From Prevotella merdae (GTDB lineage: Bacteria > Bacteroidota > Bacteroidia > Bacteroidales > Bacteroidaceae), in assembly GCF_900290275.1 (NCBI RefSeq), contig NZ_LT985323.1, forward strand, positions 413,986 to 477,985: DNA of 64,000 nt. Reading direction: 5' to 3'. Shown here in pieces: positions 1-64,000 of this stretch; the stretch's first letter is position 1; every line of letters begins with the position of its first letter. Both the position numbers and the translations under genes were made by a program. The notes beneath the pieces are model-generated. The model was not told where the DNA came from. It did not search any database and was given only the letters and a program-made list of their open reading frames with translations.

Positions 1-1370
1 AACGGCAACGGTATGCCGATAACCGGCGTAAGACCCAACACCATGCCCACATTGATAAACACATGGAATAAGAATATCGATGCCACACTATAGCCATACA
101 CTCTGCCAAACGTAAATGGTTGGCGCTCGGCAAGCTTCATAAGTCTTAATATCAGGGCAAGAAACAGCAGAAGCACACTTGCCGAACCTACAAAACCTTC
201 CTCCTCGCCTACGGTACAGAATATAAAGTCGGTATCCTGTTCGGGCACAAACTTAAGCTTGGTTTGTGTGCCATTGAGGAATCCCTTGCCTTTAAGGCCA
301 CCCGAACCAATGGCTATCTCGCTCTGATGTACATTGTATCCTGCACCTGCAAGGTCCTCGTCAAGTCCTAACAGCACATTGATACGCACACGTTGGTGTG
401 GTTCCATTACATTGTTTAGCACGTAGTCGGCAGAATAGAAGAATACTACCGAGCCTATGGCAAATGTAAGAATCATATAATAGCTCATCAGACGGGTGCG
501 CAGCGCATTGAGCAGCAAATAAACAAACATTGCCACACACACACCAAGCTGCACCCATGTTACGTCGAAACGTATAACGTAGAGCGAGAAGAGCATTGCC
601 ACAAGCGTAATACCTACACTATAACCTATAATGCTCATAGCCTGTCTGCGCTCATGAGTGTACACATAAACCATACAGGCCGTGAATATCTGCACAAGCA
701 AAAGCACCACAAACTTACCTACAGAGGTTGGAGTATCGAGCAACAATACACTCTCGTACTTGATACCTACTACAAAGTAGAACACCATTGCTACACCCGT
801 AAAGAGTATACTGCCTGGCATTCCCTCGCGATAAAGCACAAGGAAGAAGGTAAGGTATACCAAGGCCGAACCAGTCTCGCGCTGTCCTACAATGCAAAGC
901 ATTGGAATAAAGATTACGGCACATGCTGCGGCAAAGTCCTTGAGGCGATGTATGGAGAAGCCATAGGCACTCATAAGCTTGGCAAGGGCAAGGGCTGTAG
1001 CAAACTTACCAAACTCGGCAGGCTGTATACGTATAGGTCCAAGGACAAGCCAAGAGTGGGAGCCCTTGATGTCGTGCGGATTAAAAATGGTGGCAAAGAG
1101 CAACAACAGCAACACACCATATATTATATAGGAGAATGTGTCGAAGAATCTGGTATCCATCATCAGTATTACAAATCCCAGACAGATACTAGTTCCTATC
1201 CACACTATCTGCATGCCCGAGCGTGTGCCGAGGCTGAAGATATCGTTGTCGCCAAACGTATAGCTGGCACCGCAGATGCTTATCCATCCGAATATCATCA
1301 GCGCTATATAGATGCCTATAGTTATCCAGTCGACTTGCGACCAAATGCTTTGCGGTTTATTGGTTGGCAT
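1..1370 (-). CDS. rodA: RodA, peptidoglycan glycosyltransferase of the elongasome (C-terminus cut by window edge)
   Basis: SEDS-family membrane glycosyltransferase that polymerises lipid II during cell elongation, working with PBP2. The reading frame is open from an ATG at 1370 to the left edge with no stop, giving about 456 codons of mostly hydrophobic segments. Near the edge it reads FINVGMVLGLTPVIGIPLP, the conserved C-terminal signature of RodA/FtsW proteins, so only a few dozen residues should be missing. The start lies 11 nt downstream of the PBP2 stop on the same strand, so the two are probably co-transcribed and translationally coupled. RodA rather than FtsW is inferred from the mre/PBP2 neighbourhood. 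Confidence 0.93.
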   Translation of the reverse strand, partial: MPTNKPQSIWSQVDWITIGIYIALMIFGWISICGASYTFGDNDIFSLGTRSGMQIVWIGTSICLGFVILMMDTRFFDTFSYIIYGVLLLLLFATIFNPHDIKGSHSWLVLGPIRIQPAEFGKFATALALAKLMSAYGFSIHRLKDFAAACAVIFIPMLCIVGQRETGSALVYLTFFLVLYREGMPGSILFTGVAMVFYFVVGIKYESVLLLDTPTSVGKFVVLLLVQIFTACMVYVYTHERRQAMSIIGYSVGITLVAMLFSLYVIRFDVTWVQLGVCVAMFVYLLLNALRTRLMSYYMILTFAIGSVVFFYSADYVLNNVMEPHQRVRINVLLGLDEDLAGAGYNVHQSEIAIGSGGLKGKGFLNGTQTKLKFVPEQDTDFIFCTVGEEEGFVGSASVLLLFLALILRLMKLAERQPFTFGRVYGYSVASIFLFHVFINVGMVLGLTPVIGIPLP

Positions 1371-1381
1371 AATAATCTTAG

Positions 1382-3337
1382 TTATTCTTTAGCCGGAGCT
1401 TCTTGGGCCTCCGGCACAATCTTATCAACAATCTTATTCTTCTTGGCTGGCTTCTTTGTAGCAGTTGCCTTTTTTCCTTTCTCCTGTCCGGGGAATCGCG
1501 AACCGTAGCCTATACGACGATGTTGCATAGCTTCGGCCTGTATCTCAGACGATGGTGAGAGCTTGCCCATAATGTATTGTTCCATCATCAATCCGCCAAT
1601 AGGCACACCAAAGTCGGCACCCCATCCACCATTCTCCACATATACGGCAATGGCTATCTTTGGATTGTTCATAGGGGCAAAGCCCATAAATACAGAGTGG
1701 TCGCGTCCATGGTTCTGAGCAGTACCAGTCTTGCCGCATGCCTCGAATGGCAAACGCGAAAGCATCTTACATGTTCCTTTCAAAGCCGACGACCTCATAC
1801 CAGCCACAACATAATCGTAGGAACGGCGCGAAGCCTTGGTATAATGGCGATGTCGGTAGAGAGTGTCAAGAGGCAATCCCTCTACCTTGCGCACAACATG
1901 AGGCACATAGTAGTAGCCACGGTTGGCTATGGTTGCTCCAAGATTGGCTATCTGCAATGGTGTTAGCGTAACCTCGCCCTGACCAATGGAGATAGAGATA
2001 ATGGTTAGTCCGTTCCACGAACCACGATAGTTGCGGTCGTAATAGTCGGCATTAGGTATCATGCCACGCTTCTCGCCCGGAAGGTCGATGCCAAGGCGAT
2101 AGCCGAATCCCATACTAACCATATAATCGCGCCATACATTCATTGCCTCATAAGGGTTTTTGTATTTTGTGCGGTTGCCCATCATATAATACAAGCCCCA
2201 ACAGAAGTAGGCATTGCACGATGTGGATATGGCATCAACTAATGCTATAGGCGCCGCATGCGAGTGACATCCCACGTGCAAACCACGACAGTAGAAGCCA
2301 TGACTGCAAGGAAAAGCTGTTGAGGGCGTGATAATACCCTCGGTCATATAGGTAAGCGCTTGCGATGTCTTGAAGGTTGAGCCAGGAGGATACATACCCA
2401 TAATTGAACGGTTGAGCAATGGTTTCCAAGCGTCTCTCGACAGCAGACGATGGTTCTTAGAACGCGAACGACCAACCATTATGCGAGGATCATAACTTGG
2501 CGAGCTTACCATAGCGAGCACCTCGCCAGTCTGAGGGTCAAGAGCAACGATAGAACCTATCTTTCCTTCCATAAGTCTCTCGCCCAAAGCCTGCAGTTTT
2601 TCGTCGATACCTAAGGTAAGATCGCGTCCTGCAACTGGCTTGCGGTCGTATTTGCCATTCATATAATTGCCCTGAATGCGTCCACGAGCATCGCGAAGTA
2701 GTATTTGTACTCCTTTCTCGCCACGCAGTTCCTTCTCGTACGACTTCTCCACACCAAGCTTTCCTATATAATCGCCAGGCTTGTAGTAGTCGTCATCCTC
2801 AATGTCAGAAGGCGACACCTCGGCAACATCACCAAGCACATGAGCAGCTACACCCGTCTGATATTGGCGTATGCTACGGTGTTGAACATAGAATCCGGGG
2901 AAACGGAACATCTTCTCCTGAAATATGGAGAAGTCCTCGTTGCTGAGCTGACTCATAAACATTTGCTGCGTGAAGCGCGAATAGCCAGGATTCTTAGAGT
3001 AATCCTTAATGTCGTTCATACGTTTTATGAAGAACTCCTTTGTTATGCCGAGCGCTTGGCAGAATTCGGTTGTGTCGATACGTCCCTTTGCCTCGTTCAT
3101 AACAACCATAATGTCGTAGGCAGGCTGATTGTACACCATAAGTCGACCATTGCGGTCGTATATGGCACCACGCGACGGAAACTCCACTTTCTTCAAGAAA
3201 GCGTTGGAGTCGGCATTTTTCTTATAGTCATCGCTCATGAGCTGCAAGGTGAAGAGGCGTATTATATATACTGTAATGATAGCTATAGCCACTCCACCTA
3301 AAACATAGCGACGTTTTTCGAGATTGAAATCTGTCAT
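1382..3337 (-). CDS. mrdA: Penicillin-binding protein 2, elongation-specific transpeptidase
   Basis: Cross-links peptidoglycan during lateral wall growth together with RodA and the MreBCD scaffold. At 651 residues it has the expected layout: one N-terminal membrane anchor (about 11-33), a dimerisation/pedestal region, then the transpeptidase domain. The active-site motifs are visible as STFK (S320-K323), SCN (S373-N375) and KTG (K536-G538). The C-terminus is an unusual Lys/Ala/Pro-rich tail of about 40 residues (KKATATKKPAKKNK and on), probably a cytosol-independent flexible extension in the periplasm. The start overlaps the mreD stop by 4 nt (ATGA type), showing tight operon coupling. Class B PBP2 identity is firm. 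Confidence 0.96.
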   Translation of the reverse strand: MTDFNLEKRRYVLGGVAIAIITVYIIRLFTLQLMSDDYKKNADSNAFLKKVEFPSRGAIYDRNGRLMVYNQPAYDIMVVMNEAKGRIDTTEFCQALGITKEFFIKRMNDIKDYSKNPGYSRFTQQMFMSQLSNEDFSIFQEKMFRFPGFYVQHRSIRQYQTGVAAHVLGDVAEVSPSDIEDDDYYKPGDYIGKLGVEKSYEKELRGEKGVQILLRDARGRIQGNYMNGKYDRKPVAGRDLTLGIDEKLQALGERLMEGKIGSIVALDPQTGEVLAMVSSPSYDPRIMVGRSRSKNHRLLSRDAWKPLLNRSIMGMYPPGSTFKTSQALTYMTEGIITPSTAFPCSHGFYCRGLHVGCHSHAAPIALVDAISTSCNAYFCWGLYYMMGNRTKYKNPYEAMNVWRDYMVSMGFGYRLGIDLPGEKRGMIPNADYYDRNYRGSWNGLTIISISIGQGEVTLTPLQIANLGATIANRGYYYVPHVVRKVEGLPLDTLYRHRHYTKASRRSYDYVVAGMRSSALKGTCKMLSRLPFEACGKTGTAQNHGRDHSVFMGFAPMNNPKIAIAVYVENGGWGADFGVPIGGLMMEQYIMGKLSPSSEIQAEAMQHRRIGYGSRFPGQEKGKKATATKKPAKKNKIVDKIVPEAQEAPAKE

Positions 3338-3837
3338 CTTCTATTTCGAACGTTTTCTATTACCAATATCAATATGGCGGTAAGCACGGTACTGCCCAAT
3401 ATGCTTGTAACCAACTGCATCCAGTTGTAAAGGTTGAATGCCTCAAGCGAGAAGAAAGCAAGGCACATTAAGAAAACCAGTATGACTGTATAGCTGACAT
3501 ACTTGGACACGCCTAATGTTCGGAACGATGGTGTAAGGTCTTCGGCGCTGTCGCGTGGCACAAAAAGCTCAAGCAGATATGGCTGCAACATACCCACAAA
3601 TGTCATTGAGGCAGAAGCCACACCCGGCGTATTTGAGAATATGTCGATAGCAAGTCCCATGGCAAAACACCACAACAGCGTAGCCCACTTGCCTTGTCCA
3701 CGCTGCATAGGCAGCACAAAGTAGGCATACAGCAATGGGGTGGCACAGCCAAACAAGCGTATGTGATTAAGTACAAGCGCCTGTATCACGACCAATATGA
3801 TGAAGAAAACTATGTTTCTGATGAAGTTCAAGTTCAT
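3334..3837 (-). CDS. mreD: Rod shape-determining protein MreD
   Basis: Small polytopic inner-membrane protein of the elongasome. It is 167 residues long, hydrophobic throughout with about five predicted membrane spans, and begins MNLNFIRNIVFFIILVV. MreD proteins are weakly conserved, so the call rests on size, topology and exact position between mreC and mrdA. It overlaps mrdA by 4 nt and lies 65 nt downstream of mreC on the same strand. Confidence 0.88.
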   Translation of the reverse strand: MNLNFIRNIVFFIILVVIQALVLNHIRLFGCATPLLYAYFVLPMQRGQGKWATLLWCFAMGLAIDIFSNTPGVASASMTFVGMLQPYLLELFVPRDSAEDLTPSFRTLGVSKYVSYTVILVFLMCLAFFSLEAFNLYNWMQLVTSILGSTVLTAILILVIENVRNRR

Positions 3838-3902
3838 ATATATATTTGAATAGGATGAGACATTTGCGGCATAAGCCTTATGGTTATTGCCGTGGCTATA
3901 CT

Positions 3903-4763
3903 CTACTGACGAGCCTTGAGCGAGTCTTCGGCAGCACGCAGAATCTCAAGTTTCTTGTCCATCTCGGTGTCGTTGATTACACAAACATCACGCAGACGTG
4001 CAAAGTCGGTAGATAGCGATATCTTGAGTCGATACGACATACCATTGTCTGAATTGTAGACATGCTTGATGCGTCCTACTACAATGCCGGCAGGAAATAC
4101 CGATGAGTAGCCAGAGGTAATAATATAGTCGCCAAGCTTGAAGTGAGCATGACGTGGGATGTCGTCTATGTAGGCATATTCGGGCGATCCGCCTGTCCAA
4201 TGAAGATAGCCAAAGTAGCCACGTCCCTTTATAGAGCAGCTTATGTTAGACTGCTGACTAAGCACAGGAATCACTACCGAATAGTGTTCGCTTGTAAGAT
4301 ATACTATGCCCACAACACCCGTTCCACTAACTACGCCCATATCCTTCTTTACACCATCGGCAGAACCTCGGTTTATGGTTATGAAGTTGTTGGCCTTGTC
4401 AAGCGACGAGCTTACCACTTGTGCAGGTATTGTCTGGAAACCTTGCATCACCTTGTGTTGCATACGCTCTATCAGCGTGGTGTCCTTGCTGGTCTTGCGC
4501 ACTTGTTCTGTAAGCATTGCCACCTCTCGTTCCAGGTAGAGATTGCGCTGGGTAAGTTGTCGGTTAACGTCGGTAAGCTGGAAATATTGCGTTACAGCAG
4601 AGTTCCACTCAAACACCTTGCCACTAACGGCATTAGCCGACGAAAACCATACACTGCCCTGATAGCTATTGTAATGGAAAAGCAAAGCAAAGCTTGCCAC
4701 TTCGAGCAGTAGGAAGACAAACCAATGGTTATGGCGTGCAAGAAAATCTAATAGGTTGCGCAT
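3903..4763 (-). CDS. mreC: Rod shape-determining protein MreC
   Basis: Periplasmic scaffold linking the MreB filament to PBP2/RodA. The 286-residue product has one N-terminal membrane anchor (about 13-31), a coiled-coil stretch (about 60-95, with NRQLTQRNLYLEREVAML) and the beta-rich MreC core containing the VVSGTGVVGIV and GDYIITSGYSSVFPAGI segments typical of the family. Length matches other Bacteroidetes MreC proteins. It is separated from mreB by a 283-nt repeat-bearing spacer, unusually long for this operon, but no terminator with a clear T-tract was seen there. Confidence 0.93.
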   Translation of the reverse strand: MRNLLDFLARHNHWFVFLLLEVASFALLFHYNSYQGSVWFSSANAVSGKVFEWNSAVTQYFQLTDVNRQLTQRNLYLEREVAMLTEQVRKTSKDTTLIERMQHKVMQGFQTIPAQVVSSSLDKANNFITINRGSADGVKKDMGVVSGTGVVGIVYLTSEHYSVVIPVLSQQSNISCSIKGRGYFGYLHWTGGSPEYAYIDDIPRHAHFKLGDYIITSGYSSVFPAGIVVGRIKHVYNSDNGMSYRLKISLSTDFARLRDVCVINDTEMDKKLEILRAAEDSLKARQ

Positions 4764-5046
4764 TTTTTAAAAGTAAAAGGGTAAAAAAGTAAAAAAGTAA
4801 AAAGGTAAAAGAGAAAACAAGTAAGGCTACAACCTAAAGGTCTATCGCCAAGCAAGACTACTAAGCCTCGCAAAGCAACAGCATAAGCTATCACCAAGCA
4901 AGACCACAAGCCTCGCAAAGCAACAGCATAAGCCATCACCAAGCAAGACCACAAGCCCAGCAAAGCAACAGCATAAGCTATCACCAAGCAAGACCACAAG
5001 CCCAGCCTTTTTACTTTTTTACTTTTTTACTTTTTTACTTTTATAT
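4764..5046. repeat. 45-bp tandem repeat bounded by inverted A/T simple repeats (mreB-mreC spacer)
   Basis: About three and a half copies of a 45-46 bp unit begin near 4843, 4889, 4934 and 4979; each contains CAAGCAAGACCACAAGCC and GCAACAGCATAAGC variants. The array is flanked on the left (4767-4813) by runs of AAAAAAGT-type repeats and on the right (5008-5046) by the complementary TTTTTTAC-type repeats, so the flanks form an inverted pair of about 35 bp. The unit length is a multiple of three, so one frame stays open, but nothing suggests translation. Confidence 0.85.
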
Positions 5047-6069
5047 TTATCTCATCAAGAATGAGAAACGGTCGATGTTCTTCAGAGCCACACCTGCTCC
5101 CTTTGCCACACTGTGCAATGGATCCTCGGCGATGTGGAACGGAATATTGATCTTGTCGGCAAGGCGCTTGTCAAGACCACGCAACAAGGCACCGCCACCC
5201 GAGAGGTAGATACCATTCTTAACGATGTCGGCATAAAGCTCTGGCGGTGTATTCTCGAGAGCCGAGAGTACAGCGTTCTCAATCTTGGCTACGGTTTTGT
5301 CTATGCAGTGAGCTATCTCCTGATAGCATACAGGCACCTCCATAGGCAATGCCGTGATGCGGTTAGGACCATGTACTACAAAGTCTTCTGGAGCCTCGTC
5401 GCCAAGTTCGGTAAGAGCAGAGCCTACATGTATCTTTATACGCTCAGCCATACGCTCTGATACCTTTACGTTGTGCTGACGTGACATATACTCTTGAATA
5501 TCAGCAGTAAGGTCGTCGCCTGCGGTACGTATTGAGTTGTTTGATACGATGCCGCCCAATGAAATAACGGCAATCTCGGTAGAGCCACCACCTATATCAA
5601 CAATCATATTGCCCTCTGGAGCCTCAACATCAATACCGATACCAATAGCAGCTGCCATAGGCTCAAAGATAAGATATACATCACGTCCATCTGCATGCTC
5701 GGCACTATCACGCACAGCGCGAAGCTCAACCTCTGTAGAACCAGAAGGAACACCAATAACCATACGGAGTGACGGTGAGAAGAAGCGGCTTCCAGTGTGA
5801 ACCATCTTTATAAGGCCGCGCATCATTTGTTCGCAAGCAGTAAAGTCGGCAATCACTCCATCGCGGAGTGGTCGTATAGTGCGGATGTTGTCATGAGTCT
5901 TCTCATACATCATCTTTGCCTTTGAGCCGACAGCAATCATTTTGTCAGTGCGACGGTCAAGTGCCACTACCGAAGGTTCATCAACAACAATCTTGTCATC
6001 GCTGATAATAATGGTGTTGGCAGTACCAAGGTCCATCGCAATGTCCTGTACGAAAGAAAAAAATCCCAT
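5047..6069 (-). CDS. mreB: Rod shape-determining protein MreB (bacterial actin)
   Basis: Actin-like ATPase that forms membrane-bound filaments orienting cell-wall synthesis. The 340-residue protein begins MGFFSFVQDIAMDLGTANT, containing phosphate-1 motif DLGTANT, and continues with IVDIGGGSTEIAV (phosphate-2) and YLSGGGALLRGL (adenosine motif), all as expected for MreB. Length is standard. It is preceded at 45 nt by the PurH N-domain gene on the same strand, an arrangement that puts purine synthesis and shape genes in one transcription unit. Confidence 0.97.
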   Translation of the reverse strand: MGFFSFVQDIAMDLGTANTIIISDDKIVVDEPSVVALDRRTDKMIAVGSKAKMMYEKTHDNIRTIRPLRDGVIADFTACEQMMRGLIKMVHTGSRFFSPSLRMVIGVPSGSTEVELRAVRDSAEHADGRDVYLIFEPMAAAIGIGIDVEAPEGNMIVDIGGGSTEIAVISLGGIVSNNSIRTAGDDLTADIQEYMSRQHNVKVSERMAERIKIHVGSALTELGDEAPEDFVVHGPNRITALPMEVPVCYQEIAHCIDKTVAKIENAVLSALENTPPELYADIVKNGIYLSGGGALLRGLDKRLADKINIPFHIAEDPLHSVAKGAGVALKNIDRFSFLMR

Positions 6070-6114
6070 TTAATGAATTTTGAATTGTGAGTTTTGATTT
6101 TTTAATTCCTAATT
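6070..6114. repeat. AT-rich simple repeat spacer (GAATTTTGAATT / GTGAGTTTTGATT type)
   Basis: The 45-nt gap between mreB and the PurH N-domain gene is made almost entirely of TGAATTTTGAATTGTGAG and TTTTGATTTTTTAATTCC-type text. The same vocabulary recurs at 43032-43191, suggesting a dispersed class of intergenic simple repeat. Confidence 0.6.
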
Positions 6115-6708
6115 CTACTTAGCAAACCACTCATGAATAGCTGTATCGTAGTGGCTGCTTACACCGAAGGCGCGCTCAGCAAACATCTTGCGATCGGCAA
6201 GGTCGGTAGTAGCACCCTTCTTGTTGAGGATGTCGAGCAACACAGGATACTCGGCTTTGCTCGGAACAATAACAACATCCTTGAAGTTCTTTGCTCCGGC
6301 ACGGATGAGCGAAATACCACCTATATCAATCTTCTCTATGATGTCGGCTTCGCTTGCTCCGCTTGCCACGGTCTGCTCGAATGGATAGAGGTCTACTATA
6401 ACAAGGTCGATTTCAGGAATGGCATACTCAGCCATCTGCTGAAGATCGCCCTCGTTGTCGCGGCGTGCAAGTATACCACCAAAGATACGTGGATGAAGTG
6501 TCTTGACACGACCGCCAAGAATTGACGGATAAGATGTGACACTTTCTACAGCCTGACACTCATAGCCAAGCGACTCGATGAAAGCCTGTGTGCCACCAGT
6601 TGAGAGAAATTTAACTCCTTCTTCGTTGAGCTTCTTCAAGAGCTCGTCGAGGCCGTCCTTGTGGAATACCGATACAAGCGCGGTCTTGATTTTCTTTGTT
6701 TCAGCCAT
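6115..6708 (-). CDS. IMP cyclohydrolase (N-terminal domain of PurH as a stand-alone protein)
   Basis: Catalyses closure of FAICAR to IMP, the last step of de novo purine synthesis. The 197-residue protein covers only the MGS-like IMP cyclohydrolase domain: it contains ALVSVFHKDGLDELLKKL, STGGTQAFIESLG, the GGRVKTLHPRIFGGIL signature and DLVIVDLYPFEQTV, and ends at SSHYDTAIHEWFAK, where the linker to the transformylase domain begins in fused PurH. The stop is clean and what follows is a repeat spacer and mreB, not a broken second half. The missing AICAR formyltransferase activity is encoded separately at 34957-36138. Confidence 0.93.
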   Translation of the reverse strand: MAETKKIKTALVSVFHKDGLDELLKKLNEEGVKFLSTGGTQAFIESLGYECQAVESVTSYPSILGGRVKTLHPRIFGGILARRDNEGDLQQMAEYAIPEIDLVIVDLYPFEQTVASGASEADIIEKIDIGGISLIRAGAKNFKDVVIVPSKAEYPVLLDILNKKGATTDLADRKMFAERAFGVSSHYDTAIHEWFAK

Positions 6709-6760
6709 AAAACTTTTACTATAATCTTTTACCTTTAAACAAGTTTCATTATTTTAAAGT

Positions 6761-6769
6761 GCAAAGATA
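6761..6769 (-). promoter_or_regulatory. -7 box of the purH-N/mre operon
   Basis: Reverse-strand TATCTTTGC, a perfect match to the Bacteroidetes TAnnTTTGC box, 52 nt upstream of the purH-N start. No clear -33 TTTG at the usual spacing. Confidence 0.6.
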
Positions 6770-6886
6770 GCAAAAACAACGGATATTACATATTAATTAA
6801 AGTGAAAATAATTAGGGTAAGCCTTTTTGTTGACATAAAATACCCTAATAGCTAATAGACAATACTTATTTTTCATTTTTTTGTTG

Positions 6887-6895
6887 TATCTTTGC
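6887..6895 (+). promoter_or_regulatory. -7 box upstream of obgE
   Basis: TATCTTTGC, perfect consensus, 37 nt before the obgE ATG. Divergent from the purH-N/mre promoter within the same 223-nt gap. No convincing -33 element. Confidence 0.65.
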
Positions 6896-6931
6896 AAAAT
6901 TCGATAACTTTTTCATCAGAATACAAAGACA

Positions 6932-8119
6932 ATGGCAGAATCAAATTTCGTTGACTATGTGAAGATATATTGCCGCTCTGGCAAGGGCGGCCGTGGCTCT
7001 ATGCACTTGCGCCACGTTAAGTACAACCCTAACGGAGGTCCAGATGGTGGCGACGGTGGACATGGTGGCAGCATATACTTACGCGGCAATCATAACTACT
7101 GGACTTTATTGCATCTTAAGTTCCAGCGACATGTCTTTGCCGAACATGGAGGCAACGGCGGACGCGACAAGTGTCATGGCAAGGACGGCAAAGATATATA
7201 CATCGATGTGCCATGCGGTACAGTGGTGTACAATGCCGAGACTGGCAAGTACGTATGCGATGTTACATACGACGGACAAGAAGTATTGCTTCTTAAAGGA
7301 GGCCGTGGAGGATTGGGCAACTTCCAGTTCCGTTCGGCTACCAACCAAACTCCACGCTATGCACAACCTGGCGAACCTATGGAGGAAATGACTATTATTC
7401 TCGAACTTAAGCTTCTTGCCGACGTTGGTCTTGTTGGTTTGCCTAATGCAGGCAAGTCAACATTGCTTTCCGCTGTATCGAGCGCACGTCCAAAGATTGC
7501 TAATTATCCGTTTACCACTCTCGAGCCATCACTTGGCATTGTAGACTACCGCGACCACAAGTCGTTCGTAATGGCCGACATCCCAGGTATTATTGAAGGT
7601 GCAAGCGAAGGCAAGGGACTCGGACTGCGATTCTTACGACACATCGAGCGCAACTCGCTATTGCTCTTCATGGTGCCTGGCGATACCGACGATATAAAGC
7701 GTGAATACGAACTGCTGCTTAACGAGCTACAACAATTCAATCCTGATATGCTGAGCAAACACCGTGTATTGGCTATCACAAAGTGCGACTTGCTTGACGA
7801 AGAGCTTATAGAAATGCTTAAGGAAACATTGCCCAACGACCTGCCTGTGGTCTTTATTTCTTCTATAACAGGCTTGGGCATACAGGAACTGAAGGATGTG
7901 CTGTGGCGCGAGCTTAACTCTGAGAGCAATAAGTTACAGATTATAACATCCGAAGAATCGCTTGTTCACCGCGACAAGGACATGACACGATTTGCCGAGG
8001 AACTTATGGCTGAGGGCGAGGACGATATTATCTACCTCGAAGACGAAGACATTGAGGACATCGACGATATTGAGTACCTTGACGACTTTGAGTACGAGGA
8101 GGACCCTAAGAATGAGTAA
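6932..8119 (+). CDS. obgE: GTPase Obg
   Basis: Essential GTPase linked to late 50S ribosome assembly and stringent signalling. The 395-residue protein shows the glycine-rich Obg fold (about 1-158, with [15 protein letters not shown]), then the G domain with G1 GLPNAGKST (169-177), G3 DIPG followed by GASEGKGLG, and a TKCD G4 motif. The tail (about 350-395) is extremely acidic (Glu/Asp/Ile/Tyr), typical of Bacteroidetes Obg proteins. The stop overlaps the next gene's start by 8 nt. Confidence 0.97.
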
Positions 8120-8942
8120 CAAGCAGCCTGTTCTCAACTATTACGAGCTGTCAAGTGATGTTACTGCATTCTCTACAACCCGTCATGGAGGTGTGAGCGA
8201 TGGCAATTATGCCTCGCTCAACATCAATGAGTATTGTGGCGATAGCAAGGACAACACCGACACCAACCGACAACTGCTCGCCACCGAACTTGACATAGAT
8301 GCCAATCGCATCATAATGCCACACCAAACACATGGTGTGGAGACTCGCATCATTGGCAAAGAATTTCTCTCCCTACCCAAAAGTGTAAAGAAAATGTTAC
8401 TTGAGGGTGTAGACGCTGTAATGACAGATATTCAGGGCATATGCATTGGCGTGTCTACAGCCGATTGTATACCAGTGCTCTTATACGACGAGGAACATCA
8501 TGCGGCAGCAGCCATACACGCTGGTTGGCGCGGTACACTTGCCCGCATTGTACACAAGACAATACAGGAAATGCGCATAGCATATCAAACCGAACCCACT
8601 AAACTAAAGGCCGTCATCGGTCCTGGTATATCGATAGAAAACTTTGAAGTGGGCGATGAGGTATACAATGCGTTTGACCAAGCTGCGTTCGACATGAACT
8701 CTATTGCCGAAGAACGCATCAAGCGCAACCCAAATGCCGATGATCCTTCAAAGCTGTTTGAGAAGAAATGGCACATCAACCTGCCACTTGCCAACCTCCA
8801 ACTGCTAACACACAACGGTGTGAACGAGGCTAATATCATCAACACCGACATCTGCACATACGACAATGCCGACAACTACTTCTCGGCACGACGCCTTGGC
8901 ATCGAGTCGGGACGCATTTATACTGGTATAATAATAAGATAA
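8112..8942 (+). CDS. pgeF: PgeF/YfiH-type protein (peptidoglycan editing factor, laccase-domain fold)
   Basis: Member of the DUF152/YfiH family, known from E. coli PgeF to act on muropeptide precursors wrongly carrying L-Ser; older annotations call it a polyphenol oxidase. The frame is open from 7992, but the first 40 codons lie inside the obgE acidic-tail coding region and read as Ser/Thr/Leu/Arg nonsense. The ATG at 8112 gives 276 residues starting [15 protein letters not shown], the family length. Metal-binding signatures include [19 protein letters not shown] and AIHAGWRGT. Overlap of 8 nt with obgE indicates coupling. Confidence 0.9.
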
Positions 8943-8957
8943 GAATAAAACAGGAGA

Positions 8958-10088
8958 ATGAAAATACGCAAACTACTATTAATGCTTGCCCTTCCTGTGG
9001 TGCTAACCACAACAGCATCGGCTCCCGTAAAGCAGCAGTTTACAGCCGCCGAACAACAGCAAATAAGCATTGCAACACCAGGATTGTTCACACGTTCGGA
9101 TGCCTTCAACGTAGACTTTAGTTTATTGAAGGCTTCCGAATACTCGTTTCCGCTACCAGTAGGCAAAGCTGTTATGCGCAAGAACAACTATATGGAGATT
9201 ACAACCACTGAGGGTGATGCTGTAAAGGCTATGTTTGACGGCACCGTACGTCTTTCCCGTAAACAGTCTGAATTGGGCAATGTCATCGTTATCCGACACC
9301 GCAACGGCCTAGAGACTGTATATGGCAGCAATGCTCAAAACCTTGTAAACGTTGGCGACCATGTGCGTGCCGGACAAACAGTTGCTATTGCCGGAAGCAG
9401 AGATGGAAAGATTTTATGCGACTTTGCCATAATGGTGAACGGTTGCAGAATTAATCCTTCTACTATTATCGATATAAAGAGCCATCGCCTGCGCCGTCAA
9501 ACCCTATTGTGCGAAAAAAATGGCGAGTTTGTTAACGTGAGCATCCTAGGTGACAAAACTGATATCGAGGAGAGTAAAAGCGATATGAAACTTGACGATG
9601 CTTTTGCCAAATCGGCCACATTCAAGTGGAATCTTGAGAAGATGGAAAAGGAACGTTGGGCTTATCCATTACCTGGCGCAAAGGTTATAAGTCCATATGG
9701 AGGCAAACGACGCCATGCTGGTGTAGACCTCAAGACCAAGCCTAACGACGAGATTGTAGCTGCCTTCGATGGTGTGGTTACACGCTCTTCACCTTACTCT
9801 GCTTACGGCAACTGCATAGTGATACATCATGCCAATGGACTTGAGACGCTATACTCACACCAGTCTAAGAACCTTGTAAAGGTAGGCGATAAGGTGAAGG
9901 CGGGTCAGGTTATCGGACTTACTGGACGTACTGGACGTGCCACAACAGAACACTTACACTTTGAGACTCACTTCAAAGGACGCCGATTCAATCCCAACCT
10001 AATCTTCGACCACACATCGCGCAAGCTACAGCAGTCTACCATTACGTTGACAAAGAATGGTGGCATAACATCGAAAAAGAATAAATAA
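8958..10088 (+). CDS. Secreted M23-family metallopeptidase with two LytM-like domains
   Basis: Predicted envelope peptidase or amidase activator acting on peptidoglycan. The 376-residue product has a signal peptide (about 1-22). There are two tandem LytM/M23-like segments. The first (about 60-165) has the beta-barrel pattern NVIVIRHRNGLETVYG but no HxxxD or HxH zinc ligands. The second (about 230-350) keeps HAGVD and HLHFE, so it is probably catalytic. The first copy may be a regulatory or substrate-binding pseudo-domain. It starts 15 nt after pgeF, probably in the obgE transcription unit. Confidence 0.88.
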   Translation: MKIRKLLLMLALPVVLTTTASAPVKQQFTAAEQQQISIATPGLFTRSDAFNVDFSLLKASEYSFPLPVGKAVMRKNNYMEITTTEGDAVKAMFDGTVRLSRKQSELGNVIVIRHRNGLETVYGSNAQNLVNVGDHVRAGQTVAIAGSRDGKILCDFAIMVNGCRINPSTIIDIKSHRLRRQTLLCEKNGEFVNVSILGDKTDIEESKSDMKLDDAFAKSATFKWNLEKMEKERWAYPLPGAKVISPYGGKRRHAGVDLKTKPNDEIVAAFDGVVTRSSPYSAYGNCIVIHHANGLETLYSHQSKNLVKVGDKVKAGQVIGLTGRTGRATTEHLHFETHFKGRRFNPNLIFDHTSRKLQQSTITLTKNGGITSKKNK

Positions 10089-10110
10089 TTTACTTCAGGC
10101 GTATAGACAC

Positions 10111-10145
10111 AAAAAGGGACTCTGCATAATACAGAGTCCCTTTTT
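10111..10145. terminator. Bidirectional terminator between the M23 peptidase gene and rplS
   Basis: Perfect 9-bp stem GGGACTCTG/CAGAGTCCC with a 7-nt loop, flanked by A5 on the left and T5 on the right, so it can terminate both convergent units. Confidence 0.93.
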
Positions 10146-10179
10146 ATGTCTTTTACTTTTGGTTCTACCCAAGCAAGTA

Positions 10180-10539
10180 TTAGTCGTTGTTAACAACACG
10201 ACGCTCAGCGATACGAGCCTTCTTACCTGTAAGATTACGGAGGTAGTAAAGCTTAGCGCGACGTACCTTACCATGCTTGTTAACCTCGATGCTGTCGATG
10301 TTCGGCGACTCAATTGGGAAAATACGCTCTACACCTACAGTTCCAGACATCTTGCGAACGGTGAAGCGCTTCTTGTCTCCGTGACCAGAGATCTTGATTA
10401 CAACACCACGGTAGAGCTGGATACGCTCCTTAGAACCCTCGATAATTTTGTAAGCGACTGTGATTGTGTCACCAGAACGGAACTCTGGGAACTTCTTGCC
10501 GGTTGCAAATGCTTCCTCAGCAACTTTAATTAAATCCAT
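10180..10539 (-). CDS. rplS: 50S ribosomal protein L19
   Basis: Component of the large subunit at the 30S interface. The 119-residue protein contains the L19 signatures [54 protein letters not shown] and [13 protein letters not shown](T)GKKARI. It stands alone with its own promoter and a leader of about 85 nt. Confidence 0.98.
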
Positions 10540-10625
10540 TGTAAATCTGATAATTAAATTTGTTTATCGTTCTCGCGCAACATAACTGGGCAACACTTCT
10601 TCCCGTCATCGGTTACGCCGAAAAG
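10540..10625 (-). promoter_or_regulatory. Possible structured 5' leader of rplS
   Basis: The transcript from the promoter at 10631-10663 would carry about 85 nt before the L19 start, GC-richer than its flanks. It has a possible CCCG...CGGG closing stem around 10602-10628 (reverse strand). Autoregulatory ribosomal-protein leaders are common, but no named motif was matched. Confidence 0.35.
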
Positions 10626-10630
10626 CGGGT

Positions 10631-10663
10631 GCAAAGTTACTACTTTTTTGTATAACCGACAAA
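10631..10663 (-). promoter_or_regulatory. rplS promoter (-33 and -7)
   Basis: Reverse-strand TTTG (10660-10663), 20-nt spacer, TAACTTTGC (10631-10639): a full match to the Bacteroidetes sigma-70-type promoter. Confidence 0.8.
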
Positions 10664-10733
10664 TATTTAACGAGTTAAGTGACATTGAAACATAAAAATA
10701 ACCTCCATTCTGTGCTTATGAGCAAAAAATTAA

Positions 10734-10742
10734 TACCTTTGC
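10734..10742 (+). promoter_or_regulatory. -7 box of the split 5'-nucleotidase pair
   Basis: TACCTTTGC, perfect consensus, 24 nt before the ATG at 10766. No clear -33 element. Confidence 0.65.
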
Positions 10743-10765
10743 AGTTAAAATAAATAATACAAACA

Positions 10766-11536
10766 ATGAACAAACAATTTGTTATACTATCGCTTGCCAC
10801 GGCCGCGCTCTTAGCTACATCATGCGCGCAGCACCAATACTCGATGGCAGACGTACAGCGTTCACGCATCGTTATCGACCAACGCTACGATGCCAACCCT
10901 GATAAGGAGGCTACAGCTTTCCTTGCGCCTTACAAACAGAAGGTAGACGAGATAATGTCGCCCGTTATGGGTGTGGCTGCATGCGATATGCCACGATTCC
11001 GACCAGAGAGTCCTTTGTCCAATCTACTTGCCGACATCCTTGTATATAGCAGTACAAGGTTTGGCGAGAAGCCCGACTTTGCCGTTTACAATATGGGAGG
11101 CATACGCGCCTCGCTTAGCAAAGGCAATGTAACACGTGGCGATATTCTTGACATTGCTCCGTTTGAGAACAAGATTTGTTTTCTTACACTTAGCGGCACC
11201 GACGTTATGGAATTGTTTGGCCAAATGGCTATGGTTGGAGGCGAAGGCGTTAGCCACAGCATACGTCTTGAGATTAGCAAAGACGGCAAGTTGTTGTCGG
11301 CATCCATCAACGGCAAGCCTGTAGACCCTAATGCCTCTTACCGTATTACCACTATCGACTATCTGGCACAAGGCAACGACCACCTCGAGGCTTTCAAGAA
11401 GAAAACCAACTTTGTGTCGCCACAGAACGAGGAGAATAATGCACGTTTCCTTATCGAAGAATATTTTAAAGATATGCACGCCGAAGGCAAAGCTGTTGAG
11501 GCTAAGGTTGAGGGACGTGTAAGTGTTAAGAAATAA
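10766..11536 (+). CDS. 5'-nucleotidase C-terminal domain lipoprotein
   Basis: Carries the substrate-recognition half of UshA-type 5'-nucleotidases. The 256-residue protein has a lipoprotein signal (LLATSCAQ, lipid Cys at about residue 20) and the C-domain motifs SPLSNLLADILVYSS, YNMGGIRASL, GDILDIAPFENKICFLTL, SHSIRLEI and YRITTIDYLAQGNDHLE. There is no metallophosphatase domain: that half is the next gene, 16 nt downstream. The domain order at the locus is therefore reversed relative to fused enzymes, with C-domain first. Likely periplasmic or surface nucleotide salvage. Confidence 0.9.
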   Translation: MNKQFVILSLATAALLATSCAQHQYSMADVQRSRIVIDQRYDANPDKEATAFLAPYKQKVDEIMSPVMGVAACDMPRFRPESPLSNLLADILVYSSTRFGEKPDFAVYNMGGIRASLSKGNVTRGDILDIAPFENKICFLTLSGTDVMELFGQMAMVGGEGVSHSIRLEISKDGKLLSASINGKPVDPNASYRITTIDYLAQGNDHLEAFKKKTNFVSPQNEENNARFLIEEYFKDMHAEGKAVEAKVEGRVSVKK

Positions 11537-11551
11537 GATGTTTGAATTTAT

Positions 11552-12394
11552 ATGAAAAAGCTATTACTTATAATTTCGCTCTTCTGTATTGCCACTACAA
11601 TGTCGGCTCAGAAGACCAAGACGTTGGAGATTCTTCACACCAACGATACGCACAGTTGCATATTGCCTCTCAACCCTAACCTTGCCGATACTGTTGTGGC
11701 AGGACGAGGTGGTTTCTTACGCCGCATTGCTATGCTCAACGAGGAACGCAAACAGAATCCTGACTTGTTGCTGTTCGATTCGGGCGACTTCTCTCAGGGC
11801 TCACCTTTCTATACTATGTTCAAGGGCGATGTTGAGATTGGACTTATGAACCGCATGAAATATGATGCCGTGACAATAGGCAACCACGAGTTCGACTTCG
11901 GTATGGAGAATATGGCTCGCTTGTTCCGTATGGCTGAGTTTCCTATCGTATGCGCCAACTACGACTTCACTGGCACACCTGTCGAGGGTACCGTTAAGCC
12001 TTACATTATCATCAAACGTAACGGATTGCGCATAGGTGTCCTTGGCATCTGTCCTCCATTAGAGGGACTGGTGGATGCCACTAAATGCGAGGGCGTGAAA
12101 TATCTCGACCCTATAAAGACAGCCAACGATGTTGCTCATATGCTCAAGCATAAGGAGAAGTGCGACCTCGTGATATGCCTGTCGCATCTTGGTTGGATTA
12201 TGAACCAGAACGTGGATGACCATAAGATGATTGCAGCCAACCACGACATCGACATTGTTCTTGGAGGACACTCGCACACATTCTTCCAAACTCTGCAATA
12301 TATAGAAAATGCCGATGGCAAGAAGATTCCCGACGACCAGAATGGCAAGAGCGCCATATTCGTGGGCAAATTGCTGGTTAAGTTGACTAAATAA
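11552..12394 (+). CDS. 5'-nucleotidase N-terminal metallophosphatase domain, secreted
   Basis: Calcineurin-like phosphoesterase half of a UshA-type nucleotidase. The 280-residue protein has a cleavable signal (about 1-19, ending SAQ) and the metal-ligand motifs HTNDTHS, DSGDFSQGSP, GNHEFDFG, LSHLG and GGHSHT. It ends naturally at GKLLVKLTK, the end of the catalytic domain in fused homologues, so it is a complete domain and not a truncation. It is expected to need the partner encoded just upstream for nucleoside recognition; that pairing is inference from gene order. Confidence 0.9.
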   Translation: MKKLLLIISLFCIATTMSAQKTKTLEILHTNDTHSCILPLNPNLADTVVAGRGGFLRRIAMLNEERKQNPDLLLFDSGDFSQGSPFYTMFKGDVEIGLMNRMKYDAVTIGNHEFDFGMENMARLFRMAEFPIVCANYDFTGTPVEGTVKPYIIIKRNGLRIGVLGICPPLEGLVDATKCEGVKYLDPIKTANDVAHMLKHKEKCDLVICLSHLGWIMNQNVDDHKMIAANHDIDIVLGGHSHTFFQTLQYIENADGKKIPDDQNGKSAIFVGKLLVKLTK

Positions 12395-12434
12395 TTAATA
12401 AGAAACAGAAGAAAAACATCTGCCGCGTACTAAT

Positions 12435-12472
12435 AATAAAAGGCTATGGCGCAAATGTCATAGCCTTTTATT
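12435..12472. terminator. Bidirectional terminator, nucleotidase / galactan PUL junction
   Basis: Perfect 14-bp stem containing AAAGGCTATG/CATAGCCTTT with a 10-nt loop and A/T-rich arms, placed between convergent genes. Confidence 0.88.
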
Positions 12473-12477
12473 ATTAT

Positions 12478-14865
12478 TTATTCCACCTTAATAGGCAATG
12501 TCGCCATAGGCAAACCATCTGCCGATACACTAAGCATAGCTGTACCATGTCTTAATCCTTCTACAACCACAACCAATTCGCCACTGAATAGAGGCATCTC
12601 TGTAGAATTGAAAGCTACAAGCGAGGTTGCGTCACCATTGCAGGCTGCACGGAATTTGCCCGCTCCCGACACATTGAACTTCATATTGTTGGTTGCCGTA
12701 GGACACGGTGTGCCATTCTTGTCAACCACCGATACTGTTACAAACGAGAGGTCTTCACCTTTTGAAGATATGCTGTTGCGGTCGGCTTTCAGCACGATAC
12801 GGGCAGGAGCGCCAGCTGTGCGTATTATCTTCTCGCCCTTGGCGGTTCCGTCATAGTCGTAAGCCACCACCTTTATCTCGCCCGGCTCATACTTCACATT
12901 GTTCCAACGCAAGCGATAGCGGTCGAGACGTGTGTTAGGATTCTTCAATATCCTACCCTGACTCTTGCCATTTACAAACAGCTCTGCCGATGGCCATGAC
13001 GTATAGCAGTAAACTGGAGTTGTCTCTCCCTCTCTGCCCGGGAATGTCCAATGTGGCAATACATGCAGTGTTGCGTCGTCCTTGCGCCAATGAGAGCGAT
13101 ACAAATAATAGCGGTCCTTAGGCAATCCGGCAAGGTCGCAGATGCCGAAATAGCTTGAACGCGAAGGCCAATACTCGTCATATGGCGAAGGCTCACCAAG
13201 ATAGTCGTAGCCTGTCCATACAAACTCGCCAATGGTGTAGTCGCGGTCGTCTTGCATTCGCCAATCATCATCTGGCAGATTGCTCCATGGACAATATTCC
13301 ACATCATAGCTTGAGCATTGTCCGTCGGTATATGTCTTCGAGTCGGAAGCCTCAACAGGGAACTTATACACGCCACGTGAGCTTACTGTCGAAGCTGTTT
13401 CCGAACCAAGGAGGAATCCCTTAGGCAACTGCTTGATGTTATTATCATACTTATGCACACGATAGTTGAAACCAGGCACATCCATCACTTGGGCAAAGCC
13501 CGACTTCAAGGCATCCTCGGCACGATCCATACCTTGTGTCACTGGACGTGTAGGGTCAAACTTATGGCAAAGGTCCTGCAAGTGTTTCGAGATGTTTCTG
13601 CCTTCCTCGCTCCACTGCTCTGGTATCTCGTTGCCAATACTCCACATCACTATTGACGGATGGTTGCGGTGGTTGAGCACAAGATTTTCGATGTCCTTGT
13701 CTGCCCAATCCTTGAAGTTGAGCGCATATCCGTTCTTGCATTTAGGATAAATCCACATGTCGAAACTCTCTGCCATCACCATCATTCCCATTGAGTCGCA
13801 TACTTCCATCTGCCATGTTGAAGGCATGTTGTGAGCCGTACGTATAGCGTCGCAACCCATATCCTTCATAGTGCGAATCTGACGTATAAGTGCTGCCTTA
13901 TTTACTGCGGCACCAATCGGACCGAGGTCGTGATGCAGACACACGCCCTTTATCTTACGCGAAACACCATTCAACTGAAAACCGTCATACTGTGCCACAC
14001 GCACTGTGCGTATACCTACCTTCTGCTGTGTCTGGTCTATGAGCTTTTTATTGCGATACAGACGTGTGACGAGCTTATATAAATAAGGTGTCTCTGGCGA
14101 CCAAAGTTGCGCATTATCCACGGTTAGCGTCTTCACAACATTTCCCTGAGCATCAAAGTCACCATACTTAAACTGCGCCACTACCTTGCCTGTGGCATCC
14201 ACAAGCTGATTTTCTATCGACAGTGTCTTGTCTACATTATTTATATTAGTACAGATGCTAACCTCAGCCTTGCCGTTGCCTATCGACTCTGTACGGAAAT
14301 AGCAGCCCCACGGATTGATTGTTGCGGCATCGGCATTGGTTACAAGTTGTACCGGACGATATAAACCACCGCCTGGATACCAACGCGAACTCTCCTCGCG
14401 GTTGTTAAGGCTTACGCTTATCTCGTTCTTTCCTTTCTTTAAATATGGCGCTGCATCCACACGGAAGGCATTATATCCATAAGCCCAATGTCCGGCAAGC
14501 TTACCATTAATATATACATGAGGATCGGCCATGGCACCGTCAAACTCAAGGACAGCTGTCTTAGGCAACTTCTTCAAGTCAATTGTTGTCTTATAGAAGC
14601 CACGTCCTATCCAAGGCAGAGCACCCGAACGTCCCGACTTTTCTGTCTTCTCGGTCTCACCATTCTGCTCTATGGCAACAAACTGCAAGTCCCATTTCTT
14701 GTCGAAAGGTCCATTTATTGCCCAGTCATGTGGAATGTTGACAGGCTTATAATTTACGCTGTCGCGCGAGAACTGCCATGTCTTCAGATTTAATGTGTTG
14801 CGCTGGGCCGAGGCAGTAAGAGCCGATGTGGCAAGCGCAAGGGTTAGTAATGTCAATTTATTCAT
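12478..14865 (-). CDS. Glycoside hydrolase family 2 beta-galactosidase, secreted
   Basis: Releases galactose from the non-reducing ends of galacto-oligosaccharides; in this locus the likely substrate is beta-1,4-galactan fragments in the periplasm. The 795-residue protein has a signal peptide (1-20, ending ASA), a sugar-binding jelly roll (with WYPGGGLYRPV), an immunoglobulin-like domain, the TIM barrel with acid/base E413 in MWSIGNEIPEQ and nucleophile E489 in GSETAST, and a C-terminal DUF4982/Ig-like region. It is the last gene of the minus-strand PUL and 24 nt from the first GH53 gene. Confidence 0.93.
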   Translation of the reverse strand: MNKLTLLTLALATSALTASAQRNTLNLKTWQFSRDSVNYKPVNIPHDWAINGPFDKKWDLQFVAIEQNGETEKTEKSGRSGALPWIGRGFYKTTIDLKKLPKTAVLEFDGAMADPHVYINGKLAGHWAYGYNAFRVDAAPYLKKGKNEISVSLNNREESSRWYPGGGLYRPVQLVTNADAATINPWGCYFRTESIGNGKAEVSICTNINNVDKTLSIENQLVDATGKVVAQFKYGDFDAQGNVVKTLTVDNAQLWSPETPYLYKLVTRLYRNKKLIDQTQQKVGIRTVRVAQYDGFQLNGVSRKIKGVCLHHDLGPIGAAVNKAALIRQIRTMKDMGCDAIRTAHNMPSTWQMEVCDSMGMMVMAESFDMWIYPKCKNGYALNFKDWADKDIENLVLNHRNHPSIVMWSIGNEIPEQWSEEGRNISKHLQDLCHKFDPTRPVTQGMDRAEDALKSGFAQVMDVPGFNYRVHKYDNNIKQLPKGFLLGSETASTVSSRGVYKFPVEASDSKTYTDGQCSSYDVEYCPWSNLPDDDWRMQDDRDYTIGEFVWTGYDYLGEPSPYDEYWPSRSSYFGICDLAGLPKDRYYLYRSHWRKDDATLHVLPHWTFPGREGETTPVYCYTSWPSAELFVNGKSQGRILKNPNTRLDRYRLRWNNVKYEPGEIKVVAYDYDGTAKGEKIIRTAGAPARIVLKADRNSISSKGEDLSFVTVSVVDKNGTPCPTATNNMKFNVSGAGKFRAACNGDATSLVAFNSTEMPLFSGELVVVVEGLRHGTAMLSVSADGLPMATLPIKVE

Positions 14866-14889
14866 ATCTGGATTTTGTTTGTCACATTA

Positions 14890-15993
14890 TTAATCGTTAT
14901 TGCTTCGATAGTCGGCAAAGTTTTTCATTGCCTTCACCACCTTTCCTGTGTGGTTGTTGAAGAGTCCACGGTTTATCCAACTGCCAATGGCTTTCTTTCC
15001 GCTTTCGTTCTCTTCGGGGAACCACCAGTATAGACCCGTTACTTTAGGATGTTTCTTAAGCATATCCACAAGTTCCTTCGTGAATTGCGCCTGACCATCT
15101 TCTGATATAGCATACAGGTCGGAGTGCTCATCGTTCGACTTTGCCCATTTGTCGTTGTCGTGAGAATAATAGAATGCAGTCTCTACTATCATAATATCCT
15201 TCTTCGGGAAATCAACAGCAAGTGAATCGAGTGTTCGCGATAGGTTGGGTATATCTTTATGCCACATAGGATAGTAAGACAATCCTATTATATCATAGTC
15301 TACATTATGGTTGCGCAGGCGCATATAATAGTTCTTTGTAGCGTCCCAATCTCCAGCATGCTCAGTATGTATAATAATACGTGCATTAGGGCACACCTCG
15401 CGACAAGCACGCACACCACTCTTCAGCAAATCAGTTAGCACATCCCAATTCTTTTCGTTAAAGGGGTCGGTCTTTGCCGTAGGCCAAAGCATACCGAAGG
15501 TTATCTCGTTGCCCACTTGTATCAAGTCTGGGGCACAACCGTTCTTTTTAAGATGTCTCAAGGCATTTGCGGTATGCTCGTAAACCGAATCACATAGTTG
15601 GACTGGTGAGCATTTCATCCATGCTTTAGGAGTGAACTGCTTGCCAGGGTCTGCCCAAGTGTCGGAATAATGAAAATCGAGCATCAGGTTCATACCTGCT
15701 TTCTTAATCTGCTTGCATAGCGGAGTGATATAGTCGAGATCTTGGCAAACACCCTCGTCTTTATTTTCTGCTGGAGCATCTGCTGGATTGACAAAGAGGC
15801 GCACACGAGCCGCGTTCCATTTATTGTCTTTCGCAATATCAAGCAATGGTCGAGCCTTGCCATTAGCGTCAATAAACTTTGTTCCTGCCTTTTCGTAGGT
15901 AGGAAGAAGTGAGATGTCACCGCCAAGCAGACGTGTCTGTGCTTGGGTTGTCGAGAATGACAATAGGAGTAAAAATGATAGAATAAACTTCAT
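14890..15993 (-). CDS. GH53 endo-beta-1,4-galactanase, secreted (signal peptidase I type)
   Basis: Cuts internal beta-1,4-galactosyl bonds of type I (arabino)galactan side chains of pectin. The 367-residue protein has a cleavable signal (1-18, TTQA) without a lipobox, so it is probably periplasmic. GH53 motifs are RVRLFVNP, LMLDFHYSDTWADPGKQ, the acid/base E163 in VGNEITFGMLWP and nucleophile E271 in IVETAFYY, and GLYWWFPEEN near the end. It has a paralogue just upstream (16073-17128) with a lipoprotein signal. Confidence 0.94.
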   Translation of the reverse strand: MKFILSFLLLLSFSTTQAQTRLLGGDISLLPTYEKAGTKFIDANGKARPLLDIAKDNKWNAARVRLFVNPADAPAENKDEGVCQDLDYITPLCKQIKKAGMNLMLDFHYSDTWADPGKQFTPKAWMKCSPVQLCDSVYEHTANALRHLKKNGCAPDLIQVGNEITFGMLWPTAKTDPFNEKNWDVLTDLLKSGVRACREVCPNARIIIHTEHAGDWDATKNYYMRLRNHNVDYDIIGLSYYPMWHKDIPNLSRTLDSLAVDFPKKDIMIVETAFYYSHDNDKWAKSNDEHSDLYAISEDGQAQFTKELVDMLKKHPKVTGLYWWFPEENESGKKAIGSWINRGLFNNHTGKVVKAMKNFADYRSNND

Positions 15994-16072
15994 TGTTTTA
16001 TTGTTAGGTAATGTTTAGGTGGCTACGACAATTGTCTGCCGCAGCCACCAGTAACAACTCTCTCATAACCTT

Positions 16073-17128
16073 TTATTTCACCACATTGCTGCCGAACGCG
16101 TCTAATACAGCAGTAGGTTTGCCGTTAGAGTCGAACGCTCCCTTATTGTAGCCGTTCCATCCTCCGTAGCATTCCGGTTCCCAGTAGAATATGCCCAGGC
16201 ATTCTGTCTTTGCCTTGCATCCGTCTACCATTTTCTTCATCATTGCATTAGCATTATCCGAGTCCCAAGGCATGCCTATCTCGCATATCATAACCTTAGT
16301 ATTATAGCGCGAGGCGAGTGTCGATATGTTTGCAAGACAATCGTCGGTTGCCTTCTGCCAGTTGTCGTCCTCCGGATAGAGCGACATGCCTATAACGTCC
16401 CACTTGGCTCCAGCTGCCTTCAATCCGTCAAACATCCAGGTGAAGGCACCAATCTCATTGCCCTTATCGATGTGTATGATACACTGCGCTTCGGGATAAA
16501 CCGACTTGGCAGCATCATATCCAGCATTGTTGAGGGCGGCATAATTGTCAAACTTATTGTTGCTAACAAGACCGAGCGGCCAAAGCATGCCCACACGTGT
16601 CTCGTTGCCTATCTGTATCCACTCCACGTCAATTCCGTTGTCCTTAAGATACTTAAGCACATCCTTGGTATGGTCGGCTACGGCTGTCTTCATTTTCTCA
16701 AGGTCGTCCTTATAGTCGTTCCAAGCAGCAGGAATATTCTGCTGTCCTGGGTCTGCCCATGAGTCTGAGTAGTGGAAGTCAACCATTATGCGCTGACCAA
16801 GATTCTTGGCACGCCATGCCTTTAACAGCACATCTTTCTTGTTGCACCATCCGTCTGAAGGGTCTACCCATACACGAAGACGGATAGAGTTGACGCCGAG
16901 GTCGCGCAACAGAGCCATACAGTCTTGCTCAGTACCCTTGGCATTGTAGAACTTCTTGCCTGATGCCTCCATCTGTGTTAGCCAACTTACGTCGGCACCC
17001 TTGGCAAAACCAGTCATGTCGTAGGTTGGTTCTGTCTGTGGAATTGTATCGTTGTCGTCGCTGCACGAAGAGAACGTGAAAAGCGCCAAAGCAGCGAAGA
17101 TAAGCGGTTTAAGGAATGATTTCTTCAT
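16073..17128 (-). CDS. GH53 endo-beta-1,4-galactanase, surface lipoprotein
   Basis: Second endo-galactanase of the locus. The 351-residue protein has a lipoprotein signal with lipid Cys in FSSCSDDND; the acidic residues after Cys resemble the surface-export signal of Bacteroidetes lipoproteins, so it likely acts on the outside of the cell. Catalytic residues are E176 (IQIGNETRVGMLWP) and E283 (MICEIGMPWD), and LGIFYWEPECYGGW closes the barrel. The pair suggests a division of labour: surface cleavage here, periplasmic cleavage by the neighbour. Confidence 0.94.
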   Translation of the reverse strand: MKKSFLKPLIFAALALFTFSSCSDDNDTIPQTEPTYDMTGFAKGADVSWLTQMEASGKKFYNAKGTEQDCMALLRDLGVNSIRLRVWVDPSDGWCNKKDVLLKAWRAKNLGQRIMVDFHYSDSWADPGQQNIPAAWNDYKDDLEKMKTAVADHTKDVLKYLKDNGIDVEWIQIGNETRVGMLWPLGLVSNNKFDNYAALNNAGYDAAKSVYPEAQCIIHIDKGNEIGAFTWMFDGLKAAGAKWDVIGMSLYPEDDNWQKATDDCLANISTLASRYNTKVMICEIGMPWDSDNANAMMKKMVDGCKAKTECLGIFYWEPECYGGWNGYNKGAFDSNGKPTAVLDAFGSNVVK

Positions 17129-17148
17129 AATTTATTTTTCTTTTATTG

Positions 17149-18552
17149 TTATTTCACCACGCTGTAACTCCATTTCAAGGTCTTCAGGTCGACTGTTACT
17201 GTCATGGTCTCGCCTGCCTTTACACCATCGTCAAACCATATGTTCCATGCTCCGGCATCCGAAGACAGTGTATAGAGGTCGCTTGGATCGGAACCATATA
17301 CTACAGAGTTCTCGCGGTCTACAATCTTGAAGTTCTCCCAATCGGCGGTCAGAGTATATGTTCCGCTGTAGGTTGTGTCGCCTGTCTTGGCTAGACGTGC
17401 GAGGTCCAAAGAAGCGTCATCCTTGTTCACCATGAATAGTTCTGCCGGATATTTTGTCTCAGGCTCGTCTGTTGCAGTGAAGTCTACCTTGCCCTCAACC
17501 ACCGAATATGTAAGATATCCGTTGCCATCGGCAGCAACAATCACTGTATATGTACCAGCCTTGGCTATGTTTATTTCTGTTGATGCAGAAGCCTGCGACA
17601 GTTTTCCGTCGGCAGCCGCAAAGTGCAGAGTCTTCTCCTCGGCATAGTCGGTGCGTGTAGTCTTGTTATATTCCTTTGCATCGGCATCAATTGTCACCTT
17701 CTCGTTAGCTGCAGTAGTTGTGATATAATAGCCCCATTGCTGACGCTTATTATAGTATGTCATGTTGTTGCCGTTAGCGCGTAGCTGCGACAGTAAGGTT
17801 GCGCTCCACTCCATCTCCTTTGTGTCCACCTTTACAAACCACGCTCCAGTTCCGTCAGCAAACCAGCAGTTCCATGCATCGCTTGCACTTGATATCTCGA
17901 AGGCATGACCGTCTACTGCATAGTTGCCCCAAGTGTCGCCAGAATATTCGTAGAACCAGCAGTTTAGCCAAGGAGTTGCGTTCATATAGCCAGTATATAC
18001 CCCGTCAGCCTCGGGCGAATGCAGGTAGGCAATAGTATCGGTCTTGTTAAAGGCAAGCACGGCAAGCTTGGTCATATCCACAAAGTAAGGTGTTACGGTT
18101 ACTGTACACACATTGCTATATTGTGGCTCCATGTTGTCGCCCTGCATCGACTTGATGCGGAAATATATCTGTCCGGCAGTATTAACATTGATGCCAAGGC
18201 TCTTGGCAAGTGTGTTGAGCTCGGTACCTGTATATGCTTTTGACAGCGATGTAACTGCTGTTGATGTTGCGTTGGCGAAGTTCTCCGAGGCTGAAGCCTC
18301 AACATATGTCTTAAGCAAATCGCCCGTTACAGGATTATTAACATCGCTCGACAGCAAGGTAGGATTCTTCCATCCAAGCTGCAACACTATCTTGGCACGC
18401 TGACTAATATCAAGTTTTACGTCTGATGCAGTGGCAATAAGCTCCGAAGGCGCCATGCCATCTACATAAACTGTGTCGCCGTCGTTGTCGCAACTTGCGC
18501 AGAACAACGCTACACAAAGGTATAGAAATATCTTATTGAATATCTTGTTCAT
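17149..18552 (-). CDS. SusE/SusF-like outer-membrane glycan-binding lipoprotein
   Basis: Predicted surface binding protein that holds galactan for the SusC/D importer. The 467-residue product has a lipobox (LFCASCDND) and a SusE-type N-terminal domain with ISQRAKIVLQLGWKNP and YTGTELNTLAKSLG. At least two beta-sandwich modules follow, with repeated aromatic patterns (AWNCWFADGTGAWFVKV, AWNIWFDDG) typical of SusE/F starch-binding modules. It lies between the susD-like gene and the GH53 genes. Carbohydrate specificity is inferred from context only. Confidence 0.85.
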   Translation of the reverse strand: MNKIFNKIFLYLCVALFCASCDNDGDTVYVDGMAPSELIATASDVKLDISQRAKIVLQLGWKNPTLLSSDVNNPVTGDLLKTYVEASASENFANATSTAVTSLSKAYTGTELNTLAKSLGINVNTAGQIYFRIKSMQGDNMEPQYSNVCTVTVTPYFVDMTKLAVLAFNKTDTIAYLHSPEADGVYTGYMNATPWLNCWFYEYSGDTWGNYAVDGHAFEISSASDAWNCWFADGTGAWFVKVDTKEMEWSATLLSQLRANGNNMTYYNKRQQWGYYITTTAANEKVTIDADAKEYNKTTRTDYAEEKTLHFAAADGKLSQASASTEINIAKAGTYTVIVAADGNGYLTYSVVEGKVDFTATDEPETKYPAELFMVNKDDASLDLARLAKTGDTTYSGTYTLTADWENFKIVDRENSVVYGSDPSDLYTLSSDAGAWNIWFDDGVKAGETMTVTVDLKTLKWSYSVVK

Positions 18553-18601
18553 AATTACTATTATTGATTTAGATTATGTAAACGATTGCAACACCCATGC
18601 C

Positions 18602-18622
18602 ACTCCCCTTCATATGGGGAGT
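18602..18622. other. Intercistronic hairpin between susD-like and susE-like genes
   Basis: Perfect 7-bp stem ACTCCCC/GGGGAGT with a 7-nt loop. No T-tract follows in the minus direction, so it more likely sets mRNA stability or partial attenuation than full termination. Confidence 0.6.
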
Positions 18623-18642
18623 AGCTAAGGTTTGGCTCTCTA

Positions 18643-20226
18643 TTAATATCCCTTGTTCTTCAAGTTTGGATTGGCTGTAAGGTCGGTCGACGGTATTGGA
18701 TAGTAGTTGTACTTATTGTCTACAGCCATACCATCCTTGGTTCCGCCTTTCCACTCCCATATATAAGAAGAGGTGGTAAACTGACCAAAACGAATAAGGT
18801 CGGTGCGGCGATAACCTTCCATATAAAGTTCACGGGCACGCTCGTCTATGATAAACTCCTTGGTTAGCTGACTCTCCTTTATGTTTCCGCTTGCGTCGCC
18901 ATAGGCACGTTTGCGAAGATCGTTGATATACTGAAGTGCCTGTTCGCGGCTTCCACCGTTGCCTCCACGTACTACGGCCTCGGCATACATCAGATATACA
19001 TCTGCCAGGCGGAACAATGGGAAATCGGTTGCAGCTCCATAAGATGCTGTATTTGATGCCGCCTCACCGTTATCCTTCAGGTTGGTCCATTTGGTAAATA
19101 GATATCCATCCTGCTGATTGGTAAAGTCGTCGATATATTGCTGCTGTCCGTCTGTGAAGAACATGTAGCGATGATCCTTATCTCCATCGGCAAACTTTGC
19201 AGTCAAGTTGCCACGCGAACGGAAGTTGCCCCAAGGCGAAGCCACGCCAAGGTCGGCTGCATTCTGCGAATTGGATGTGCTGCTTGTCGAGCCACAGATA
19301 AGATATGTTGTAGATCCATAGGTCATCAAGTGGTCTGGGTCTTGCGGCAATGCAAAGATTATCTCGTTGGTACGCTTGTCGTTGTCGGCGTTAAAGAGCT
19401 GTGCATAATCGCTGTTGAGCGAGTAGCCCTGTGCTATTGCCTGCTTGCAAGCCTCTACACACTCGGTATACTTGGCTGTACCGATATAAGTCTCGGCATT
19501 GAGATAGAGCTTTGCAAGCAATGTATAGGCAGCTCCCTTCGATGCCTCACCGTAAGGACAATCGTCTTTTGATGCCATATTGTCAACACATGCTTTAAGC
19601 TCCGACTCGATATAATCGAATGTTTGCTGCGGTGTGTAGCGTGGTGGAACATAAGAGCCTATAGGGTCGTTCTCGGTTACAAACGGTATGTTGCGGTAGA
19701 GGTCGAGAGCATGATAGTAGAACAAGGCACGCATGAAACGCGCTTCTGCCTGATAGCGGCGCAACTTCTGCTGGTCGGCATCCGAGAAAGAAGATATCTT
19801 TGAGTCGGAACAGTTGCGCAAGAACTCGTTGCACAATGTGATATTGTAGTATATGCGATAGTACATATCGCTCACCCATGTGTCGTTGGCGTCCCACTTC
19901 ATAAAGGATATATTGGTCATATCGTCGCCCGTAAGCCACGAGTATGCCATCTCGTCGGTTGGTCCTTCCTGAAGGTTGATGTACATACGCATATAGTTCT
20001 CGCCATGATTTGATGAGAAGTCTGTGCCAGAGCTTTCCTGGCCTGTTGCAGTCATCGAGGCATAAATCTTGCCAAGTACCGACTCATAGTTCTGAATATT
20101 GGTATACACTTGCTCAGAGGTGGTTTCGTTGTGTGGATATTGGTTTAGGTCATCGGTGCAAGCTGTGTTAAGTGTCAGCAGCGATGTTCCCATCATCACA
20201 CCATATAATATATTCTTTAGTTTCAT
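18643..20226 (-). CDS. SusD-like nutrient-binding lipoprotein (galactan PUL)
   Basis: Lid-like surface lipoprotein that forms the importer with SusC. The 527-residue protein has a lipobox (LNTACTDDL), the N-terminal SusD motif ...LNQYPHNETTSEQVYTN, helical TPR-like segments, RFMRALFYYHALDLYRNIPFV, and the C-terminal RARELYMEGYRRTDLIRFG region followed by the NYYPIPSTDL ending. It is downstream of and on the same strand as its susC partner. Confidence 0.95.
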   Translation of the reverse strand: MKLKNILYGVMMGTSLLTLNTACTDDLNQYPHNETTSEQVYTNIQNYESVLGKIYASMTATGQESSGTDFSSNHGENYMRMYINLQEGPTDEMAYSWLTGDDMTNISFMKWDANDTWVSDMYYRIYYNITLCNEFLRNCSDSKISSFSDADQQKLRRYQAEARFMRALFYYHALDLYRNIPFVTENDPIGSYVPPRYTPQQTFDYIESELKACVDNMASKDDCPYGEASKGAAYTLLAKLYLNAETYIGTAKYTECVEACKQAIAQGYSLNSDYAQLFNADNDKRTNEIIFALPQDPDHLMTYGSTTYLICGSTSSTSNSQNAADLGVASPWGNFRSRGNLTAKFADGDKDHRYMFFTDGQQQYIDDFTNQQDGYLFTKWTNLKDNGEAASNTASYGAATDFPLFRLADVYLMYAEAVVRGGNGGSREQALQYINDLRKRAYGDASGNIKESQLTKEFIIDERARELYMEGYRRTDLIRFGQFTTSSYIWEWKGGTKDGMAVDNKYNYYPIPSTDLTANPNLKNKGY

Positions 20227-20298
20227 TATGTTTCTTTTTAATATATGTTTAAAGCATTAGGATTTTTCACTTTTCCCTTTTCCCTTTTCACTTTTCCC
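20227..20298. repeat. Polypurine simple repeat linker between susC and susD (galactan PUL)
   Basis: On the transcript strand the gap contains GGGAAAAGTGAAAAGGG-type repeats (plus-strand TTTTCCC and TTTTCAC runs at 20264-20299). It resembles the AAAAAGT repeats at 4764-5046 in style. Confidence 0.6.
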
Positions 20299-23271
20299 TT
20301 AGAACGTCAGTCCCAAGCTCAGTGTGTATGTTCTTGGTCTTGGATAGAAGCTGCTGTCTACTCCGTTTGGCACCTCTGGATCGGCACCCGAGTAGTTGGT
20401 TATGCAGAATACATTCTGCACCATAGCCGATAGCGACAACGAGCACCACTTGGTTATCTTGCCAAAGTTGTAGCTCAAGTTGATGTTGTCAAGCTTAAGG
20501 AACGAGCCGTTCTCCACATAATAGTCTGAAAGATACTGGCGTGTCTTGAAGCCTGTCTTCATATAACTGCGGTTGAGATTATTTAACTGCAATCCGTCGG
20601 CCCAAGTCTCCATCTCCCATGCTCCGGTGTTCATAGCTGTAGAATTGTATACATAGTTGCCTATGTTGGCGCGGAAACTCATGCCGAGTGTCAATTGCTT
20701 GTAGCGCAAAGATGTAGATAGACCCATGATGTAATCGGGCATCGGCGAGTGATAACGATAACGGTCCGACTCGTTTATTACGCCATCGTTGTTAAGATCG
20801 GCATATGCTCCCTCGATTGGCTTTCCGCTGCGGTCGTACAGCTGCTTGTATACGTAGAACATATTAGGTGTATAGCCCTCGGTTAGCACTTGAATCTGGT
20901 TCTGGTCCTTAACCGTTGGACCTACAATCATATTGGTCTCGCTGTCGCTCTTAACCAATGAAAGGTTCTTAACCTTCATCTTCTGCCAAGTGAAGTTGTA
21001 CGAAAGATTCCACTCCCAATCCTTGGTCTGCACTGGTGTGGCATTGAGTGTAACCTCAATACCATGGCTGTCCACATTGCCCACATTCGTGGTGATGGTC
21101 TTGCCAAACTGTGTGCCAGCTGCTGCTGGAACTGTTGCTATAAGGTCCTTTGTCTTGCGTGTATAGTAGTCAAACGAACCTGAAATACGGTTTTTAAGGA
21201 ATCCGAAGTCGAAACCTACGTTCCAAGAATCGGTTGTCTCCCATTTAAGGTTAGACACATATGCCTCTGGACGATAGGTGTTAATCCATGTTCCATTGAC
21301 ATAAGCCTCGGCTCCCGATGCGCTGTATGTATAAACAGGCAGATAATTATAATTGCCGCCTACCTCCTGCTGACCGGTTACACCGTATGATGCACGCAAT
21401 TTGAGGTTGCTAAGTATCTTGTTGTCCTTAAGGAACTTCTCGTTGCTGATGGTCCAACCCAAGCCTACTGAAGGGAATGTACCCCAACGATAGTCGCTGC
21501 CAAAGCGTGAGCTGCCGTCACGACGCATGGTTGCTGTAAGGAGATAACGTCCATCGTACGAGTAGTTTACACGTCCATAGTATGACAACAAAGTATGACG
21601 ATAGTCCTCTGCCTTGTGGGTTTTGAGCTGCGAGCCAGCCATATTATACTCTACTGTCTCTGGCGATGTCGACTTCCAATACTGATAATCGTAACCTATT
21701 GTTGCGTCGACATTGCTCTTTGTCTCCTCAAAGTAGTGACCGTAGTTGGCGTAAACGGTAAGCAGATTGTTCTGCTTCTTCTGTGGACCGTAGTTGTAAT
21801 TGTATCCGCCATCAAAGTAGTTGGATGCCGCATAGTCGGGTATGCGTGTGTGTCCCTTGCCTTCTGCCACGTCGGTGCCAACTGTTGCATGCAGCTTTAC
21901 ATCTGGAAAGAAGTGGAGCTTGTAGTCAACATCAAAGTTGCCTATAAATCGCTTTACATCGCTGCCAGCATCATACATGTCGACAAGTCCACGCGGATTG
22001 CGCTGTCCGGCTGATGTATTGATAGGGTTGCCGCTTGCATCTAACGACTCGGTATAACCGCCAAGCTTGTCCGAACCAGAATATACTGGCAATGTGGGGT
22101 TGAATGTAGCCGCTGCCCAAATAGCATTGCCGTTGTAGAACGAGTTCTTGGCTATAGAGCCCTTGGCATTGAGTGTAAGCTTTAGGTGGTCGTTAAAGAA
22201 GCTGGGGTTGAGCACAAGATTACCGGTAAAGCGCTCCGACTTGTCGCCGCGAATGATACCATTCTGGTTGGCATAACCTATGGATGCACGGAACGGAAGT
22301 CCCTTTACGATGTTGCCCGAAAGCGACAGATTGTTGTCGGTAGATAATGTTGTGCGATATACCTCGTCAAACCAATCGGTGTTGGCATTGCCAAGCAAAG
22401 CCTTCTGAGCATCGGTGCCCTGGGCATTTATAACATTGCGAAACTCGTCGGCACTCAATACATCCACCATCTGTGCACGTGTCTGCATGGTGTTGGTAGA
22501 CGAGAATTGTATGTTGAGCTTCGAGTCGCTGCCCTTCTTTGTTGTTATAAGAATAACACCGTTGGATGCTCGCGAACCATAAATAGCCGTAGATGCAGCA
22601 TCCTTTAATACAGTCATCGACTCGATGTCTTGCGGGTTAATCATGCTAAGGAAATTGTCGGCACCCGATATGCCACCAAGCTCCAAAGGCACACCATCTA
22701 CAACTATAAGCGGGTCGTTAGATGCATTCAACGAGGCACCACCACGTACGCGAATAGTGCTTCCTGCGGTTGCCGAACCAGAGTTCGACATAATCTGCAC
22801 ACCCGAAACCTTACCATTAATAAGTTGCTCGGGCGATGATATAGAGCCTTTGTTGAAATCCTTGGCCTTGACAGTGGCAACCGAACCCGTAAGGTCGCTT
22901 TTGCGTGTAGTACCGTAACCAACAACCACCACCTCGCCTATCTGCTTGTCGTTAGAGTCGAGCTGTATGGTCATAACACCGTTCTTTAGTTGCACGGTCT
23001 TGGCTACATATCCTATATATGATACAGAGATTTGCTTGGTTCCTTCGGGAACTGTAAGCGAGAAATTGCCGTCTATATCTGTAACGGCTCCAGTTTTGCC
23101 ACCATCGAGCATAATAGTGGCGCCCATAAGAGGTTCTTGATTGTTGGCATCCACAACGCTGCCCTTTACAATGCGGTTCTGCGCAAATGCCGACAAGCTT
23201 GATGTTGCAAGCAGTCCGGCAAGAAGTAGCGCGAAACGTCCTGTGGATTTGTTTCCTTTTGTTTGGTTCAT
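20299..23271 (-). CDS. SusC-like TonB-dependent outer-membrane transporter (galactan PUL)
   Basis: TonB-dependent channel importing galacto-oligosaccharides across the outer membrane. The frame opens at 23346, but the first 25 codons have no signal character; the ATG at 23271 gives a 990-residue protein starting MNQTKGNKSTGRFALLLAGLL with a clean signal peptide ending AFAQ. Next come a carboxypeptidase-like domain (VKGSVVDANNQEPLMGATI), the plug with VVVGYGTTRKSDLTGSV, and the beta-barrel ending in the aromatic YTLSLGLTF. First gene of the PUL transcription unit. Confidence 0.95.
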   Translation of the reverse strand: MNQTKGNKSTGRFALLLAGLLATSSLSAFAQNRIVKGSVVDANNQEPLMGATIMLDGGKTGAVTDIDGNFSLTVPEGTKQISVSYIGYVAKTVQLKNGVMTIQLDSNDKQIGEVVVVGYGTTRKSDLTGSVATVKAKDFNKGSISSPEQLINGKVSGVQIMSNSGSATAGSTIRVRGGASLNASNDPLIVVDGVPLELGGISGADNFLSMINPQDIESMTVLKDAASTAIYGSRASNGVILITTKKGSDSKLNIQFSSTNTMQTRAQMVDVLSADEFRNVINAQGTDAQKALLGNANTDWFDEVYRTTLSTDNNLSLSGNIVKGLPFRASIGYANQNGIIRGDKSERFTGNLVLNPSFFNDHLKLTLNAKGSIAKNSFYNGNAIWAAATFNPTLPVYSGSDKLGGYTESLDASGNPINTSAGQRNPRGLVDMYDAGSDVKRFIGNFDVDYKLHFFPDVKLHATVGTDVAEGKGHTRIPDYAASNYFDGGYNYNYGPQKKQNNLLTVYANYGHYFEETKSNVDATIGYDYQYWKSTSPETVEYNMAGSQLKTHKAEDYRHTLLSYYGRVNYSYDGRYLLTATMRRDGSSRFGSDYRWGTFPSVGLGWTISNEKFLKDNKILSNLKLRASYGVTGQQEVGGNYNYLPVYTYSASGAEAYVNGTWINTYRPEAYVSNLKWETTDSWNVGFDFGFLKNRISGSFDYYTRKTKDLIATVPAAAGTQFGKTITTNVGNVDSHGIEVTLNATPVQTKDWEWNLSYNFTWQKMKVKNLSLVKSDSETNMIVGPTVKDQNQIQVLTEGYTPNMFYVYKQLYDRSGKPIEGAYADLNNDGVINESDRYRYHSPMPDYIMGLSTSLRYKQLTLGMSFRANIGNYVYNSTAMNTGAWEMETWADGLQLNNLNRSYMKTGFKTRQYLSDYYVENGSFLKLDNINLSYNFGKITKWCSLSLSAMVQNVFCITNYSGADPEVPNGVDSSFYPRPRTYTLSLGLTF

Positions 23272-23407
23272 GTTCAAAACGTTTAGGTAAATTATGGTTT
23301 GGTTTAAATTTTGTCTTTTACTGAAAATGGTTGTCTTAAAGAACAACCTAAGCTGATCTTGTTTTCTTACTCTTGAAGATTTGAAACGGATAGGTTTTTA
23401 TTCGGTT

Positions 23408-23416
23408 GCAAAATTA
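23408..23416 (-). promoter_or_regulatory. -7 box of the galactan PUL operon
   Basis: Reverse-strand TAATTTTGC, fits TAnnTTTGC, 137 nt upstream of the chosen susC start. The -33 element is not clear at standard spacing, which is compatible with an activator-dependent promoter. Confidence 0.5.
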
Positions 23417-23673
23417 CAAGCATTGACTAATATGGAGCGTCACAAATTAGACAAAAGACAAAACAAAACGGACAAACACGCGGCTAAACGCCCATAAACA
23501 AAGGATTTGGCAAATATGTAAAGGCTTTTGGAAGAAAAATTTTTATGCCTAACACTGAACTATAAGCAAACAAGATATGAACAAAAAAGCACGAGGAACC
23601 CTCATCGATAAACCGCAATTTATGGATGAAAAGCTTGGATAAGAAGAACGGGGAAACAAGAGGATTTATTTGC

Positions 23674-23792
23674 TCCCAAAGTAATATAATATTACTTGCA
23701 CATTTAAATATATATTACTTTGCATTTTAATATAATATAACTTTGCATTTTAATATATATTACTTTGCATTTTAATATATATTACTTTGGGA
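23674..23792. repeat. 22-23 bp AT-rich tandem array with inverted ends
   Basis: CTTTGCATTTTAAT recurs at 23718, 23741 and 23763 and its start again at 23785 (period 23, 22, 22), each followed by ATATATTA. The ends are inverted: TCCCAAAGTAATAT (from 23674) pairs with ATATTACTTTGGGA (to 23792). Each unit contains TTACTTTGC, close to a -7 box. It sits between the susC promoter region and the DUF805 gene. The rest of 23272-23835 shows no gene. Confidence 0.8.
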
Positions 23793-23835
23793 CAGCATAT
23801 AATGTCAGTAAAAAATAGTCTATAAAACGGCTTTA

Positions 23836-24231
23836 TTATTTTTCTGGCTCTGGTCCGTAAGCATTATCGCCAGGATTGCTGCCAGTGGCAAAGTATACTA
23901 TAAGAAGAATAGCTCCAATGATAGGCAGGAACATCCAGAAGAGGTTGAATCCCGAACGTCCGGTATCATGAAGACGGCGCACCGAAACTGCCAAGCCGGG
24001 TATAAACGCAGCAATGGCGTAGATCCAATAAAGAATGGTGCCAACCATATAGCCACCAGTAGCTCCGTCTAAGCCCTTGAAGATAGCACCGATAATAGAG
24101 CATACGGCAATAAGGGCAAAGCTCATGATAATATTGAACAAATAGAAGAACCAATACTCCGAACGTGTGGCTCGACCACTAAATGTTGCATACTTTGAAA
24201 AAACTGATACAACTGCTTCTTTTAATCCCAT
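23836..24231 (-). CDS. DUF805 family small membrane protein
   Basis: 131-residue protein of unknown function with four hydrophobic segments. It matches the DUF805 pattern: FSGRATRSEYWFFYLF near the N-terminus, GLAVSVRRLHDTGRSGFNLFWMFLPIIG in the second half, and a short Gly/Pro-rich tail (GSNPGDNAYGPEPEK). Length is standard for the family. It stands alone with its own -7 box. Confidence 0.9.
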   Translation of the reverse strand: MGLKEAVVSVFSKYATFSGRATRSEYWFFYLFNIIMSFALIAVCSIIGAIFKGLDGATGGYMVGTILYWIYAIAAFIPGLAVSVRRLHDTGRSGFNLFWMFLPIIGAILLIVYFATGSNPGDNAYGPEPEK

Positions 24232-24292
24232 AGATTTAAATTTTTAAAGGTTTATAAATAAATTTGACAGCAAATCATTAATATTGCTTGCA

Positions 24293-24300
24293 CAAAGTTA
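24293..24300 (-). promoter_or_regulatory. -7 box of the DUF805 gene
   Basis: Reverse-strand TAACTTTG, 62 nt upstream of the start. Confidence 0.5.
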
Positions 24301-24376
24301 CATATTTTTTTTAATACCCTTATGCAAAGAATAAAAAAATATATGGTAAGATTATAAGCGAACCGACTTTTTTTTG

Positions 24377-24384
24377 TATCTTTG
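24377..24384 (+). promoter_or_regulatory. -7 box upstream of clpP
   Basis: TATCTTTG, 81 nt before the clpP ATG; no clear -33 TTTG. Confidence 0.55.
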
Positions 24385-24464
24385 TATATAGATAGTTGCT
24401 GTTTGGCCTTCTATCATTACTTATATATATACAACATACAGAAAAACAATAAGAAAAACAAGAT

Positions 24465-25130
24465 ATGAACGACTTTAGAAAGTACGCAACACAGCACCTT
24501 GGCATGAACGGTTTGGTGCTTGATGACGTGATGAAGGCGCAGGCTCAGTACCTCAACCCTTACATCCTCGAGGAGCGTCAGCTCAATGTTACACAGATGG
24601 ATGTGTTCTCACGATTGATGATGGACCGTATCATCTTCCTCGGTACCGAGATTAACGACTATACAGCCAATACACTCTCGGCGCAACTCTTATACCTTGA
24701 CTCGGTAGATCCTGGCAAGGATATCTCTATCTATATCAATTCGCCTGGCGGAAGTGTTACAGCTGGTCTCGGCATCTACGACACTATGCAGTTCATTACA
24801 TCCGACGTGTCTACCATGTGTACTGGTATGGCTGCATCTATGGCTGCCGTATTGCTCGTGGCTGGTCAGGAAGGCAAAAGATATGCCCTAAAGCATAGCC
24901 GCGTGATGATACACCAGCCTCTTGGCGGTGTACAAGGACAAGCTTCGGACATTGAGATTGAAGCAAGAGAGATTCAGAAGTTCAAGAAGGAACTCTACAC
25001 CATTATCTCCGACCACTCGCATACTCCATTCGACAAGGTTTGGGCCGACTCTGACCGCAACTACTGGATGAATGCAGAAGAGGCTAAGGAGTATGGAATG
25101 ATTGACCAGATAATGATTAGAAAGAAATAA
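24465..25130 (+). CDS. clpP: ATP-dependent Clp protease proteolytic subunit
   Basis: Serine protease that degrades unfolded proteins fed to it by ClpX. The 221-residue protein has the catalytic serine S125 in [10 protein letters not shown] and histidine H150 in VMIHQPLGG, with the Asp expected in the [20 protein letters not shown] segment. [18 protein letters not shown] is the family's hydrophobic-groove region. It is followed after 7 nt by clpX. In many bacteria trigger factor precedes clpP; here the upstream gene is a divergent DUF805 gene. Confidence 0.97.
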
Positions 25131-25137
25131 TATAGCA

Positions 25138-26367
25138 ATGCCAAAGAAAGTATGCAGTTTCTGCGGAAGAGCAGAAAAGGATGTCAACTTTATAATTACC
25201 GGACTCAACGGCTTTATCTGCGACCAATGCGCACAGCAGGCATATCAGATTGTGGTTGAGGCTGGGCTCGGACCCGATGGTGGCAAGCGTAAGCGCGGCG
25301 GAAAGTTTGATGTGGAACTTGCCGATGTGCCTAAGCCTACGGAGATAAAGGAATATCTCGACCAATACATCATCGGACAGGACGAGGCCAAGAAGTTTCT
25401 GTCGGTTGCAGTATACAACCATTACAAGCGCCTGTCGCAGCCTGACGACGAGTCGGGTGTTGAGATTGAGAAGAGCAACATCATTATGGTGGGCTCTACT
25501 GGTACGGGCAAAACTCTGCTCGCACGCACTATAGCCAAGTTGCTAAAGGTGCCTTTCACCATTGTAGACGCAACTGTGTTTACCGAGGCTGGCTATGTGG
25601 GCGAGGATGTAGAAAGTATTCTCTCGCGCTTGCTTCAGGTTGCCGACTACGACTTGCCGGCTGCCGAACGCGGTATTGTATTTATTGACGAGATTGACAA
25701 GATAGCACGCAAGGCCGACAACCCAAGTATCACTCGCGATGTTAGCGGCGAGGGTGTGCAGCAGGGTTTGCTAAAACTGCTTGAGGGAACAATGGTGAAT
25801 GTGCCGCCAAAGGGTGGACGCAAGCATCCTGACCAAGACTATATACACGTAGATACTCGCAACATATTATTTATATGTGGCGGTGCATTCGACGGTATAG
25901 AACGCAAAATTGCTCAGCGTCTTAATGCTCACACCGTTGGCTTTAACTCTGTACAGAACGCAAGAAGCATTGACAAGAGCGACCTTATGAAGTATATATT
26001 GCCGCAGGACCTAAAATCATTCGGTCTTATTCCGGAGATTATCGGTCGTCTACCCGTGCTTACATACCTCAATCCTCTTGACCGCGAAGCCCTGCGACGC
26101 ATCCTTATCGAGCCTAAGAACTCTATCATCAAGCAGTATAAAAAACTGTTCGAGATGGACGGCATACAGCTTAACTTCACCGACGACGCACTCGACTTCA
26201 TCGTGGATAAGGCTGTAGAATACAAACTTGGCGCTCGTGGACTGCGCTCTATCGTAGAATCGATTGTTATGGACGCTATGTTCGAACAGCCTTCAAAGAA
26301 GGTGGACAAGTTTGACGTTACACTCGATTACGCTAAGCAGCAACTTGAGAAGTCGCATCTAAAATAG
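25138..26367 (+). CDS. clpX: ATP-dependent Clp protease ATP-binding subunit ClpX
   Basis: AAA+ unfoldase delivering substrates to ClpP. The 409-residue protein has an N-terminal C4 zinc finger (CSFC and CDQC), Walker A GSTGTGKT, Walker [12 protein letters not shown], the pore-loop region GYVGEDVE and the KLLEGT segment. All are in the family's usual order and length. Co-transcribed with clpP. Confidence 0.97.
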
Positions 26368-26372
26368 AATAG

Positions 26373-26411
26373 AAATCCTCTCCACCCCGCTGGAGGGAGT
26401 GGAGAGGATTT
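26373..26411 (+). terminator. Hairpin after clpX
   Basis: 13-bp perfect stem AAATCCTCTCCAC/GTGGAGAGGATTT with a 13-nt loop, followed by AGCTTTTAAAT. The weak T-tract suggests partial termination before recQ. Confidence 0.65.
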
Positions 26412-26431
26412 AGCTTTTAAATCTTACTACT

Positions 26432-28606
26432 ATGACTGGGACAATTAACCTCAACGAACAACTAAAACATTACTTCGGTTTCGACTCGTTCAAAGGCGAA
26501 CAAGAAGCAATAATACGCAACTTGCTTGAAGGCAACGACACATTTGTGCTAATGCCTACAGGTGGCGGCAAGAGCCTTTGCTATCAATTGCCATCGCTTA
26601 TTATGGACGGTACGGCGATTGTTATATCGCCGCTCATAGCTCTTATGAAAAATCAGGTCGACGTCATTAACGGCCTTAGCGAGGAGCCGGGAGTTGCCCA
26701 TTATCTCAATTCCTCACTCAACAAGGCTGCCATACAGCAAGTATACAAGGATGTTCGTGAAGGACGCACCAAACTGTTGTATGTGGCTCCCGAATCGCTG
26801 AACAAGGAAGACAACCTTGAGTTCTTCCGCTCTTTCAAGATTTCGTTCTATGCCATTGACGAGGCTCACTGTATTTCGGAGTGGGGACACGACTTCCGCC
26901 CCGAATACCGAAACATACGCCCAACAATACAGAAAATAGGCAACGCTCCCGTCATAGCCCTTACTGCCACTGCCACAGACAAGGTGCGCATGGACATTAA
27001 GAAGAGCCTCGGCATTACTGATGCCAAGGAGTTCCGCTCGTCCTTTAATCGTCCTAACCTATATTACGAGGTAAGACAGAAGACTAAGGATATAGATAAA
27101 CAGATTATCAAGTTTATTAAACAGCACCCCGGAAAGAGTGGTATTGTATACTGTATATCACGCAAAAAGGTGGAGGAACTGGCGGCTGTACTGCAAGCCA
27201 ACGAGATTAAGGCGGCTCCTTATCATGCTGGACTCGACTCGGCAAAGCGATCGCAGACACAAGACGACTTCCTTATGGAGCGCATCGACGTTATTGTTGC
27301 TACCATAGCTTTTGGCATGGGCATCGACAAACCCGACGTACGATTCGTTATACACTACGATATTCCAAAGAGTTTGGAAGGATATTATCAGGAGACAGGA
27401 CGTGCCGGACGCGATGGTGGAGAGGGTATGTGCATAGCCTTCTACTCGTATAAAGACTTGCAAAAACTTGAGAAGTTTATGGAAGGTAAGCCTGTTGCCG
27501 AGCAAGACATAGGCAAACAATTGTTGCAGGAAACTGCTGCTTATGCCGAGTCGTCGGTATGCCGACGCAAGATATTGCTGCACTACTTTGGCGAGGAATA
27601 TCCTAAGGACAACTGTGGCAATTGCGACAACTGCCGACATCCTAAGGTTAAACGCGAGGGCAAAGAGGCTTTGCTCATAGTGCTACGCTCTATTCTTGCC
27701 ATGAAGGAGGGATTCCGTCAGGATTATGTCATCGACTTTGTTAAGGGACGTGCTACTGATGATATTGTATCGCATCACCATGACCAGCTCGAGGAATTTG
27801 GCATGGGCGAGGATATGCCTCCTAAGACATGGAACCCGGTTATACGTCAGGGTATGATTGCTGGATATATACACAAGGACATAGAGAGTTATGGATTGCT
27901 TAAGGTTACGGCTGCCGGCAAGCGATTTGTGAAGAATCCTACTGACTTTACATATGTGGAGGACACCGACTTTACCGAAACTAACGACGACGTAGAGGAG
28001 GAGCATGGAGCATCGGCACTGGATCCTACACTATATAGTATGCTGCAAGACCTTCGTAAAAAGACGGCTAAGAAGCTTAATCTACCAGGTTATGTCATCT
28101 TCCAAGACATATCACTCGAGCAGATGGCCACTCTATATCCGGTTTCTGTAGAAGAACTTCGCAACATTCAAGGCGTTGGCGTAGGCAAGGCTCGTAGATA
28201 CGGCAAGGAGTTCTGCGCACTTATCAAGCGCTATTGCGACGATAACGAGATTGAACGTCCTGAGGAGATGTTTGTCAGAACCGTGGCTAAGGACTCGATG
28301 ACTAAGGTTAAGATTATTGGTTACCTGGACCGTCGCATGCCGCTTGACGACATTGCATCGGCTCTGAACCTCGACTTCGACGACTTGCTGGACGAGATTG
28401 ACGCTATTGTATACTCGGGCACTAAGGTAAACATCGACTATTTCCTTGAGGATGTAATGGACGAGGATCAGGTGGACGATATATACGAATACTTCCGCGA
28501 ATCGGATACCGACAATATCGACGACGCTATGGACGAGCTTGGTGACTACGAAGAACGCGATATCCGCCTTGTCAGAATCAAGTTCTTGTCGGAACAGGCC
28601 AACTAA
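26432..28606 (+). CDS. recQ: ATP-dependent DNA helicase RecQ
   Basis: 3'-5' DNA helicase for recombination and fork repair. The 724-residue protein has Walker A TGGGKSLCYQLP, the DEAH box AIDEAHCISEWGHDFRPEY (split by context), motif VI YYQETGRAGRDG, the zinc-binding Cys cluster DNCGNCDNC, a winged-helix region, and an HRDC domain near 520-600. The C-terminal ~120 residues are acidic and rich in Asp/Glu, longer than in E. coli RecQ (about 610 residues) but usual for Bacteroidetes RecQ. Confidence 0.95.
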   Translation: MTGTINLNEQLKHYFGFDSFKGEQEAIIRNLLEGNDTFVLMPTGGGKSLCYQLPSLIMDGTAIVISPLIALMKNQVDVINGLSEEPGVAHYLNSSLNKAAIQQVYKDVREGRTKLLYVAPESLNKEDNLEFFRSFKISFYAIDEAHCISEWGHDFRPEYRNIRPTIQKIGNAPVIALTATATDKVRMDIKKSLGITDAKEFRSSFNRPNLYYEVRQKTKDIDKQIIKFIKQHPGKSGIVYCISRKKVEELAAVLQANEIKAAPYHAGLDSAKRSQTQDDFLMERIDVIVATIAFGMGIDKPDVRFVIHYDIPKSLEGYYQETGRAGRDGGEGMCIAFYSYKDLQKLEKFMEGKPVAEQDIGKQLLQETAAYAESSVCRRKILLHYFGEEYPKDNCGNCDNCRHPKVKREGKEALLIVLRSILAMKEGFRQDYVIDFVKGRATDDIVSHHHDQLEEFGMGEDMPPKTWNPVIRQGMIAGYIHKDIESYGLLKVTAAGKRFVKNPTDFTYVEDTDFTETNDDVEEEHGASALDPTLYSMLQDLRKKTAKKLNLPGYVIFQDISLEQMATLYPVSVEELRNIQGVGVGKARRYGKEFCALIKRYCDDNEIERPEEMFVRTVAKDSMTKVKIIGYLDRRMPLDDIASALNLDFDDLLDEIDAIVYSGTKVNIDYFLEDVMDEDQVDDIYEYFRESDTDNIDDAMDELGDYEERDIRLVRIKFLSEQAN

Positions 28607-28760
28607 AGATGGTTAATCTGGAAGACTTAACCTATCACTTATCTAGCACTAAAGTATCACAAGGCAAGCAAGCGTATCCGCAATGCAAGTGTTGATATAT
28701 AGAAATAATTAATAATTCCTCAGAAGCAATTGAGTGCTTACGTTTGAATATATAAAATAT

Positions 28761-28793
28761 GGGCATGTTCAACCATCACGGTTGTTCATGCCC
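28761..28793. terminator. Terminator between convergent recQ and eno
   Basis: GGGCATG and CAACC pair with GGTTG and CATGCCC around a 2-nt internal mismatch and a 5-nt loop; AT-rich runs lie on both sides. The rest of 28607-28832 shows no gene. Confidence 0.8.
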
Positions 28794-28832
28794 ATTTATT
28801 TCGATTATGATTTATTCAATAATTAATCACGT

Positions 28833-30149
<1,317 letters not shown>

Positions 30150-30228
30150 TTATCTTTACAATTATAAAACTTTTATATAAACCGCATGAACACAACATCG
30201 GCCGCATAAATACGATTCTTTTCTGAGT

Positions 30229-30261
30229 GCAAAAATAGTAATCATAAGAGAAACCACCAAA
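30229..30261 (-). promoter_or_regulatory. eno promoter (-33 and -7)
   Basis: Reverse-strand TTTG (30258-30261), 20-nt spacer, TATTTTTGC (30229-30237); leaves a leader of about 80 nt before the eno start. Confidence 0.75.
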
Positions 30262-30342
30262 TTAGGAGCGTCATCAAAAATAGGTATTCCACTAATAATA
30301 CCGAAATGTAGGTATGGCATTTCAAAATATCCACAAAATAGA

Positions 30343-30351
30343 TATCTTTGC
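30343..30351 (+). promoter_or_regulatory. Orphan plus-strand -7 box upstream of a hairpin-rich region
   Basis: Perfect TATCTTTGC with no protein gene downstream. Transcription would enter the structured stretch at 30382-30547 and then the IS. No -33 TTTG at the usual distance. Confidence 0.5.
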
Positions 30352-30381
30352 ATTAATACAAAATAATTCAGTAACTTTATA

Positions 30382-30547
30382 AGATGCCTCGTAGCATCTG
30401 CCACCAAACTTGCTTGCTCGGCGAACAGGAGTTCGCCGTTCCATAGGTGGAGCGTCGCCGCCTCGGCGACGTAAGCAACACGGTGTTTTGTGGTTTTTTG
30501 TTAAAGCCCTGCCATATAGTCACACTTGCGTGGTACAGTTCGGAGAC
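30382..30547 (+). ncRNA. Candidate structured RNA, 5' part (interrupted by IS1182 element)
   Basis: Three perfect hairpins in a row: AGATGC/GCATCT (30382-30399), CGGCGAAC/GTTCGCCG with AGGA loop (30419-30438), CGTCGCCG/CGGCGACG with CCT loop (30453-30471). The last two are enclosed by TTGCTT/AAGCAA (30410-30415, 30473-30478) and CACC/GGTG (30402-30405, 30482-30485), giving a three-way, cloverleaf-like fold. The -7 box at 30343 would start a transcript here. The sequence resumes at 32300 beyond the IS with further hairpins. No known RNA family was recognised. It could instead be a DNA-level palindromic repeat. Confidence 0.4.
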
Positions 30548-30564
30548 GAGGGCACTGAAAAAGT
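30548..30564 (+). repeat. Left terminal inverted repeat of the IS
   Basis: 17 bp, GAGGGCACTGAAAAAGT, identical to the right end in inverse orientation. Confidence 0.9.
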
Positions 30565-30600
30565 TAGCCCTTTAAGACTTTATTCCACTCTTTTAAATAA

Positions 30601-30647
30601 AAAAGCAGATTGCATTAAACATTATGTCGGTTTTGCAATCTGCTTTT
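30601..30647. terminator. Subterminal hairpin, transposase 3' side
   Basis: 14-bp perfect stem AAAAGCAGATTGCA/TGCAATCTGCTTTT with a 19-nt loop. Followed by A/T tracts on both sides, so it can end the transposase transcript and block inward read-through. Confidence 0.8.
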
Positions 30648-30732
30648 AATTTGCTTTGATATGGTCTAATATACAGCCTTATAGAGGATGTAGGGCACTT
30701 ATGTCACAAGTGTATAATTCTTCTAATTATTC

Positions 30733-32181
30733 TTAGCTTAGTCTCAATATTCTTTTGATATTTACGGCAAATATTGTCATTGCACCTTGCATTTGCATAC
30801 AATCTAGCCCATACGACAATGCCTTATCATAGCCGTATACCTGTTTTAACTCCGAATTTTTTGCCTCTATCTTGTATCTCTGGCGGGCTATTTCTTTAAA
30901 TTCTTGTGTCTTCTGAAACTCCAGTTGTCTTTTATGTTCTCCTTTCTTGATAGGTACACTATAGGTCTTGCTTTTAGCTCCATCCTTGTAGCATCCGTTT
31001 CTTCGTGAGCAAGTCTTGCATTTATCCACATCAAAGAAATAAGTCATGGATTGATTCCAGTTCCTATTCTTTCCCATTATTACTTTTCTGATTGCCATAT
31101 GGCCAGCAGGACAAACAAACATGCCTGCATCCTTGTTGTAATCAAAATTGTCTTCACTCTTTCTAAATCCACTACTAATAGACGGATGTAATTTGGACAC
31201 CAAACGAAATCCCCTCTCTTCATCTTCTGCCAGTTTGAGGTTCTTGCAGCCAGAATATGCGGTATCACCAACAACCGTGTCAACCTCCATTCCGTTCTTT
31301 CTGCTTTGCTCAACAAGCTCTTCCAACTGAGGCCCGTCACCCTTCTCGCCAGATGTGACTGTGGCAGCAGTTATGATACGCTCATCACTCATTGCGATGT
31401 GAGTCTTGTAACCGAAGAACGACGTGTCTTCTGTCTTATGCCCAACACGTGCGTCTGTATCCTTTGAGGTTGTATAGTGGTCTTCTATGTCCGCAAGCGT
31501 CTCCTTTAGCATATTTAGTCGCTGTTTTACTGCGGGCACTTCCGAAAGGCAGGAATCCGAGGTGATATGATTTAGAAGGTCCTTGGTATAATCCAACTCA
31601 TGAACAAGGTCATCGTCTTCATTCTTAGCCGGAAGTGTTTCCTTTATATTATCATCCATGGCATAAAGCGCCTTGCGGAGTTGCTTCGAACGGAGTTTCA
31701 GTATCTCAACTGGTGAATACGGATTTGACCTGGCTTTTGTATGAGTCGAATCTACAATAATAGTCTTTGATGTGATGATTCCTTTCTCTATTGCTATCTC
31801 TACAGTTTTTTTGATAAGCAGGTTCATAAGATCCGTGTCTTTCAGGCGTAATCTGCGAAACTTACAAAGACTGCTTGGATTGATAACGCCTTCCTCAGGA
31901 GTCATATCAAGAAAATACTTAAACGACATGTCATAACGGGAACGCTCTACAACATCCACGTCAGATATATCGTATATTGTCTTCAATAGAAGATATTTGA
32001 ACATACGAATGGGCGATTCAGCTGTACGGCCGTTATCAGGACAATATTTATTGACCAGTTCCTGATAGACAAAGCTGAAGTCTATCAGGTTATTAATACG
32101 GCGGAGAAGGTTGTCCTGGGGGACGACTATATCATAAAGTGAGCTATATTCACTGAGTGGAAGTTGTTGTTGTGACAGCAT
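30733..32181 (-). CDS. IS1182-family transposase
   Basis: 482-residue DDE-type transposase. The N-terminus carries the DUF772 pattern (GRTAESPIRMFKYLLLKTIYDISD and DMSFKYFLDMTPEE), followed by IIVDSTHTKARS, VGHKTEDTSFFGYKTHIAMSDE, VVGDTAYSGCKN (catalytic Asp region) and the C-terminal IKKGEHKRQLEF...RYKIEAKNSELKQVYG segment that holds the catalytic Glu. A Cys cluster (CKTCSRRNGC) is typical of the group. Full length, no frameshift. Confidence 0.94.
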   Translation of the reverse strand: MLSQQQLPLSEYSSLYDIVVPQDNLLRRINNLIDFSFVYQELVNKYCPDNGRTAESPIRMFKYLLLKTIYDISDVDVVERSRYDMSFKYFLDMTPEEGVINPSSLCKFRRLRLKDTDLMNLLIKKTVEIAIEKGIITSKTIIVDSTHTKARSNPYSPVEILKLRSKQLRKALYAMDDNIKETLPAKNEDDDLVHELDYTKDLLNHITSDSCLSEVPAVKQRLNMLKETLADIEDHYTTSKDTDARVGHKTEDTSFFGYKTHIAMSDERIITAATVTSGEKGDGPQLEELVEQSRKNGMEVDTVVGDTAYSGCKNLKLAEDEERGFRLVSKLHPSISSGFRKSEDNFDYNKDAGMFVCPAGHMAIRKVIMGKNRNWNQSMTYFFDVDKCKTCSRRNGCYKDGAKSKTYSVPIKKGEHKRQLEFQKTQEFKEIARQRYKIEAKNSELKQVYGYDKALSYGLDCMQMQGAMTIFAVNIKRILRLS

Positions 32182-32217
32182 AAGTACCTTGGATTTTATT
32201 CCTTAAAGGTACAAAAA

Positions 32218-32248
32218 AATCTGCACATAGCCAAATTATGTGCAGATT
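32218..32248. other. Subterminal hairpin, transposase 5' side
   Basis: 12-bp perfect stem AATCTGCACATA/TATGTGCAGATT with a 7-nt loop, just upstream of the transposase start. It would impede expression from outside transcription. Confidence 0.7.
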
Positions 32249-32273
32249 ATAATTGATAAATATATCGCAAGGG

Positions 32274-32290
32274 ACTTTTTCAGTGCCCTC
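32274..32290 (-). repeat. Right terminal inverted repeat of the IS
   Basis: 17 bp, inverse of the left end. Confidence 0.9.
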
Positions 32291-32299
32291 TTCGGAGAC

Positions 32300-32400
32300 C
32301 GTACCTCCTACGATTTCTTAGGTTCATCACACCATATTCTGGATGAACCAGAAAACAGGCTTACCAATCATGACAGATAGCATGGTAGATAAGCCCATTA
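32300..32400 (+). ncRNA. Candidate structured RNA, 3' part beyond the IS
   Basis: Hairpin text continues after the IS: GGTTCATC/GATGAACC (32320-32348) and GGCTTA/TAAGCC (about 32359-32397). CGTACC at 32300 can pair with GGTACAG left of the IS (30532-30538), so the IS landed within a likely loop. No protein-coding frame of note. Status as RNA is inference. Confidence 0.3.
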
Positions 32401-32415
32401 TTTTAGATTATTAGT

Positions 32416-33213
32416 TTAAATCAAATCGGGCATAATAAACACCGAATGAACCACCTGCTTCTCCTTTGGCGGAATCTGCATATAGTTCTTATAGAGATCG
32501 GTTAGATAGGCATCCGGATTGGCTGGAGCAGCAAAGGGTTTACCCTCAAAGTTGATAGTAGACAGCGGGAAGATAGAGTCTTTGCGGTGCATAATGCCGT
32601 AGCCATTGTTTATAAGGATATTTGACATATATGTGTCTTTGCCGCGAGTGGCAAATGCAATCTTCCAAAGCAATTTGTACCACAGATATTTAGCACCAAA
32701 GAAGAAGAACTCGAAGAAGGCTCGCCACGAATACTGATGCGAGTGATGCAGTATGGAATAACACTTAGACATGCCCTTGCCATACTTCTTGCAGAAACTC
32801 TTCGACACATTGGGATAGTCAATCATCGGGAATATGTCGACAAACAAACCCTTTGAATAATCCTTCGAGAAATCCTCATTGCCCTCAACATAAAAGGAAT
32901 TAAGGTCGCGTACCTTCATTATAGGCTCGCGTGTCTGCTCAGTTTCTGGTGTTTGCAGACGCAATCCCTCACGCAGTTCTCCTGGTGCAATCTCGGCAAA
33001 ACGTCGTGCATCGTCTAAAGGCATAGCAATATCTATGTCGTCGTCCCATGGTATAAATCCCTTGTGACGCACAGCACCTAAGAGCGATCCACCGTCAAGC
33101 CAATACTTGATATTATGGTTACGGCAGATGCGGTCTATTTCTTCGAGTATTGTCAGTTGCTTAAGCTGAGCGCGGCGCAACTGCTGTTGCTTGAATTGTT
33201 CAAGATAATTCAT
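32416..33213 (-). CDS. LicD/fukutin-family phosphotransferase
   Basis: Predicted to transfer a phospho-alditol or phosphocholine group from a CDP-activated donor to a surface glycan. The 265-residue protein has the LicD core WLDGGSLLGAVRHKGFIPWDDDIDIAMP (positions about 38-65) with metal-binding DDDID, then YVEGNEDFSKDYSKGLFVDIFPMIDYP. No membrane span is obvious, so it is probably cytoplasmic, peripheral. It lies 32 nt downstream of a probable CDP-ribitol synthase, which points to ribitol phosphate as the donor; that is inference. Confidence 0.88.
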   Translation of the reverse strand: MNYLEQFKQQQLRRAQLKQLTILEEIDRICRNHNIKYWLDGGSLLGAVRHKGFIPWDDDIDIAMPLDDARRFAEIAPGELREGLRLQTPETEQTREPIMKVRDLNSFYVEGNEDFSKDYSKGLFVDIFPMIDYPNVSKSFCKKYGKGMSKCYSILHHSHQYSWRAFFEFFFFGAKYLWYKLLWKIAFATRGKDTYMSNILINNGYGIMHRKDSIFPLSTINFEGKPFAAPANPDAYLTDLYKNYMQIPPKEKQVVHSVFIMPDLI

Positions 33214-33245
33214 CTTTATTCTCTTGTCTTAAAAATATCGCCCTA

Positions 33246-34613
33246 TCAATCCTTCTGTCTTCTTACATCTATAACCTGACCCGTGCAATCGGATGCCAAG
33301 GTCTGAAGTGTTGCCTCTGCCACCCTCTCTGGCATAAGCAGCGAGTCGTCGGGTTCTATACCAAAGTTCTGCTGACGCATAGGAGTTTTTGTGCGCTCAG
33401 GGTTGATACAGTTAATCTTAATACCATCTCCATCCCACTCTTGCGCAACTGCCTGTACAAAGTTTACGATAGCCGCCTTGGTAGACGAGTATATGCTGTA
33501 GAACGCCCTACCCCTTGTATACGAGCTTGATGTAAAGAATATCAGCTTGCCCTCTGTTTGTTTCAGGTACGGATAGGCCTCAAGAGCCACGTTCACAGTG
33601 CCGAGATAATTGGTTTGTATCGCATTCTGTATTGTTTCGTAATCCATTGTGGCAAGCGGTTCCTTATTGAGCACACCTGCTGTGCACACAACATAGTCGA
33701 TATGGCCTGCTGTCTCATGTGCATCGGTCATTGCCTTTGCCACACTGTCGCGTTGTGCCACATCCACCTTGTTCTCCGAACGCGAATACGAGAAAACAGT
33801 GGCTCCACTCTCGCGCAACATATCTACCACATATTTGCCTATGCCGTAGCTTCCGCCAAACACTACAGCAACCTTGTCGCGGAACACGTCTGACACATGT
33901 TCTGTATTCTCGGGCTCAGTGTTCTTGAGTTGAAACAACTTGTCGAGCATATAGGTATCCTCGCGGTATGTAAGCTTCATATTGCTCTCCTCACCACGCA
34001 CAACAAACACAGGTTCATCGGTATACTTGCGCACAACACCGCAGTCGTCGGTTGTCTTGAATTCAGGATCTTTCAATGCACGCTCGTAAGCATCGGCAAT
34101 AACTTGGCGGTCGAAAGCCTGTGGAGTTTGACCGCGACGCAAGCGCGAACGGTCTGGAATGGATGTTATGCAGTCGTTGCCATCTACCTCGATAATAGTA
34201 TCTGCAGACGGGATGGCTACGTCAATGGCACGATGAGACGCTAAGGCATCTATCACGTCATTTACGATACGCTGGCTTACAAGCGGGCGTACCGCGTCGT
34301 GGAAAATTAGGTTGACGTCCTGGTTAGCGTATGCCTGTATGGCAGAGAGCGATGAGTCGTAACGCTCTTTGCCACCTTTGAGTATCTTCTTTACCTTATG
34401 CCACTTGTTGCGCAAGACAATATTCTCGAAGTCGCTTATAAGCATAGGGTTTGCCACAATAGCAATCTCGTCGATATGCTGATTGCGCTCGAACACATCG
34501 ACAGTGTGCTCTACCACCATTTTGCCTGCCACCTTAAAGAACTGTTTAGGTGTAGACATTCCGAGGCGTGAGCCTACGCCACCGGCAAGTATAACGGCTA
34601 TATTTCTTTTCAT
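33246..34613 (-). CDS. Bifunctional cytidylyltransferase / short-chain dehydrogenase, Bcs1/Acs1-like (probable CDP-ribitol synthase)
   Basis: The 455-residue protein fuses an IspD/TarI-type nucleotidyltransferase (about 1-230: VILAGGVGSRLGMSTPKQFF, FHDAVRPLVS, DRSRLRRGQTPQAF) to an SDR reductase (about 240-455: VVFGGSYGIGKYVV, catalytic SSSYTRGRAFYSIYSSTKAA). The same fusion in Haemophilus influenzae capsule loci (Acs1/Bcs1) makes CDP-ribitol from ribulose-5-phosphate and CTP. IspD for isoprenoids would lack the SDR domain. It begins a two-gene unit with licD. Confidence 0.88.
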   Translation of the reverse strand: MKRNIAVILAGGVGSRLGMSTPKQFFKVAGKMVVEHTVDVFERNQHIDEIAIVANPMLISDFENIVLRNKWHKVKKILKGGKERYDSSLSAIQAYANQDVNLIFHDAVRPLVSQRIVNDVIDALASHRAIDVAIPSADTIIEVDGNDCITSIPDRSRLRRGQTPQAFDRQVIADAYERALKDPEFKTTDDCGVVRKYTDEPVFVVRGEESNMKLTYREDTYMLDKLFQLKNTEPENTEHVSDVFRDKVAVVFGGSYGIGKYVVDMLRESGATVFSYSRSENKVDVAQRDSVAKAMTDAHETAGHIDYVVCTAGVLNKEPLATMDYETIQNAIQTNYLGTVNVALEAYPYLKQTEGKLIFFTSSSYTRGRAFYSIYSSTKAAIVNFVQAVAQEWDGDGIKINCINPERTKTPMRQQNFGIEPDDSLLMPERVAEATLQTLASDCTGQVIDVRRQKD

Positions 34614-34639
34614 ACGTTCCTGTTGTTAAGTACTTATTT

Positions 34640-34673
34640 GCAAAGGTAAGAAAAATCCCGGCAAAACATCAAA
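34640..34673 (-). promoter_or_regulatory. Promoter of the bcs1-like/licD unit
   Basis: Reverse-strand TTTG (34670-34673), 21-nt spacer, TACCTTTGC (34640-34648), 27 nt before the start at 34613. The -33 element lies inside the stem of the preceding terminator. Confidence 0.7.
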
Positions 34674-34696
34674 AGTTATTGATGTTTTGTCGGGAT
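34651..34696 (-). terminator. Terminator of the AICAR formyltransferase/small protein unit
   Basis: 18-bp stem ATCCCGGCAAAACATCAA (34655-34672) with its complement (34679-34696), one G-T pair, 6-nt loop, followed on the minus strand by T5. Confidence 0.88.
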
Positions 34697-34736
34697 ATGT
34701 CATTATTCAAATACTGCACAAGTTATACTTGCGACA

Positions 34737-34940
34737 TTACTTTTTGTGCCTATTGGCACGCTGCTCGCGGTATTTGGCCTTTTGCCTTGCCGATCCGCTG
34801 CCGTGGGCACCGGTGATGTATTGCTTCTTCTTTGCCTTTGTCTTCACTTTGCCGTCGTCTGTCTTCGCCGAAGAAGCACCGCCACGTCCCCATGAAATGC
34901 CATTGGCAATGATTGCGTCGATATCGTCGCCTTTGCTCAT
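34737..34940 (-). CDS. Small basic protein of unknown function
   Basis: 67 residues, strongly basic second half (KTKAKKKQYITGAHGSG, ARQKAKYREQRANRHKK), Gly/Ser-rich middle, no signal or membrane segment. Its composition resembles RNA- or ribosome-binding small proteins, but no family was recognised. It lies 16 nt downstream of the AICAR formyltransferase and directly before that unit's terminator, so it is very probably co-transcribed and real. Confidence 0.6.
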   Translation of the reverse strand: MSKGDDIDAIIANGISWGRGGASSAKTDDGKVKTKAKKKQYITGAHGSGSARQKAKYREQRANRHKK

Positions 34941-34956
34941 AGTTGTATATATTTAA

Positions 34957-36138
34957 TTAATGGTGGAACAAACGTACACCTGTAAACGACATTGTTATAC
35001 CATACTTGTCGCATGTTTCGATAACATTGTCGTCACGCACCGAGCCGCCAGCCTGAGCTATATACTCAACACCGCTCTTGTGCGCACGCTCAATATTGTC
35101 TCCGAACGGGAAGAAAGCGTCTGAACCAAGAGCTACACCACGGTTCTGGGCTATCCAAGCCTTTTTCTCCTCCATGGTCAATACCTCTGGCTTCTTCTTA
35201 AAGAATAGCTGCCATGTACCATCACGCAGAACATCGTCATGATCCTCAGATATATATACGTCAATGGTATTATCGCGGTCGGCACGGCGTATACCGTCAA
35301 CAAATGGAAGGTTCATTACCTTCGGGTGCTGACGCAACCACCATATATCAGCCTTATTGCCAGCAAGACGTGTACAGTGAATACGGCTCTGCTGTCCGGC
35401 ACCAATACCAATTGCCTGACCATCCTTAACGTAGCATACAGAGTTAGACTGTGTGTACTTAAGTGTGATAAGTGATATGATGAGGTCGCGAATAGCCTCA
35501 GGAGTGAAATTCTTTGCCTTTGTAGGTATGTTCTCGAACAATGCAGGATCGTCGAGCTTAACCTCGTTGCGTCCCTGCTCAAATGTTACACCGAACACCT
35601 GCTTGTGCTCTATTGGAGCCGGAACATAGTTGGGGTCTATCTTTATCACATTGTATGTGCCCTTGCGCTTTGCCTTGAGTATCTCAATAGCCTCGGGTGT
35701 GAAGTCGGGAGCAATAACACCGTCGCTCACCTCACGCTTAATGAGTGTAGCTGTAGCTGCGTCGCAAGTGTCGCTCAATGCAACAAAGTCGCCATACGAA
35801 CTCATGCGGTCGGCACCGCGAGCACGGGCGTATGCGCAAGCAATAGGTGATAGTTCAATCTTTACGTCGTCAACAAAGTAGATTTTCTTAAGGGTGTCGC
35901 TCAATGGCAAACCTACTGCAGCTCCTGCAGGAGATACATGCTTGAACGATGCAGCTGCTGGCAGACCAGTTGCAGCCTTAAGTTCCTTTACAAGTTGCCA
36001 CGAGTTGAGAGCGTCGAGGAAGTTGATGTAGCCAGGACGACCGTTAAGTACTTCGATGGGGAGTTCGCCTTCTTCCATATAGATACGTGAAGGCTTCTGG
36101 TTCGGATTGCATCCGTACTTAAGTGCTAATTCTTTCAT
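34957..36138 (-). CDS. Stand-alone AICAR formyltransferase (C-terminal half of PurH)
   Basis: Transfers a formyl group from 10-formyl-THF to AICAR, giving FAICAR for the IMP cyclohydrolase at 6115-6708. The 393-residue protein has the catalytic Lys-His in ASFKHVSPAG, the RARGADRMSSYGDFVAL segment, GIGAGQQSRIHCTRLAG, ALGSDAFFPFGDNIERA and ends TMSFTGVRLFHH, exactly where PurH ends. Its own N-terminus (MKELALKYGCNPNQKPSRIY) is the start of the transformylase domain, so no IMP cyclohydrolase domain is lost by frameshift. Confidence 0.94.
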   Translation of the reverse strand: MKELALKYGCNPNQKPSRIYMEEGELPIEVLNGRPGYINFLDALNSWQLVKELKAATGLPAAASFKHVSPAGAAVGLPLSDTLKKIYFVDDVKIELSPIACAYARARGADRMSSYGDFVALSDTCDAATATLIKREVSDGVIAPDFTPEAIEILKAKRKGTYNVIKIDPNYVPAPIEHKQVFGVTFEQGRNEVKLDDPALFENIPTKAKNFTPEAIRDLIISLITLKYTQSNSVCYVKDGQAIGIGAGQQSRIHCTRLAGNKADIWWLRQHPKVMNLPFVDGIRRADRDNTIDVYISEDHDDVLRDGTWQLFFKKKPEVLTMEEKKAWIAQNRGVALGSDAFFPFGDNIERAHKSGVEYIAQAGGSVRDDNVIETCDKYGITMSFTGVRLFHH

Positions 36139-36168
36139 ACAGTGATTATAAGAATGAAAAATATGTCT

Positions 36169-36177
36169 GCAAAATTA
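36169..36177 (-). promoter_or_regulatory. -7 box of the AICAR formyltransferase unit
   Basis: Reverse-strand TAATTTTGC, 31 nt upstream of the start. Confidence 0.6.
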
Positions 36178-36199
36178 CTATTTTTCCATTAAAAAGCCG

Positions 36200-36208
36200 T
36201 ACATTTGC
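36200..36208 (+). promoter_or_regulatory. -7 box of the 75-residue protein gene
   Basis: TACATTTGC, perfect consensus, 35 nt before the ATG at 36243. Confidence 0.6.
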
Positions 36209-36242
36209 CCCGAAATATTACATTATCAGTAGGTTGTGAATT

Positions 36243-36470
36243 ATGAATTACGCACTGAAGAAACTTTTTGATGCGGCTGAGCACAAACTTGAGCTCATTC
36301 CGCAGAAGATGATTGCCCTCGAAAAATTGTCTAAATACATCAAGGGCACAGAGAAACCTAAGCGTGAGATTCTTGATAAAATCTCGCTGCTTGTGGGATA
36401 TCAGGATTGGGAAAAGTTTAAAGAAGCCCTGCACGGAGAAACTGACGGACAGGACAACTTTAAAGAATAG
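36243..36470 (+). CDS. Small conserved-looking protein of unknown function
   Basis: 75 residues, charged and helical in character (MNYALKKLFDAAEHKLEL, EKLSKYIKGTEK, ISLLVGYQDWEKFKEALHGE), without signal or membrane segment. It has its own perfect -7 box and is convergent with the LytTR regulator gene. The family was not identified. Codon-like composition and a promoter at the right distance support a real gene. Confidence 0.6.
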   Translation: MNYALKKLFDAAEHKLELIPQKMIALEKLSKYIKGTEKPKREILDKISLLVGYQDWEKFKEALHGETDGQDNFKE

Positions 36471-36521
36471 TATGGAATCATCCCAAATAAGATTGGGACA
36501 AGACCCACTATCCCTCTGCTA

Positions 36522-37259
36522 CTATCTGCCAAGATACTTGTCGGCAAGATATGTCGATAACGACTCCTTATATATGTCGCCAACGGGCAGATAAGTATCT
36601 GCATCCATAACGATACGGTTCTTGGTAACCTCCATCACCTTCTTCATATTGACAATATACGAGCGGTGAATACGCAAGAAATAGGCGGGCAAGCGTTCTT
36701 CAAGCTTCTTCATACTGAGAAGTACGACTAAAGACTTTTGTCCATCAAGATGTATTTTTAGGTATTCTGCCATTCCTACAACGTATCTTATGTCATTGAT
36801 ATCGACCCTTACCACACGATGGTCGGTCTTAAAAAATATGGTGTCGTCCTCGTTCTCGGATTGTATAGGAGCGGTATGTGCAACCGATGGCATTACATTC
36901 TCAAGTTCGTAACGCTTCTTTACACGTTGGGCAGCACGGCGAAAATCGTCTAAACTAAATGGTTTAAGCAGATAGTCTACGGCATCTACCTTATATCCGT
37001 CTACCGCATACTCGGAGTAGGCTGTAGTGAACACAACTATAGGAGGTGCCTGAAGCGAGCGCACAAAGTCCAAGCCGTTGATATCGGGCATATTGATATC
37101 AACAAACAAAGCGTCTATCTGTTCTTTCTCCATTATCTCACGAGCCTCAATAGCACTAAGACATTGTGCTACAAGCTCAAGGAATGGTATCTTTGCTGTG
37201 TAGGCGGCGAGCTGCTGCAAAGCAAGAGGCTCGTCGTCGATAACGAGTGTTCTTATCAT
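36522..37259 (-). CDS. LytTR-family response regulator
   Basis: DNA-binding response regulator, partner of the adjacent kinase. The 245-residue protein has a receiver domain (acidic pocket DDE at 8-10, phospho-acceptor D54 in LFVDINMPDINGL, conserved TTAY and K in DYLLKPF) and a C-terminal LytTR domain (about 140-245: TDHRVVRVDINDIRYVVGMAEYLKIHL, RIHRSYIVNMKKV). It overlaps the kinase gene by 4 nt. Confidence 0.95.
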   Translation of the reverse strand: MIRTLVIDDEPLALQQLAAYTAKIPFLELVAQCLSAIEAREIMEKEQIDALFVDINMPDINGLDFVRSLQAPPIVVFTTAYSEYAVDGYKVDAVDYLLKPFSLDDFRRAAQRVKKRYELENVMPSVAHTAPIQSENEDDTIFFKTDHRVVRVDINDIRYVVGMAEYLKIHLDGQKSLVVLLSMKKLEERLPAYFLRIHRSYIVNMKKVMEVTKNRIVMDADTYLPVGDIYKESLSTYLADKYLGR

Positions 37260-38512
37260 TTTAGATTCTGTTTTTGTTGGTTATTGTTTTGCATATCGGT
37301 TGACAGTTGTCTACCATTAGCTTGAGTGATGGGTGACGTTAGTGGTAAGTCTAGACTTACCTCATACTCGCTCTCACCATCTTCGATATTGAGTGTGTAT
37401 GTATCATGAAACAGAAGGTCGAGTCGACGGCGCACATTCACCAATCCCATACCACCTTCTTTCTTCTCTTTCACCGTAAGCTGTTGCTTACTATTGCTGC
37501 ATACAAACTTCAGACGGTCGTCCTTCACATCTATTGTTATGTATACAAACGACTCGGTAAGATAGCTTATACCATGCTTGAAGGCGTTTTCCACGAACAT
37601 GATGAGCAACAGTGGAGGTATCATCTTATCGGGTAGATTGCTTGGTGCCGACAGACGGATGCTTACCTTATCTGTATAACGCAATCTCATGAGTTGCACA
37701 TAATTGTTGAGGAATTGTACCTCGCGTGGCAATGGTATTAACCTATTGCTTCCCTCGTACAAGATATACCGCATCATCTTAGAAAGCTCCACTATGGTGG
37801 TCTTGGCACGTTCAGGGTCGATGTCCACAAGAGCATGAATATTGTTGAGCGTATTCATAAAGAAGTGTGGATTGACCTGATACTTAAGATACTCCAATTG
37901 ACGCTCCAGGTTGTGCTTGTCTATCTGCGCCATAAGTTTGGAGTCTTCTTGCGACTTGAAATATAACTTAACACCAAGATTCATACCAATAAGCAATATT
38001 CCACCAAAGGCAGTTACAAGTTCGCCAGGTCCTAAGAAAGGGAAAGGCTCGTAAGGTCGCAGATATGAAAATCGACGAGGATAACGCTGACCTTTAGCTT
38101 GTTCTTTAGATGCATCATCAAACATCTCTTCGGGTTCATCTTCAGGTCTAAAGTCTGGTATATTGTCTCGGTATAACACCCTTTCGTGCCTGCTATATCG
38201 AGGCAATCGGTGGTGATGAAACTCGGGACGCATAAACCACAGCGTAACCATTGCCACAGCTACAACAGTAAAGCTAAGTACAACATATAATATGGTGCGT
38301 CGTTTTAGGATGAGCAAAGGGGCAAGCAGAAAGTTGTGTACGGCAAACAAAACAAGCCATACAGTATAGAATTTCCATGCACTGAATATCTCGTACCATG
38401 AGAACTCGATATGTGGATTGGATGACATTCGCATATATAACCCCATCACTGGAGATATATATATCAATATCCACATCAATGTATAAATGAAATGTTCCTT
38501 GCGGTAATTCAT
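37256..38512 (-). CDS. LytS-like sensor histidine kinase
   Basis: Membrane sensor kinase of the LytS/YehU type. The frame opens at 38545, but a perfect -7 box (38532-38540) lies inside those first codons, so the ATG at 38512 (MNYRKEHFIYTLMWI) is the likely start, giving 418 residues. There are four hydrophobic spans, an unusual charged, His/Arg/Asp-rich loop between spans three and four (RPEFHHHRLPRYSRHERV), then the His_kinase domain with the NPHFFMNTLNNI phospho-acceptor box and a HATPase domain (MFVENAFKHGI, GGMGLVNVRRRL). Confidence 0.92.
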   Translation of the reverse strand: MNYRKEHFIYTLMWILIYISPVMGLYMRMSSNPHIEFSWYEIFSAWKFYTVWLVLFAVHNFLLAPLLILKRRTILYVVLSFTVVAVAMVTLWFMRPEFHHHRLPRYSRHERVLYRDNIPDFRPEDEPEEMFDDASKEQAKGQRYPRRFSYLRPYEPFPFLGPGELVTAFGGILLIGMNLGVKLYFKSQEDSKLMAQIDKHNLERQLEYLKYQVNPHFFMNTLNNIHALVDIDPERAKTTIVELSKMMRYILYEGSNRLIPLPREVQFLNNYVQLMRLRYTDKVSIRLSAPSNLPDKMIPPLLLIMFVENAFKHGISYLTESFVYITIDVKDDRLKFVCSNSKQQLTVKEKKEGGMGLVNVRRRLDLLFHDTYTLNIEDGESEYEVSLDLPLTSPITQANGRQLSTDMQNNNQQKQNLK

Positions 38513-38531
38513 CTTTGTCGTTTTAGATGAA

Positions 38532-38540
38532 GCAAATGTA
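38532..38540 (-). promoter_or_regulatory. -7 box of the LytS/LytTR unit
   Basis: Reverse-strand TACATTTGC, perfect consensus, 20 nt upstream of 38512. It decides the kinase start codon. Confidence 0.65.
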
Positions 38541-38598
38541 CGCATATTATATATAGTATAGAAAAATATTCAACGAATAGAAAAGTTTGTTATATGAA

Positions 38599-41500
38599 CT
38601 AATGCTTGGCTGTGCTCCATGCTGTTGGTGTTATGCCATAAGCTTTTTGGAAACACTTGGAGAAGTAACTCGAGTTGGAGAATCCTACCATGTACATCAC
38701 TTCGGATACAGAGAACCTGCCCTCTCTTAACAATATGGCAGCTCGCTGCATACGTATCTGGCGTATAAACTCAACCGGTGTCTTGCCCGTCATCTGCTTA
38801 ACCTTACGGTACAGCAACTTAGAACCAAGTCCTAAGGTTTCCTGCAAACGTGTAACATTGAAATCGGAATCGGCCACATGAGCCTCAACAGTTTCGGTTA
38901 TCTTGGCAAGCAAACGTGCATCGGCACTGTCGATGTCGGGTGTTTGTGTTGCAACTGTTGTATCCGATACAGATGCATTGTGTGCCGTTGATGTCTGCAC
39001 CGTGGCAAATGCAATATTAACTACAGTACCTTTATCATCGCTTTCTACCATGGCATGTCCACTGTTATGCTCGGCATACTCGTGTATTATGGCAAGGGTG
39101 TTGCCACCTGCTTGCTGCTTGGAACCTGTTACATGGAAGTAGCGGTTGAATACAAACGGCATGTCGGCCTTAGCTATAATCATACCGGGTATGCATATAC
39201 CTACCGATGTTTTGCCTTCGGCTGAGCTTACGCTAACAGATATTGGCATGTCGGCATTATGGTTGTCGGCGGCAAAGACTATCAGTTCGTCTAACACAGA
39301 TTGCATACCAACCACATCAATACATACAAATGCCGTTGGCGCATCAGTGTGATATTCTATGTCAAGTGACTTGCCATATCTTTGTCGGGCATCATCTACT
39401 GCACGCCTACAGAAGTCGGCTATGTCTACAGTTATCATTGCAGGCTTATCGTTATTAGATATGGTCTGTACATCGAGAGCCTTATACACCAACGAGTTCA
39501 TATTTACAACATCACGGCGCATCTTTTCAAGAAGGCGCACGTTATTGGTGTCGTTCTCATCATGAAGCATACCAAGTATAGAGCCGAACAATGAGCCAAG
39601 TGGTTGCTTAAGTTGTCTGGACAAATTGTCGAAGAAAGCCGAACGAGCCGCTGATTCTTGCATAACTTGCTGCTTGGCTTCGCGCTCCTCACGTAGACGT
39701 CGACGTATCATATAGAAGTTTACCGCCCATGCTATCAATGCCATAACTATAATCAGATACAGCAACTTTGCCCATAACGAGAGATACCACGGTGGAAGAA
39801 TCGTTACATGCAATTGATAAACCATACCTTCGGCCTTGCCCAAGCCATCAACCTCGCGCACTTCAAGTGTGTACTTGCCCGAAGGCAACGCGCTATAGTT
39901 TATTTCCTGTCGCTCTCCGTGCATATACTGCCATTGATGGTCAACACCCTCAAGTCGGTAAGCATACATACGCGGTTGTTTACCCGACATTGGAAGGTCG
40001 GACAACATGAACGATAGATTGTTCTGTCGAGCCGTAAGTGTTATCTCAGACAGATAAGTAGGCGCTCCATATTCGGATATATATGGTTTGCCATCAACCA
40101 TCAGAGCCGACAAAAGGAATTGCGGACGCTTGGTCTTGGGTTGTAGATTATGAATGTTTTCTGTAGGAACAGCAACTATAGCATCGTTGCCTCCAAGCAA
40201 CACATGACGTGAAGTACGATCGTACCATACTGCAAGCGGTCGGAATCCAGGAATAGAGAAGCATGTAGACGTGCCTTTCGGATTAAGTATACAGCAGTCT
40301 TGCCCCATAAATATCCATATATTGCCTTCTACCTCGCACAGCATGGCACCATCTGTATAGCCCTCAATGCAGAAACTCTCTGACTTTCCGTTGGCTCCAA
40401 AACGTCTTATCTCGCCTTGCATTGCAGCCCACACATTGCCATTATTATCGGTGCATATGTTGTTTACGTTTTGATCTTTGCCAACAATATGCTCCACATG
40501 CAATGTGTTAATATTGATACGGTCTAATCCGCTGTCGTACATTCGTGCCCACACATATCCATGTCCATCGGTCACAAGTTGCCATACATGTATGCCTTGA
40601 AGTTCCTTCAGAAAGTGGCGATCGGCAATTATTGTTGGATTTGTTGCCGTCAATAGTTTATGCTTGTCTATAACAAATACGCCACCCATATACGAGCTTA
40701 TCCAGTATCGTCCCTTTCCGTCGTCCACAATATCATAAGCCCATGCCGTGTTATAACGGTTAGAATGGTCGGTAACGACAATGTTTCGCATCTGTCGTGT
40801 AACAGGATTGTATATGTTAAGTCCATGGTCGGTACATATTATCACCGTACCATTGCTGTCAGAATAGACACGTCTAACACGGTTGTGCGACATATAATGT
40901 GTAGGCGAGTTCTGACGATACCACGTTACATCGCCATTATTGTCAGGCATAAAACCTTTTGTGGCATTATAGCTTATAAGTCCATTTGTTCCGCCAAGCC
41001 ACAAACGTCCGTCTGGGCTTCGGTATATAAGGTGAAGACAGTTACCATCGCCCGTTTGGGTTATGTCGCCAAGCGGAATATAATTGAAGAACTTATATCG
41101 TTTGATGTCTGATACACCCTGATCGGTTCCAGCCCATATGTTACCCCAACAATCAGTAAATACTGCCCATACAATATTGTTGGCAATAGAACGTTGCGAT
41201 CGCGAGTCGTGTAAGGCATGCGATACAATAGTGCCGTTAAGCTTGTTGTATGTATATAGTCCGTTATCAGTTCCGGCATAAATCAGGTTGCCGTAAGCAG
41301 ATAGCGACTTAACCGAATTGCCCGATAATGCCGGTACAGCCTCGAGATGCTTTCCGTCATATTTATATAGCGCACCCTCGGTTCCTATCCATACGGCATT
41401 GCCGTCACTAAGAAGAGCGTTGACAAGTGGTTGCATTCCATTGCCTATGCGTATAGGCAATGCTGCCTTGCCGTGGCGAAATAGTGTTAACCCTGATATT

Positions 41501-42009
41501 GTACCAACAAGCAAACCATACTTTGTGGCAAGCAGCGAGTATACATTATGCAATGTCTTGCTCTCTATGCGTATATCGCCCATCTGCATATTACAGCTAA
41601 ACAGACCTTGAGCTCCGCCAAACCACAGCCGACCATCATAATACGTCACGGCACGAATATCGCCTTTTGCCTTCTCAGGTTGCGCTTCATAGCGTCCGTT
41701 TCTTATATTGTATACAATAAGTCCACGCTCTGTAGCCATATACAGTTTATTATGCTGCATATGTATTGAATGGATGCGTGTGTTGACAGCCGAGCCATCT
41801 GTAGCGATGTTATGTGGTATAGTGCGGTAGCCATCATATGAGTAGAGTCCGTTGTCGCTGCCAAACCACAATATACCTTGTTCGTCTTGTGCAATAGAAC
41901 ATACGGAAGAGGCGTCGGCAATACTGACATTGTCGAACTCCTGGGCTGTAACATTAGATGACAACAGCAGTGCAAAAAGCGCTACGATTGCTGTATATAG
42001 ATATCTCAT
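38599..42009 (-). CDS. Hybrid-sensor-like transmembrane AraC regulator with degenerate kinase and no receiver
   Basis: The 1136-residue protein has a signal peptide (1-22), a large periplasmic two-component-type beta-propeller with repeated LWFGS/VWIGT blades (about 25-630) and a Y_Y_Y domain (to about 730, LPSGKYTLEVREVDG). One membrane span (about 740-765) and a cytoplasmic part ending in an AraC HTH (about 1030-1130) follow. In the HisKA-like segment the usual SHELRTPL is LSRQLKQPL, with R798 at the histidine position. ATPase motifs are degraded (CIPGMII for DTGIGI; GGNTLAII for GTGLGL). No receiver lies between ATPase remnant and HTH. The frame is intact, so function is probably retained without phosphorelay. 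Confidence 0.85.
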   Translation of the reverse strand: MRYLYTAIVALFALLLSSNVTAQEFDNVSIADASSVCSIAQDEQGILWFGSDNGLYSYDGYRTIPHNIATDGSAVNTRIHSIHMQHNKLYMATERGLIVYNIRNGRYEAQPEKAKGDIRAVTYYDGRLWFGGAQGLFSCNMQMGDIRIESKTLHNVYSLLATKYGLLVGTISGLTLFRHGKAALPIRIGNGMQPLVNALLSDGNAVWIGTEGALYKYDGKHLEAVPALSGNSVKSLSAYGNLIYAGTDNGLYTYNKLNGTIVSHALHDSRSQRSIANNIVWAVFTDCWGNIWAGTDQGVSDIKRYKFFNYIPLGDITQTGDGNCLHLIYRSPDGRLWLGGTNGLISYNATKGFMPDNNGDVTWYRQNSPTHYMSHNRVRRVYSDSNGTVIICTDHGLNIYNPVTRQMRNIVVTDHSNRYNTAWAYDIVDDGKGRYWISSYMGGVFVIDKHKLLTATNPTIIADRHFLKELQGIHVWQLVTDGHGYVWARMYDSGLDRININTLHVEHIVGKDQNVNNICTDNNGNVWAAMQGEIRRFGANGKSESFCIEGYTDGAMLCEVEGNIWIFMGQDCCILNPKGTSTCFSIPGFRPLAVWYDRTSRHVLLGGNDAIVAVPTENIHNLQPKTKRPQFLLSALMVDGKPYISEYGAPTYLSEITLTARQNNLSFMLSDLPMSGKQPRMYAYRLEGVDHQWQYMHGERQEINYSALPSGKYTLEVREVDGLGKAEGMVYQLHVTILPPWYLSLWAKLLYLIIVMALIAWAVNFYMIRRRLREEREAKQQVMQESAARSAFFDNLSRQLKQPLGSLFGSILGMLHDENDTNNVRLLEKMRRDVVNMNSLVYKALDVQTISNNDKPAMITVDIADFCRRAVDDARQRYGKSLDIEYHTDAPTAFVCIDVVGMQSVLDELIVFAADNHNADMPISVSVSSAEGKTSVGICIPGMIIAKADMPFVFNRYFHVTGSKQQAGGNTLAIIHEYAEHNSGHAMVESDDKGTVVNIAFATVQTSTAHNASVSDTTVATQTPDIDSADARLLAKITETVEAHVADSDFNVTRLQETLGLGSKLLYRKVKQMTGKTPVEFIRQIRMQRAAILLREGRFSVSEVMYMVGFSNSSYFSKCFQKAYGITPTAWSTAKH

Positions 42010-42034
42010 TCTTAGTTTTATAGGTAATGTATAT

Positions 42035-42043
42035 GCAAATATA
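42035..42043 (-). promoter_or_regulatory. -7 box of the degenerate hybrid regulator
   Basis: Reverse-strand TATATTTGC, 26 nt upstream of the start. Confidence 0.55.
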
Positions 42044-42118
42044 TCTTTTTTTTCTCATACTTCACACTATTATTTCAACTTTTTGCTATTAATAATTATG
42101 TATATGTAAAAAAATAAC

Positions 42119-42127
42119 TAACTTTGC
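42119..42127 (+). promoter_or_regulatory. -7 box of era
   Basis: TAACTTTGC, perfect consensus, 22 nt before the era ATG. Confidence 0.65.
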
Positions 42128-42149
42128 ATAAAGTACTTTTTTTGAATAT

Positions 42150-43031
42150 ATGCACAAAGCAGGATTTGTAAACATAGTTGGCAATCCTAATGTAGGCAAG
42201 TCGACACTGATGAATCAGCTTGTTGGCGAGCGTATAAGTATTGCCACATTCAAGGCGCAAACAACGCGCCATCGTATCATGGGTATTGTCAATGAAGACG
42301 ATGCCCAGATAGTATTCTCAGATACACCTGGTGTGTTGAAACCAAACTACAAGCTTCAGGAATCAATGCTCGCTTTCTCGGAATCTGCACTTCAAGATGC
42401 CGATGTACTGCTATATGTTACTGATGTTGTGGAGAACCCAGAGAAGAATATGGACTTCCTTGACAAGGTTAAGAAGATGACCATACCTGTGCTCTTGCTC
42501 ATTAACAAGATAGACCAAAGCGACCAGAAGACTCTTGGCGATACTGTAGAGAAGTGGCATACGCTATTACCTAATGCCGAGATTCTACCAATATCTGCAA
42601 AGAACAAGTTTGGTGTCGACATGCTTATGCGACGTATCAAGGAGTTGTTACCCGACTCTCCCCCATTCTTCGACAAAGACCAGCTGACAGATAAGCCTGC
42701 CCGCTTCTTCGTATCGGAGATTATACGCGAGAAGATTCTACTCTACTATGATAAGGAGATTCCTTATTCGGTTGAGGTTAAGGTGGAGTCGTTTAAGGAG
42801 ACCGACCGCAACATCGACATCCATGCTGTTATCTATGTAGAGCGCGACTCGCAAAAGGGTATCATCATCGGACATCAGGGCGTAGCTTTGAAGAAGATGT
42901 CGACAGAGGCACGCAAGTCGCTTGAGAAATTCTTCGGCAAGAGTGTGTATCTACACACATTTGTTAAGGTTGATAAGGATTGGCGCAGCTCGAAGAGAGA
43001 GTTGGATAACTTTGGGTATAACCCGGAGTAA
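42150..43031 (+). CDS. era: GTPase Era
   Basis: GTPase that binds 16S rRNA and assists 30S assembly. The 293-residue protein has G1 GNPNVGKST, G3 DTPG, G4 NKID and a C-terminal KH domain (RDSQKGIIIGHQGVALKKM). Family length is standard. It is followed by an unusual 333-nt spacer before der. Confidence 0.97.
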   Translation: MHKAGFVNIVGNPNVGKSTLMNQLVGERISIATFKAQTTRHRIMGIVNEDDAQIVFSDTPGVLKPNYKLQESMLAFSESALQDADVLLYVTDVVENPEKNMDFLDKVKKMTIPVLLLINKIDQSDQKTLGDTVEKWHTLLPNAEILPISAKNKFGVDMLMRRIKELLPDSPPFFDKDQLTDKPARFFVSEIIREKILLYYDKEIPYSVEVKVESFKETDRNIDIHAVIYVERDSQKGIIIGHQGVALKKMSTEARKSLEKFFGKSVYLHTFVKVDKDWRSSKRELDNFGYNPE

Positions 43032-43191
43032 GAGTTTTGAATTTTGAGTTTTGAATTTTGAGTTTTGAATTTTGAATTATCGGCTACGCCGATTAGGAAT
43101 TAATCTATTAGGAGTTAAGAATTCGTAACAGAACAACTCATAATTCACAATTGCCGAAGGCAACAACTCACAATTCAAAACTCAAAACTCC
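43032..43191. repeat. Inverted simple-repeat block (GAGTTTTGAATTTT / AATTCAAAACTC)
   Basis: Left arm 43032-43078 consists of GAGTTTTGAATTTT repeats; the right arm (43139-43191) carries the inverse AATTCAAAACTCAAAACTC text. Between them lie the small hairpins ATCGGC/GCCGAT (43079-43093) and TTGCC/GGCAA (43151-43163). Confidence 0.75.
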
Positions 43192-43195
43192 CAAA

Positions 43196-43340
43196 TGCGA
43201 CAGCATAGCTGTCGCATCCCCTGAATAGAAAAGAGGGGATACTCTTGCCAGAGAGGCAAGGGCCGGAGTTGGTCAGCTTCGGAAAATGTATTAACAAGGA
43301 TGCAGAGACCACATCCAATCCCGCCCGTTGATGGGAGGGA
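43196..43340. repeat. Train of short hairpins upstream of der
   Basis: Successive stems: TGCGACAGC/GCTGTCGCA (43196-43216), ATCCCCT/AGGGGAT (43216-43240), CTTGCC/GGCAAG (43244-43260), CCGGAG/CTTCGG with a wobble (43263-43282), GGATG/CATCC (43298-43316), TCCCgCCC/GGGaGGGA (43319-43340). No gene in this stretch. Confidence 0.7.
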
Positions 43341-43364
43341 ACAAATGACTTATTTAAACAAAAC

Positions 43365-44678
43365 ATGGCAAATTTAGTAGCAATAGTGGGACGCCCTAAT
43401 GTGGGAAAGTCTACACTGTTCAACCGTCTAACCAAGACACGTCAAGCTATCGTAAGCGATACAGCTGGTACTACACGCGATCGTCAGTATGGTAAATGCG
43501 AATGGAACGGACGTGAATTTTCTGTTGTAGACACTGGTGGATGGGTAGTAAAGAGCGATGACATCTTTGAGGATGCCATACGCAAGCAGGTTATCGTGGC
43601 TACAGAAGAGGCTGACCTCGTGCTCTTCCTCGTTGATGTTCAGACTGGACTTACCGACTGGGATGAAGATGTAGCACAGATTCTGCGACGCACTAAGCTT
43701 CCTGTTATCCTCGTGGCTAACAAGACCGACAACAACGACCAAATTTACGATGCTGCCGAGTTCTATTCATTGGGCCTTGGCGAACCACAATGTATATCAT
43801 CGGCAACTGGTAGCGGCACTGGCGACTTATTAGACCTTGTGCTCTCAAAGCTTAAGGCAGACGTTAAGGACGAAGTTGAGGACGGTATTCCACGTTTCGC
43901 CGTGGTAGGTAGACCTAATGCAGGCAAGAGTTCTATTATCAATGCATTTATTGGCGAAGACCGCAATATCGTGACAGAGATAGCAGGTACAACACGCGAC
44001 TCTATCTATACACGCTTCGACAAGTTCGGATTTGACTTCTATCTTGTAGATACTGCTGGTATCCGACGCAAGAACAAGGTGTCTGAGGATTTGGAGTTCT
44101 ATTCGGTTATGCGTTCTATCCGCGCCATCGAGAATTCGGATGTATGTATCCTTATGATTGATGCCACACGAGGAATAGAGGCTCAGGATATGAACATATT
44201 CCAGCTTATACAGCGCAATAACAAGTCGCTTGTTGTGGTTGTAAACAAGTGGGATCTTGTTGAGAATAAGGACCAGGCTGTCATCAAGACATTCGAAAAC
44301 GCTATACGTCAGCGTATGGCTCCATTCGTTGACTTCCCTATAATCTTCGCATCTGCCCTTACCAAGCAGCGTATATTTAAGGTGCTCGAGACTGCCAAGC
44401 AAGTTTACCTCAACCGCAAGGCACATGTAGGAACATCTAAGCTCAACGAAGTTATGCTTCCCTTGATTGAGGCTTATCCGCCACCATCAACCAAGGGCAA
44501 GTACATCAAGATTAAGTACTGCACACAGTTGCCTAACACACAGATTCCTTCGTTTGTGTTCTATGCAAACTTGCCACAGTATATCAAGGAGCCTTATCGC
44601 CGCTTCCTCGAAAACAAGATTCGCGACAACTGGTCAATGCACGGATGTCCTATCAATGTATTTATACGACAAAAGTAA
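43365..44678 (+). CDS. der: Ribosome-assembly GTPase Der (EngA)
   Basis: Tandem-GTPase needed for 50S maturation. The 437-residue protein has two G domains, the first with GRPNVGKST and the second with GRPNAGKSS, each with DTAG/DTGG-type G3 and NKTD/NKWD G4 motifs, and a C-terminal KH-like domain ([24 protein letters not shown]-type ending [10 protein letters not shown]). Length is standard. Confidence 0.97.
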
Positions 44679-44692
44679 AACATATATAATAA

Positions 44693-44722
44693 GGAGGCTA
44701 TGGCATTGCAGCCATAGCCTCC
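44693..44722 (+). terminator. Terminator after der
   Basis: 12-bp perfect stem GGAGGCTATGGC/GCCATAGCCTCC, 6-nt loop, followed by TACGTTTT. Confidence 0.85.
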
Positions 44723-44749
44723 TACGTTTTATATAAATAAAAAAAGGAA

Positions 44750-45151
44750 ATGCGAAATTCTTTTTTCTTTCTCCTAACTCTCTTCATCCTGTCTTTTGCC
44801 TCATGCAGCAAACCTATTGAGCCAAAGCCTGAAGAGATAGCCGGACGCGCAGCCAAAGCCTATTACGACTACCTTATACAAGGTAAGTATGATGCCTACG
44901 TAGATGCTTTCTACCGACCAGACAGCATACCAGCCAGCTATCGCGAACAACTAATTGTTAGTGCCAAGCAGTATGTATGGCAGATGAAAACCGACCATGA
45001 GGGGCTTATGTCTGTAGATATAGCCGGAGCTAAAACCGATACTGCACGCCATATAGGCAGTGCATTCCTTGTACTAAGTTTCAAGGATAAAACCAAGGAA
45101 GAAATTGTTGTACCATTGGTACTTAATAAGGGCAATTGGATGATGCGATAG
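44750..45151 (+). CDS. Small lipoprotein, NTF2-like/DUF4878-type
   Basis: 133 residues with a lipobox (LSFASCSKP, lipid Cys about 19) and a compact domain with EIAGRAAKAYYDYLIQGKYDAYVDAFY, reminiscent of DUF4878/NTF2-like Bacteroidales lipoproteins. The C-terminus ends on NKGNWMMR. Function unknown. The coding end forms part of the downstream terminator stem. Confidence 0.75.
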   Translation: MRNSFFFLLTLFILSFASCSKPIEPKPEEIAGRAAKAYYDYLIQGKYDAYVDAFYRPDSIPASYREQLIVSAKQYVWQMKTDHEGLMSVDIAGAKTDTARHIGSAFLVLSFKDKTKEEIVVPLVLNKGNWMMR

Positions 45152-45169
45152 TATCATCCGATTGCCCTT
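45128..45169. terminator. Bidirectional terminator overlapping the end of a coding sequence
   Basis: 17-nt arms AAGGGCAATTGGATGAT/ATCATCCGATTGCCCTT with one mismatch and an 8-nt loop. The left arm lies inside the lipoprotein gene and encodes its last residues. It serves the convergent fructokinase gene as well. Confidence 0.85.
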
Positions 45170-45192
45170 TTCTTTATATATTACAAATAACC

Positions 45193-46071
45193 TTAAACGT
45201 TCTTCACTTCCTCTGGCAATATCGGCATTGCTCCGTTTTGTGTGCAAACATATGCACTTACATGTACGGCTCGCTTATGCGCATCTGTCACCGGCATACC
45301 AGCAAGTATCGAGGCACAGAATGTACCTGTGAACGAGTCACCTGCACCAACAGTATCAGCAACCTCTACCTTAGGAGTTGGCTGGAATGACATAGAGCCT
45401 GGTGTAAATACATAACTGCCGTTCACTCCGCAAGTCAATACAAGCATATCAAGGTTGTACTTGCCAAGGATAAGCCAGCACTTGTTCTCGATATCCAAAC
45501 CTGGATAACCGAACATACGACCGATAAGTACCAATTCCTCGTCGTTGATCTTAAGCACATTGCAACGCTTCATGCTCTCGCATATTACCTCCTTGGTGTA
45601 GAAGTTCTGACGAAGGTTGATGTCGAATATCTTCATACAGTCCTTAGGAGTTGAATCAAGGAACTTGTATATCGACTCACGGCTCACTACATTGCGCTGT
45701 GCCAATGAGCCCCAGCATACAGCACGTGTGTTCTCTGATATGGCCTTAACCTCATCATTAAATGGAATATTATCCCAAGCCACATTCTCCTTGATGTCGT
45801 ATGTCGGTATACCCTCATCGTCAAGCGTTACCTGGACAGTACCTGTTGGATAAGGTACACGCGGCATACAATACTGTAGTTTTTTCTCTTCAAGCTGCTC
45901 TATGGTCTCATCAGCAAGTTTATCCTCACCAAGTGCACTAACAGCGATAGAGTTCAATCCGAACTGTCCTGCATGGAATGCAAAGTTTGCAGGAGCGCCA
46001 CCTAATTTCTTTCCCTCAGGAAGCACATCCCAGAGTGCCTCACCAAGTCCTACTACATATTTAGTATTCAT
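45193..46071 (-). CDS. PfkB-family fructokinase
   Basis: Phosphorylates fructose after import. The 292-residue protein has the PfkB signatures GGAPANFAFHAGQFG (N-terminal) and DTVGAGDSFTGTF (C-terminal, catalytic Asp). It is adjacent to a sugar permease and a GH32 fructanase, the same order as in the levan PUL of B. theta, which supports fructose as substrate. Confidence 0.92.
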   Translation of the reverse strand: MNTKYVVGLGEALWDVLPEGKKLGGAPANFAFHAGQFGLNSIAVSALGEDKLADETIEQLEEKKLQYCMPRVPYPTGTVQVTLDDEGIPTYDIKENVAWDNIPFNDEVKAISENTRAVCWGSLAQRNVVSRESIYKFLDSTPKDCMKIFDINLRQNFYTKEVICESMKRCNVLKINDEELVLIGRMFGYPGLDIENKCWLILGKYNLDMLVLTCGVNGSYVFTPGSMSFQPTPKVEVADTVGAGDSFTGTFCASILAGMPVTDAHKRAVHVSAYVCTQNGAMPILPEEVKNV

Positions 46072-46104
46072 TATATTAGTTGTTTTTATTGATTAACTTT
46101 CGTA

Positions 46105-47316
46105 TTACTGTTTAACTTTCGGAATATAAGAGAGCAGATAAACTACACCTACAGCCATTACCGCTGCTGCCCATATCTGCGGATACTGTGAGCCTGCTTC
46201 TTTAGCGGCATCGCTTGCAAAGCCCATAAAGAGCGGGAACACTGTGCCACCGAACAAGCCCATAATCATAAGACCTGATACCTCGTTCTTCTTCTCTGGT
46301 GCAGAAAGCATAGCCTGAGAGAACACGATAGAGAACACATTTGAGTTGCCATATCCTACAAGAGCGATGGCAGCCCAAAGTTCCCACTTCTCTGTACCAA
46401 ACACAAAGCCCACCATTGACAATGCCATCATAAGCACAATGATAGTGAAGAATGTGCGGATATTGAGCTTGCGCATAAGGATTGAACCAGTAAAGCAGCC
46501 CAAGGTACGGAATGCGAAGTATATAGATGTGGCATACTCAAACTGGCTAAGTGTGTCGCCTGCACCTCCAAGACGTTCAAACAGAATCTTCGGAGCTACA
46601 GCATTTGTGCCTACATCAATACCAACATGACACATGATACCAATAAACGAGAGAAGGATAATTGGCGATCCAAGCATCTTCAGACAGTCTACAAAGCCAG
46701 ATGCCTTGCCCTCAATAGGCTCTTCCTCAATGTTAGTCATACCGAGCCATAGTGTAGCTACCATACCAACAATAAAGAACAAGAGGAACAATATGCGCCA
46801 ACTCAATCCAAAGATAGGAGCTGTTGTTGTTGCGCCCCATGCTGCTATAAGCGGAGCTATGAACGAGGCTATCGCCTTAACAAACTGTCCGAAGGTAAGT
46901 GTTGAAGCCAAATGACCCTTTACAAGCATCGTAACCAACGGGTTGATTGAGGTCTGCATAATGGCATTGCCTATACCAAGGAGCGAGAATGATATGTACA
47001 TAAGCCAAAGCTGGCTCTCTTTGGTAGGCATAAAGCTATCGAAGAGTGGCAGGAACACTGCCAATGTTGTTATCACAATAGAGAGGAGTACTGTCTTCTT
47101 ACGACCAATCTTATTCATCAGCATGCCCGTAGGCACAGAGAATATAAGAAACCAGAAGAATACAAGCGAAGGAAAGAAGTTGGCTGCCGAATCAGAAAGT
47201 CCAAAGTCTTCCTGCATGTTGTTCGACACTGAGCCGACTAAGTCGACAAATCCCATAGTGAAGAATGTTATCATCACTGGGACAAGTGTGAGTTTACTTG
47301 AGTTTGAATTGCTCAT
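46105..47316 (-). CDS. MFS sugar permease, FHS/FucP-like (probable fructose transporter)
   Basis: Inner-membrane proton-sugar symporter. The 403-residue protein has twelve hydrophobic spans and the MFS loop motif NKIGRKKTVLLS between spans two and three. It starts MSNSNSSKLTLVPVMITFFTMGF. It is 33 nt upstream of fructokinase on the same strand. Substrate inferred from the fructan context. Confidence 0.88.
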   Translation of the reverse strand: MSNSNSSKLTLVPVMITFFTMGFVDLVGSVSNNMQEDFGLSDSAANFFPSLVFFWFLIFSVPTGMLMNKIGRKKTVLLSIVITTLAVFLPLFDSFMPTKESQLWLMYISFSLLGIGNAIMQTSINPLVTMLVKGHLASTLTFGQFVKAIASFIAPLIAAWGATTTAPIFGLSWRILFLLFFIVGMVATLWLGMTNIEEEPIEGKASGFVDCLKMLGSPIILLSFIGIMCHVGIDVGTNAVAPKILFERLGGAGDTLSQFEYATSIYFAFRTLGCFTGSILMRKLNIRTFFTIIVLMMALSMVGFVFGTEKWELWAAIALVGYGNSNVFSIVFSQAMLSAPEKKNEVSGLMIMGLFGGTVFPLFMGFASDAAKEAGSQYPQIWAAAVMAVGVVYLLSYIPKVKQ

Positions 47317-47366
47317 TTGTGTATTTACATTTTAGTTATTAGTTGCTTTGTGATATTTTCACTGCT

Positions 47367-47375
47367 GCAAAGTTA
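47367..47375 (-). promoter_or_regulatory. -7 box of the permease/fructokinase unit
   Basis: Reverse-strand TAACTTTGC, 51 nt upstream of the permease start. Confidence 0.6.
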
Positions 47376-47469
47376 CCGGTTATGAAGCAGAAAGAATATA
47401 AATTATGTTACAACTGATTGCAAAATTCGTATCATACAACATTTCAGCAATAATTGTAACATTTGTAGA

Positions 47470-47492
47470 AAGTACGGCCTTGAGCCGTACTT
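47470..47492 (-). terminator. Terminator of the GH32 gene
   Basis: 9-bp perfect stem AAGTACGGC/GCCGTACTT with a 5-nt loop just after the stop at 47503; T-tract is weak on the minus side. Confidence 0.6.
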
Positions 47493-47502
47493 TCTTATAG
47501 AT

Positions 47503-49227
47503 TTACTTAAGATTATAAACCACGTACTTGCCCTTGCCCTTAAGCGTAACCTTGTTGTAAGATTTGGTAGGGAACACAAGGTTGGTCATTGCCATACGGC
47601 CCTCAGCATCAAAAGCCTCGATGCTGCTCTTGTCTATAAACAGACGCAACTGCGACATCTTTCCGTGTACAGGTGCTTTTGTCACAACTGCAAAGTCGTC
47701 GCTAAAGTCTTTCAGTCCGCTATTTGTGCGGTCCATAGCAAAGGTGTTGTTCTTCTCGTCATATACCATAACCACCTTCTCGCCCTTATCGTTCGACAAT
47801 GTAAGTGTGGCGCTGCCCTTAAGCGAAACCACTACCTCACAAGTCTCTGTCAGATTCTTCGTAGCTTTCTTTGCACGTGCGGCAGTTAGTTCAGGCGATG
47901 GAGTTACACCGCAATATATATCGCCATTGTATTCGTAAAGGTCAAGATCGCGTGGTATAGAGTTGCCCGAACGATACTGCATTGTTGGCACCTGGTTGGC
48001 ATATTGCCAATTGCTCATCCATGCCATAGCTACACGTCGTCCATCAGGAGCGTTATCAAATGTAACAGTAGCATAATGGTCCTTGCCATAATCCATCCAT
48101 TTTGTTACCTCAGGCTTGGTGTCGCATGTAAACTTCTTTCCGTCAAAGTCGCCAACAAAGTATTGTGTAGCCGAACCACCGAATGGGCCTCCAGGATTAA
48201 TGTTACAAATAAGCATCCATTTGTACTTGTCGGTACCGCGTACCTTCATCTTCATAAGGTCAGGACATTCCCATACACCACCATGATTGCCATACTCAGC
48301 ACCAAACTGACTCTCAAGAGTCCATTCCTTCAGATTGTCAGACGTATAGATATTCATATGCTGTCCCTCAGCAAGAATCATGTTCCACTTCTTTATATCC
48401 TCATTCCAGAACATGTGAGGGTCGCGGAAGTCGGGTGTGTTGCTCGTAATCACAGGGTTGCCAGCATATTTTGTAAAAGTCTTTCCATTGTCGGTGCTGT
48501 AAGCAAGGCTCTGTGTCTGGTTCTCGCCTGCCGATGTATACATAGCCACAACAGAACCATTGCCAAATCCGGCAGTATTGTTATGGTCTACTACAGCCGA
48601 ACCAGAGAATATTGTACCCCAAGCATCAGGTTCAACAGCCTTGCCCTCAAACTTCCAGTGCATAAGGTCGGTAGATGTGGAATGTCCCCATGTCATGTTC
48701 TCCCATTGCGAGCCATAGGGATTAAACTGGTAGTAAAGATGCCATACACCATCCTTATAGAACATACCGTTAGGATCGTTCATCCATCCATAAGCTGGAG
48801 TGTGATGATAGACGGGACGATACTGCTCTGTATTTGTCATGTCGTATGAGTCGGCATACTTCATGTTCTTCCAGCATGTAAAGCTCGAAACACCACCATC
48901 GTTACGATAGGTGCCATTGACATGAATGTCGAGAGAGATGTTCTTGCTGTTCTTGTACTCGCTGATGTAGAGCGGCACATAATAGTCGATGTGGTTTGAA
49001 GCGAGACGGATGTTGAATGCCTTCACCTGACTGTTGCCGTCAATCACCTTTATATTACATATCTCTGCCTTCTCTTGCACCGGCAGAAGAAGCACTTTCT
49101 GTGAGTTGTCTACACGGTAGATGCAGTGGTTGTTGCTAAGGAAATTAGCCTGTTGTGCCGAGGCAGCCATTGCAAGCCCCAATACAAACGATGTTGCCGC
49201 TGTACGGCTGAATAAATTCTTTTTCAT
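47503..49227 (-). CDS. GH32 fructanase, secreted (levanase/inulinase type)
   Basis: Hydrolyses beta-fructans to fructose, probably in the periplasm. The frame opens at 49257, but the ATG at 49227 gives 574 residues with a proper signal peptide (MKKNLFSRTAATSFVLGLAMAAS, cleavage after SAQ). GH32 motifs are WMNDPNGMFY (nucleophile Asp), FRDPHMFW (transition-state Asp) and WECPDLMKM (acid/base Glu). An N-terminal module of about 100 residues precedes the propeller. It lacks a lipobox, in contrast to the GH32 at 58512. Confidence 0.93.
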   Translation of the reverse strand: MKKNLFSRTAATSFVLGLAMAASAQQANFLSNNHCIYRVDNSQKVLLLPVQEKAEICNIKVIDGNSQVKAFNIRLASNHIDYYVPLYISEYKNSKNISLDIHVNGTYRNDGGVSSFTCWKNMKYADSYDMTNTEQYRPVYHHTPAYGWMNDPNGMFYKDGVWHLYYQFNPYGSQWENMTWGHSTSTDLMHWKFEGKAVEPDAWGTIFSGSAVVDHNNTAGFGNGSVVAMYTSAGENQTQSLAYSTDNGKTFTKYAGNPVITSNTPDFRDPHMFWNEDIKKWNMILAEGQHMNIYTSDNLKEWTLESQFGAEYGNHGGVWECPDLMKMKVRGTDKYKWMLICNINPGGPFGGSATQYFVGDFDGKKFTCDTKPEVTKWMDYGKDHYATVTFDNAPDGRRVAMAWMSNWQYANQVPTMQYRSGNSIPRDLDLYEYNGDIYCGVTPSPELTAARAKKATKNLTETCEVVVSLKGSATLTLSNDKGEKVVMVYDEKNNTFAMDRTNSGLKDFSDDFAVVTKAPVHGKMSQLRLFIDKSSIEAFDAEGRMAMTNLVFPTKSYNKVTLKGKGKYVVYNLK

Positions 49228-49291
49228 ATTTTTATATAGGTTTTTAGAATTATCCAAAAATAGCGTGAGCTGTAGATAGTTGATTTCTGCT

Positions 49292-49300
49292 GCAAAGGTA
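49292..49300 (-). promoter_or_regulatory. -7 box of the secreted GH32 gene
   Basis: Reverse-strand TACCTTTGC, 65 nt upstream of the chosen start. Confidence 0.6.
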
Positions 49301-49418
49301 CGTTTTATATCATAATGTGAATGTTATTTATGTTTCCTAAACTTACAAGAATTACGTAATGAAACAATACTTAAACGAATAGTCATTTTTTTTAACTACA
49401 GGATATAAGATTTTTCTG

Positions 49419-49427
49419 TAACTTTGC
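49419..49427 (+). promoter_or_regulatory. -7 box of the fructan hybrid regulator
   Basis: TAACTTTGC, perfect consensus, 33 nt before the ATG at 49460; divergent from the GH32 promoter. Confidence 0.65.
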
Positions 49428-49459
49428 CATTGAAAACATATAAAACCTAACATTTACAT

Positions 49460-51700
49460 ATGAAAACCAAAACTTACAACACATTATTTATAATGTTGGC
49501 AGTGCTTATACTCGCCACTGGTTGCACCAGCAACTATAAATATAAGATAGGTGTATCGCAATGTGTGGGTGGACGCTGGCGCGAGAAAGCCAACATTGAG
49601 ATGCTTTCTGCACAACATCTATACGACACCGACGTAAAAGTGATCATTAAGAATGCCGACAACAGAAACGAGCGGCAATGTCTTCAAATAGACAGCCTCA
49701 TCAACGAGGGTGTCGACCTGCTTGTGGTTTCGCCAAACGACTATCATGCTCTGAATGGAAGTTTGCAACATGCCCGCGACAAGAACATTCCTATAATTTT
49801 CTTCGACCGTACTACAGCCATGAAAGACTATACAGCCTATATAGGCGGCGACAACATTGAGGCAGGACGCAAGATGGCGGAATACGCAGCAATGCTATGT
49901 CGCGATAGTGTAAAGACGGAAGGACGACAACCTATAGTATTAGAGATGACAGGACCGCTTGAGATATCACCTGCCGCACAACGACATAAAGGTTTCAGCG
50001 AAGCCATTAGCCGTTATTCAGATATCGACTACCATCATGTGCCAAGCAAGTGGTCGTATGACGATTGCAAGCGCATCATGCAAGAATGGCTAAAAGAAGG
50101 CAAGACCGTAGATGTAGTGTTTTGCCATAGCGACCTTGCAGCTATTGGTGCCTATGAGGCTGCCAAAAAATTTCATAAGGAACGCGACATTCATTTCATT
50201 GGTATTGACGGACTACCTGGCGAGGGTATAGACGCTGTGCAAAAAGGACAACTCTCTGCATCATACATATATCCTACTCATGGCGAGGAAGTTATAGCTC
50301 TTGCCTTGCGTATACTTGAAGGAAAACCCTTTGAACGTGTGAACAACATGAAGAGCTTTGTTGTAACGCCTCAAAATGTTGCAGACATATCGCTGAGCAG
50401 CAACTCATTGATGAAACAGAACCAATATCTTGCAACAATACAGTCGAAACTCGAGACTTATCTCGGTTTCTATCACATCCAGCGCTCACTACTCATCGTG
50501 GCATTCCTCGTAATACTGCTATTGGCAGTGGCTGTTGCAACCACATGGCGTGCCGTAAAGGTCACACGTCGTGCTAACCGTCGTATGCGTGAGTTGAATG
50601 ACGAACAGACACGTTTCTTTACAAACGCATCACACCAGTTGCGCACTCCACTTACACTTATAGCCGGACCCATAAACCAACTTGCCGAAGGCAAAGGTGA
50701 CAAACAACAACTCATCGACATTATTCAACGCAATGTGGGACAACTACAAAGACTTATAAGTGACGTACTTTTGTTCCGTCGCGAGAACCGCGCTACTGTT
50801 GACGACACGACCGCAACTACTAATGAGCAACTAACAGCAAGCCGCAAGTCAGTACAAGACTGTCGTCATGACATTCTTGTAAATAACAATGCCGACGAAC
50901 TCGCTACAGTGCTTATCGTGGATGACAATGCCGACATGCGTGCCTATCTGCGCACTCTACTACTCGACCGCTACTATGTAATAGAGGCTGCCGACGGACA
51001 GAGCGGACTTAAACTTGCCGTAGAGAGTGTGCCCGACATAGTGGTGTCGGACGTGATGATGCCAGTAATGGACGGACTTACTTTCTGTACACGCCTTAAG
51101 CAGCATGAGGCAACAAGCCACATTCCAGTGCTTCTGCTTACTGCACGCAGCAGCGAGCAACAATATATCGAAGGATTGCAGACTGGAGCCGACATGTATA
51201 TGACAAAACCGTTCAGTGCCGAACTGCTTCTTGCCAACATAGCCTCGCTACTTGCCAATCGCCAGAAACTACGCCAATTGTTCAAAACTCAAAATTCCTC
51301 ATCGGAGTTACCGACAATTCTTGCTCTGGCAAGCGGCAAAAGCCGAGCGCAACATTCAACATCCATTTCGCCCGACCGCAGATTCCTTGACACCTTCCTC
51401 AAGGCTATGGATAAGCACATGAGCAACACCAACCTCAAGATAGAGGTTATAGGCGACGAAATAGGACTCTCACGCGTTCAGCTCTACCGCAAGGTTAAAG
51501 CCCTCACGGGCATGACTCCTATAGAGATACTGCGCGAAACAAGACTGAAACGAGCCATGCAGCTGCTAAAGACAACCGACAAGACAGTATCAGAAATAGC
51601 CAACGAAGTGGGATTTGCCACTCCAGGCTACTTCTCGTCATGCTTCAAAAAGCAGTATGACAAGTATCCAACGGATGTAAGAGAGGAAATGAAGGTTTAA
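49460..51700 (+). CDS. Fructan-type hybrid regulator: periplasmic-binding sensor, HisKA, receiver, AraC HTH, without HATPase domain
   Basis: The 746-residue protein has an N-terminal signal/anchor with a lipobox-like LATGC. A type I periplasmic-binding sensor follows (about 28-315, IGVSQCVGGRWREKANIEM, as in the fructose sensor BT1754), then a membrane span (about 343-363) and a HisKA segment with H392 in NASHQLRTPLTLI. After LLFRREN (about 446) only some 37 residues of Ser/Thr/Asp-rich linker precede the receiver (about 483-600, D488, D489, phospho-acceptor D531). The HATPase catalytic domain of about 150 residues is absent. The AraC HTH is intact (about 640-742). No frameshift is visible. 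Confidence 0.9.
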   Translation: MKTKTYNTLFIMLAVLILATGCTSNYKYKIGVSQCVGGRWREKANIEMLSAQHLYDTDVKVIIKNADNRNERQCLQIDSLINEGVDLLVVSPNDYHALNGSLQHARDKNIPIIFFDRTTAMKDYTAYIGGDNIEAGRKMAEYAAMLCRDSVKTEGRQPIVLEMTGPLEISPAAQRHKGFSEAISRYSDIDYHHVPSKWSYDDCKRIMQEWLKEGKTVDVVFCHSDLAAIGAYEAAKKFHKERDIHFIGIDGLPGEGIDAVQKGQLSASYIYPTHGEEVIALALRILEGKPFERVNNMKSFVVTPQNVADISLSSNSLMKQNQYLATIQSKLETYLGFYHIQRSLLIVAFLVILLLAVAVATTWRAVKVTRRANRRMRELNDEQTRFFTNASHQLRTPLTLIAGPINQLAEGKGDKQQLIDIIQRNVGQLQRLISDVLLFRRENRATVDDTTATTNEQLTASRKSVQDCRHDILVNNNADELATVLIVDDNADMRAYLRTLLLDRYYVIEAADGQSGLKLAVESVPDIVVSDVMMPVMDGLTFCTRLKQHEATSHIPVLLLTARSSEQQYIEGLQTGADMYMTKPFSAELLLANIASLLANRQKLRQLFKTQNSSSELPTILALASGKSRAQHSTSISPDRRFLDTFLKAMDKHMSNTNLKIEVIGDEIGLSRVQLYRKVKALTGMTPIEILRETRLKRAMQLLKTTDKTVSEIANEVGFATPGYFSSCFKKQYDKYPTDVREEMKV

Positions 51701-51770
51701 TTTTACGTAACAAAAAAGAAAAAACTCAACATTTTTGACTATACTGTCAACGATTGTTGCATGTAACATG

Positions 51771-51805
51771 AGTGATATTTTGTGAACGATTCATGAAATA
51801 TCACT
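51771..51805. promoter_or_regulatory. 35-bp dyad upstream of the fructan susC promoter
   Basis: AGTGATATTT-N15-AAATATCACT with an inner TGAA-CGA-TTCA sharing the same centre (51788). It ends 14 nt before the -7 box and is followed by a T-rich run. It could be an operator or the terminator of the upstream regulator gene. Confidence 0.6.
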
Positions 51806-51819
51806 TTTATTTTATTCTC

Positions 51820-51828
51820 TAACTTTGC
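51820..51828 (+). promoter_or_regulatory. -7 box of the fructan susC operon
   Basis: TAACTTTGC, perfect consensus, 113 nt before the susC ATG. No -33 TTTG, consistent with activator dependence. Confidence 0.65.
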
Positions 51829-51941
51829 AATCGTAAACAAGACGCTGCCTCAACAACGCAGTTCTTGTTAAGCTAAAAACCTTTATTAGGTATAATAGAG
51901 AACAAATAAAAACTTAAACCAAAACAAAAAACGTATATCTT

Positions 51942-54900
51942 ATGAAGAAAGCAAAAGTAGCTTTAGTAAGTATGCTCATGCTTGCCGGTTCTAGCATTTA
52001 TGCTCAGACCAACGGCATCAACGGAACGGTGACCGACAACACGGGTGAGCCTATCATTGGTGCATCAGTTAAAGTTAAGGGTTCCTCAAATATGGGCACT
52101 GTTACCGATATTGACGGTAACTTCAAACTCAATGTAAAACCCGGCGAAACCCTTATCATTTCTTATATAGGATGTAAGGATCAGGAGGTAAAAGCAGGCG
52201 AGAATCTTAAGATTGTGCTCCAAGACAACTCTGAGGTATTGGGCGAAGTAGTTGTAACTGGTTATCAAGTGCAGCGTAAGGCCGACTTGACTGGTTCTGT
52301 ATCAGTAGTAAGCACAAAAGACCTAAAATCGTCAGCAGATACCGACCCTATGCGCTCTTTGCAAGGCAAGGTGCCAGGCATGACTATCACTACCGACGGT
52401 TCGCCTATTGGCACTGGTACTGTTCGTATACGTGGTATTGGCTCATTCAACTCTTCACAAGATCCATTGTTTGTTATTGATGGAGTGCCTACAACTACAG
52501 CCCTCAACTCGCTCAACATGAACGACATTGAGAGTATGCAAGTACTCAAGGATGCCGCATCTGCATCAATATATGGCTCACGTGCTGCCAATGGTGTAAT
52601 TATTATTACCACCAAAAAAGGCAAGAAGGGCAGCAAACTCAATGTAGACTTCTCGACAAACCTCACTGCACAATTCTACAACTCGCAGTCGATGATGAAG
52701 CTCTGCAATACACGCGAGTATGCTACAGCTATGGCACAAGCTGCCCTCAACGATGGCATCGACCCTGTGGCTTATGCCCGTAACTATGGTCTCGATCTCA
52801 ACGCATCCAGCGGACGCACTATCAAGGCATACGACCCTTCTACTGGTAACTATAACACATATACTGTCAATGGTATATACGATGGTTACATCAATGCCAA
52901 GAAAACAATGCGTATATCGGATACCGATTGGCTTGACGAGATATCACGCACTGGCTTTATGCAGAGCTACGACCTCTCCCTTTCTGGAGCTACAGACAAG
53001 TTTACCGGACTCTTGTCTGCCGGATACAAGAAGAACGACGGTATATTAAAATACTCCAACTTCGAGAACTTCTCAGCACGATTCAACTCTACATACAATG
53101 TTAACAAGATAGTAAGTGTAGGCGAGAATGCAACTGTCACCTACTCAAAGCAAGTTGATTGCGCTCCTATGGAGAATGCACTGAAGATGTCACCTACCGT
53201 ACCCGTGTACGAAGAAGATGGAACAACATTCGGAGGTCCGGTTGGTGGCATGAGCGACCGTCAGAACCCTTTGCGCGAGATGTATATGAACCGCGATAAT
53301 GCCTTGAAGATATGGCGTGTTTTCGGTAATGCTTACGTTGACGTAAAACCGCTCAAGGGTCTTATGCTCCGCTCAAACTTCGGTCTCGACTACTATCACT
53401 CGTTCATTCACTCAATGAGCCACACCTTCAAGTCGGACATTGTGAACAATGATATTCCGAGCACCACACTCTCTGCCCACGATGACGTGCGTTGGACATG
53501 GAGTAATACAGCCAACTACAACTTCAAGATAGCACGCGACCACGACTTCACGGTGCTTGCTGGTATGGAGTTGCACAAGCAGACTGTAGAGGATATGGGA
53601 GCATATGCACAAACATTCGCAATTGAAGACAAGGACTATATGTGGCCAGATGCCGCAACTGGTATTGAGAGAGCAACAGGTATTGGTTCTGGATACACAT
53701 TGGCATCATTCTTCGGAAAGGTTGACTACAACTGGCAAGACCTTGTTCTCGCATCATTCACCATACGTCGTGACGGTAGCTCACGTTTTGGCAAGAACAA
53801 CCGTTATGGTAACTTCCCCGCTGCTACACTTGGCTATCGTCTTTCGAAGAACCTCAAGGCATCATGGATAGACGATCTTAAGATTCGTGCATCATGGGGT
53901 AAGACTGGTAACCAAGAAATATCCAACACAGCGCTCTACGGCTTGTATGTTGCCGATTATGGCTCTGACCGTGTAACATCTACCGCATACGACCTCTACC
54001 GTCAAGGCACTGGCATTTTCCCATCAGGCTTCCGCGCCACACAGACAGCCAACGACAACCTGAAATGGGAAACCACAATACAATATAACGTTGGTGCCGA
54101 CTTCTCTTTGTTCAACCAGGAACTCTACGGAACTGTCGATGCTTATATTAAAGATGTAAAGGATATGCTCATATCACCCGCATATCTCGGTGCAATGGGT
54201 GAGGGTGGTGCAAGTTGGTCGAATGGTCCATCACTGCGCAATATAGGTATGGAGGCTAACGTTGGCTATCGTCATACTACAAAGTATGGTCTACGCTATG
54301 ACGTATCTGCCAATATCGACTTCTTCCGCAACAAGGTTACATACCTACCTTCTACAACCACAGGTTCGTATGCACATACAATGAAGGAGAACCTTGTACA
54401 GTCAAAGAAGCCTTATGGCTCTATAGTGGGATACGTTGTTGACGGACTTTTCCAAAGTCGCGAAGAGGTACTTGCCTCAGGTCAGCCTAATGCCCGTATA
54501 GGCGGACTTAAGTATGCCGACCTTGATGGTAATGGCTCTATTGATGCCAACGACCAAACTTGGATTTATAATCCTGTACCTAATTTCAACTGGGGCTTGA
54601 ACGTGTCGCTTGGATATAAGAACTTCGACCTCTCAATGTTCTTCCAGGGCGTGTGCGGTGTAGACGTATACAACAATCAGAAATTCCAGACAGACTTCTG
54701 GAGCATAACAGACGCTGGAAGCAACAAGGGCAACCGCCTGCTTGGAGCATGGACCCAAGACAACACATCGTCAACAATTCCTGCGCTCACAACCAACAAT
54801 ACGGGCGACGAGGGACGTGCATCATCATACTTCGTAGAGCATGGCAACTGGATGAAGCTTCGCTCACTGCAAGTAGGCTACAACTTCAGCGACTCATTGC

Positions 54901-55058
54901 TGAAGAAGCTCAACATGACATCGGCTCGTGTATATGTTTCAGGTCAGAACCTCTTCACATGGAAGAGCAACAGCTTCACCATATCCGACCCAGAGAATTC
55001 CAACTGGGCTTATCCACACTCTTCATCAGTGTCGTTCGGACTACAGGTTGGCTTCTAA
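51942..55058 (+). CDS. SusC-like TonB-dependent transporter (fructan PUL)
   Basis: Outer-membrane importer of fructo-oligosaccharides. The 1038-residue protein has a signal peptide (1-22, IYAQ), a carboxypeptidase-like domain (INGTVTDNTGEPIIGASV), a TonB-plug region (VVVTGYQVQRKADLTGSV, VLKDAASASIYGSRAANGVIII) and a beta-barrel closing on aromatic VSFGLQVGF. It pairs with the downstream susD-like gene. Confidence 0.96.
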   Translation: MKKAKVALVSMLMLAGSSIYAQTNGINGTVTDNTGEPIIGASVKVKGSSNMGTVTDIDGNFKLNVKPGETLIISYIGCKDQEVKAGENLKIVLQDNSEVLGEVVVTGYQVQRKADLTGSVSVVSTKDLKSSADTDPMRSLQGKVPGMTITTDGSPIGTGTVRIRGIGSFNSSQDPLFVIDGVPTTTALNSLNMNDIESMQVLKDAASASIYGSRAANGVIIITTKKGKKGSKLNVDFSTNLTAQFYNSQSMMKLCNTREYATAMAQAALNDGIDPVAYARNYGLDLNASSGRTIKAYDPSTGNYNTYTVNGIYDGYINAKKTMRISDTDWLDEISRTGFMQSYDLSLSGATDKFTGLLSAGYKKNDGILKYSNFENFSARFNSTYNVNKIVSVGENATVTYSKQVDCAPMENALKMSPTVPVYEEDGTTFGGPVGGMSDRQNPLREMYMNRDNALKIWRVFGNAYVDVKPLKGLMLRSNFGLDYYHSFIHSMSHTFKSDIVNNDIPSTTLSAHDDVRWTWSNTANYNFKIARDHDFTVLAGMELHKQTVEDMGAYAQTFAIEDKDYMWPDAATGIERATGIGSGYTLASFFGKVDYNWQDLVLASFTIRRDGSSRFGKNNRYGNFPAATLGYRLSKNLKASWIDDLKIRASWGKTGNQEISNTALYGLYVADYGSDRVTSTAYDLYRQGTGIFPSGFRATQTANDNLKWETTIQYNVGADFSLFNQELYGTVDAYIKDVKDMLISPAYLGAMGEGGASWSNGPSLRNIGMEANVGYRHTTKYGLRYDVSANIDFFRNKVTYLPSTTTGSYAHTMKENLVQSKKPYGSIVGYVVDGLFQSREEVLASGQPNARIGGLKYADLDGNGSIDANDQTWIYNPVPNFNWGLNVSLGYKNFDLSMFFQGVCGVDVYNNQKFQTDFWSITDAGSNKGNRLLGAWTQDNTSSTIPALTTNNTGDEGRASSYFVEHGNWMKLRSLQVGYNFSDSLLKKLNMTSARVYVSGQNLFTWKSNSFTISDPENSNWAYPHSSSVSFGLQVGF

Positions 55059-55068
55059 TATATAATAA

Positions 55069-55089
55069 GGTGGGGATAATACTCCCACC
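55069..55089 (+). other. Intercistronic hairpin between fructan susC and susD
   Basis: GGTGGG/CCCACC stem with a 9-nt loop and no T-tract, placed 10 nt after the susC stop. It probably tunes the relative expression of the pair. Confidence 0.6.
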
Positions 55090-55163
55090 CTACTATATAA
55101 ACAATAATGAGTAGAATAGAAAACAGTAATATTACGCTCCAAACAATTTAAAGATTAACAATA

Positions 55164-56903
55164 ATGAAAAATCTATATAAATATATATTTGCAGCAATGT
55201 TTACACTCGGTACTACAACATCATGCAGCGACTTCCTTGACGAGTCACCTAAGGGAGTTATTGACAAGGACAAGGCATTCAGCCGTCCCGACCAAATGGT
55301 TACTTCAGCATACGCTATGCTCGGCGATTGCTGGTATTCTTATCCATTCAACCTTTGGCCATACGGTGATTTGGCTTCAGACGACTGTCTGAAAGGAGGT
55401 TCAGGCACTACCGACACAGGCTATCACCCAATGGAGATATGGTCTACCATGACCTCTACACCAGGCGAGTTTGACGAGCTTTGGTATCGTCTCTTTTGTG
55501 CCGTGAGCCGTTGCAACCGTGCCTTGCTCTCGCTTGAGCAATATGGCAACGACAAACTCGGCGAAGAAACATGCAAGCAACGTGTAGCCGAAGTGAAGTT
55601 CCTCCGTGCCCACTTCTACTATAAATTGATAACCATGTTCCGTCAAGTGCCTTGGATTGACGAGAATGTTACAGCCAACAATCTCCAAGAACAAACTCGT
55701 AACGACGAATTCACATACGAGGAATTGTTCGGCAAGATTATCAATGACTTTAAGGAGGCTTACGACGTGCTACCCGATGTGCAGACCGACAAGAATAGAG
55801 TGAACAAGATAGCTGCTGCTTCATACCTTGCCAAGTGCTATCTCACCCTTGCCTATGGAGACGGCTACGAAGCTACCAACGGCTACGACCATATCAACAA
55901 GGATTATATGCAGAAGGTGGTGGAATACACCAAGGTGGTGAAGGACGACCCCAACTATGGCTATCTTGAGGATTATGGTGACATCTTCCTTCCTGAAGAA
56001 AAGAACAGTAAGGAGAGTATATTTGCAGTACAGACTTCTGACTACAAGGAAGACAACACCACCTACGGACGCGCCAACTGGAGCAATATGCTTAATGGAG
56101 TATGGGGTATGTGGTCGTGCGGATGGGATTTCCACAAACCATCACAGGATCTTGTTAACGCATTCAAGACAAAGAACGGTTTGCCTGAGTTTGACGATTA
56201 CAACAAGACCATCGACTATCCTATCAATGGCAGTCCAAACGCTCAGAAATGGGATCCACGTTTGTTCCATACCGTCGGTATGCCTACTTTCCCATACAAG
56301 TATGAAAAGGAATACACCCTCACAAAGGCAAATAGCCGCACACCTAACACTTACGGCTACTACTGCTCTATGAAGGAAGTTCCGCAGCGCTCTAAAGGTG
56401 AGACCTACGATGGCTCATGGCAGGCATTCGCCATGAACGACTATGTGTTCCGCTACACCGATGTTATGCTTATGCGTGCAGAGGCTCTAATCGAGACCGA
56501 CAACCTTTCAGAGGCCCGCACTATTATTAACGACATCCGTCAACGTGCAAAGAACTCTGTAGACAAGCACATTGCTTATGCCGAAAACCAGTGTGAGATA
56601 GCTCTCTATCCAGAGACTTACTTCCAGGACAAAACTACAGCACGCAAATGTCTGCGCTGGGAACGTCGATTGGAACTTGCTATGGAGAACGGACGCTACT
56701 TTGACCTGCGCCGTTGGGGTATAGCTTCTGAGACACTCAACGCTTACTTCGCAAAGGAACAGAACGATGTATACGACGGACAGACATACGCTCAATACTT
56801 GAAGGATGCTCACTACACACCCGGCAAGAACGAGTTCTATCCGATACCATACAACCAGCTCTACTACGTTCCTGGACTGTACAAACAGAACAAGGGATAC
56901 TAA
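55164..56903 (+). CDS. SusD-like nutrient-binding lipoprotein (fructan PUL)
   Basis: Surface lipoprotein partner of the SusC channel. The 579-residue protein has a lipobox (TTTSCSDFLDESPKG, Cys about 20), the FLRAHFYYKLITMFRQVPWI helix, MRAEALIETDNLSEARTIINDIRQRA and the C-terminal WERRLELAMENGRYFDLRRWG and FYPIPYNQL motifs of the family. Confidence 0.95.
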   Translation: MKNLYKYIFAAMFTLGTTTSCSDFLDESPKGVIDKDKAFSRPDQMVTSAYAMLGDCWYSYPFNLWPYGDLASDDCLKGGSGTTDTGYHPMEIWSTMTSTPGEFDELWYRLFCAVSRCNRALLSLEQYGNDKLGEETCKQRVAEVKFLRAHFYYKLITMFRQVPWIDENVTANNLQEQTRNDEFTYEELFGKIINDFKEAYDVLPDVQTDKNRVNKIAAASYLAKCYLTLAYGDGYEATNGYDHINKDYMQKVVEYTKVVKDDPNYGYLEDYGDIFLPEEKNSKESIFAVQTSDYKEDNTTYGRANWSNMLNGVWGMWSCGWDFHKPSQDLVNAFKTKNGLPEFDDYNKTIDYPINGSPNAQKWDPRLFHTVGMPTFPYKYEKEYTLTKANSRTPNTYGYYCSMKEVPQRSKGETYDGSWQAFAMNDYVFRYTDVMLMRAEALIETDNLSEARTIINDIRQRAKNSVDKHIAYAENQCEIALYPETYFQDKTTARKCLRWERRLELAMENGRYFDLRRWGIASETLNAYFAKEQNDVYDGQTYAQYLKDAHYTPGKNEFYPIPYNQLYYVPGLYKQNKGY

Positions 56904-56918
56904 ATGATACGCCACAAC

Positions 56919-56950
56919 GGGCAAAAGCATTTGCTATATAGCTTTTGCCC
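56919..56950 (+). other. Intercistronic hairpin after fructan susD
   Basis: 10-bp perfect stem GGGCAAAAGC/GCTTTTGCCC with a 12-nt loop; followed only by TTAC, so probably not a full terminator. Confidence 0.65.
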
Positions 56951-56994
56951 TTACTTGGCGAATGAATTCTAACATCTAAACAATTATTCAATTT

Positions 56995-58500
56995 ATGAAA
57001 ACAAGGATTTCTAATATATTTATATTATTGGCTATCGTGCTCTTATCCGCCTGCCAAAGCAACGACTACGACCGTAGCGACATGATAGTCAGCGCACCCG
57101 ATGCCTCATCCATAACAGGCCAGTTACAGCACGACGACTATGTATGGCAATGGAATGCTCTGCCTGATGGTGAGAGTATGCAGATAGCCACCTACCGCGA
57201 TGGTACACTTACCTCCACCGAGGTTGCTTCTGGTAATACTTACGTTCAGAAAAATGTACCAACAAACGTTAAGTTTGAGTATGTGTTCAAGGTTACTGAC
57301 GGCACAAATGTTTCATCTGGAGTAGTGAAAGAATACACCCGCGAGGGAGCTACATCTATCACAAATCTATCAATGAAGCAGGTTGATGTTAGCGATGGTT
57401 ACAATGCCGAGATAACATGGAGCAAGGCAACTGACGCTACAAGCTTGCTACTTACCGCCACCAATGGTATTCGCAACATTAGCGAGACTCTCGATGCTGG
57501 TGCTACATCATACACCATCAACAACGTTTCAGACGGCGATACATGGAACGTTACAATTGTTGCCGTAAACGATAAGGGCACAGCACTTGCCACATCATCG
57601 TCGCTGCGTATAGGCAAGACTACCATTGGATTCCTCAGCACTTATGCTACTGCAGACGAACTGATACAGAATGGTGATGACGATGAGGCTTCGGCATGGC
57701 TTTGGCTACATAGCCAGTATGCTTCTGCCAAGTTTGTATCGTTCAAAGATATCCATTCTACTGCCGACCTTGCACAGTTCCGCGTACTATTCTGGATACG
57801 CGACATTGAGACAGGTAATGAGGCTGATGTATGGAACATTCCTTCAAATGTACTCGCAGCAACACCTGCAATACGCCAATGGTACAAGGATGGCGGCAAC
57901 CTGCTGCTTTGGGGACATTCTACTGTATATATAGGTACACTTGGACGCATCCCTACTGATATGCTGCAGAACAACGACAAGAACATTGGATGTGCAGCTG
58001 GTGGATATAATGGAGACGTGTGGAAGATGGCTGTACAACTTAATCCTGGCGGTAAGTTCAGTATTGACATGTCGTCACACCCTATATACAACGGCATTGA
58101 CGTAGAACAGACCGACCGTACCAAACTTATAGCCGTGAAGGGACCAGGCTGGACTGAAGACCACAACTGTCTATTCTTCAACATACCTGCTGTACTAACC
58201 GGACAAGGCAATCAAGAAATGGCTTGCTACAGCATATTGACCGACACATATGGAATATATCCACTCGCTACATGGGATTCACAGATTGACTGGGTTTCAC
58301 AGCTCAATATATGGGAGGCTCGTCAGGGCAATACCGACTTCAAAGGCACTGTACTCTGCATTGGTAATGGTGGTTGCGAATTCTCAATGAAGAACGACAA
58401 CGGCACACCAAACATAAGTGCTTATCCTAAGAACAATGTATATCAGGACAATGTGCTTAAACTTGCAAAGAACAGCCTTGAATATCTCAAAACAAGATAA
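56995..58500 (+). CDS. DUF4960-type surface glycan-binding lipoprotein (fructan PUL)
   Basis: Predicted levan/inulin-binding lipoprotein occupying the SusE/F position, comparable in place and type to BT1761. The 501-residue protein has a lipobox (LLSACQSND), two Ig/fibronectin-like modules (to about 200) and a C-terminal DUF4960-like domain with GNEADVWNIPSNVLAATPAIRQWYKDGG and LLLWGHSTVYIGTLGRIP. Binding function is inferred from locus position. Confidence 0.82.
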   Translation: MKTRISNIFILLAIVLLSACQSNDYDRSDMIVSAPDASSITGQLQHDDYVWQWNALPDGESMQIATYRDGTLTSTEVASGNTYVQKNVPTNVKFEYVFKVTDGTNVSSGVVKEYTREGATSITNLSMKQVDVSDGYNAEITWSKATDATSLLLTATNGIRNISETLDAGATSYTINNVSDGDTWNVTIVAVNDKGTALATSSSLRIGKTTIGFLSTYATADELIQNGDDDEASAWLWLHSQYASAKFVSFKDIHSTADLAQFRVLFWIRDIETGNEADVWNIPSNVLAATPAIRQWYKDGGNLLLWGHSTVYIGTLGRIPTDMLQNNDKNIGCAAGGYNGDVWKMAVQLNPGGKFSIDMSSHPIYNGIDVEQTDRTKLIAVKGPGWTEDHNCLFFNIPAVLTGQGNQEMACYSILTDTYGIYPLATWDSQIDWVSQLNIWEARQGNTDFKGTVLCIGNGGCEFSMKNDNGTPNISAYPKNNVYQDNVLKLAKNSLEYLKTR

Positions 58501-58511
58501 TAGAATATATT

Positions 58512-60047
58512 ATGAACAAATCGATTTTTATTATAACCTGTTGTCTATTTGCCGCAACATCGTTTGTGGCGTGTACCGACTCAAATTCGGAGGGCGAGAT
58601 AGAATTGCCAACCGCTCCCACTACACCCGACACTCCTGATACTCCCAATCAGCCATCTGATGATAACTATACGGAGCAGTACCGTCCACAAATACATTTC
58701 ACTCCAGCCAAGAATTGGATGAATGACCCTAATGGTCTTGTATATCTTGACGGCACATATCATATGTTCTACCAATATAACCCTAAGAGCAATGATTGGG
58801 GAAACCTAAGTTGGGGACACAGCACATCTACCGACCTTATACACTGGACAGAGAAGAACGTTGCTCTATCACCCGACGAACTTGGTATGATATTCTCTGG
58901 TTCGGCTGTGATAGACAAGGACAATACAGCCGGATTCGGAAAGAATGCTATTGTTGCTATATATACGTCAGCCGATGCATATCAGCAGCAAAGTCTTGCA
59001 TATAGCACTGACGGAGGTGCTACATTCCAAAAGTATGAAGGCAATCCTGTGATTAAGAATACCGAATTGGCTGACTTCCGCGACCCGAAAATATTCTGGC
59101 ACGATGACTCTAAGCAATGGATTATGTCGCTGGCATTAGGATGGCAATACGGTATACAGTTCTGGGCATCAAAGGACTTGAAGAACTGGACTAAACTCTC
59201 TACATTCACAACTTCTATAAGTAGATGCAACCGTGGACAGTGGGAGTGTCCTGACCTTTTACAGATGGATTATAATGGCACCAAGAAGTGGGTGCTCATA
59301 GTAAGTGTCAATCCTGGTGGCCCCACCATAGGAAGTGGTACAATGTATTTTGTAGGCGATTTTGACGGCAATAAGTTCACAGCCGACGCACTCGATTATC
59401 CGTTATGGCTTGATTATGGTGCCGACAACTATGCTGGCGTTACATGGAGCAACACACCTGGTCGTACTGTTTATATAGGATGGATGAACAACTGGCAGTA
59501 TGCTGGAGCTTCTCCTGTATCACCATGGCGTTCGGCATTTACTTTACCACGTGAACTGTCATTGCACGAATACAACGGCAAACCGCTTTTATACAGCAAT
59601 GTGGTAAAGGAACTTGAGGCTTCTGCAAGCGAATGGAAAGAACTTACAGCTAATGCTTTTGATGCCGCCAATGCCTATGAGGTAGAACTGACAATGCCTA
59701 TAGACAATGATGCCGAGATATCTCTTGTCAATAAAGAGGGCGAACACCTCGACTACACACTAAATGCTGCCACAAACAGCATTATTGCCCATCGCAACAA
59801 TCAGACTGGCAAAACTTCGTTCAACGGCAACTTCTCGTTGCCATCGGTAATAGCACCGCTCAATACCGAGGGCAATAGCGTAACACTACGCCTTTATATC
59901 GACCAGTCGTCTGTAGAATTGTTTACTGGCAACGGGTCCATGGCACAAACCTTGCTTGTATATCCTAAGAGTATATACAATAGCATAACCATCAATGGCA
60001 AGCCAGCCACTGGACGCGTACGTACTATAAAGTCGATATGGAAATAA
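58512..60047 (+). CDS. GH32 fructanase, surface lipoprotein (endo-levanase position)
   Basis: Extracellular beta-fructan hydrolase; by position it matches the endo-levanase BT1760. The 511-residue protein has a lipobox with lipid Cys C21 (SFVACTDSNSEGEIE, acidic export-type signal), a Pro/Thr/Asp linker (33-50), the propeller with D72 in NWMNDPNGL, ADFRDPKIFW and WECPDLLQM, and a C-terminal beta-sandwich (LRLYIDQSSVELF). Endo mode and linkage preference cannot be read from the sequence. Confidence 0.93.
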   Translation: MNKSIFIITCCLFAATSFVACTDSNSEGEIELPTAPTTPDTPDTPNQPSDDNYTEQYRPQIHFTPAKNWMNDPNGLVYLDGTYHMFYQYNPKSNDWGNLSWGHSTSTDLIHWTEKNVALSPDELGMIFSGSAVIDKDNTAGFGKNAIVAIYTSADAYQQQSLAYSTDGGATFQKYEGNPVIKNTELADFRDPKIFWHDDSKQWIMSLALGWQYGIQFWASKDLKNWTKLSTFTTSISRCNRGQWECPDLLQMDYNGTKKWVLIVSVNPGGPTIGSGTMYFVGDFDGNKFTADALDYPLWLDYGADNYAGVTWSNTPGRTVYIGWMNNWQYAGASPVSPWRSAFTLPRELSLHEYNGKPLLYSNVVKELEASASEWKELTANAFDAANAYEVELTMPIDNDAEISLVNKEGEHLDYTLNAATNSIIAHRNNQTGKTSFNGNFSLPSVIAPLNTEGNSVTLRLYIDQSSVELFTGNGSMAQTLLVYPKSIYNSITINGKPATGRVRTIKSIWK

Positions 60048-60070
60048 CCAAATTGACACATATATAAACG

Positions 60071-60109
60071 AATACGAGGAGCAGGTGTTTCTTTCCTGCC
60101 CCTCGTATT
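60071..60109 (+). terminator. Terminator of the fructan PUL
   Basis: 15-nt arms AATACGAGGAGCAGG/CCTGCCCCTCGTATT with one mismatch and a 9-nt loop, followed by GTGTTTT. Confidence 0.85.
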
Positions 60110-60195
60110 GTGTTTTATCCTGAGATCTTCTTTACTAACTCTAAAACCTATTGTTTACCTAAAACTACAAACTTAATTTTACTGACCTACTAAAA

Positions 60196-60357
60196 CAACA
60201 AAATATATATTAAAAGTCAAAGTAATATATTAAATGGTCAAGTAATAACAGTTCAGAATTATCTTTACATATAGGAGGTATGGCATCCTTGCCATACCCA
60301 CTAAATTGGCTGTACAATCATGGCAGAGTGGGTATGGCAGGGATGCCATACCCTCCT
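60196..60357. repeat. Dispersed repeat: AT units plus long inverted palindrome
   Basis: 60196-60246 has inverse copies of the CAAAGTAATATATTAAA unit seen at 23674-23792, then ACAGTTCAGAATTATCTTTA. The core is an inverted repeat: 60273-60302 (AGGAGGTATGGCATCC...) pairs with 60327-60357 (...GGATGCCATACCCTCCT), and each arm is itself a palindrome (GGTATGGCA/TGCCATACC). A second, truncated copy begins at 63933. Confidence 0.85.
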
Positions 60358-60381
60358 ACTGGTACATATATAAAAAAACAA

Positions 60382-60406
60382 CCACGCTGCATCTACTGCG
60401 GCGTGG
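60382..60406 (-). terminator. Hairpin with minus-strand T-run
   Basis: 10-bp stem CCACGCTGCA/TGCGGCGTGG with one wobble and a 5-nt loop; the minus strand then reads GTTTTTTTA. It looks like a minus-strand terminator, though the nearest minus-strand gene end is 400 nt away. Confidence 0.6.
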
Positions 60407-60677
60407 CTATCAATTAATAGTAAAGTGATGACTATCAGTTTTTATTCTTTGAGAAGGTATTATTAGGTGATTGTTTAAAGGTATTTTTTGCCGCTCTTGA
60501 ATTACACAAATCCTTTGAGCGAAAAGTTGTGTCTAATGGTCTCAGTAGGTTGTTATGAAATGATGATAACTTTTACGTCTGCAAAGATAGTTCTATTTTG
60601 GTTCATACACAAACTTTTGACAAAAAAACTTCAAAAAAAGTTGATTTTAACATTTATATTCATGTTTTATATCCAAA

Positions 60678-60709
60678 AATGGCACTTGAACCGTGATTCA
60701 AGTGCCATT
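60678..60709. terminator. Bidirectional terminator downstream of the mlaF-like gene
   Basis: 13-bp perfect stem AATGGCACTTGAA/TTCAAGTGCCATT, 6-nt loop, with A5 on the left and a T7 run on the right. The interval 60410-60677 shows no convincing gene. Confidence 0.85.
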
Positions 60710-60802
60710 CTATGCTTTTTTTGACAGATGTCAATATAATGCCTGTTGTTTTTTGACTTGCATCAAAATTGCATTTCCTTTTATTAACAATTGTAATTTA
60801 TA

Positions 60803-61567
60803 TTACTTGTTGCTCATCTCCGCCTTCTTCACCTTCTTGAACAATTCGGATGCAAACACAAGATCATTTAATCTTTCGTTTGTGGCCCCCATCACGTCAT
60901 CCTTTGTGCCTTGCCATTCTTTATGGCCTTGGTATATAAAGAGGATGTTCTCGCCAATGCCCAGAACCGAATTCATATCATGGGTGTTGATGATGGTAGT
61001 CATACCGAAATCCTTGGTTATTGACGACAATAACTCATCTATAACGAGAGATGTATGTGGGTCAAGTCCAGAGTTAGGCTCGTCGCAGAACAGATACTTA
61101 GGATTAAGCACAATGGCGCGAGCTATGGCTACACGCTTCTGCATACCACCTGATATCTCGCCCGGAAACTTATTCTGTGCGTCGATAAGATTAACTCGGT
61201 CGAGACACTCTTGCGCTCTGTGCACACGTTCACGATAATTCATGGTAGAGAACATATCAAGTGGGAACATAACGTTCTCAAGCACCGAGAGCGAGTCGAA
61301 TAAGGCTGCACTCTGGAATATCATGCCCATCTCGCGTCGCATAAACACCTTCTCCTTCTTGCTCATACCAACAAAGTTGCGCCCGTCATACAGCACATCG
61401 CCACTTGTAGGCGTAAGCAATCCCACTAGATTCTTCATTAGCACCGTCTTGCCAGAGCCGCTCTGTCCGATTATGAGGTTGGTCTTGCCGTCCTCAAACA
61501 CGGCATTGATGTCCTTCAGCACTTCCTTGTCGCCAAACGACTTGCATAGATGTTTTATTTCTATCAT
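60803..61567 (-). CDS. ABC transporter ATPase, MlaF-type
   Basis: ATPase of a phospholipid/MCE transport system at the inner membrane. The 254-residue protein has Walker A GQSGSGKT, signature SGGMQKRVAIARA, Walker B YLFCDEPNSGLD and H-loop NTHDMNSV. The M residue after SGG and GMQKRV are typical of Mla/Ttg2A ATPases. It starts 10 nt after the permease gene. The periplasmic MlaD-type (MCE) component is not in the window. Confidence 0.9.
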   Translation of the reverse strand: MIEIKHLCKSFGDKEVLKDINAVFEDGKTNLIIGQSGSGKTVLMKNLVGLLTPTSGDVLYDGRNFVGMSKKEKVFMRREMGMIFQSAALFDSLSVLENVMFPLDMFSTMNYRERVHRAQECLDRVNLIDAQNKFPGEISGGMQKRVAIARAIVLNPKYLFCDEPNSGLDPHTSLVIDELLSSITKDFGMTTIINTHDMNSVLGIGENILFIYQGHKEWQGTKDDVMGATNERLNDLVFASELFKKVKKAEMSNK

Positions 61568-61577
61568 AGTACTTTCT

Positions 61578-62324
61578 TTAACTGAGTAATTGTGTAAGGA
61601 ACACGTCAGAGAATAATATCAGCACACTTGACGACACTACTGCGTCGGTACTTGCCTTGCCTACCTCCACAGAGCCGCCCTCTACCGAGTAGCCAAAATA
61701 GCTTGACACGCTGGATATGATAAAGGCAAACACAAGACTCTTGATGATACTCATCCACATAAACCACGAGTTGAACGAGTGTTGCAAGCCAAGCGTAAGG
61801 TCCTCGGGCGACAATATATGGCCTATATATGCCGTGCCGTAGGCTCCAAGTATACCCGTGCACGAGGAGAAGACTACGAGGAACGGCATAATTGTTACCA
61901 GTCCAAGTATCTTGGGTAATATAAGATAGTTGGCCGAGTTTACACCCATTATGTCGAGAGCATCTATCTGCTGTGTCACGCGCATTGTGCCAAGTTCGGA
62001 GGCGATATTCGATCCCACCTTTCCGGCAAGTATCAAACACATTATACTTGACGAGAACTCAAGCAACAATATCTCACGTGTGGTATAACCCGACACCCAT
62101 CTTGGCATCCAGGGACTCTGAATGTTGAGTTTCATCTGTATACATATTACCGCACCGATGAAGAACGATATAAGCAGTACGATGCCGATAGAATCGACAC
62201 CCAATGCCGACATCTCCTTGACGTATTGCTTAAGAAACATGCGCATACGCTCGGGGCGGGCGAAAGAACGTCCCATTAGTATGAGATAGCGTCCTAAAGT
62301 GTTTAAGTATTTAAATATCAACAT
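61578..62324 (-). CDS. ABC transporter permease, MlaE-type
   Basis: Inner-membrane permease of the MlaFEDB class. The 248-residue protein has five to six spans and the family segments FFIGAVICIQMKLNI, LAGKVGSNIASELGTMRVTQQIDALDIMGV and the C-terminal KSLVFAFIISSVSSYFGYSVEGGSVEVGKAS loop. First gene of a two-gene unit. Confidence 0.92.
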   Translation of the reverse strand: MLIFKYLNTLGRYLILMGRSFARPERMRMFLKQYVKEMSALGVDSIGIVLLISFFIGAVICIQMKLNIQSPWMPRWVSGYTTREILLLEFSSSIMCLILAGKVGSNIASELGTMRVTQQIDALDIMGVNSANYLILPKILGLVTIMPFLVVFSSCTGILGAYGTAYIGHILSPEDLTLGLQHSFNSWFMWMSIIKSLVFAFIISSVSSYFGYSVEGGSVEVGKASTDAVVSSSVLILFSDVFLTQLLS

Positions 62325-62351
62325 AATCGTGTCGTTGTTTTATTTCCTTTT

Positions 62352-62360
62352 GCAAAAGTA
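62352..62360 (-). promoter_or_regulatory. -7 box of the mlaE/mlaF-like unit
   Basis: Reverse-strand TACTTTTGC, 28 nt upstream of the permease start. Confidence 0.6.
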
Positions 62361-62409
62361 GCAATAAAACGGTAAAAACTATACATCAAGTTTAAGTTTT
62401 TATTTTTTA

Positions 62410-62441
62410 TTTGTAGGAAATGATATTTTGTTTTACCTTTG
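62410..62441 (+). promoter_or_regulatory. lptB promoter (-33 and -7)
   Basis: TTTG (62410-62413), 20-nt spacer, TACCTTTG (62434-62441). The -7 box lies within the upstream extension of the open frame, which fixes the start at 62467. Confidence 0.8.
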
Positions 62442-62466
62442 TATCAATAAATATACATATACGAAC

Positions 62467-63330
62467 ATGAGTGAAACAGACAACATAAAAATGGAAGGTC
62501 AGCCCGTTGTGGAGCAGGCTGCCGAGGACAAGCCACATTGTATGGTGCTGCGAACAGAGGGACTTGTAAAGCGTTATGGCAAGCGTACCGTCGTTAACGA
62601 TGTTTCTATTAATGTGCGCCAGGGCGAGATTGTTGGTTTGCTTGGTCCTAATGGTGCCGGCAAAACAACATCGTTCTATATGACCACGGGGCTTATTGTG
62701 CCCAACGCCGGACATATCTACCTCGACAAGAAGGACATCACCGACTATCCCGTGTATAAGCGAGCACGTGCCGGCATCGGCTATCTGCCACAGGAGGCGA
62801 GCGTGTTCCGCAAGCTTAGTGTTGAGGACAACATCATGGCTGTACTTGAGATGACTAAACTCTCGCACAAAGAACAGTTGGAGAAGTTGGAAAGTCTTAT
62901 TGCCGACTTCAACCTTGGTAAGGTGCGCAAGAACAAGGGTGACCAGCTATCGGGTGGCGAGCGACGCCGTACCGAGATAGCACGTTGCCTGGCAATCGAC
63001 CCTAAGTTTATTATGCTTGACGAGCCGTTTGCAGGTGTCGACCCTATTGCTGTAGAGGAGATTCAGCATGTGGTGTGGCGACTGAAGTATCGCAACATAG
63101 GAATCTTGATAACCGACCATAACGTGCAAGAGACATTAACTATAACCGACCGCGCTTATCTGCTGTTCGAGGGTAGAATTCTATTCCAGGGCGCTCCTGA
63201 AGAATTGGCAGAGAACCGTATAGTACGCGAGAAGTATCTTGGATCGACATTCGTACTGCGAAAGAAAGACTTCCAAGTGGTGGACGAGTCGAAGCGCAAG
63301 CGCGACATGGAGAGAGAATTACACGATTAA
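62467..63330 (+). CDS. lptB: LPS export ABC transporter ATPase LptB
   Basis: Cytoplasmic ATPase powering lipopolysaccharide extraction from the inner membrane. The frame opens at 62428, but the promoter at 62410-62441 excludes those codons; the ATG at 62467 (MSETDNIKMEG) gives 287 residues. Motifs are Walker A GPNGAGKTT, LPQEASVFRKLSVEDN (Q-loop), LSGGERRR signature, FIMLDEPFAGVDP and TDHNVQE. An extra C-terminal extension (KKDFQVVDESKRKRDMEREL) and an N-terminal tail make it longer than E. coli LptB (241). Confidence 0.93.
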   Translation: MSETDNIKMEGQPVVEQAAEDKPHCMVLRTEGLVKRYGKRTVVNDVSINVRQGEIVGLLGPNGAGKTTSFYMTTGLIVPNAGHIYLDKKDITDYPVYKRARAGIGYLPQEASVFRKLSVEDNIMAVLEMTKLSHKEQLEKLESLIADFNLGKVRKNKGDQLSGGERRRTEIARCLAIDPKFIMLDEPFAGVDPIAVEEIQHVVWRLKYRNIGILITDHNVQETLTITDRAYLLFEGRILFQGAPEELAENRIVREKYLGSTFVLRKKDFQVVDESKRKRDMERELHD

Positions 63331-63332
63331 AT

Positions 63333-63896
63333 ATGCATAACATGAAATACTTACTTGTATCTGACATTCACGGATGTCTACCTACACTTGAGCGCGTCCT
63401 GCAGTTTTTCGACCAAGGCAAATACGATATGCTGTGCATCCTTGGCGATATTCTTAACTATGGACCACGCAACCGCATACCCGAAGGTATAGATCCCAAG
63501 GGCATTGTAGAGCGGCTTAACGCAATGAAAGAACGTATTATTGCCATTCGCGGCAACTGTGATGCCGAGGTGGATCAAATGCTTCTGCAGTTTCCAATAA
63601 TGGCTGATTACGCTCTTGTTGTAGACAACGGGCGCCGACTGTTCCTTACACATGGACATGTATACAACGAACAGAACCGCCCTACCCTTGCACACGACAT
63701 ATTTGTATATGGACATACACATCTGTGGAAACTCGAACAAACTGACGAGGGAGACATTGTGTGCAACATTGGTTCTATAACTTTCCCTAAGGGTGGCAAC
63801 GAACCTACATTCGCCACATACGAGGATGGACAGCTTATTGTACGCCATCTTGACGGCTCGATAATGAAGACTTTATCGACTACACCCCATCAATAA
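63333..63896 (+). CDS. YfcE-family phosphodiesterase
   Basis: Calcineurin-like metallophosphodiesterase similar to E. coli YfcE (184 residues). The 187-residue protein has SDIHG, GDILNYGPRN, RGNCDAEVD, THGH and YGHTH metal-ligand motifs in order. It starts 2 nt after lptB; the ATG at 63342 (MKYLLVSDIHG) is an equally plausible start. Natural substrate unknown. Confidence 0.9.
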   Translation: MHNMKYLLVSDIHGCLPTLERVLQFFDQGKYDMLCILGDILNYGPRNRIPEGIDPKGIVERLNAMKERIIAIRGNCDAEVDQMLLQFPIMADYALVVDNGRRLFLTHGHVYNEQNRPTLAHDIFVYGHTHLWKLEQTDEGDIVCNIGSITFPKGGNEPTFATYEDGQLIVRHLDGSIMKTLSTTPHQ

Positions 63897-63910
63897 TCAC
63901 CTTATTTTAT

Positions 63911-64000
63911 GAATACGTATTCATTTTTTTAAGTAACAGTTCAGTATTATCTTTACACATAGTAGGAGGGTATGGCATCCTACATATTACCGTTCATATA
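63911..64000. repeat. Second copy of the dispersed palindromic repeat (cut by window edge)
   Basis: GAATACGTATTC (63911-63922) is followed by AAGTAACAGTTCAGTATTATC and then AGGAGGGTATGGCATCC, closely matching 60240-60290. Only the left arm is seen before the edge. Confidence 0.75.

What the first reader, a model, noticed from the sequence alone, without database searches (positions are those of the whole stretch)
49460..51700. Fructan-type hybrid two-component regulator with HisKA and receiver but no HATPase domain
Seen: intact frame with sensor, one membrane span, HisKA with H392, receiver with D531, AraC HTH. Between LLFRREN (about 446) and the receiver (about 483) there are only about 37 residues, where about 150 residues of HATPase (N, G1, F, G2 boxes) belong. 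Known: the B. theta homologue type (BT1754) carries HisKA plus HATPase. Inference: it cannot autophosphorylate. It may work by direct conformational signalling, or be phosphorylated by another kinase in trans. The acceptor residues are kept, which argues for phosphotransfer from elsewhere.
Basis: partly seen in the sequence, partly recalled or inferred. Interest (0 to 1): 0.75.

Follow-up and report, generated by a model that had tools for sequence, protein, structure and literature searches.

The report
Sugar-sensing regulator without its kinase engine
A gut bacterium's fructan-sensing control protein has lost the part that makes phosphate signals yet keeps the parts that receive them, and many relatives share this layout, so it looks like a stable, working design rather than a sequencing error.

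Summary
Confirmed: the 746-aa protein at 49460-51700 has sugar sensor, membrane span, HisKA, receiver and AraC HTH, but no HATPase_c. It is not an assembly error: the 120 best database homologues (97-100% identical) lack PF02518, and 120 distinct HATPase-less relatives were collected. In all 120, His392, Thr(+4), receiver Asp531 and Lys583 are invariant although synonymous codons vary. The acid after the His, needed for kinase but not phosphatase activity in tested HisKA proteins (PMC3510030), is Gln in 48 of 49 proteins of the window's clade, but acidic in 40 of 40 HATPase-bearing relatives. The receiver keeps the SHIP loop linked to phosphate-relieved inhibition of the HTH (PMC11253607). Best model: phosphate comes from acetyl phosphate or another kinase, and the sensor gates a phosphatase-type DHp. 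Unexpected: 34 relatives have lost HisKA and receiver too (sensor-membrane-HTH). In the window's clade 29 of 30 of these share its operator, and two stand before the same fructan operon. Output can therefore apparently run without phosphotransfer; the family looks like a stepwise conversion of a hybrid two-component system into a one-component membrane regulator.

The parts
49460..51700 (+). HATPase-less hybrid regulator, 746 aa (Peripla_BP_4 - TM - HisKA - Response_reg - AraC HTH)
49460..49525 (+). N-terminal hydrophobic signal with lipobox-type Cys22 (possible lipid anchor; prediction only)
   Evidence: lipobox-like pattern in the first 70 aa of 96 of 118 HATPase-less, 31 of 38 full and 31 of 34 PBP-HTH proteins; C22 invariant in the 40-row alignment A1
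49541..50476 (+). periplasmic sugar-binding sensor (residues 28-339), related to the solved sensor 2x7x (recalled to be the BT1754 sensor)
   Evidence: E=1.6e-54
50492..50560 (+). single membrane span (about residues 345-367, read from the sequence), inside one long predicted helix 307-409
   Evidence: sequence; AlphaFold2 model
50606..50782 (+). HisKA/DHp domain (residues 383-441); phospho-acceptor H392 (50633-50635), Q393 in place of acid (50636-50638), T396 (50645-50647)
50789..50905 (+). short linker (residues 444-482) where the HATPase_c domain is missing
   Evidence: no invariant linker column in 49 clade-A or 71 other HATPase-less relatives
50909..51241 (+). receiver (residues 484-594); D531 (51050-51052), D488/D489, T561, K583; SHIP loop 553-556 (51116-51127)
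51455..51685 (+). AraC-type DNA-binding domain HTH_18 (residues 666-742)
51749..51791 (+). putative operator (AACGATTGTTGCATGTAACAT ... GAACGATT) upstream of susC, shared with HATPase-less and HisKA/receiver-less relatives
51942..55058 (+). SusC-like TonB-dependent receptor, first gene of the presumed target operon
55164..56903 (+). SusD-like protein (SusD_RagB)
56995..58500 (+). DUF4960 protein downstream of SusD (called SusE in my scripts)
58512..60047 (+). glycoside hydrolase family 32 (fructan hydrolase family)
47503..49257 (-). glycoside hydrolase family 32, divergent to the regulator
46105..47316 (-). MFS transporter
45193..46071 (-). PfkB-family sugar kinase (likely fructokinase)

Best explanation
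A genuine, widely conserved HATPase-less hybrid two-component regulator of the fructan operon. Shown: it has no kinase catalytic domain, keeps a DHp with the sequence signature of a kinase-dead, phosphatase-competent HisKA (H-Q-L-R-T), and keeps a fully equipped receiver with the inhibitory-type SHIP loop. Inferred: the receiver holds the AraC domain off the susC operator until Asp531 is phosphorylated by a donor from outside the protein (acetyl phosphate, or another kinase). Sugar binding, passed down the long TM helix, switches the DHp from dephosphorylating the receiver (no sugar, off) to sparing it (sugar, on), and may also reposition the HTH pair directly.
For: No HATPase_c. In 120 of 120 HATPase-less relatives H392, T396, P397, D531 and K583 are invariant, T561 in 119 (1 Ser), and both pocket positions 488/489 are D or E in 120, while synonymous codons vary (H392 CAC 72/CAT 46; D531 GAC 75/GAT 43, of 118). 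The linker has no invariant column. His+1 is Q or M in 49 of 49 clade-A proteins but D/E in 40 of 40 HATPase-bearing ones. In CrdS and three other HisKA proteins that acid is needed for kinase, not phosphatase, activity (CrdS E372Q keeps phosphatase), and the +4 N/T is needed for phosphatase (PMC3510030, abstract and passages). The DHp construct of HK853 shows phosphatase activity, reduced by H260A (PMC5727384, passages). [S/C]HIP is kept in 118 of 120; in Bacteroides HTCS it goes with receiver inhibition of the HTH relieved by phosphorylation, and purified HTCS receivers are phosphorylated by the small molecule PAM (PMC11253607, abstract, sections and passages). Acetate kinase and phosphotransacetylase families match in 5 of 5 sampled genomes. 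HATPase_c lies in no frame under 300 aa in 4 of 5 genomes, and no full-length sibling with this sensor type was found in 14 of 18.
Against: Thirty-four relatives lack HisKA and receiver altogether, and 29 of 30 in clade A keep the operator, so phosphate is not strictly needed for output. Outside clade A the acid is kept in 51 of 71 HATPase-less proteins, so a phosphatase-only DHp cannot be the whole family's story. The two closest relatives with genomes, G717 and G772, do have a full-length HTCS sibling within about 10 kb. The authors of PMC11253607 note that small-molecule phosphorylation is not always physiologically significant. No phosphatase activity, phosphodonor or ligand was measured, and the AlphaFold2 DHp is of low confidence (pLDDT about 52-63).
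Confidence: 0.45

Rival explanations
1. Direct conformational signalling: sugar binding rearranges the dimer and positions the AraC domains on DNA; the DHp and receiver are a structural spacer and brake and phosphate is irrelevant.
For: Relatives with sensor-TM-HTH only (34 distinct) use the same operator (29 of 30 in clade A), and two of them (L145, L156) stand directly before the orthologous fructan operon (SusC 71-72% identical). The 67-row tree needs at least 6 changes of this label on supported branches. One predicted helix runs from sensor through the membrane in both models.
Against: A passive spacer should not keep His, Thr, the acidic pair, Asp, Thr/Ser and Lys in 120 of 120 proteins whose HisKA is on average 59% identical pairwise within each group.
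Confidence: 0.22
2. Trans-phosphorylation: another histidine kinase or full-length HTCS, perhaps in a mixed dimer, phosphorylates H392 or D531.
For: His invariant in 120 of 120. Outside clade A the acid next to His is kept in 51 of 71. The five genomes tested hold 10-47 HATPase_c places, kinases and other GHKL proteins together. Split kinases exist (PMC3591291, abstract). A full-length sibling is linked in G717 and G772.
Against: The kinase-essential acid is lost in clade A (49 of 49). No full-length sibling with this sensor type was found in 14 of 18 genomes (in six of the 18 only 49 of 52-79 candidates were scored, and G763 has a 200-aa fragment of one). No HATPase frame under 300 aa in 4 of 5 genomes; G002 has four, of 143-291 aa. 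The window itself holds no second sensor of this type.
Confidence: 0.25
3. A decaying pseudogene-like kinase, or a sequencing/assembly deletion.
For: The domain is missing.
Against: Invariant catalytic residues with varying synonymous codons, open frames over the whole length (118 complete ones collected, though the collection took open frames by design), occurrence in named strains and on many contigs.
Confidence: 0.02

Closest known systems
BT1754-type hybrid two-component system (HTCS) of Bacteroides thetaiotaomicron
   Same: Peripla_BP sensor related to 2x7x, one span, HisKA, receiver with SHIP loop, AraC HTH, position before a SusC/D-GH32 fructan locus
   Different: HATPase_c is absent and the acid next to the phospho-His is Gln (BT1754's own sequence was not fetched; its domain order is recalled)
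HisKA DHp domains acting as phosphatase without kinase function: HK853 DHp, CrdS E372Q (PMC3510030, PMC5727384, passages); EnvZ DHp (recalled; seen only as a reference title)
   Same: His and Thr/Asn(+4) present without kinase function; H-Q-x-x-T matches a tested kinase-minus phosphatase-plus substitution
   Different: those are laboratory fragments or mutants; here the form is natural and fused to its receiver and HTH; activity not shown
Split histidine kinases, CheA3/CheA4 of Rhodobacter sphaeroides (PMC3591291, abstract and section list seen)
   Same: phospho-acceptor domain without its own ATPase domain
   Different: no dedicated partner carrying the ATPase domain was found
Transmembrane (one-component) transcription regulators, TTRs (PMC10269533, passages seen)
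   Same: membrane-bound sensor-HTH protein; the 34 reduced relatives fit this class
   Different: the window protein still carries HisKA and receiver (that paper calls such proteins hybrid TTRs)
BT4236, an HTCS with Gln at the phospho-His site (PMC11253607 section 14)
   Same: natural HTCS suggested to work without normal phosphotransfer
   Different: there the His is replaced and the contact motif deviates (CSIP-EK); here His and SHIP are kept and the ATPase domain is lost

Membership tests
Hybrid two-component system (HTCS) | HisKA domain | tested here: met
   PF00512, 4.2e-13, residues 383-441
Hybrid two-component system (HTCS) | HATPase_c catalytic domain | tested here: not met
   no hit up to E=10; none in 9 of 9 relatives; absent from the 120 best homologues' domain lists; no HATPase_c at the regulator's place in 5 of 5 genomes
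Hybrid two-component system (HTCS) | receiver with phospho-acceptor Asp and pocket residues | tested here: met
   PF00072 94.3 bits; D531, D488/D489, T561, K583
Hybrid two-component system (HTCS) | AraC/HTH_18 output and periplasmic sensor with membrane span | tested here: met
   PF12833 74 bits, PF13407 139.3 bits; helix through the span
Hybrid two-component system (HTCS) | S/CHIP receiver loop of the REC-DBD interface | tested here: met
   SHIP 553-556; 118 of 120 HATPase-less proteins. The partner D and K in the HTH were not tested correctly.
Hybrid two-component system (HTCS) | ATP-dependent autophosphorylation | not testable with these tools
   expected absent from the missing domain
HisKA phosphatase-type DHp | His and Thr/Asn at +4 kept | tested here: met
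   120 of 120
HisKA phosphatase-type DHp | phosphatase activity on the receiver | not testable with these tools
   needs biochemistry
Split histidine kinase | a partner protein bearing the ATPase domain | tested here: inconclusive
   no HATPase frame under 300 aa in 4 of 5 genomes, four (143-291 aa) in G002; full-length sibling in 4 of 18; unrelated kinases not excluded
One-component transmembrane transcription regulator | sensor, membrane span and HTH in one chain without phosphotransfer domains | tested here: not met
   window protein keeps HisKA and receiver; the feature is met by 34 relatives (Pfam on L145)

The most novel reading that the evidence does not exclude
A natural stepwise dismantling of a phosphorelay receptor. 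The full kinase-receptor lost its ATPase domain (at least twice, or once with regain), becoming a sugar-gated phosphatase-receiver that reads cellular acetyl phosphate, so that fructan genes answer to both sugar and carbon/energy status. Within that lineage HisKA and receiver were then discarded, at least twice, giving a one-component membrane regulator that uses the same operator and in places the same operon.
Probability: 0.3. Interest if true: 0.8.

Novelty: new variant of a known kind. Interest (0 to 1): 0.62.

Why it matters
How HTCS pass the signal and act on DNA from the membrane is described as largely undetermined (PMC3404733, passages). This family supplies natural deletions: related sensors and HTH domains with the whole phosphorelay, without the ATPase domain, or without any phosphotransfer domain, the latter two sharing an operator. 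Swapping them in one operon would test what each domain does. It is also a caution for annotation: a search that demands a histidine kinase domain will miss these regulators. For instance, the inulin locus of Segatella copri DSM18205 was reported without a contiguous HTCS gene (PMC11784079, passages); whether a reduced form sits there was not checked.

Tried and rejected
Assembly error: rejected as very unlikely. Degenerate ATPase remnant in the linker: none. My early idea that the acid after the His is lost in every HATPase-less protein (from 12 loci) was wrong: with 120 proteins it is kept in 51, all outside clade A. The idea that the neighbouring degenerate HTCS at 38599-42009 supplies the kinase in trans was dropped: its HATPase_c scores below cut-off and its H-box reads LSRQLKQP, Arg for His by eye. 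In one search I read the DK part of the REC-DBD motif at residues 707-708, the wrong place (the paper puts D in helix 6 and K in helix 8), so that test is discarded and only the SHIP counts are used. The shared deletion junction (EE[QE] then F[YF] vestige in 30 of 30 clade-A PBP-HTH proteins) may mean one deletion spread by recombination rather than the 6 label changes the tree asks for; that label is also almost as scattered as shuffled labels (24 of 500 shuffles as low). The 4 PBP-HTH proteins outside clade A lack the vestige, so at least two deletions. The operator pattern was first picked by eye from both classes, so the profile trained on HATPase-less loci only is not fully independent. 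The first profile was too long for loci where the motif lies close to the stop codon and passed the 99% shuffle threshold in 19 of 30; the shortened one passed it in 30 of 30 and every shuffle in 29 of 30. Pfam over 40 HATPase-less members lists only the 25 commonest of 77 families, so it gives no exact zero; two searches were added for that. No fold search was made.

Full report
Observation. The gene at 49460-51700 is intact and encodes 746 aa. Pfam finds a Peripla_BP_4 sensor, HisKA (383-441), Response_reg (484-594) and HTH_18 (666-742), and no HATPase_c up to E=10. The sensor is related to the solved sensor 2x7x (E=1.6e-54) and the receiver-HTH half to 12aw, a hybrid two-component protein (E=3.9e-59). 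The DHp ends near residue 443 and the receiver begins at 484. Neighbours are a TonB-dependent SusC-type receptor, SusD, a DUF4960 protein, two GH32 hydrolases, an MFS transporter and a PfkB kinase, so a fructan locus is very likely.

Not an artefact. The 120 best of 5105 database homologues (97-100% identical, 744-753 aa) all lack PF02518 in their precomputed domain lists; one stands for 78 contigs. Of the 80 genome loci kept, L001-L012 carry short forms, including Prevotella ruminicola KHT3 and Hoylesella loescheii An865; Pfam on eight of these twelve and on L087 finds no HATPase_c at E<=1 in 9 of 9. In whole genomes, 126 of 398 sampled from the genus of G001 match at E<=1e-95, about 105 (hand count of listed rows; list cut) with a match running across the missing region, the others with partial, mostly sensor-side matches. 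Wider samples gave 12 of 399 genomes at E<=1e-100 (family of G001) and 18 of 297 at E<=1e-95 (family of G005).

Three architectures. From 244 sequences held (243 loci and the window), 229 sensor-fused regulators were found with HMMs built here; 194 remained after removing identical copies: 120 HATPase-less, 40 full, 34 sensor-HTH only. Only open frames were collected, so broken copies would not be seen. His-to-Asp spacing is 133-161 aa (HATPase-less) against 295-332 aa (full); the local HATPase profile scores at most 3.7 bits on the 120 and at least 76.7 on the 40. Pfam on 32 relatives of the third class found sensor and HTH_18 in 32 of 32, with neither HisKA nor Response_reg among the 25 commonest of 41 families; L145 has neither at E<=1.

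Conservation. In 120 of 120 HATPase-less proteins H392, T396, P397, D531 and K583 are unchanged; T561 in 119 (1 Ser); positions 488 and 489 are D or E in 120. Mean pairwise identity of HisKA is 0.59 in each group, the linker has no invariant column, and synonymous codons vary at the invariant residues, which points to purifying selection rather than recency. The residue after the His is acidic in 40 of 40 full forms. In HATPase-less forms it is Q in 63, E in 50, D in 1, R in 3, and K, S, M in one each; in the window's clade A it is Q in 48 and M in 1 of 49, elsewhere D/E in 51 of 71. In CrdS and three other HisKA proteins this acid is needed for kinase but not phosphatase activity (E372Q of CrdS keeps phosphatase), whereas N/T at +4 is needed for phosphatase (PMC3510030, abstract and passages). 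The DHp construct of HK853 shows phosphatase activity that drops with H260A (PMC5727384, passages); the EnvZ precedent (Zhu 2000) was seen only as a reference title and is otherwise recalled.

Receiver. [S/C]HIP is kept in 118 of 120 HATPase-less proteins (2 SHVP). Gao and colleagues show for Bacteroides HTCS that this motif goes with an interface by which the unphosphorylated receiver restrains the DNA-binding domain (PMC11253607, abstract, sections 7, 13, 14 and passages). The retained receiver thus still looks like a phosphate-relieved brake.

Source of phosphate. In 4 of 5 genomes with this regulator no HATPase_c lies in a frame under 300 aa; G002 has four, of 143, 150, 274 and 291 aa. A full-length HTCS with this sensor type was found in 4 of 18 genomes (G156, G590, G717, G772); in six of the 18 only 49 candidates were scored, and G763 has a 200-aa fragment. 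In G717 and G772, the closest relatives with genomes, the sibling lies within about 10 kb; in G717 it follows genes whose homologues lie in another cluster of the window. Acetate kinase and phosphotransacetylase matches are present in 5 of 5 genomes. Acetyl phosphate and promiscuous phosphotransfer from other HTCS are both possible; neither is shown, and the HTCS authors warn that small-molecule phosphorylation is not always physiologically significant.

Natural loss of the rest. In the IQ-TREE of 67 of 194 rows (sensor+HTH; five long-branched loci and most near-copies left out) the window's clade is supported (100/98) and holds HATPase-less and sensor-HTH forms only; the sensor-HTH label needs at least 6 changes on supported branches, though it is nearly as scattered as shuffled labels (24 of 500 as low). 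Full forms also lie beside the second HATPase-less group, so the ATPase domain was lost at least twice or lost and regained (all 194 rows by FastTree). All 30 clade-A sensor-HTH proteins share a vestige of the HisKA start and the 4 others do not, so at least two deletions occurred; recombination among paralogues could explain the rest.

Operator. Between the regulator's stop and susC lies AACGATTGTTGCATGTAACAT-N-GAACGATT (51749-51791). The first 21 bases occur once in 64 kb with up to 3 mismatches, against 0 in 100 shuffles, and are repeated exactly in L145, which carries a sensor-HTH regulator. A profile built from HATPase-less loci only (24 blocks) exceeded every shuffle in 29 of 30 clade-A sensor-HTH loci, 2 of 4 others, 10 of 71 clade-B HATPase-less and 4 of 40 full loci; leave-one-out within clade-A HATPase-less loci gave 38 of 49, so 11 of 49 show no such site in the stretch read. 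The pattern was chosen by eye from both classes, a mild circularity.

Context, for members on loci over 9 kb only: clade-A HATPase-less 15 of 49, with SusC within 9 kb in 15 and GH32 in 8; clade-A sensor-HTH 23 of 30, SusC in 23, GH32 in 3; full 36 of 40, GH32 in 30; other HATPase-less 47 of 71, SusC in 38, GH32 in 15; other sensor-HTH 3 of 4, SusC in 3. Most clade-A sensor-HTH forms stand before a different SusC (39-47% identical to the window's), but L145 and L156 stand directly before the window-type fructan operon (SusC 71-72%); HATPase-less forms L004, L007, L008 and L205 occur near the other type.

Models. AlphaFold2 gives a continuous helix from sensor through membrane into the DHp (307-409), a low-confidence DHp (pLDDT about 52-63), a disordered linker 440-479 and better receiver and HTH. 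The sensor-HTH relative L003:288-1823 shows a helix 296-373 followed by disorder and HTH. Both are monomer models.

Conclusion. The feature is real and a variant of HTCS, not a full member, since a defining domain fails. The best mechanism is a sugar-gated DHp phosphatase acting on its own receiver with phosphate from elsewhere (0.45), with trans-kinase (0.25) and purely conformational signalling (0.22) as rivals; the sensor-HTH relatives are the strongest evidence for the last. I saw no report of HATPase-less HTCS or of this series in the listings and opening abstracts (open-access library only), nor in the passages read; most of the listed papers were not opened.

Noticed in passing
window 38599-42009 (-): A second HTCS-like gene (Reg_prop, Y_Y_Y, HisKA, HATPase_c, AraC HTH; 1136 aa) with Arg at the phospho-His position by eye (LSRQLKQP), HisKA and HATPase_c below Pfam cut-offs (20.6 of 26.9 and 20.5 of 26.4 bits) and no receiver: a likely pseudokinase regulator.
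   Followed up: partly
L088, L097-L100, L145, L156 and others; 34 distinct proteins: Sensor-TM-AraC proteins lacking HisKA, HATPase and receiver but sharing sensor, HTH and, in the window's clade, operator with the window regulator.
   Followed up: yes
window 49460-49525; whole family: Lipobox-type Cys (C22) at the N-terminus of a membrane-spanning regulator in most family members, suggesting the sensor may also be lipid-anchored.
   Followed up: partly
L191 6625-8829 and 9327-11621 (-): Two HATPase-less regulators side by side in genome G776.
   Followed up: no
L148 and L158: Pairs of divergently oriented sensor-HTH genes, one of the window's clade and one of the other group.
   Followed up: no
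L199, L200, L216, L229 intergenic regions: Long leaders between some clade-B regulators and susC contain a shared GGTGTGGACTG ... GTCCACACC element not seen in the window's intergenic stretch (by eye).
   Followed up: no
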